From Phenylobacterium sp. CCH9-H3 (GTDB lineage Bacteria; Pseudomonadota; Alphaproteobacteria; Caulobacterales; Caulobacteraceae): a stretch of DNA of 23,689 bases. The notes beneath the pieces are model-generated. The model was not told where the DNA came from. It saw only the letters and a program-made list of their open reading frames with translations, and made no database searches. Shown here one piece after another: positions 1 through 23,689 of this stretch (position 1 is the first letter of the stretch; each line of letters starts with the position of its first letter). A program made the translations under genes and the position numbers. The stretch covers positions 1 to 23,689 of the forward strand of contig NZ_LSJI01000015.1 of assembly GCF_001557235.1 (NCBI RefSeq), in the 5' to 3' direction.

Positions 1-80
1 GACTGAGAGAGGCGGATGCGACGCCGACCGCCGAGCCATGCCCGACGGCCGTCAGATGTTCGCGGGTGCGGCTTCCGTCC

Positions 81-272
81 CTATTGCATGACGGGTGTGG
101 CGGCGATCTTCATGTTCGCGGCCACGGCGTTGGGGTTCTTGGCCAGCGAGGTCTGCAGGCCGAGGTGGTTCAGCACCTTCTCGGTCGCCGCCGCGTCGAC
201 GCCCGCCGCCTTGGAGATCTGCTCGATCACCTCGCGGGACTTCGCAGCGACGTCATTGCCTTCGTTTTCCAT
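81..272 (-). CDS. Small protein 3 of a tandem paralogous trio (63 aa)
   Basis: The product is unrecognised. It is the last of three consecutive small genes on the minus strand whose products share a central block: a GVDAA turn, then EKVLNHLGLQ, a Leu, NPN and a C-terminal IAA..V. Against small protein 2 I count about 24 identities over the last 48 residues. The start is ATG with GGAGG 5 nt upstream, and the stop is TAG. The product is acidic at its N terminus, has no Cys, and has no signal peptide or membrane segment. Two amphipathic helices around the GVD turn are likely. The gene sits 44 bp after small protein 2 and may be co-transcribed with it and with the PaaK-like ligase upstream. It could be a peptide scaffold for the neighbouring enzymes or a small folded partner protein; the sequence does not decide. 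Confidence 0.8.
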   Translation of the reverse strand: MENEGNDVAAKSREVIEQISKAAGVDAAATEKVLNHLGLQTSLAKNPNAVAANMKIAATPVMQ

Positions 273-316
273 GGGGACCTCCGTTTGTGGGCCGATGATG
301 GGGGACGTGCGCCGGG

Positions 317-508
317 CTAGCGGACAACCTGTCCTGCCGCTATGCGCAGGCCGCTAGCCGGGGTGTTGGGATTGCGCGAGAGCGCCGTTTCCAGCCCCAG
401 ATGATTGAGGATCTTCTCTACCGACGCCTGATCTACGCCCGTCGCCTGGGCGATGTGCGCCACCGCCTCTTTGACGCGTTTCGCGCCGTCGCCTGACTCG
501 CTGGCCAT
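317..508 (-). CDS. Small protein 2 of a tandem paralogous trio (63 aa)
   Basis: This is the middle member of the small-protein trio. It keeps the shared core (ATGVD, VEKILNHLGLE, AL, NPN) and ends in IAAGQVVR. The ATG is preceded by CGGAGGAA with about 9 nt spacing, a strong ribosome binding site. Each member therefore has its own translation signal rather than being one polyprotein. It lies 21 bp downstream of small protein 1 and 44 bp upstream of small protein 3. There is no Cys and no transmembrane segment. Retention of the frame, start signal and core motif across three copies with clearly diverged sequence argues for selected coding genes. The function is unknown. Confidence 0.8.
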   Translation of the reverse strand: MASESGDGAKRVKEAVAHIAQATGVDQASVEKILNHLGLETALSRNPNTPASGLRIAAGQVVR

Positions 509-529
509 CCGGGAATTCCTCCGTGTGCG

Positions 530-727
530 CTATTGGTGAACCTGACTGGCGGTGATGCGGACCCCGTTGGGGAACTCGAGCTTGTGGGCCAACGCGTTCT
601 GCAGACCGAGGTGGCCCAGCACCTTCTCGACCTCCGCCGCATCGACACCGGTGCTGCGAGCGATCTCGCTTACGAAATGCCGGCTGTAGTCTTCGACGAC
701 CTTCGCTTTCCAGGCATCGTCGGCCAT
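530..727 (-). CDS. Small protein 1 of a tandem paralogous trio (65 aa)
   Basis: This is the first and most diverged member of the trio. I place the start at the ATG at 727 because AGAGGAGA lies 7 nt upstream; the longer reading from 763 lacks such a signal. The product carries the shared core (STGVDAAEVEKVLGHLGLQ, then AL) and ends in ITASQVHQ. In place of the NPN found in the other two copies it has LEFPN, and its N terminus is longer and aromatic (W, Y, F). It begins 128 bp after the stop of the PaaK-like ligase on the same strand. That gap contains a GC-rich hairpin, so it may be read through or have its own promoter. The function is unknown. Confidence 0.8.
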   Translation of the reverse strand: MADDAWKAKVVEDYSRHFVSEIARSTGVDAAEVEKVLGHLGLQNALAHKLEFPNGVRITASQVHQ

Positions 728-782
728 GGCGACTCTCCTCTGCCGATGAGTAAGCTCGCACATTTTGAAAGCCCCGCCCCGG

Positions 783-804
783 GGCCCTGGAACACGCAGG
801 GGCC
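783..804 (-). terminator. GC-rich hairpin between the PaaK-like ligase and the small-protein trio
   Basis: The arms GGCCCTG (783-789) and CAGGGGCC (797-804) pair with one bulged base around a 7-nt loop. It follows the ligase stop codon on the minus strand and precedes the first small-protein gene. No clean U tract follows on the minus strand, so it could be a weak terminator, an attenuator or an mRNA-stabilising hairpin. Confidence 0.3.
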
Positions 805-854
805 GGAAGTGGCGGTCGCGGGCAAGCTAGCGGGAAAGTCCGCAATGAGCAACC

Positions 855-2240
855 TTAGGTTTTCACGCCCGTGCCGCCCGAGGGCGGCGCGTCGGCCGCG
901 ATCAGCGTCCTGTAGCGCTGGAATTTTGCGCCCGGCTGAAAGACGGCGACCGCAACCTCCAGTTCGAAACGGCCCTCGACGATCCGTTGGGCGGCGGAGC
1001 GCACCTCGTCGAGGAGATAAGCTCCTGAAGGATCCAGGAACTCCACCCTCAGCTCGGCCCGGTCAAGGGCGAGCTGGGTCACCTGCAACTCCCGCAAGGG
1101 GAAGGCGCCGAAGAGCTGGTTGAGGTTCGTCGGCGCGAAATAGCCGCCGCCCGCAAGGGGGAAGGACGGCGCCTGGCGGCCCGTGAGCCGCAGGATGCGC
1201 CGACCGGGAAGGCCGCACGGGCAGGGCTCATCCGTGACGGCGGCGAAGTCACCCGTCCGGTAGCGGAGTATCGGCATCGCCCGGTTGCGCACGCTGGACA
1301 GGACCAGCTCGCCCTCGCCCGTCCAGCCCAGGGCGCCGTCGGCGGCCAGGACCTCGCAGATGAGCGCACCCTCGTGGATGTGCAGGCCGGGGCCTCCGCA
1401 GCAGGAGGAGGCGACGCCCCCCGTTTCGCTCAGGCCGTAGGCGTTGACGATCGGCAGGCCGATGCGCTCCTGCGCCTCCAGACGGAGCGGTTCAGGGAGC
1501 TCGGCCCCGCCGCTGATGATCGCGACCGGCCCGTCGGCGAGCCTGGGTGCGCGCCCGTCGAGCTGCTCCAGGAGGATGTGCAGGATGTTGGGCTTCAGGC
1601 TGAGGACGGCGGGCCGGTGCCGCCGGACCAGTTCGGCGATGTCCTCGCTGGCCGACAGAGACAGCGTGTCGAAGACGACCCGCAGGGTGGCGCCGGTGAG
1701 GCAGGAGGGATCGGTCCAGATCCGGTCGTTCAGGTAGCTGTTGTCGAGGATGGTGAGCGTAAAGATCGGCCGGTCGTCGAGGATCCCGGGAAGCAGCCCG
1801 GCGTAGCAGAGGGCCGCGCAGGCGGAGAAGTACTGGAGCTCCGCAAAGCTCGTGGCGTCGTAGTAGACCGTGACGGGCGGGCCGCTCGTTCCCGAGGTCG
1901 GCCGGGTCCAGAGGCTCTCCTTCGCAAGCCCCGGCCGCAGGAAGGCTTCGGAGCGGGTGCGCAGGGCGTACTTGTCGATCAGCGGGATCGTCGCCTCGTA
2001 GTCCGCCCGGTCCCACTCAACGCCGGCGTAGGCGGGGACCAGGGCGGCGGCGGCGCGGATCGCCTGGCGAAGCCGCGTCCAGGGCCTTCGGCCGTGGTCC
2101 AGCCCGACGCCTGCCGCGAAAGCCTCGAAGGACTTCCTGGCGTCCTCGATGACGGCCGCGGCCTGCACATGCTCGATCAGATCGAACGCAAAGCGGGGGT
2201 TCTGTTCGACGAAGCGGCCGAACGCTCCGGGCTCCTTCAT
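855..2240 (-). CDS. PaaK-like adenylate-forming ligase (phenylacetate-CoA ligase family)
   Basis: This is a 461-aa ANL-superfamily enzyme of the PaaK/CapK branch, expected to activate a carboxylic acid as acyl-AMP and pass it to a thiol or another acceptor. The phosphate loop TSGTSGPP is at 115-122, the adenine motif AYGLSETGG at 267-275 and YRTGDF at 327-332. C280/C281, H287/H289 and the CPCG pair near 340-343 resemble the metal-site region of PaaK proteins. A C-terminal K439 (GAKFQR) is a candidate catalytic lysine. I chose the ATG at 2240, which has AAGGAGG about 10 nt upstream; a longer reading from 2378 would run through the divergent promoter region and overlap the next gene. It diverges from the glycosyltransferase and is followed by the small-protein trio. 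The substrate is unknown. No phenylacetate degradation genes are nearby, so a biosynthetic role is more likely. Confidence 0.85.
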   Translation of the reverse strand: MKEPGAFGRFVEQNPRFAFDLIEHVQAAAVIEDARKSFEAFAAGVGLDHGRRPWTRLRQAIRAAAALVPAYAGVEWDRADYEATIPLIDKYALRTRSEAFLRPGLAKESLWTRPTSGTSGPPVTVYYDATSFAELQYFSACAALCYAGLLPGILDDRPIFTLTILDNSYLNDRIWTDPSCLTGATLRVVFDTLSLSASEDIAELVRRHRPAVLSLKPNILHILLEQLDGRAPRLADGPVAIISGGAELPEPLRLEAQERIGLPIVNAYGLSETGGVASSCCGGPGLHIHEGALICEVLAADGALGWTGEGELVLSSVRNRAMPILRYRTGDFAAVTDEPCPCGLPGRRILRLTGRQAPSFPLAGGGYFAPTNLNQLFGAFPLRELQVTQLALDRAELRVEFLDPSGAYLLDEVRSAAQRIVEGRFELEVAVAVFQPGAKFQRYRTLIAADAPPSGGTGVKT

Positions 2241-2344
2241 CGCCTCGATGCCTCCTTGAAGGGGAAGGCTCCGCTTCCACAATCCATGATTGACATCCCC
2301 GGAGCCGAAAACAAACTGGCGGCTAGGTCCGGAGGGATGGGTCG
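2241..2344. promoter_or_regulatory. Divergent promoter region, PaaK-like ligase / glycosyltransferase
   Basis: This 104-bp gap separates two divergent starts. On the plus strand TTGACA (2290-2295) is a perfect -35 sequence, with a weak -10-like CAAACT about 16 nt on. The glycosyltransferase ribosome binding site GGAGGG is at 2331-2336, 8 nt before its GTG start. The minus strand has only weak candidates. The promoter assignment rests mainly on the gene layout. Confidence 0.4.
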
Positions 2345-3679
2345 GTGAGCAGGATCGCGGTCTTCCCGATAGACGCAATCGGCCACGTGAAGTCGGTCCT
2401 TTCCGCCGTCGCGCCCCTGGCGCGGGACCGGCGGCTCACGGTGACGGGGTACGGGAGGAGCTTCCTGGAGGAGGCTTTCGCACGGGCCGGCCTGGGTTTC
2501 GAGGCGACCATGGCCGAGCCGCAGCCCGACGATCCCCAGGGCGACCTCCGGTGGAAGACCTTCGTCAGGCCGGGCCGCGACCTGGGCCGCACCCTGGAGG
2601 CGGTGGACCGCTTCCGGCCGGATGTCGTCCTCTACGACCCGTTCTCGCTCTCCGGCCGGATGGCCGCGGCGGTCAGCAGCGCGCCATCGGCCGCCTTCGT
2701 GACCATGCACGGCTACGGGGTGCTCGCGGACGACTTCGTGCGGGCGAACGGCTGGGACCGTGACGATGTCCTGGAAGCGAACGGCGCCTACCGCCGGGCC
2801 TGGGGCGTCGACCTGCGGGCGGAGGGGGCACTGCCCGTGCTGTTCCCGTCGCGGGACATGACGCTGGTCCACACCACGCGACGCCTCCACAACGTTGTGA
2901 GGCCGTCGCGCCAGCCGCTGCTTCACTGCCTGCTGCGCGACAGCGCTCGGGAGACGCCCATCGGCTGCTGGGCGGATTGGGACGCGGTCGCCCCCAGGTC
3001 GGAGGAGGCGCCGGACGAAGCCGCCGACCGGGCTCTACTCGCGCGGCTGGCCGCGGCCAAGGCCGAAGGCCGCCGGGTGGCGCTCTTCTCGCTCGGAACG
3101 GTCATAACCGACTTCCGATATGGAACCCCCGTGGGGGGGGCGCCCAGCGGGTCGGCCTTCCTCCGCCAGATGCTCTCCCACGCCTTTGAGGCCGCCAGGC
3201 GCGATCCGGGCCTGCTGTTGGTGGCCTCGGTCGGGCGCAGATACCTGGCCGACCGGCCCCTGGAGGCGCCGCCGAATGCGATGGTGCAGCCGAACGTGCC
3301 CCAGGCGCAGATCCTTCGCCACTACGCCGACGTGTTCATCACCCATCACGGGGCGAACTCTGAGCGGGAGGCCGTCCTGGCCGGCGTGGGGATGGTGTCC
3401 CTTCCGGGCGCCGGGGACCAGGCGCCTAACGCGCGCGCGGCGATCGCCAACGGCGCGGCGCTCGCCCTATGGGATCTGGAGGACCCCTTCGGCAGCTGCA
3501 CCGCCGAAAGCGTCGCCACAGCCATCGACAGGGTGAGCCGGGAGCCGGGCTTCCGCGCGGCCTGCGAGGCCCTGGCGTGCGAGATGCGGCAACCGGCGGG
3601 GACCTCCAGCCTGGCCGACCGCCTCCTCGCCCTTGCCGGGGCCGGGGCCGTGGCGGAGCCCGCCGAGGCTTCGCCATGA
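2345..3679 (+). CDS. GT1-type (UGT/MGT-like) glycosyltransferase
   Basis: This 444-aa protein has the organisation of GT-B glycosyltransferases that transfer sugar from a nucleotide-activated donor. The N-terminal IGHVKSVL places H14 where GT1 enzymes carry their catalytic base. The C-terminal donor-binding signature starts at about residue 333 (THHGANSEREAVLAGVG) and runs through a proline loop to DQAPNA at 358-363, matching the UGT-type HGG..S..E....P....DQ..NA pattern. The start is GTG with GGAGGG 8 nt upstream. The stop overlaps the ATG of the radical SAM gene as ATGA, so the two are translationally coupled. No signal peptide or membrane anchor is visible, so it should act in the cytoplasm. 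Donor and acceptor cannot be read from sequence; candidate acceptors include a small molecule from this locus or the small proteins. Confidence 0.85.
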   Translation: MSRIAVFPIDAIGHVKSVLSAVAPLARDRRLTVTGYGRSFLEEAFARAGLGFEATMAEPQPDDPQGDLRWKTFVRPGRDLGRTLEAVDRFRPDVVLYDPFSLSGRMAAAVSSAPSAAFVTMHGYGVLADDFVRANGWDRDDVLEANGAYRRAWGVDLRAEGALPVLFPSRDMTLVHTTRRLHNVVRPSRQPLLHCLLRDSARETPIGCWADWDAVAPRSEEAPDEAADRALLARLAAAKAEGRRVALFSLGTVITDFRYGTPVGGAPSGSAFLRQMLSHAFEAARRDPGLLLVASVGRRYLADRPLEAPPNAMVQPNVPQAQILRHYADVFITHHGANSEREAVLAGVGMVSLPGAGDQAPNARAAIANGAALALWDLEDPFGSCTAESVATAIDRVSREPGFRAACEALACEMRQPAGTSSLADRLLALAGAGAVAEPAEASP

Positions 3680-4896
3680 AGTCCTGGACCCTGTCGGAGC
3701 TGCGATCGTGGCAGCAGGGCGATCCCGCGGGAGAACTCGCCATCTACGGGGCCGGCGATCTGGGGAAGCTGGCGCTCGAGGCCCTTGGGCGGGCCGGGCT
3801 GCGCGTGGACGCCTTCTGCGACGACAGCCCGCTCAAGGACGGCGCGGCCTGGGCCGGGACGCCGATCCTCTCGCTCGAAGCCCTAGCTATCCGGCATCCG
3901 TCGTGCCGGGTGCTGATCGCTCACAACTACTTCTCGGCCGTTCTTCCCCGACTTGCTGCCGTCGGACTGGCGGAGGTCAGCGACTGCTCGGGGATCTTCC
4001 AGAGCGCGGACCTAGCCGGGGTCGACGTGGGTGTGCATGCGCTGGAGATCGACCGGAAGATCGCCTGGCACCACCGGGAGTGCGCCAAGGCCGCGGGCGG
4101 GGATCACCTCACCCTCAAATACGTGGACGTGGTGATCACTGAGGCATGCTCTATGCGCTGCGCCGACTGCTCGAACCTGATGCAGTACTACGCCAAGCCC
4201 AGGCACGCCGACTTCGATGAGCTCTGCGAGGACCTGCGACGCCTCCTGGGGGCCGTGGACTGGATCGACGAGGTGCGGGTGCTGGGCGGCGAGCCCCTTG
4301 TCAACAAACGGTTCGGGGAAATCGTGCGGGTCCTCTCGGGCTACAGGAATTTCCGTCACCTGGTGGTCTACACCAATGCGACCATCGTCCCGGGGCCGGC
4401 GGCGATGGCCGCTCTTGGCGATCCCCGGGTGACGGTGAACATCACCGACTACGGCCGCCTTTCCCGCAACCTCGACGCATTCACCTCAGCCCTCGACGCC
4501 GCGGGCGTTGCCTACCTGGTGAAGCAGCCGTCCTGGACGGACTCCGGCCGCATCCGGCCGCAGTCGAAGTCTCCTGCCGAGCTCGACGCCCAGTTCGAGC
4601 GGTGCTGCGTGAACGACATCCTTACCCTGCTCCACGGGCGCATCTACCGCTGCCCGTTCTCGGCCAACCTCACCAACCTCGGGGTCGCCGCGGCCGGCGC
4701 CGGCGAGGTGGTGTGGGTAGGACCCGACCGCCTGAGGTTGCGGAAGGACCTGCGCGAGCTGTACGGCCGCAAAGGCCACCTCACCGCCTGCAGCTTCTGC
4801 AGAGGACGCGACTATGCGACCCCGAAGATCCCCGCCGCCATCCAGGCGGCGCGGCCGCTGGCGCTGCCACCGATTCAGACCGCGCTGAAGCCGTAG
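3676..4896 (+). CDS. Radical SAM protein with N-terminal Rossmann-like domain
   Basis: This 406-aa protein has two parts. Residues 19-110 form a nucleotide-binding-like domain opening with LAIYGAGDLGK. Residues about 148-375 form a radical SAM domain with the cluster motif C158-SMR-C162-AD-C165 (CX3CX2C) and the SAM-binding GGE at 204-206. C-terminal cysteines (C310, C311, C326 and the C372/C375 pair in ACSFC) could bind an auxiliary iron-sulfur cluster, as in SPASM/twitch enzymes. Radical SAM proteins with a similar CSxRCxDCSNLMQYY core occur, as far as I recall, in surface-polysaccharide gene clusters. The ATG at 3676 overlaps the glycosyltransferase stop; a longer reading from 3469 lies inside that gene and is rejected. 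The 3' end overlaps the convergent aldose-epimerase-like gene by 22 bp. The reaction is unknown. Confidence 0.85.
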   Translation: MKSWTLSELRSWQQGDPAGELAIYGAGDLGKLALEALGRAGLRVDAFCDDSPLKDGAAWAGTPILSLEALAIRHPSCRVLIAHNYFSAVLPRLAAVGLAEVSDCSGIFQSADLAGVDVGVHALEIDRKIAWHHRECAKAAGGDHLTLKYVDVVITEACSMRCADCSNLMQYYAKPRHADFDELCEDLRRLLGAVDWIDEVRVLGGEPLVNKRFGEIVRVLSGYRNFRHLVVYTNATIVPGPAAMAALGDPRVTVNITDYGRLSRNLDAFTSALDAAGVAYLVKQPSWTDSGRIRPQSKSPAELDAQFERCCVNDILTLLHGRIYRCPFSANLTNLGVAAAGAGEVVWVGPDRLRLRKDLRELYGRKGHLTACSFCRGRDYATPKIPAAIQAARPLALPPIQTALKP

Positions 4897-5870
4897 CGAG
4901 TGTAGTGGACGTAGGTCTCCCCGGCCTCCAGGCGTGGGGAGGGGAAGTCCGGGCGGTTGGGGGCGTCCGGCCAGGCCCCGGTCTGCAGGCAGAGGCCGGT
5001 GCGGCGAGCCGGAAGGTGGTCGCCGCTATAAACGGCCAGGCCTGGTTGGTCGGTCTCGATGGTCATCGTGCGGCCGGAGGCGGGGTGCTCGAGCCGGGCC
5101 GCCCAGCCCGGGTCATCCAGGGCGTAGCAGAGGTCCAGGGTGCGCGCACCGATGGTCTCAGGGAACCGCAGATCGCATGGGCTGTCGTCGACCCGCCGGG
5201 GCGGGCCCGGCAGGGGCATGAACGCCTCGTCGGCGGCGATGAAGCGCGAGGCGTTCACCGCCAGCCGGTGTTCGTCGATCCTTCCGGTTCCGGCCAGGTT
5301 CCAGAAGGCATGGCTGGTCAGTCCAACGATCGTCGGCGCGTCGGCGACGGCGCGATGCTCGATGGCGAGATCGCCGTCGCCCGAGACTCGGTAACGGGTC
5401 TCGACCTCGACGGCCCCGGGATACCCCTGGTCGCCGTCAGGACGCTTGAGGCGGAGGACGAGGTCGACGTGCGCCGGGGAGCTCTCCACCTCGGCGTCCC
5501 AAACGAACCTGTCGAATCCCCGGCTGCCACCGTGGAAATGGTGCGGGCCCATGTTGCGGTCGAGCTGCCAGAGGCGGCCGTCGATCTGCAGGCGCCCGTT
5601 CCGGACGCATCGCGCAAAGCGCCCCATGACGCAGCCGATGTAGGGGTTCCTGGCCGGGTCGACGTAGGCCTCCAGGTCTGGCAGCGTGAGGCAGACGTTG
5701 GCCAGCCGGCCGGACCGGTCCGGGGTCTGGGCCTCCACGAGCGTCGCGCCGTAGGTCCAAACCTCGACGACGAGCCGCCCTTCCGCCTCGGCCCGGAGCG
5801 CCTCGACGGGGTGACGGCTTCCATCATCGGGATCCGTGAAGCTCCCGACGGTGCGGCGGGAGACTTTCAT
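4875..5870 (-). CDS. Aldose 1-epimerase (GalM)-like protein with catalytic Glu replaced by Gln
   Basis: This 331-aa protein spans the usual galactose mutarotase length and fold signature: HFHGG at 111-115, GLTSHAFWNL at 183-192 (candidate general acid H187), CDLR at 232-235 and a C-terminal PDAPNRPDFPS block. In characterised GalM enzymes the general base is the Glu of the CLET motif just before that block. Here the motif reads CLQT (Q296), and the codon is CAG on the minus strand. The protein may therefore bind sugars without normal mutarotation or use altered chemistry. The start ATG overlaps the stop of the upstream GNAT gene (ATGA), so the pair is co-translated. The 3' end overlaps the radical SAM gene by 22 bp. 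Its place next to a glycosyltransferase and SIS protein supports a sugar-related role. Confidence 0.85.
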   Translation of the reverse strand: MKVSRRTVGSFTDPDDGSRHPVEALRAEAEGRLVVEVWTYGATLVEAQTPDRSGRLANVCLTLPDLEAYVDPARNPYIGCVMGRFARCVRNGRLQIDGRLWQLDRNMGPHHFHGGSRGFDRFVWDAEVESSPAHVDLVLRLKRPDGDQGYPGAVEVETRYRVSGDGDLAIEHRAVADAPTIVGLTSHAFWNLAGTGRIDEHRLAVNASRFIAADEAFMPLPGPPRRVDDSPCDLRFPETIGARTLDLCYALDDPGWAARLEHPASGRTMTIETDQPGLAVYSGDHLPARRTGLCLQTGAWPDAPNRPDFPSPRLEAGETYVHYTRYGFSAV

Positions 5871-6706
5871 TCCGGTTCAGCAGTCGCGAAGCGGTACTCG
5901 ACGGCCTCGAGCACGGGCTGGAAGCCGAGTCCCAGGAAGAGCCGGTTGGGGACAGGATTGGCGAGATTGGTGATGAGCACGCACTCATTCCCGGCGAGCA
6001 GGACGCGCGCCGAGAGCTCCGCGACGGCTGCGGCGGCATAGCCGCGGTTGCGCAGGGTCTGCGGCGTGAACACCGCCTGCACGCGAACTACCCCGAAGAC
6101 AGGCGGGGTGACCCCCACCACCGTCACCGGGCCGCCATCCTCCCAGAGGAGGTACCGTCCCTCGCCGAGCCGGCGGCCCACCATGCCGGTCGCCGTGACG
6201 GGATCCTCGCCAGTCTCGGCGAGGAAGCCTTCCATCAGGCCCACCACGTCCCCGCCGTCGGAGGGGGCGGCCCGGCGCAGCTTTCCGGGCGCCGGCCGGG
6301 CGGAGCCAGGAACCGGGAGGCGCCAGAGCCTGCGGCCTTCCACGGGCTGCGCGCCGCGTCCGACACTCTCGAGCCAGGCGCCCGCAAAGGCCGCGGCCGC
6401 GCCCGCCGGACCGCGCACCCCGGGCGCCCTGGAATCGTGTGCGGCGACCGCCTGGGCGATCCGGCGCGCATGGGTGTCCGGCATCGGCGCGAGGTTCACC
6501 GGCCGGCCGGGGGTCTGCACGGCGAGCGCCGTCGGAACGCCGCCATCCCGGGCGAGCCAGGCGGTTGCCGGCCGGGCCTGGGCCGCGGCCTCGTGAAGGA
6601 CGGATGCCCCCTCATTCGCCCCGACGGGATCATGCCTGAGTAGCGGGGCGGCCGAGTCCAGCGCGAGCTGCGGATCCTGGAATGTCTCGATGTCCAGAGG
6701 CGCCAC
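5867..6706 (-). CDS. GNAT-family N-acetyltransferase
   Basis: This protein of about 279 aa has a C-terminal GNAT domain. VQAVFTPQTLRNRGYAAAAV carries the acetyl-CoA pyrophosphate-binding R-x-x-G-x-A pattern (RNRGYA, about 219-224), and NRLFLGLGFQPV near the end is the usual GNAT motif-B region. The N-terminal half (DIETFQDPQLALDSAAPLL onward) fits two-domain GNAT proteins in which it packs against the catalytic domain. I place the start at GTG 6706 because the family-like sequence begins there. A TTG at 6751 in frame is possible, but TTGACA at that spot may instead be a -35 box. It is coupled through ATGA to the GalM-like gene. The acceptor amine or alcohol is unknown; an amino sugar or amino acid intermediate of this locus is plausible. 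Confidence 0.75.
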   Translation of the reverse strand: MAPLDIETFQDPQLALDSAAPLLRHDPVGANEGASVLHEAAAQARPATAWLARDGGVPTALAVQTPGRPVNLAPMPDTHARRIAQAVAAHDSRAPGVRGPAGAAAAFAGAWLESVGRGAQPVEGRRLWRLPVPGSARPAPGKLRRAAPSDGGDVVGLMEGFLAETGEDPVTATGMVGRRLGEGRYLLWEDGGPVTVVGVTPPVFGVVRVQAVFTPQTLRNRGYAAAAVAELSARVLLAGNECVLITNLANPVPNRLFLGLGFQPVLEAVEYRFATAEPE

Positions 6707-6803
6707 CTTTCCCGGGGACGCAGGCTGCCGCGCGGCACGTATAGGTGTCAATCGGCCGGCGCTCGGCTAATACTGGCGGCGCCGTGGCCGGAATGCCCTC
6801 CTG
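6707..6803. promoter_or_regulatory. Divergent promoter region, GNAT / methyltransferase
   Basis: This gap of about 97 bp separates divergent starts. The minus strand contains TTGACA (6746-6751), a perfect -35 match without an obvious -10. The plus strand contains TAATACT (6768-6774), a fair -10-like element about 30 nt before the methyltransferase ATG. No strong ribosome binding site precedes that ATG. The assignment is by layout and these short matches only. Confidence 0.35.
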
Positions 6804-7583
6804 ATGGACCGATCAACTTCTGACGCAGCGCCTGAAGCGAACCCGTACGGATCGACGTTCGCGCGTCTCTACGAGCACGCCTTAAACGGTTGGATGCGCA
6901 CCTTCGCCCCGCGCCTGCGCGACTACCTGGCGCGCTTCGTTCCGCCCGGCGGCCGTATCCTGGACCTGTGCTGTGGCACCGGCGAGACGGCGGTGACTCT
7001 GCTCGAGGGCGGCTGGCGCATCGTCGGGCTGGACCGCTCCGAGGCGATGCTCGAGATAGCTCGTCGTAAGCACGCGCGTGCCATCGCGGAGGGCCAGATC
7101 GCGCTGGTCCGGGGCCAGGCGGAAGGCTTCACCTGCGTCCAGTCCTTTGACGCCTGCGTGTGCGTGGATGGGGCCCTGAACCACATGCCCGCCCTTGAGG
7201 GCCTCCGGTCCTGCTTCCAATCGGTGGCCGTCGCCCTCAAGCCCGGCGGCCACTTCGTCCTCGACCTGCTCGAGGCCTCGCATTTCGCCGGCTGGAAGAA
7301 CGTCCAATTGACTGAGGACGAGGAGCACAGGATCGTCCGGTCCGGAAGCTGGGATCCGCAGCGCAACCTTGCCCTTCTGAACATCTCGGGCGCGATCGGG
7401 GCCGACCGGCGGCCCGTGGACGAGACCCTGACGAGCCGCGTCTTCGACCGGGCCGAGGTCGAGGCGGCCCTGGCTGCCGCCGGGCTCGAGCCCCTGGGCT
7501 GCGACCTCGAGGACCCCCGTCCGACGGGGCGCAGCTTCTACCACGCGCGTAAGCTCCCTCGCCGAAAAGGGGCCGGCGCTTGA
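6804..7583 (+). CDS. Class I SAM-dependent methyltransferase
   Basis: This 259-aa Rossmann-fold methyltransferase has its SAM-binding motif I, ILDLCCGTGE, at 52-61. The acidic loop is at GLDRSEAML (D77), and the post-motif strand around ALKPGGHFVLDLLE is near 148-160. It resembles the broad small-molecule methyltransferase group (Methyltransf_11/25 type) rather than a DNA or rRNA methylase. It is the first gene of a three-gene plus-strand block; its TGA overlaps the TTG start of the BtpA-family gene. The N-terminal NPYGSTFARLYEHALNGWM resembles the substrate-capping helix of sugar and polyketide N/O-methyltransferases. The substrate is not determinable. Confidence 0.85.
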   Translation: MDRSTSDAAPEANPYGSTFARLYEHALNGWMRTFAPRLRDYLARFVPPGGRILDLCCGTGETAVTLLEGGWRIVGLDRSEAMLEIARRKHARAIAEGQIALVRGQAEGFTCVQSFDACVCVDGALNHMPALEGLRSCFQSVAVALKPGGHFVLDLLEASHFAGWKNVQLTEDEEHRIVRSGSWDPQRNLALLNISGAIGADRRPVDETLTSRVFDRAEVEAALAAAGLEPLGCDLEDPRPTGRSFYHARKLPRRKGAGA

Positions 7584-8383
7584 TCTTCGAGGCCGGCGGC
7601 CGGAGGAAGACGCTCCTCGGCATGGTCCATCTCAGCCCGCTGCCGGGGACCCCGTTCTACGAGCCCGACAGCTTCCCGAGCCTGGTGGACAGGGCCGTGA
7701 CATCGGCGGTGACGCTCGAGAGCGCAGGGTTCGACGGCTGCCTCGTCCAGACGGTGGACCGCGTCTATTCCGTCGCCGACGAAGCCGATCCGGCGAGGAT
7801 CGCCGCCATGACCATCGTCGTGCGCGAGGTGGTGAGGGCCACCTCGCACGGGTTCAAGGTCGGGGTGCAGATCATGTACAACGCCGTCCGCGCCTCCCTG
7901 GCCGTGGCCAAGGTCGCGGAAGCCGACTTCATCCGCGCCAGTGCGGTGGTGGGAGCCTCCGTCAGCGCCCATGGCCTGGTGCAAGCGAATCCGGAAGAGG
8001 TCTCACGCTACAGGTCCGCTATTGCGGCTTCGGACGTGGCAATGGTCGCCGATGTCGGAAGCATGCACTTCCGCTGGCTCGGCGGTGACCGCGGCGTCGG
8101 AGAAGTGGCCGTCCTCGCGCACAGGGCGGGAGCGGACGGCGTGGCCGTCTCCAATCCGGACGAAGCCGCCCTCGCGGCGGCGCTGCGGGAAATCCGCGGT
8201 GCTGCGCCACAGCTGCCGGTGATCCTGGCCGGGGGCACCACCCACGGGAACGCCGGCCGGCTCCTGGCGCTCGCCGACGGCGCCTTCGTGGGCGGCTGCC
8301 TGGAGCGCCAGGGCTGGGGCGGGGCGATAGATTCGGAGCTGGCGCGAAACTACGTCGCGCGCGTCCGGGCCGGCGCGGGCTAG
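7580..8383 (+). CDS. BtpA/SgcQ-family TIM-barrel protein
   Basis: This 267-aa protein matches the BtpA family in length and signature: LLGMVHLSPLPGTPFY near the N terminus, a GVQIMYNAVRASLAVA segment, then DFIRASAVVGASVSAHG, a VADVGSMHF strand, and GADGVAVSN with a C-terminal LAGGTTHGN phosphate-site-like loop. The family takes its name from a cyanobacterial photosystem I assembly factor, but homologues such as SgcQ occur in sugar gene clusters and have no settled reaction. The start is TTG overlapping the methyltransferase TGA, with AAAAGGGG about 8 nt upstream. Only 2 nt separate it from the SIS gene. The pairing with an SIS sugar-phosphate protein favours a role on a phosphorylated sugar or nucleoside substrate. 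Confidence 0.8.
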   Translation: MIFEAGGRRKTLLGMVHLSPLPGTPFYEPDSFPSLVDRAVTSAVTLESAGFDGCLVQTVDRVYSVADEADPARIAAMTIVVREVVRATSHGFKVGVQIMYNAVRASLAVAKVAEADFIRASAVVGASVSAHGLVQANPEEVSRYRSAIAASDVAMVADVGSMHFRWLGGDRGVGEVAVLAHRAGADGVAVSNPDEAALAAALREIRGAAPQLPVILAGGTTHGNAGRLLALADGAFVGGCLERQGWGGAIDSELARNYVARVRAGAG

Positions 8384-8385
8384 GC

Positions 8386-9498
8386 ATGGATCCGGATCCG
8401 CCCTCCCCCGATGTCATGCTGCGCCAGGCCGCCGCCCTGGCGCCGGACCTGCGGGCCCTGGTCCCGCGGCTGGAGGATGACCTTCGGCGCCTGTCCTCGG
8501 CCGTGGCCTGGAAAGGGCTAGATGAGGTAGTGGGCGTAGGCAGCGGCGACAGCCATTTCGCCGCCCTCGCCTCGGCGGCAGCCTTTCGTCGGTTCGCCCA
8601 AGTGCGACTGCGGGGGCTCTCTTCTCTTGCCTATCCCTACGAGGCCGAGACTGTGGGCCCGCGCAGCCTGGTGATCGGCACCTCGGCCTCGGGCAAGACA
8701 CCGGGCGTGATCTCGGCATTGGAGGACGCCGGCAAGCGGGGCGGGCCGACCCTCGCCCTGACCTCCACGCCCCATGCGCCGATCATGGTTGCGGCGTCGG
8801 ACGCCCTCCTGCTCAGGCTCGGGTCAGACGAGCCGTCGCCGGGGATCCGCACCTTCCAGGCCAGCCTAACCGCGCACATCCTTGTCGCCGTGGCGTTGGG
8901 AAGGGCGCGTGGGATCCTGTCGGGGCCGGAAGCGGGCGCCGTTGTGGGCCGGCTGCTGGCCTGCTCCGCCCTCTTGGAAGAGGTCCTAAGACGGGCGACC
9001 GCCTTCGTGGAGCTCGCCTCGGAGGGGCTCGCGGCGGCGCCGTCGACCATGGTGCTGGGCGCAGGTGCAGGTCTCGGGACCGCGAAGTACGTGGCGGCCA
9101 AGGTGGTGGAAGGCGCGGCCTGCTTCTGTGTCGGCCAAGACATCGACGAGTGGTGGCACGTGGAGCGCTTCGCCGACCCGCTGGATGCGCCCTTGATCAT
9201 CCTGGCGCCGGACGCTCCCGCCTGGGGCCGGGCGGCCGAGGTCGCCGCGGGCGCCCGGGGCCTGGGACACCCCGTGTTTGCGGTATGCCCACGGATTGCG
9301 CGCGGGCTCGTGGAGCAGGCCGACCTGTGGCTGGAGGTCCCGGACGTTGAGGAAAGCTTCTCGCCGCTGGTCTACAGCCTGGTGGGTCCGCTCCTGGCCG
9401 CCGCCTTGGCGAAACGCCTGGGGAGGGGACCCTTCCGGGCGGACCGCCCAGAGGTTGGCAGGCGCATGCGGGAGTACCTCCGTTCCGTTGCCGACTAG
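8386..9498 (+). CDS. Double SIS-domain protein (GlmS C-terminal/AgaS-like)
   Basis: This 370-aa protein has two sugar isomerase (SIS) domains, as in the isomerase half of glucosamine-6-phosphate synthase and in AgaS-type deaminase/isomerases. The first half has GVGSGDSHFAAL (50-61) and the phosphosugar loop GTSASGKTPGVISAL (98-112). The second half has VLGAGAGLGTAKYVAAKVVE (223-242) and DEWWHVE (254-260), corresponding to the E-x-x-H region that contacts substrate in this family. There is no glutaminase domain, so free ammonia, deamination or simple aldose-ketose isomerisation are the options. It is the last gene of its block. Its TAG shares a CTAG tetranucleotide with the stop of the convergent aminotransferase. 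Confidence 0.85.
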   Translation: MDPDPPSPDVMLRQAAALAPDLRALVPRLEDDLRRLSSAVAWKGLDEVVGVGSGDSHFAALASAAAFRRFAQVRLRGLSSLAYPYEAETVGPRSLVIGTSASGKTPGVISALEDAGKRGGPTLALTSTPHAPIMVAASDALLLRLGSDEPSPGIRTFQASLTAHILVAVALGRARGILSGPEAGAVVGRLLACSALLEEVLRRATAFVELASEGLAAAPSTMVLGAGAGLGTAKYVAAKVVEGAACFCVGQDIDEWWHVERFADPLDAPLIILAPDAPAWGRAAEVAAGARGLGHPVFAVCPRIARGLVEQADLWLEVPDVEESFSPLVYSLVGPLLAAALAKRLGRGPFRADRPEVGRRMREYLRSVAD

Positions 9499-11084
9499 AC
9501 CGCTGCGGGCTGCGGAAAGCGAAGGCCGGCCAGGCGGTCGGCGGCGTCCCGCAGGTCAGGCGCCGTGCGGGCCGTGGTCATCCGCATAATCGCGCCGGAA
9601 AAGCAGAAGGTGAGGATGCCCGGAAGGAAGGACACCCCGGTCTGGGCGAGAATGTCGCGGTAGCAGACATAGGAGTCGCGCCAGCCGGGGAACCTGACCG
9701 CGGCGTTGACCGAGAAGCGAGGGACCATGACCTCCGCGCCGAGATCCTGCATCAGGCCCACGGACACGTCGCGCAGCGCCAGCAGGCCAGCCTCCGCGCC
9801 GCGGCGATCGCCGCGGTAGACGCTGTAGGCGGTCTCCAGACGCGACGGCGTCAGACCCAGATGAGGCTCGAACTCCATGAACTCCGATGGGCCGGGACAG
9901 TCCAGCCCCTCCAGCAGCCAGCGCTCCAGCCGCGCCATCACCTCTATGAACAGGTAGAGCAGGGACGGCGGGCCGCCGTAGGTCGTCGAGGCGAACTCGT
10001 AGTATTCCGCGATGACAGCCGCGTCGCCGACGATCCAGCCCGCCTTGAAGCCCGGCGCGGCCCAGGATTTCGACACGCTGGCGATGCGCACGACGTTTGC
10101 TGACGCTCGCAATGGCGACCGCCAGGGGAGCTCGCCGACGCATTCATGGCACTCGTCCAGCAGGATCATGGTCTGCGGCGAGGCCTTGCGGATCAGCTCG
10201 GCGAGCTCGTCCTCGTCCACGGCGCCGCCCGTCGGGTTGTTCACCGTCTGCAGCAGCACCAGAGGTGTCTCCGGACGAAGCTGGTCTATCAAGGGCCGGA
10301 GGGAGACGACCCCGTCCCGGCAGGGGACCGCCGCGAGGGACACCGGGGCCCGTCGGGCCACGGCCTGCACGAGAGGAGGATAGTTGGGGATCGCCGCCAG
10401 CGCCGGGGCGAGCGTCGCCCGGCGGGACCCGAGGATGAAGTCGGCCAGCGCATTGACCGAGAAGGTGCCGCCCAGGGTGAGGGCCACATTGGCCTCGTCG
10501 TACACGGTCAGGCCGAGCCGCTGGTTCTCCAGCCTGGCGACCGCCTCACGGCAGGCCAGCCGGCCGCGGGAGTCGGAGTAGCCGTACCAGTCCTGGTCCA
10601 GCGAGAAGCTGAGGGCGGCCTTCAGCACCTCGGAGAGCCCGAAGGCCCGTTCGTCCACCGCGCCGCCCGAGAGGATCACCTTGGCCACCGGCCGATGGCG
10701 GCCGTAGAGGTCGTCGCGGAAGAAGGTGTTGAAGAGCTCCTTGATGAAGGTGACCGTGCTCGGCCCGCTCAACACCTCGTCCGCCGTCGCCGACCGCCGG
10801 CTGCGGGATTGCCGCCACAACTCGGCCTCCGGTGTCGCCGCCTCGGCCTGACCGGCCTCGGAGGCCACCCGGCCGAGCCACAGCGCGTGCAGCTGCCGCC
10901 AGTCCCCCGGGTCCTCCGCCCGGGCGAACACCTCGAGCACTCGCTCGTCCACTTCGGGGGCATAGGCCCTGAAACCGTCGGCGGCCCGAGGGACAGACAG
11001 CGGGGGCGGGTCCATCGGGCGCTGCCGGAGCGGCGAGCTGAACAGCCCGGTCGAGACCGTCCCCGGAGTGCCTCCCGCGGCCAT
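9495..11084 (-). CDS. Fold-type I PLP-dependent aminotransferase
   Basis: This 529-aa protein has an N-terminal extension of about 130 residues before a class I/II aminotransferase-type domain. Recognisable features are YGYSDSRGRLACREAVA (167-183), NNPTGG (282-287), the cofactor-ring Asp in LLDECHE (D310), the Schiff-base lysine in ASVSKSW (K339), and MRMTTAR with a candidate carboxylate-binding Arg (R501). It may be an aminotransferase, decarboxylase or C-C bond-forming enzyme of this fold. The ATG is 2 nt after the oxygenase stop, with TGAGG about 11 nt upstream. ATG 11015 is an alternative start. Coupling to the oxygenase suggests that both act on the same amino acid or keto acid. Its stop overlaps that of the SIS gene. 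Confidence 0.85.
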   Translation of the reverse strand: MAAGGTPGTVSTGLFSSPLRQRPMDPPPLSVPRAADGFRAYAPEVDERVLEVFARAEDPGDWRQLHALWLGRVASEAGQAEAATPEAELWRQSRSRRSATADEVLSGPSTVTFIKELFNTFFRDDLYGRHRPVAKVILSGGAVDERAFGLSEVLKAALSFSLDQDWYGYSDSRGRLACREAVARLENQRLGLTVYDEANVALTLGGTFSVNALADFILGSRRATLAPALAAIPNYPPLVQAVARRAPVSLAAVPCRDGVVSLRPLIDQLRPETPLVLLQTVNNPTGGAVDEDELAELIRKASPQTMILLDECHECVGELPWRSPLRASANVVRIASVSKSWAAPGFKAGWIVGDAAVIAEYYEFASTTYGGPPSLLYLFIEVMARLERWLLEGLDCPGPSEFMEFEPHLGLTPSRLETAYSVYRGDRRGAEAGLLALRDVSVGLMQDLGAEVMVPRFSVNAAVRFPGWRDSYVCYRDILAQTGVSFLPGILTFCFSGAIMRMTTARTAPDLRDAADRLAGLRFPQPAAV

Positions 11085-11086
11085 GG

Positions 11087-11896
11087 CTATGCCAGCCTCA
11101 GGCGCTTGAGGTGACGCGGAGGCCCCCCGCGCGCCGGGCCCGCCGAAGTCCGACCATGGAAGTACCGCCGGTTGTCGAGCAGGAGGACAAGCCCCGCCGA
11201 CCAGGCAAGGCCAAGGGCTTGGCAGCCGTACATCGCCCAGAGCAGGCTTCGCAGCGCCGCCGACACCCCCTCCGGATCGATCTGCGGGCCCTCATAGGTC
11301 CAGTCGAGGGGTTCGTCCTGGAAGTCGCGGAAGGAGAAGACCGGCCGGCCCTCGGCCTCCCGCAGGACGGACGGGGCGCCTGGCGGGCCGTCGTACCGGA
11401 CCCCCTCCAGGATGCGCCGGGCCGCGGGATCGAGCCGGGCGGCCACCCCGGCCATTGGAGTCAGCAAGGTCAGCGCCTGCGCTTCAGCGACTCCGGGGTC
11501 GCAGCACAGGAAGAGCAGATACCGGGGCTGGCCGGCCAGAGGCTTGCGGCTGCTCTCGCTGTGCAGTGAGAGCTCGCCCGACGTGAACGGCTGCAAGGCG
11601 ACGTCTCCTGCTTGCGGCAGGGTGCTTCGGAGGTTGAGGATCACGCCGCGCGACGTGAAGGGCAGGACGGCAGGATCCCGTTCCGGCGTGGGGAGGCCAA
11701 AGGCCATCGCCAGCTCGATCAGCGTCTCGTCGTTGACGGGCTCGCTCGACCTGGCGATCGCGTAGCCGTCCGCCTCCACCCCGGCCTGGAGGCTGGGGGC
11801 AAGGTCGCCAAGCGGGCGCGGAGCAAGCACGGCGGGGTCGACAGCGAGCGGACGGACGGCGCCGCGGCCAGCGAGCAGCTCCCTGCGGAGGACCAT
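11087..11896 (-). CDS. Fe(II)/2-oxoglutarate oxygenase, TauD superfamily (clavaminate synthase/VioC-like)
   Basis: This protein of about 269 aa has the iron-binding facial triad: H112 and E114 in LSLHSESS, and H247 in LLDNRRYFHGRT. Arginines R261/R265 in the C-terminal RHLKRLRL can bind 2-oxoglutarate. The H-x-E form (rather than H-x-D), the DNRRxxHGR motif and the PRYLLFLCCDPG strand resemble the clavaminate synthase, VioC and asparagine oxygenase group. Those enzymes hydroxylate or desaturate free or carrier-bound amino acids. I chose ATG 11896, which has AGGA about 8 nt upstream; a GTG at 11977 would add a 27-residue unconserved leader. It is divergent from the ACP gene and coupled to the aminotransferase. 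The predicted role is oxidation of an amino-acid-like substrate, possibly one loaded on the neighbouring ACP. Confidence 0.8.
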   Translation of the reverse strand: MVLRRELLAGRGAVRPLAVDPAVLAPRPLGDLAPSLQAGVEADGYAIARSSEPVNDETLIELAMAFGLPTPERDPAVLPFTSRGVILNLRSTLPQAGDVALQPFTSGELSLHSESSRKPLAGQPRYLLFLCCDPGVAEAQALTLLTPMAGVAARLDPAARRILEGVRYDGPPGAPSVLREAEGRPVFSFRDFQDEPLDWTYEGPQIDPEGVSAALRSLLWAMYGCQALGLAWSAGLVLLLDNRRYFHGRTSAGPARGGPPRHLKRLRLA

Positions 11897-12018
11897 GTGA
11901 GGGTCCTGCGGTCGCTCTGCGAAGGATCCGGCTAGCCGCAAACTACCACCTAGAGATTGTGTCTGCGGCTTGTACACTAATGCGGATACGCCATGTGGCC
12001 AAGCTGAGGGAGGGGGCC
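11897..12018. promoter_or_regulatory. Divergent promoter region, oxygenase / ACP
   Basis: This gap of about 120 bp lies between divergent starts and is less GC-rich than its flanks. It contains a TGTACA palindrome (11971-11976) and TTGTGT upstream on the plus strand. No well-spaced sigma-70 pair is evident on either strand. The assignment is by layout. Confidence 0.3.
12006..12016 (+). promoter_or_regulatory. Ribosome binding site that fixes the ACP start
   Basis: The purine run GAGGGAGGGGG lies just before the TTG at 12019 and is the only strong Shine-Dalgarno sequence near the 5' end of this gene. It decides the start in favour of an 88-aa carrier protein rather than readings from 11959 or 11980. 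Confidence 0.6.
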
Positions 12019-12285
12019 TTGCCGGACGACGAAAGCACGGGCGCGCGGCGCGCGGCTGTCACCGAGGTGGCCGCCGACATCCTTAACCGGTCACCCCGAG
12101 AGGTCGACCCGGAGATGGACCTCGCCGCCGCCGGCATGGATTCCCTGGCCTTGGTCCGCTTCATGCTGGCTCTGGAGGCACGCTTCGGGATCTCCTTCCC
12201 GGACGGGTCGCTGGAGGCCGAGGCGTTCGGCACCGTGGCGGCCGCCGAGCGCACGGTGGCGGCCCTCGGGCAGCGGGTGGCGTAG
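12019..12285 (+). CDS. Acyl/peptidyl carrier protein
   Basis: This 88-aa carrier protein has the phosphopantetheine attachment motif GMDSLALV, with S42 as the modified serine. The four-helix pattern is typical: VTEVAADILNRSPREVDPEMDLAAAG precedes the motif, and LALEARFGISFPD follows. The start is TTG, chosen from the strong ribosome binding site at 12006-12016 and because the resulting length is normal for an ACP. It lies 3 nt before the AMP ligase gene, the expected loading partner. Divergent to it are the oxygenase and aminotransferase. This is consistent with modification of a carrier-tethered acid or amino acid. No ketosynthase or condensation domain is present, so it is not a full polyketide or nonribosomal assembly line. 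Confidence 0.88.
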   Translation: MPDDESTGARRAAVTEVAADILNRSPREVDPEMDLAAAGMDSLALVRFMLALEARFGISFPDGSLEAEAFGTVAAAERTVAALGQRVA

Positions 12286-12288
12286 GTC

Positions 12289-13893
12289 GTGCTCCTGGAA
12301 TCCCCCGCCGACCGTGAAGCGGTGCGCCTGTACAGGGGCGCGGGGTTCGACCCCGCGGCACACCCTGCCGCGACCATCCCGGCCCTCCTCGAGCGGCAGG
12401 CCGCCCGGCTGGGCGACCGCCCGTACCTGACCGCCGTCCCGCCTAGGGGGGAGCCCGAGACCCTCTCCTTCGCCGAGACCGCCGGCCGCGCGCGAGCCGT
12501 GGCGCTCTGGGCCCAGGCTTCGCTCGACGGCGCCCGGTCGGGAGTCGTCGCCCTGGCCCCCCGCAACGACCTCGCCTCCGTGGTGACCATTTTCGGCCTG
12601 CTGCACGCCGGCTTGAAGATCCTGCTGCTCAACCCCGCCGATCCTCCGGACCGCAAGCGCCAGCAGATCGAGGCGGCCGGGGCGGAGGCCGCCGTATCCT
12701 GTTCGCCCCGGCATGAGGATCCGAAGGGCTGGCTGGCGCTCCCCGAGGTGCCGCTGCCCGGCGACGAACGGGTGCCACTCCCCTCGCCGCAGGACGACGG
12801 CTCCTTCCTGATCGGCACCTCGGGATCGACGGCTGCCTCGAAGCTGGTGCTGCAGACCCATGCCAACGCCCTCGCCAACGCAGCGGCGGTGGTGCGCCAT
12901 CACGCGCTCGCTCCCGGCGATCGCTTCGCCGGCTGCCTGCCCATCCATCACGTCAACGGCCTGCACTTCACCCTGGTGGGCATGCTCGCCGCCGGCGCCC
13001 ACGCGATCCTGTTCGAACGCTTCGATCCGTTCGGCTATCCACGGGCTCTGCAGGCGTGGCGGCCGCGGATCGCCAGCGTCGTGCCCAGCCTCCTGGAGGC
13101 CCTCCTAGCCGGCAACCGGGGCGAGGGTCTTCCGGACAGCCTCCATTACTTCGTCTCGGCCGCGGCGCCCCTGGCGACCGCGACGGCCCGGCAGGTTGCC
13201 GACAGCCTCAGGCGGCGTGTGGTGCAGGGTTACGGCCTCACCGAAACCACCAACTTTTCCTGCACCCTTCCCGCGGACCTGTCGGAGACGGCTTACGCCC
13301 GCCTGATGCTCGACGCCGACATCCCCTCCATCGGGGTGGCGGTGCCCGGCAACGAGGTTGCGGTCCTCGATCCCGACGGCCGGGTTCTGCCGCCCGGCGA
13401 GCGCGGAGAGATCTGCATGCGCGGCCACAACGTAATGGCCGGCTATGCGGGCAACCCCGAGGCCACCGCCGAGGCCTTCCGGGGCGGTTGGTTCCATTCA
13501 CAGGACCTCGGGATGGTGGTTCGGGACGGGGAGTCAGACCGGGCCTATTTCGTGATCACCGGCCGCGCCAAGAACATGGCCAAGGTGGCCGGGGAGGCGG
13601 TTTCCCTGGAGGAGGCGGAGCGGGTGCTCCGCAAGCTCCCCGGCGTCGCAGACGCCGCCTGCGCCGCCATGTCCGACCCGCTGTACGGGGAACGCCTGGT
13701 GGCCCTGCTGGTGCTCACCGAGGAGCTTCCGGACGCCGCCGTGCGCGCCCACCTCGCAGCGGCAATGTCGGCCGCCGCCCAGCCGGCGCGCATTCTGCGC
13801 GTCCCCGGCATTCCGCGGACGCAGACGGGCAAGATCCGCCGGCCGGAGCTGAAGCAACTGGTGGCGGAGCTGACCGGCCGCAAGCCCGCCTAG
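12289..13893 (+). CDS. AMP-dependent acyl-CoA synthetase / ACP ligase (ANL superfamily)
   Basis: This 534-aa enzyme has the full ANL motif set: phosphate loop GTSGSTAASK (176-185, with AAS where GLP/GKP is usual), PIHHVNG (218-224), GYGLTET (314-320), the ribose-binding Asp in HSQDLG (D406), the hinge region TGRAKNMAKVAGE (424-436) and the catalytic C-terminal lysine in TQTGKIRR (K515). It should activate a carboxylic acid as acyl-AMP and transfer it to the phosphopantetheine of the adjacent ACP or to CoA. The start is GTG 3 nt after the ACP stop. Its TAG shares a CTAG with the stop of the convergent GNAT gene. It is not closely related to the PaaK-like ligase at the other end of the locus, so two separate acid activations are encoded. 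Confidence 0.88.
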   Translation: MLLESPADREAVRLYRGAGFDPAAHPAATIPALLERQAARLGDRPYLTAVPPRGEPETLSFAETAGRARAVALWAQASLDGARSGVVALAPRNDLASVVTIFGLLHAGLKILLLNPADPPDRKRQQIEAAGAEAAVSCSPRHEDPKGWLALPEVPLPGDERVPLPSPQDDGSFLIGTSGSTAASKLVLQTHANALANAAAVVRHHALAPGDRFAGCLPIHHVNGLHFTLVGMLAAGAHAILFERFDPFGYPRALQAWRPRIASVVPSLLEALLAGNRGEGLPDSLHYFVSAAAPLATATARQVADSLRRRVVQGYGLTETTNFSCTLPADLSETAYARLMLDADIPSIGVAVPGNEVAVLDPDGRVLPPGERGEICMRGHNVMAGYAGNPEATAEAFRGGWFHSQDLGMVVRDGESDRAYFVITGRAKNMAKVAGEAVSLEEAERVLRKLPGVADAACAAMSDPLYGERLVALLVLTEELPDAAVRAHLAAAMSAAAQPARILRVPGIPRTQTGKIRRPELKQLVAELTGRKPA

Positions 13894-14393
13894 GGAACGT
13901 CGGCCGCCAGCGCCTTCTCGAGATAGACGCGCGGGCGTTCGGGCCCAGCGCGCGGCGCCCCCACCGGGACAAAGCCGTGGGCGAGCAGCATGCCCAGCAC
14001 GCGCGCGAGATCGGGATTGGCCTCCGCCCGGATCACATCCGCTCCAGCGGCCCGCGCCACATCGAGCGCTCGCCGGACGGCCCGCGCCCCGAGATAGGGA
14101 TGCTCGAGCCTGAGCGCGGGATGCACGGCCAGCCGCTGCATGTAGACGGCTGCCGCCGAAGGCGCGTAGTCGGTCAGGGCCAGGTCGAAGGGAGGATCGC
14201 GGGTGAGCGTGACCATGGCGGCGGGCTTCCCGTCCATGCGCAGCAGATGGACCGAGCCCGCCTCGACCCGCCGGCGGGTTCCGACCAGCGAGCGTTGCGG
14301 GGGGCCCGCGCCGGTGTCCGAGGCCACGTCGCTGGCGAGGAGCAGCTCGTGGACCTCGACCGCGTCCCGCGCCAACTCCCAGGCGCCGGTCAT
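13890..14393 (-). CDS. Small GNAT-family acetyltransferase-like protein
   Basis: This 167-aa protein has a GNAT-like layout. A central strand with MDGKPAAMVTL is followed by AAAVYMQRLAVHPALRLEHPYLGARAVRRALDVARAAGADVIRAEAN, where LAVHP and LGARAVRRAL occupy the acetyl-CoA site. A C-terminal LLAHGFVPVG is the usual GNAT ending. The R/Q-x-x-G-x-A loop is imperfect, so cofactor binding is inferred. The start ATG overlaps the SDR stop (ATGA). The stop overlaps the ligase stop within CTAG. It is the second GNAT protein of the locus; the acceptor is unknown. Confidence 0.75.
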   Translation of the reverse strand: MTGAWELARDAVEVHELLLASDVASDTGAGPPQRSLVGTRRRVEAGSVHLLRMDGKPAAMVTLTRDPPFDLALTDYAPSAAAVYMQRLAVHPALRLEHPYLGARAVRRALDVARAAGADVIRAEANPDLARVLGMLLAHGFVPVGAPRAGPERPRVYLEKALAADVP

Positions 14394-15358
14394 GGATCCG
14401 CCGCCTGCAAGCTCGCCACAGTCTCCGCCAGCGCGGCCTCCAGGGGGACGGCGTCCTCGCAGCCGAGCTCCACGCGGATGCGGCTGTCGTCGACGACCAG
14501 GTGCTGGCGGAAGTCCGCATGGGCCGGGAACTCGTCAATGAGGGGCCTGAGTGCGCCTTCAGTCCCGTCCTCCACCGCCCGGATCTCGTTCGTCAGGCCG
14601 GCCGCCCGGGCGATATGCCGGACCCATTCCAGCTCACTCAAGTCGTGCGGGGCCGGCGCGTTGTAGACCCTTCCGGGCACGCCGCGGAGCGTCACCAGGG
14701 CGATGGCCTGGGCGACGTTGCGCACGAAGTTGCGGGCGTTGCGCCAGGCCGCGGCGGTCTCACCCAGGACGAGGGGCCGACCGCCCCGCAGGCGATCCAG
14801 GTAGGCGCCGACCCGCCGGTCAGCGTCGCCGGGCCCGTAGACCATGGGCAGGCGGACGACGCTGGCGGGCAGCGCCCCGCCCAGGAATGCCCGCTCCGCC
14901 GGGATCTTGTCGTAGTCGTCCATCCAAAGCCTTGGGTCTCCGGCGCCGCGCGGCGCGGGCCCGCGATAGGGGAACATCCGCGACCGTAGCGGTTGGTTCT
15001 CGGAGAGCGGCGCAGGCAGGCTCCGACCGGGCTCCGTCCCCAGCAGGCGGCCGAAGGCGCGATAGACGCTGAGGCTGCTGACCGCCGCGGCGCGTCCGGC
15101 AAGCCCCACCAAGCAAGTGACGGCCTGCTCGGCGTCCCTTCCGTTCTGCGGCGTCATGTCGAGGACGACGTCGGGCGCAAACGCCGCGAAGTCGCCCCGC
15201 GAGGCGGCCAGGTTCCCCCGATCCCCATAGATGTGCCGCACGGTGCCCGATGGGCTCTCGGCGCCGCTCCGATGGAACAGGCAGAGCTCGTGGCCATTCA
15301 GGGCTCGGACCACCTCGCGGCCTATGAAGCCCGTGCCGCCCAAGATGAGGATGCGCAT
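14390..15358 (-). CDS. NAD-dependent epimerase/dehydratase (atypical extended SDR)
   Basis: This 322-aa extended SDR has the NAD-binding GGTGFIG at 7-13, an Asp-containing VVLDMTPQNG strand (64-73), SSLSVYRAFG (94-103) and the substrate-side VRLPMVYGPGD (168-178). The active-site tyrosine region reads DDYDKIPAER. Y149 is followed by K at +2 and P at +4, so the standard Y-x-x-x-K spacing is missing, as in atypical SDRs. It is probably a sugar-nucleotide epimerase, reductase or related oxidoreductase. It is the first gene of a minus-strand pair, coupled to a GNAT, and marks the edge of the compact locus: beyond it lies decayed DNA. The ATG has GGTGAAGAG just upstream. Confidence 0.82.
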   Translation of the reverse strand: MRILILGGTGFIGREVVRALNGHELCLFHRSGAESPSGTVRHIYGDRGNLAASRGDFAAFAPDVVLDMTPQNGRDAEQAVTCLVGLAGRAAAVSSLSVYRAFGRLLGTEPGRSLPAPLSENQPLRSRMFPYRGPAPRGAGDPRLWMDDYDKIPAERAFLGGALPASVVRLPMVYGPGDADRRVGAYLDRLRGGRPLVLGETAAAWRNARNFVRNVAQAIALVTLRGVPGRVYNAPAPHDLSELEWVRHIARAAGLTNEIRAVEDGTEGALRPLIDEFPAHADFRQHLVVDDSRIRVELGCEDAVPLEAALAETVASLQAADP

Positions 15359-15465
15359 CTCTTCACCACGCGCCTGAGGACTGAGCGGCTGAATGCTTCA
15401 ACGCGGCCGGGCCGCGGTCAAGCTGCCGCGCCGTCTGGGCGGTCGCCCGCAACGTCCGTGAACGG

Positions 15466-15757
15466 GCCGCGCTGCTTCTAGCGCACTTCGTCAGCGATCT
15501 GCACCAGCCGCTGCACGTGGGCGCTGTCTACCTGCAGGACGATGGCGACCGCGCGGACCCGGATGCGAGCCCGGCCGACGATAAGGACAGCGAGACCCCC
15601 GGCGGCAACTCCCTGAAGTTCGGCAGCGACAAGAACCTGCATTCCGCCTGGGACGGGGTGCTGTCCGGATGGCCGGTATCCAAGGCGCGCTCGCCGACAA
15701 ACCCGCTACGTGGGCGACGGAGTCGATCCGTGAGGCCCGCAAGGCGGATGACGGGCC
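15466..15757 (+). pseudogene. Partial decayed copy of the S1/P1 nuclease gene
   Basis: This stretch is a direct repeat of part of the intact nuclease gene at about 17031-17370. It encodes the counterpart of the AHFVGDLHQPLHVGAVYL region through the NLHSTWD region, with G changed to S in FVGDLH. About 45 bp are deleted where the copy reads gccggtatccaaggcgcg. The deletion lies between two copies of a GGCGCG-containing sequence in the parent and breaks the frame. There is no start, signal peptide or N-terminal zinc ligands. Weaker similarity may extend a further 15 bp upstream. It is a non-functional remnant, presumably from an old tandem duplication and deletion. Confidence 0.8.
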
Positions 15758-15814
15758 GCCGGATGAAGGCCACCGCCTGCCCGGCCGCAGATCCGAAGAG
15801 AAGGAAGAGGCCGA

Positions 15815-16018
15815 CACATCGCGGACGCCACGCGGGCCAGCGCGGTGGAGGGCGCCGACATCCCCACCTGCCACGCGGTGGCTGAGACGGCGGTGCCTAT
15901 AGGGGGCGCCTGCACCTCGGCCGAGGTAGGCGATATGGTCTGCTTTCTCGCGTCCGGGTCGGCCCGACACAATACTGGTGCGGAGATCGCCATCGATGGC
16001 GGCATGTCGTGCGGCTGA
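15815..16018 (+). pseudogene. C-terminal remnant of a short-chain dehydrogenase/reductase
   Basis: The reading ends at TGA 16016-16018. Its last residues carry the classical SDR C terminus: PIGG, then SAEVGDMVCFLASGSARHNTG, then AEIAIDGGMSCG. This matches the P-x-G-R...E-x-x..v.FLaSd.a..itG..i.vDGG pattern of FabG-like enzymes. No N-terminal cofactor-binding half or active-site YxxxK is present upstream, where nuclease-derived sequence occurs instead. It is therefore a truncated remnant. It is unrelated to the atypical extended SDR at 14390-15358. Confidence 0.65.
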
Positions 16019-16483
16019 GTTCGGCGGTGTCACCGGTTGGCCAGCGAGCCAAGGAAATCCGACGCCGCGATTGGCGGAAACAGGCGTTTGCGGAGGAGGG
16101 TCGCCGCGCGCTGCGCATTCTCCGTCCTTGCATTCGCCGCCGCCACTATGGCGGAACCCATGCAGAAAGGGACGGCGGACCTTGGCAGGGGGACGCTGCA
16201 ACCCCGCAGTTTCGCACATGATCTCCAACTTCGTGAAGCTGCGGGGGCCGATGGTGCTCTCGCAGCGCGACGCCGGGAAATTCCGGTTCCATCTCGTGGA
16301 GGCTGGCGAGCGCCCTGCCGAAGCGCCACGCGAAATTGGAGACGATCCAAGCGACCATGAGCCGAGCGGTGCAGAAAATGAAGAACGCCGATCTCCAAAC
16401 CCGTTGACAGCCAGGCCATGCAATGCGCGCAGTGCGCTTGTCCACGCCCGACGCAACCGGGCGACGCAGGACGGGGGCAAGGC
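16019..16483. other. Intergenic stretch without an assignable gene
   Basis: No intact gene is convincing here on either strand. One plus-strand reading ending at TGA 16405-16407 gives a helical, charged C-terminal-like sequence (LPKRHAKLETIQATMSRAVQ, then KMKNADLQTR) and could be the 3' end of another lost gene. The last 40 bp carry the nuclease upstream region, including AGGACGGGGG before its ATG. The stretch continues the decayed zone to its left. Confidence 0.4.
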
Positions 16484-17539
16484 ATGCGGCTCTTCACGTC
16501 CGCGCTCGCGGCGGCGAGCGTCCTTCTCTGTGGGTCGCCCGCCATGGCTTGGGGCGCCAAAGGGCATCAGCAGGTCGGCGCGATCGCGGAGCGGCTGCTG
16601 AACCCCAGGGCCCGGGCCGAGCTCAAGTCCCTGCTCACCGGGTTCGGCGCGACCAACACGACCGGTCGGCCGGACCTCGCCTCCGCCGCGGTCTGGGCCG
16701 ACTGCGTGCGCGACGTCTCCAGGTCCGGGGGGACCTTTACCTACGCCCGCGGCCAATACACGCCCGCCGCCTGCTTCCAGTTCGAGGACACGGTCGAGGA
16801 AGACCGGATGAAGGACTACGCGAGCCGCAACTGGACACAGTGCGTCTACTACCCAGGCTGCCATGGCGCCTATCACTTCGCCGACGTCGCCATTCAGCAC
16901 GACCACTACGATCCGGCCCTTGGCTACGTCGGGACGAGCGACCACGACGTGGTCAGCGCGATCAAGGCCTGCATCGCCGTGCTACAGGGTGGCAGTGCAC
17001 CTCCGCCGTTCAACATCCGCGACAAGAAGGAAGCCGCGCTGCTCCTGGCGCACTTCGTCGGCGATCTGCACCAGCCGCTGCACGTGGGCGCTGTCTACCT
17101 GGAGGACGATGGCGACCGCGTGGACCCGGATGCGAGCCCGGCCGACGACAAGGACAGCGAGACCCGCGGCGGCAACTCCCTGAAGTTCGGCAGCGACAAG
17201 AACCTGCATTCCACCTGGGACGGCGTGCCGTCGGGATGGCCGGTGCCTCCGACGACAGCGACCCTCGCCAAGGCGCGCAACGTCCCGGGCACCCAGGGCG
17301 CGCTCGCCGACAAGCCCGCGACGTGGGCGACGGAGTCGATCCGCGAGGCCCGCAAGGCCTACGACGGGCTGACGTTCTCGGCCGTGGGCGTCGCATCGAA
17401 CAATTCCCGCTATTGGATCGCCCAGTTCACCAACGAGGCCGCCTATGGCCAGGCCCGCCGATCGATGCAATCGCGGCAGGTGGTGAAGGCCGGCGCACGG
17501 CTCGCCGAGATCTACAACGCCATCTGGCCGGAGACGTAG
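16484..17539 (+). CDS. Secreted S1/P1-type zinc-dependent nuclease
   Basis: This 351-aa precursor has a signal peptide (residues 1-22, ending SPAMA) whose cleavage leaves Trp as the first mature residue, as S1/P1 nucleases require because that Trp binds zinc. The metal ligands are all visible: W23, H28 (WGAKGH), D73 (WADCVRD), H131 (YHFAD), H190 and D194 (AHFVGDLH), H200 (QPLHVG), and H242 and D246 (NLHSTWD). It should cleave single-stranded DNA/RNA and 3'-nucleotides in the periplasm or outside the cell. I chose the ATG at 16484 because the signal peptide starts there. The next gene starts 3 nt after its stop. A broken partial copy lies about 1.5 kb upstream. Confidence 0.92.
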   Translation: MRLFTSALAAASVLLCGSPAMAWGAKGHQQVGAIAERLLNPRARAELKSLLTGFGATNTTGRPDLASAAVWADCVRDVSRSGGTFTYARGQYTPAACFQFEDTVEEDRMKDYASRNWTQCVYYPGCHGAYHFADVAIQHDHYDPALGYVGTSDHDVVSAIKACIAVLQGGSAPPPFNIRDKKEAALLLAHFVGDLHQPLHVGAVYLEDDGDRVDPDASPADDKDSETRGGNSLKFGSDKNLHSTWDGVPSGWPVPPTTATLAKARNVPGTQGALADKPATWATESIREARKAYDGLTFSAVGVASNNSRYWIAQFTNEAAYGQARRSMQSRQVVKAGARLAEIYNAIWPET

Positions 17540-17542
17540 GCC

Positions 17543-17962
17543 ATGCTCCGCCGCTATCGCACCTGGTTCGCATCACGCCTGCGCCTGCCCACCGGCGCCC
17601 GGTTCGGGCTCGGCCGCGCGGTCATCCCGGGGCCTCGGCCACCCGGCGCGCCGCGATGGCGCGAGGACGCAATCTACTTCCTCGAGCTCAACATCCAGGA
17701 GATGATCGTCGCGCCCTACATGTCCACCGGTCCGCCCAGCCGACAGCTGCTGCGGCAGACGCCGCTTTGGCAGCCGCTGCTTGACGACATCCACACGATC
17801 GTCGCGCGCGCCGAGACGATCGCCATGAGCCGGGGCCGCACCTATGTGTCCTCGACCTCGGTCGCGCTAGCGCTCGGCGCCGTCGTGGACGACCTCGCGA
17901 CGACGTCGTTCCAGATCTGGGGGCCGGAAGACGACGAGGACGAGCCGGCGCAGGGAGGCTGA
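17543..17962 (+). CDS. Uncharacterised protein (139 aa)
   Basis: I do not recognise this product. The N terminus is very Arg-rich (MLRRYRTWFASRLRLP), the middle contains a hydrophobic-amphipathic stretch (AIYFLELNIQEMIVAPYMST), and the tail is strongly acidic (GPEDDEDEPAQGG). There is no clear signal peptide or transmembrane helix. The ATG is 3 nt after the nuclease stop, with GGAGA in the nuclease 3' end as a ribosome binding site. The following gene starts 2 nt after its own stop, so the three genes form one coupled unit. A partner protein of the nuclease or of the membrane protein is an inference from this arrangement only. Confidence 0.7.
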   Translation: MLRRYRTWFASRLRLPTGARFGLGRAVIPGPRPPGAPRWREDAIYFLELNIQEMIVAPYMSTGPPSRQLLRQTPLWQPLLDDIHTIVARAETIAMSRGRTYVSSTSVALALGAVVDDLATTSFQIWGPEDDEDEPAQGG

Positions 17963-17964
17963 CC

Positions 17965-18603
17965 TTGAACGACGTACCGGACAAGACGGCGCCCGGGACC
18001 AAGGACGTACCGGCCACGTCCAAGCGAACGAAGGCGAAGGCCGAGGCCGCGCGCGGTGGCGGTGGCGGTGGCGGGGCTGGAGGCCATGGAGGCGGTACGA
18101 CGCCGAATCCCCCCCGCAAGCCGACAGACAGTGAGATCGCCCTCTCCAACGCGCTGATCGGCGGCGCCTTCGGTTTCATCGGTATCCTGGCGCTTGTTGC
18201 GCCGCAGTTCGTCGACAAGGTGGAGCCAGGCGCCCTGAAGGTCGGCACCGCGTTCGGCGCTGCAGCCTTCATCGCCTTTGTCGTCAGCATCTATTTCGGC
18301 GGGCGCGGACAGGGGAAGATCAAGGGCGGCACGAACAACATGTTCGACCTGCAGGCCAAGCTCGGGATCGGCGGGCTGGTCGGGCTGCTGATCACCGGGC
18401 TGATCTTCGGCTTCAACCCCAGGAAGCCGGACGACGGCCTCGAACGGCGCCTGCGGAGCGCGGAGGCGAACGTCCAAGTACTCGACGCCCGGACCGCCAC
18501 GGAGGCCCGGTTGCTGGAGCAGCGGCAACAGGCACTCGAGGCCCGCATGAATGCGCTCGAGGTGGCGCGGTCCGCGCCAGCCCCGCCGCCGCCCAAACCC
18601 TGA
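17965..18603 (+). CDS. Three-helix membrane protein with Gly-rich N terminus and C-terminal coiled coil
   Basis: This 212-aa protein is unrecognised but has a clear architecture. A Lys/Ala-rich N terminus is followed by a Gly-rich linker (31-44). Three hydrophobic helices follow at about 61-83, 92-112 and 133-150. A heptad-like charged segment (157-202, rich in E, R, L and Q) and a Pro-rich tail (APAPPPPKP) complete it. The start is TTG with AGGGAGG about 7 nt upstream, 2 nt after the previous stop. It is likely an inner-membrane protein that oligomerises through the coiled coil. The N-terminal composition resembles that of the 142-aa product at 20010-20438. It converges with the outer-membrane-like gene. 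Confidence 0.75.
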   Translation: MNDVPDKTAPGTKDVPATSKRTKAKAEAARGGGGGGGAGGHGGGTTPNPPRKPTDSEIALSNALIGGAFGFIGILALVAPQFVDKVEPGALKVGTAFGAAAFIAFVVSIYFGGRGQGKIKGGTNNMFDLQAKLGIGGLVGLLITGLIFGFNPRKPDDGLERRLRSAEANVQVLDARTATEARLLEQRQQALEARMNALEVARSAPAPPPPKP

Positions 18604-18645
18604 CGCCACACCCGGCGCGCGCGCTTCGACGCCTGGCGCGGCGGC

Positions 18646-20007
18646 TCAGTACTTCGCGCCTAGGCTGAGCTTCCATTCCTGCTGATCGATCAGCACGTCG
18701 GAGCGCCGGCCCTTCGAGTACGAGAGCTCGAAGGTGAAGATCTTTTTCGGGTCCGGCGAGAACGACAGTCGGCTGGTGAAGAAGTTCAGGTCCTTGCCGC
18801 TGGAGAGGTTGGGCAGCCACGTGTCCGTCACGATCAGGTCGACCGGGAAGTTCGGCAGGTCACTGGTGATGGCGAAGCCCACGCGCGTCCCGACCCTGAT
18901 GAAGTCCTGGTTGTACGGCGGCAGGAGATTGCCCCGGTCCGTGAACCAGCCCCCCACCGCCCGGACGTCGGCGATCAGCCGCCAGGAGGCCGTCGTGGCG
19001 CCCGGCCGGAACTCCCGGAAGCTGTTGATGCCGTCATTGCGGATCGGCATCCACGCCGCGGTCAGCGTCCAGAGATGGCTCGTGTCGCTGTCGGAGTCGC
19101 TCTCCCGGTACTCGGGCCGTAGCGTGATGTAGTGGGTCACCGCGAGGTCGTCGGGTGTTGGGCCTGGCCGCGTGAACCGGAAGTCGGCCAGCACGCCGCC
19201 GTAGGTGGACTCGAACGTGTTCGAGGGGTCCTTGCCGGTCACGTGGGAGAAGTCACGCAGGGCACCCAGGTACGGCACGAACGAAAGGCTGCGGTAGGTC
19301 TCGTCGATCACCGGCGGCAAGGCCAGGCCGGCCACGACCGACCACTTCTTGACCTTCTTGTCGGCCACGTCGTCGCGCGACAGCGTCACCGACGCGGCCT
19401 CGACGATGGCGAAGTCGGGCTCCTCGCGGTCGAAGTTGAGGCCCTCCGTCGAGCCCCGCAGCCGGATCGGGAAGGTGTATTTGTAGGTCGGGACCGGCAG
19501 GCTGCCCGGCGGCCGCTCGACTGCCCGGTTGCAGAGTAGCTGAACGTCCGTCCGCTGGAAGTACTCCAGCGGCGTGTCGGCTGCCCCCTCCTTCGGGAAC
19601 GACGAGCCGAACGCCGTTAGCAGGAGCGTGAGCGATCCCCGCGCCTCCACCAGGTTCGCCTCGTCGTCGCTCGCGCAGGCGGTGTTCCCGGCGCCGGTCG
19701 GGTCCTTGCAGATCGTTCCGTCGACCAGCATCCGCTGGCGGGGCGAGATCTTCCAGGACGCGACCGGAACCTGGGACGCGCCGAACGCGGAGTCGTTGTG
19801 GTCCCGCGCCCAGTCCTCGAGCGTGCGGCTGACCGGCTTCTGGTCGAGATAGAAGGTCGCGAGCTTCTCCTTGTCGACGACGTCGCGGCCGGCGGCGTCC
19901 TTGACGCAGACCGTGTCGAAGGCGGGCACGGGCGGCGCGGCCGCCAGGGCTGCGGTCGGGAAGGAAAGCGCCGCGGCGGCGGCGAGCGTACTGCGTCGGC
20001 TGGCCAT
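18646..20007 (-). CDS. Predicted outer-membrane beta-barrel protein with signal peptide
   Basis: This 453-aa protein begins with a typical signal peptide (MASRRSTLAAAAALSFPTAA, cleavage near LAA/APP). From about residue 160 it shows alternating hydrophobic/polar strands separated by polar turns (YTFPIRLRG, WSVVAGLALP, VTHYITLRPEYRES, LWTLTAAWMPI, FIRVGTRVGFAI, KIFTFELSYSKG). It ends in an aromatic residue (SLGAKY), as many outer-membrane barrels do. Cys residues near 34, 129, 141 and 186 could form disulfides. I do not recognise a family. The ATG is 2 nt after the stop of the 142-aa gene, so the two are co-translated. Confidence 0.75.
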   Translation of the reverse strand: MASRRSTLAAAAALSFPTAALAAAPPVPAFDTVCVKDAAGRDVVDKEKLATFYLDQKPVSRTLEDWARDHNDSAFGASQVPVASWKISPRQRMLVDGTICKDPTGAGNTACASDDEANLVEARGSLTLLLTAFGSSFPKEGAADTPLEYFQRTDVQLLCNRAVERPPGSLPVPTYKYTFPIRLRGSTEGLNFDREEPDFAIVEAASVTLSRDDVADKKVKKWSVVAGLALPPVIDETYRSLSFVPYLGALRDFSHVTGKDPSNTFESTYGGVLADFRFTRPGPTPDDLAVTHYITLRPEYRESDSDSDTSHLWTLTAAWMPIRNDGINSFREFRPGATTASWRLIADVRAVGGWFTDRGNLLPPYNQDFIRVGTRVGFAITSDLPNFPVDLIVTDTWLPNLSSGKDLNFFTSRLSFSPDPKKIFTFELSYSKGRRSDVLIDQQEWKLSLGAKY

Positions 20008-20009
20008 GG

Positions 20010-20438
20010 TCAGCTCGTCCGCGCGTCGAGCTTGGCGATCAGCCCGGTGACGTTGCCGGGCAGCACCTTGACGATGAAGGCGACGTCGATCGCGAAGCTG
20101 AAGGAAGGGTTGCCTGCCCTAAGCCGGCCCAGGACATTGACGAGGAAGTTCCGCATCATGTCGCGCGTGTAGTTCCAGTCCCCCGAGAAGGTCTTCACCA
20201 GGTCAGGCGGCGGCCAGTGGCCCTCGGCCATCATCTGAGCCGACACCGCAGCGGTGATCCGGGCGGTCTTGAGCGACGGGTCGGCCGCCAGGGCGGCCGC
20301 CTTCGCCGCCTCGACGGCCGGATCGGCGGGGGCCGCCGACGCGGCCTTCTTCTTGGTGGACTTCGGCTTGCCGCCGCCCCCACCCTCGGTCCCGTCCACC
20401 CTCGTCGACGCCTTCGGCGCCTTCGGCGTCTTCGCCAT
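20010..20438 (-). CDS. Uncharacterised protein with Lys/Ala-rich N terminus (142 aa)
   Basis: I do not recognise this protein. Residues 1-60 are low-complexity and basic (KTPKAPK, a five-Gly run, KPKSTKKKAA, then Ala-rich). The C-terminal 80 residues look folded (GHWPPPDLVKTF, DWNYTRDMMRNFLVNVLGRL, FSFAIDVAFIVKVLPG). The ATG at 20438 is preceded by GGAGG with about 9 nt spacing; an upstream in-frame ATG at 20489 lacks this. It is the first gene of a two-gene unit with the barrel-like protein. The N-terminal style resembles the membrane protein encoded convergently at 17965-18603, suggesting that the two small units belong together. Confidence 0.7.
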   Translation of the reverse strand: MAKTPKAPKASTRVDGTEGGGGGKPKSTKKKAASAAPADPAVEAAKAAALAADPSLKTARITAAVSAQMMAEGHWPPPDLVKTFSGDWNYTRDMMRNFLVNVLGRLRAGNPSFSFAIDVAFIVKVLPGNVTGLIAKLDARTS

Positions 20439-20524
20439 CCCTAACCCCCTCCGCGCGATGCGGTCCCCGGTTGCAGGTGACGATGCCACGATTCTGGATT
20501 GCGCCGTTCGACGATCTCGGTTGC

Positions 20525-20536
20525 GCGCACGTGCGC
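20525..20536. repeat. 12-bp perfect palindrome upstream of the 142-aa protein gene
   Basis: GCGCACGTGCGC is a perfect palindrome embedded in TTGCGCGCACGTGCGCAA. It lies 87 bp upstream of the ATG at 20438 on the minus strand, a plausible place for an operator. In GC-rich DNA a chance occurrence is possible. Confidence 0.3.
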
Positions 20537-20651
20537 AATGGACGGACGGACGTCAGGCGCCTGTCCCGCCGCATCGATCCATCCACAGGTTTCGTGGCCG
20601 CCCCGGCCGGGTAGAGCTGGCCGAACCCTGTCTACGCCGCCCGCCCGCAGT

Positions 20652-20700
20652 TGGCGGGAACCCAGGGACCTGAACCAGGGACCTCTGCATCTCTTCGCAA
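20652..20700 (-). pseudogene. Possible decayed tRNA 3' fragment
   Basis: Read on the minus strand, this stretch ends in CCA and contains GGTTCAGGTCC, close to the T-loop consensus, preceded by a CTTGCGAAG anticodon-loop-like hairpin. The T stem and acceptor stem do not pair properly and no D arm is found, so this is not a functional tRNA. On the plus strand GGGACCT is directly repeated 13 nt apart. Confidence 0.25.
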
Positions 20701-20901
20701 GTGGCGGAACCACGGAAGGATAGAAGGACGGACCCAGTCATGAAGCGGAGCCCGAGGTCTCGGATGCGCCAATTGCGGACGTGGGCTTCGGAGCGGAGAG
20801 CGGACCTTCGATTGCGCCGTCCGCTGATGCGCTTCCGCCGTCGTCGCGATTGTTCCGGACAGTGTCAAAGCCGCATCTGAATTCGGTCGACGACGATAGG
20901 C

Positions 20902-21123
20902 TCACCGTCGCCAAGCCTCACGTGCCTCGTATCCACATAGCTGAACTGCAGACGCTCGTAGACTGCACGGATCATGGGATGGCATCAGCCCCGCCATGTA
21001 GACTTGGTTGACGTTCGGCAGCGCGTTCCCGACCGCGTCCACCATGGCGTACATCAGCACGAACATCGCGCCGAAATGCAGCACCGACATCAACGCCAGC
21101 CGGCCGTAGTGCTTGGCTTCCAT
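20902..21123 (-). pseudogene. Truncated DUF305-type membrane protein (5' remnant)
   Basis: The first 46 residues (KHYGRLALMSVLHFGAMFVL, then MYAM, then NQVYMAGLM) match the start of DUF305-associated membrane proteins, which have HY..F..M......MF.LMY and YM..LM segments. After MAGLM the reading changes to sequence without further helices and stops at 73 aa, whereas family members continue with more helices and a His/Met-rich DUF305 domain. The ATG has AGAGG about 9 nt upstream. It appears to be a gene cut off by a deletion or rearrangement near 20980. Confidence 0.5.
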
Positions 21124-21209
21124 CGGAAGGTACCTCTTTGCGTCCCGGGCGCCCGCGAGCCGGGGCCCGCATCACCGCAACGCGCGACCGGACGCGAGGG
21201 ACCCCGCGC

Positions 21210-21947
21210 CTAGGGACGGGGCGCGGGCGCCCCCTGCGGGGCGAACCGGGCCACTAGGTCGTAGGCGTCGCCTGGGAACGTCAGCCGGACATGAGTGATC
21301 TTGTCTTCGCCCCGCCAGGTTCGGCGCTCGAGCACGAGACAGGCGGCCTCGGGTTGGATGGCCAGCAGGCCGGCCACGCTACGCGGCGCGTTGGCGGCGC
21401 TGATCCGGTGCTCGGCCTCCGTCCACGGGACGTGCCCAAGAAGCCAGCTGCCGGGCGCGGTGCGGACGAAGTCGACGGTCCCAGCCTCCGGCACGGCCTT
21501 GAGGTTGATGACGCGCTCCTCGAGGGCGAAGGGCCGGCCGCTCGCGCGATGCAGGCATTTCAGCGCGACCACCGGGACGGCCTGTTCGAGCCCCAGCTCC
21601 TCCACTTCGCGCGGAGTCGCACGTCGCGCCGTGCGGGACAGCAGTTCATAGCGGTAGGGTTCACCCCGACCGGTCACCTCCGCCGGGATATCGGGGATGG
21701 CGAGCACGACGGCGTGGATACGAGGTCGGGAGACGAAGGATCCGGTCTTCCGGTGGCGCACGATCAGCCCGCTCTCGGCGAGCGGCGCCAGCGCCTTGTT
21801 CACTGTCATCCGTGAGCAGGCGTATTCGGCCATCAGCTCATGTTCGAACGGGATGCGGTAACCGGGCGGCCAAGCCCCCGAGAGGATGCGATCCGATATC
21901 TCCGCACGGATCCGCTTGTGGAGCGAGGCGTCCTTGGGCTCGGTCAT
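21210..21947 (-). CDS. hutC: HutC-family GntR/UTRA transcriptional repressor
   Basis: This 245-aa regulator has an N-terminal GntR winged helix (about 8-75, with PPGYRIPFEHELMAEYACSR and MTVNKAL forming the recognition region and GSFVSRP the wing). A UTRA effector domain follows (about 80-238). The stretch GSWLLGHVPWTEAEHRISA and the wing sequence are characteristic of HutC, the histidine-utilisation repressor that responds to urocanate. No hutU/H/I/G gene lies in the window. It is downstream of two PepSY genes and a TonB-dependent receptor on the same strand, separated from them by a strong hairpin. It could control that uptake unit, or hut genes to the left may have been lost. Effector specificity is inferred. 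Confidence 0.82.
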   Translation of the reverse strand: MTEPKDASLHKRIRAEISDRILSGAWPPGYRIPFEHELMAEYACSRMTVNKALAPLAESGLIVRHRKTGSFVSRPRIHAVVLAIPDIPAEVTGRGEPYRYELLSRTARRATPREVEELGLEQAVPVVALKCLHRASGRPFALEERVINLKAVPEAGTVDFVRTAPGSWLLGHVPWTEAEHRISAANAPRSVAGLLAIQPEAACLVLERRTWRGEDKITHVRLTFPGDAYDLVARFAPQGAPAPRP

Positions 21948-21968
21948 GGGTCCCTTCGAGAAGCGACT

Positions 21969-22011
21969 CGGGCGCGGCGGCAGCGCGGCAGGATCGCCGC
22001 CGCCGCGCCCG
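21969..22011 (-). terminator. Strong hairpin between the second PepSY gene and hutC
   Basis: Perfect 13-bp arms (21969-21981 and 21999-22011, GC-only) flank a 17-nt loop. The hairpin begins 7 nt after the PepSY gene TAA and ends 22 nt before the hutC start on the minus strand. No U tract follows. It could terminate or attenuate read-through into hutC; the symmetry also allows a protein-binding operator. Confidence 0.5.
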
Positions 22012-22017
22012 TCCAGC

Positions 22018-22803
22018 TTACGACTCCCGCGGCAGATCCGACCGGACGCTCTGCGGCGCGGCGATGGATTCGCCGAGCTTGGCCTTGCGCCTGGCCCTCA
22101 TCGCCTCGATGGGATCCAGCACCCAGGCGACGTCCGATCTCCGGAAGCTGCGGAACAGCAGGATGAGGCCGCTCAGCGCCAGCCAGGCCGCGGCGGTCCC
22201 GACGGTGATGATCAGCGGGTGGTTGAAGCTCTGGCGCTCGGTGTAGTCCATGATGTGCAGCATCCAGGCGATATCCCACAGCCGCCAGGTGTCGTTCTTG
22301 GTCCCGAGCAGCTCGCCCGTCTTCGCTGACATTAGAAGCGTCGTGCGCCCCTCGTCCGAGAACTCGACACGCCAGACAGGCAAGGCGACGTCGCGGGTCT
22401 CGAGCGTGGTCTCCGCGACGTGGGTGACGCTACGCACCGGCTCGCTGCCGACGTATCGCGCCACGGCGAGCGTCCTGGCCCGGGCCGTATCGATCTCGAT
22501 CGGCGCGCCCGTCGTGGCGTCCAGCAACTGCACGCCAAGCGGGGTCGTCGCCTCGTAGACCCAGGTGTCGAAGAGCGGCTTCAACTGCAGCGTCACGATT
22601 GGAGCGCCGACCCGTTCCGCCACCTGCGCCAGGGCCAGGGGCTGCGGCGGCGAAGCCGGCCGCGCGACCCCGAGCACGGCATGCTCGGCGGACACCTCGT
22701 GATGGTCGAGCAGCGCCATGACAGCGCCGCTCGATGCCCACAGCAGGAATTGCAGGCCGAGGACGAGGCCGAACCACTTGTGGAGCCAGCGGATCAGGAA
22801 CAT
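22018..22803 (-). CDS. PepSY-domain inner-membrane protein (second of tandem pair)
   Basis: This 261-aa protein has an N-terminal membrane helix with an HKW motif (H8; HKWFGLVLGLQFLLWASSGA). A periplasmic PepSY-type region (about 35-165) follows, including LPVWRVEFSDEGRTTLLMSA and TGELLG, then HIMDYTERQSFNHPLI. A second membrane helix (about 195-217) leads to a basic cytoplasmic tail. Such PepSY-associated proteins accompany TonB-dependent receptors and are thought to act in iron or siderophore reduction, the His residues being possible haem ligands. It is 10 bp after the first PepSY gene, with GAGGA about 9 nt before the ATG. It shares layout and motifs with its neighbour, so the two are paralogues. 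Confidence 0.85.
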   Translation of the reverse strand: MFLIRWLHKWFGLVLGLQFLLWASSGAVMALLDHHEVSAEHAVLGVARPASPPQPLALAQVAERVGAPIVTLQLKPLFDTWVYEATTPLGVQLLDATTGAPIEIDTARARTLAVARYVGSEPVRSVTHVAETTLETRDVALPVWRVEFSDEGRTTLLMSAKTGELLGTKNDTWRLWDIAWMLHIMDYTERQSFNHPLIITVGTAAAWLALSGLILLFRSFRRSDVAWVLDPIEAMRARRKAKLGESIAAPQSVRSDLPRES

Positions 22804-22813
22804 GCGCGGGTCC

Positions 22814-23521
22814 TCAGGCGGCGGCTTTGCGCACGCGGCGCTTGCGGCGGAAGCTGTAGATCAGGAGCCAGCCGCCGGTCGCGGCGGTGGCGACGGCCAT
22901 CCAGGTGAAGATCCGGATCAGCGGGTTGTTCACGTCCTGGCGGTCGTCGTAGTCCATGATGTGGAACATCCAGACGAAGTCGAACGTGCGCCACAGGTCG
23001 TGGCGACGCGACACGAGTTCCCCCGTGAATGGCGAGATGTAGAAGGTGGGCCGCCAGGCGCCTTCGAACTCCACCCGCCACAGCGGCATCGGCCGGGTCT
23101 GGACCTCAAGCGGCGCCTTGGTCAGCAGCTCGGCGCTCACCACGTCGCCGTCCTCGGCGAACAGGGCCTTGGCGCGGGCCCGGACCTGAGCCTCGTTCAG
23201 CGGCGACAGCTTCTGGCCGGTGCGGGCGTCGAAGAGCGCCTTGCCCTCCTCGGCGTCGACTACATAGACGGGCCGCCCCAGTTGGCTCTCCAGCCGTGCG
23301 GACCTCAGGCCCGGCGCGAGATGAGCCAGATGCGCCGGCTCGACCAGTCCCTCGAAGGACAGCGGCTGCACCAACGGCGCCTTCACCAGGCGATCCCCGT
23401 GGATGATGTCGATGTGGACCGCCGTCATGTAGATCCCGCTGAGGGTCCAGAAGACGGCCTGGATCGCCACGACGAGCGCGATCCACTTGTGGGTCGTCCG
23501 CGCGAGGGCTGGCCAGCGCAT
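22814..23521 (-). CDS. PepSY-domain inner-membrane protein (first of tandem pair)
   Basis: This 235-aa protein has the same plan as the next gene. An N-terminal helix with HKW (HKWIALVVAIQAVFWTLSGI) is followed by a periplasmic PepSY-like part with PVYVVDAEEGKALFDARTG, MPLWRVEFEG and FTGELVSRRHD. HIMDYDDRQDVNNPLI then leads into a second helix (about 203-225) and an Arg/Lys-rich tail. The ATG has AAAGGA about 5 nt upstream. It follows the TonB-dependent receptor gene across a 70-bp gap with a hairpin. The likely role is handling or reduction of an imported metal chelate at the inner membrane; the ligand is unknown. Confidence 0.85.
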   Translation of the reverse strand: MRWPALARTTHKWIALVVAIQAVFWTLSGIYMTAVHIDIIHGDRLVKAPLVQPLSFEGLVEPAHLAHLAPGLRSARLESQLGRPVYVVDAEEGKALFDARTGQKLSPLNEAQVRARAKALFAEDGDVVSAELLTKAPLEVQTRPMPLWRVEFEGAWRPTFYISPFTGELVSRRHDLWRTFDFVWMFHIMDYDDRQDVNNPLIRIFTWMAVATAATGGWLLIYSFRRKRRVRKAAA

Positions 23522-23545
23522 CTTGTCCTTTCAATACGTTTCGTG

Positions 23546-23580
23546 GGCGCCGACCAGGGGATTGTGGTCCGGCCGGCGCC
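23546..23580 (-). terminator. Intercistronic hairpin between the TonB-dependent receptor and PepSY genes
   Basis: The outer arms GGCGCCG (23546-23552) and CGGCGCC (23574-23580) pair, with inner arms ACCA (23553-23556) and TGGT (23565-23568) and a 5-nt bulge. It follows the receptor stop by about 11 nt on the minus strand. Without a U tract it is more likely a partial terminator or mRNA-processing/stability element that sets different levels of receptor and PepSY protein. Confidence 0.4.
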
Positions 23581-23591
23581 TGCTGTGCGGC

Positions 23592-23689
23592 CTAGAATGT
23601 GTACTGCAGCCGCACATAGCCCCGACGACCCAGGAGGTCGTAGGTCATGGTGTCGGTGTTGGCGTCGGTCCAGCTCTGGATGAACGGCG
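23592..23689 (-). CDS. TonB-dependent receptor, C-terminal end (partial)
   Basis: Only the last 32 codons are inside the window; the gene continues beyond the right edge. The end reads DTMTYDLLGRRGYVRLQYTF followed by TAG. It is a final beta strand with alternating hydrophobic residues and a terminal Phe, the signal recognised by the outer-membrane assembly machinery and typical of TonB-dependent receptors. The two PepSY genes downstream on the same strand support this call, since that trio commonly occurs together. The transported ligand cannot be judged from this fragment. Confidence 0.65.
   Translation of the reverse strand, partial: PFIQSWTDANTDTMTYDLLGRRGYVRLQYTF

Follow-up and report, generated by a model that had tools for sequence, protein, structure and literature searches.

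Only one family of products in which NAD itself is a structural building block has been worked out in the literature examined. In the sbz cluster (altemicidin, SB-203207 and SB-203208), the PLP enzyme SbzP couples NAD with S-adenosylmethionine, as stated in PMC11610977 and PMC10491745, the latter also reporting a 520 nm absorption for SbzP. Hu et al. 2019 (PMC6331615) present SbzM as a cupin, SbzL as an adenylating enzyme, SbzK and SbzG as carriers, SbzJ as an aldehyde dehydrogenase (ALDH) and SbzI as a GNAT. According to the same paper, 2-sulfamoylacetate is loaded by the ligase and carrier and passed by the GNAT to the scaffold amine, and deletion of sbzF abolished altemicidin, as with the other genes tested. 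Streptomyces antioxidans MUSC 164, whose locus (L013) served for our comparison, is given there as one of four strains with an sbz-paralogous cluster. Its gene order is MFS, TauD, PLP, BtpA, SIS, cupin, ligase, carrier plus ALDH, GNAT, GalM, carrier, luciferase-like, methyltransferase. The sbz letters from R to E fit this order at each fixed point, so that the PLP gene corresponds to SbzP; for N, O, Q, H, F and E, gene order is the only basis of the assignment.

The window (the whole stretch of 23,689 nucleotides that was analysed) carries a locus at 855-15358 which, by sequence, gene set and gene order, is well supported as a candidate SbzP-type NAD-derived alkaloid cluster. No characterised cluster in the data searched matched it exactly; the kind itself is one described recently (altemicidin-type), and what differs is the set of decorating enzymes.

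Layout and gene content of the locus

Fourteen ORFs, labelled via Pfam and NCBIfam scans, occupy 855-15358, and the 13 junctions between them span -22 to +104 bp, 10 of them between -4 and +3 bp. The tight coupling and the alternating blocks reported in a sequence-only reading of this DNA were thus confirmed, and its gene labels agree with both model sets, with the PaaK-like ligase below curated cut-offs and both GNATs weak. That ligase (855..2240, minus strand) matches PF00501 at 42.3 bits, has no match for the usual C-terminal domain and is PaaK by NCBIfam below every curated cut-off; a codon-bias gene caller makes a start at 2240 more likely than one at 2378. It is divergent from the GT1-type glycosyltransferase (2345..3679, plus; PF00201 and PF06722, UDPGT/EryCIII-like), 104 bp away. 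The radical SAM enzyme (3676..4896, plus), with a Rossmann-like N-terminal domain, a Twitch-type radical SAM domain and a CSMRCADC motif, overlaps by 22 bp the aldose 1-epimerase-like GalM gene (4875..5870, minus; PF01263, 206 bits). GNAT1 (5867..6751, minus) shows a weak FR47 match of 23.1 bits against a cut-off of 22.1.

The second plus-strand run consists of a SAM-dependent methyltransferase (6804..7583; PF13649), a BtpA-family TIM barrel (7580..8383; PF03437, 140 bits) and a SIS-domain protein (8386..9498; PF01380). It is followed on the minus strand by the SbzP/PseP-type PLP enzyme (9495..11084; class I/II PLP fold) and, across a gap of 2 bp, a TauD-type Fe(II)/2-oxoglutarate oxygenase (11087..11977; PF02668, HSE...H motif). 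An SbzG/K-like carrier protein (11959..12285, plus; PF00550, 48.7 bits; start uncertain, up to 11995) and an SbzL-like AMP-forming ligase (12289..13893, plus; PF00501 and PF13193) come next, then the SbzI-like GNAT2 (13890..14393, minus; weak PF00583, 21.1 bits against a cut-off of 20.7), which overlaps by 4 bp an NAD epimerase/dehydratase-type SDR (14390..15358, minus; PF01370).

To the right lie an S1/P1 nuclease gene and then genes for a HutC-type regulator and two PepSY proteins (Pfam, NCBIfam); to the left of PaaK the window stops after 855 bases. The junctions within 855-15358 leave little room for small ORFs such as a precursor peptide gene. Models for ketosynthases, condensation domains and transporters in Pfam and NCBIfam had no match among the 14 proteins, in agreement with the earlier view of a single biosynthetic locus that falls outside standard PKS/NRPS systems. 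Likewise, the 14 include no recognisable nucleotide pyrophosphatase, transporter or tRNA synthetase, and a Pfam scan of 20 window ORFs showed no tRNA synthetase (IleRS-like SbzA).

Of the 12 L013 proteins from E to Q, nine have a relative in the window: Q (TauD, 45% identity), P (PLP enzyme, 52%), O (BtpA, 55%), N (SIS, 41%), L (ligase, 53%), I (GNAT2, 41%), H (GalM, 53%), G (carrier, 33%) and E (methyltransferase, 44%). The cupin (M), the carrier-ALDH (K/J) and the luciferase-like F gave no match in the window at E <= 1e-3. Because SbzM, SbzJ, SbzF and SbzA are missing, the altemicidin pathway proper fails here; the lack of SbzF is a real difference, since its deletion abolished altemicidin, and as the sulfonamide genes are absent, the acid on the carrier must differ from sulfamoylacetate. 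The carrier, ligase and GNAT2 kinds lie together at 11959-14393, as do the same three kinds in sbz.

The PLP enzyme and its oxygenase partner

Searched against about 5.8 billion proteins, the PLP enzyme had 248 relatives, the best at 61% identity apart from itself among the 120 matches listed. Among solved structures PseP (815 residues; PDB 8k3h, 8k3i) alone stands out: its C-terminal part corresponds to PLP residues 45-519 at 444 bits, the next solved chain reaches 45 bits, and its N-terminal half matches the window TauD at 174 bits. The TauD and PLP parts are thus common to both systems, fused into one chain in PseP and encoded by two adjacent genes in the window. Such fusions also occur in two proteins among the database matches listed (P0100 and P0114), and because of these three fusions the window TauD and PLP enzyme very likely act as a pair. 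A literature search returned no published description of PseP or of the GT1/radical SAM subtype discussed below, which is a statement about that search and not about print as a whole. Going by kinship, PseP would carry out SbzP chemistry.

The PLP enzyme groups with PseP (444 bits) and with the PLP enzyme of an sbz-type cluster, far ahead of any transaminase (45 bits), which makes a scaffold from NAD and S-adenosylmethionine likelier; the label "undescribed" that the locus had been given was not borne out. Lys339 is invariant across 38 aligned sequences. A transaminase identity for the PLP enzyme was tried and rejected, as its scores fall below every NCBIfam transaminase cut-off.

In a PLP tree of 64 rows, which leaves out L024 (PLP frame under the length cut), the window falls in a set of eight (99/90) with P0004, P0005, P0006, P0008, P0062, P0118 and a Neorhizobium protein (P0099). 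Fifty-four other rows (96/83) comprise the actinobacterial loci except Gordonia, a Nostoc row and further database proteins, and the Paraburkholderia and Gordonia enzymes are long branches outside both sets. The position of the window enzyme on a deep side branch, together with 52% identity to L013, means that its substrates may differ. One alternative accordingly keeps the same core and changes the acceptor, the four-carbon unit of S-adenosylmethionine being coupled to NMN, NADP or another acceptor to give a different bicycle. The separate, supported set of eight and the genes lost relative to sbz fit this, but about 88 PLP residues are invariant over 38 diverse relatives, the window included, and the sugar-handling BtpA, SIS and GalM are kept; we consider a changed acceptor unlikely, although it is the best placed of the alternatives.

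Of the 11 rows bearing an organism name among 120 HutC relatives listed, nine are Phenylobacterium, one is 'Alphaproteobacteria bacterium' and one a MAG labelled Pseudoalteromonas distincta, so that the host would be Phenylobacterium or close to it; the best HutC relative in 398 sampled genomes reached 76%. Neither 390 genomes of the presumed host family (a family taken from the HutC-type regulator alone) nor 385 of the class yielded a match to the PLP gene at E <= 1e-60, with at most three candidates scored per genome; a control search in which all candidates were scored found it in five of five known carriers. The PLP gene therefore looks like a rare acquisition there. An empty site, sought via the S1/P1 nuclease in a search run without a control, was found in none of 199 genomes, and 226 pattern matches in viral contigs contained no relatives.

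Recurrence of the core and of the GT1/radical SAM pair

Related loci were collected through the PLP gene alone, 36 by a PLP profile scan of a genome collection and two from a plasmid collection. Partners were sought with tblastn (ORFs of L020, L034 and L037 are poorly called), and PaaK matches below 60 bits and other matches below 35 bits were dropped from the presence table. All six core partners (TauD, BtpA, SIS, GalM, ligase and GNAT2) are present in 18 of the 38 loci, at least four in 29, and one or none in four. Singly, TauD occurs in 33 loci, the ligase in 31, BtpA in 29, SIS in 28, GalM and GNAT2 in 26 each and the methyltransferase in 10; the carrier protein occurs in 12 at the 35-bit cut and in 17 at E <= 1e-3. 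Five right-flank genes used as controls matched in none of the 38 loci (E <= 1e-4), so the recurrence of the core partners is more than chance. In most loci the stretch compared extends 10 kb or less to either side, and absences in relatives are therefore lower bounds. The notion of a unit that stays together in relatives held for the core genes. GNAT1 and SDR relatives, and PaaK above 45 bits, occurred in 0/38 loci, with weak, short PaaK matches (36-45 bits, 76-83 residues) in eight, and in plasmid records PaaK and SDR had no relatives other than distant ones. Extra tRNA synthetases were seen in some related loci, an IleRS in L002 and, in L023, a synthetase of the class I E/Q type, a hint that there may be several targets.

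BtpA, SIS and GalM emerge as a feature of the class from these 38 loci and not from a paper. The BtpA model is a TIM barrel (pLDDT 90.1), for which Foldseek ranks TrpA, thiamin phosphate synthase and TenI first and places phosphoribosylanthranilate isomerase 19th and HisA 31st; such matches are generic and common for a TIM barrel and show no function. The SIS protein aligns with the GlmS isomerase domain and keeps Glu255, Trp256 and His258, conserved in at least 95% of 29 rows. Bearing on a reading of GalM as a dead enzyme, the window protein has Gln at a site where 20 of 26 covering rows have Glu and six have Gln.

The GT1 and radical SAM genes occur in the same five of the 38 loci (L001, L003, L006, L023 and L024), all from actinomycetes, side by side and never apart, the GT1 relatives at 40-44% identity; the radical SAM frame of L024 holds one internal stop. 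In 32 of the 36 genomes behind the genome loci (L008, L009, L029 and L031 left out), the radical SAM gene was found in four, each time at the cluster position. Among the matches listed (120 each), eight PLP/radical SAM pairs, matched by eye, share a longest contig of equal size, which is a proxy for linkage. One pair is from Neorhizobium sp. BETTINA12A (longest contig 75,537 bases), which probably belongs to the GT1/radical SAM subtype. Eleven tree rows labelled with this subtype, partly through the contig proxy, require four changes on the PLP tree, at least three by supported branches, which makes more than one gain or loss of the pair probable.

These patterns also bear on whether 855-15358 is two gene sets, an NAD-alkaloid core at about 4875-14393 with PaaK, GT1, radical SAM and SDR as independent neighbours. 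PaaK, GNAT1 and SDR lack relatives in the 38 loci and PaaK is divergent and 104 bp off, as independence would have it, but five loci also have GT1 and radical SAM next to the core, the radical SAM gene never leaves the cluster in the genomes searched, and the radical SAM/GalM and SDR/GNAT2 genes overlap. Two unrelated sets are therefore improbable, marginally more so than a changed acceptor.

Twitch radical SAM dehydrogenases (SpeY, BtrN) oxidise a sugar or cyclitol hydroxyl, and the window protein has their defining combination of a radical SAM core and a Twitch auxiliary domain. SpeY (PDB 7wzv, 7wzx, 7x0b) alone stands out in the comparison, at 19% identity over the aligned part, and BtrN ranks level with the RiPP maturases SuiB and SkfB. 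Unlike SpeY, the window enzyme has an extra N-terminal Rossmann-like domain, whose nearest rows are succinyl-CoA synthetase alpha and 3nkl. The GT1 and SpeY-like enzymes make the modified sugar proposed earlier plausible.

A proposed pathway and comparison with known systems

From the observed kinship, gene set, gene order and modelled folds we infer the reactions that would take place in the organism. It is likely that the locus is a cluster of the altemicidin (sbz) kind and that its PLP enzyme joins NAD and S-adenosylmethionine. This enzyme would take the four-carbon amino acid part of S-adenosylmethionine, expelling methylthioadenosine, and build it onto the nicotinamide ring of NAD by [3+2] annulation to give a 6-azatetrahydroindane dinucleotide, which TauD could then oxidise. 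At a guess, BtpA, SIS and GalM might strip ribose-phosphate off the ring nitrogen through ring opening, Amadori-type isomerisation and deglycation, and the methyltransferase would act on the deribosylated product. The 12289..13893 ligase probably loads an acid onto the carrier, in line with the sequence-only reading, though not sulfamoylacetate, and GNAT2 is presumed to move it to the scaffold amine; on the sbz precedent (PMC6331615), these three would transfer an acyl group once the amine is complete.

Three further steps would be peculiar to the window cluster. GT1 would attach a sugar, a hydroxyl of which the Twitch radical SAM enzyme would oxidise; PaaK and GNAT1, a possible second acyl-activating enzyme and acyltransferase, may add a second acyl group; and the SDR would catalyse a redox reaction, perhaps substituting for the luciferase-like oxidoreductase SbzF. 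The product is most likely a small ring-shaped NAD-derived alkaloid, probably with the acyl group and oxidised sugar as decorations. The full scheme with its decorations is tentative. Similarly speculative is the specific picture of a glycosylated NAD-derived azaindane alkaloid with a keto sugar made by the radical SAM enzyme, an SDR taking the role of the luciferase-like oxidoreductase and a target that may not be isoleucyl-tRNA synthetase.

The sequence-only reading instead put an amino acid on the carrier, to be processed by a standard aminotransferase and an oxygenase before a sugar is joined; the carrier, ligase, TauD and PLP fold are all present and oxidation of carrier-bound amino acids is known chemistry, but the PLP enzyme is far nearer PseP than any transaminase and the TauD-PLP pair recurs with BtpA, SIS and GalM, which makes this very improbable.

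Compared with sbz, represented by L013, the window shares the PLP enzyme, TauD, BtpA, SIS, ligase, GNAT, GalM, carrier and methyltransferase at 33-55% identity. It lacks the cupin, aldehyde dehydrogenase, luciferase-like oxidoreductase and tRNA synthetase of sbz and has in addition PaaK, GT1, radical SAM, GNAT1 and SDR, and its gene blocks alternate whereas those of L013 form a long one-way run. With the actinomycete GT1/radical SAM subtype it shares a PLP core and a GT1 adjoining radical SAM. The actinomycete subtype loci that were read contain an ALDH and, within the fetched stretch, no relatives of the window methyltransferase (0/5), PaaK, GNAT1 or SDR. The two together offer a small, concrete gene set and, in the window, a differently decorated member outside actinomycetes, opening questions on ribose-removing enzymes, on the replacement of SbzF and on radical SAM sugar oxidation on such a scaffold. 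If true, the keto-sugar reading would describe a hybrid pathway in an alphaproteobacterium, its scaffold logic altemicidin-like and its sugar oxidation spectinomycin-like.

Extent of the contig and its flanking repeats

The record of the PLP protein (SbzP/PseP type; 9495-11084, minus strand) gives a longest contig of 23,689 bases, so the window seems to be the entire contig. A second contig, of 26,873 bases, is also listed for the radical SAM protein (3676-4896, plus strand).

At the left end of the window (1-855), a 68-nt stretch occurs three times in tandem, at 136, 372, and 582 (63-81%), and the copies lie within small minus-strand ORFs bearing a GVDAA..EKVL.HLGLQ motif. Adjoining the right end of the cluster (855-15358), the S1/P1 nuclease gene (16418-17539) is partially repeated between 15466-15761 and 17033-17374 in two matching segments, one of 212 nt at 95% and another of 87 nt at 87%; the repeat may be a copy that has since degraded, or else the scar of an insertion. 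Farther right, two PepSY proteins are encoded side by side (22018-22803 and 22814-23521). Their genes have an 86-nt repeat in common with 76% identity, and the pair probably arose by tandem duplication.

Substitution in the aldose epimerase-like protein

The aldose epimerase-like protein (4875-5870, minus strand) carries Gln at a site occupied by Glu in 20 of 26 rows; in GalM this Glu is catalytic. Among the radical SAM relatives, the frame in the Streptomyces triticagri locus L024 (14181-15338) contains one internal stop.

Related loci

Additional tRNA synthetases were located close to two related clusters, one annotated as IleRS (L002, 20383-23538) and one of class I E/Q type by Pfam (L023, 2487-3920); clustering placed relatives in loci L032/L033 and L027.

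In the Streptomyces antioxidans locus L013 (16052-17695), a single 547-residue frame fuses a carrier protein to an aldehyde dehydrogenase, whereas in the sbz cluster these are counted separately, as K and J.
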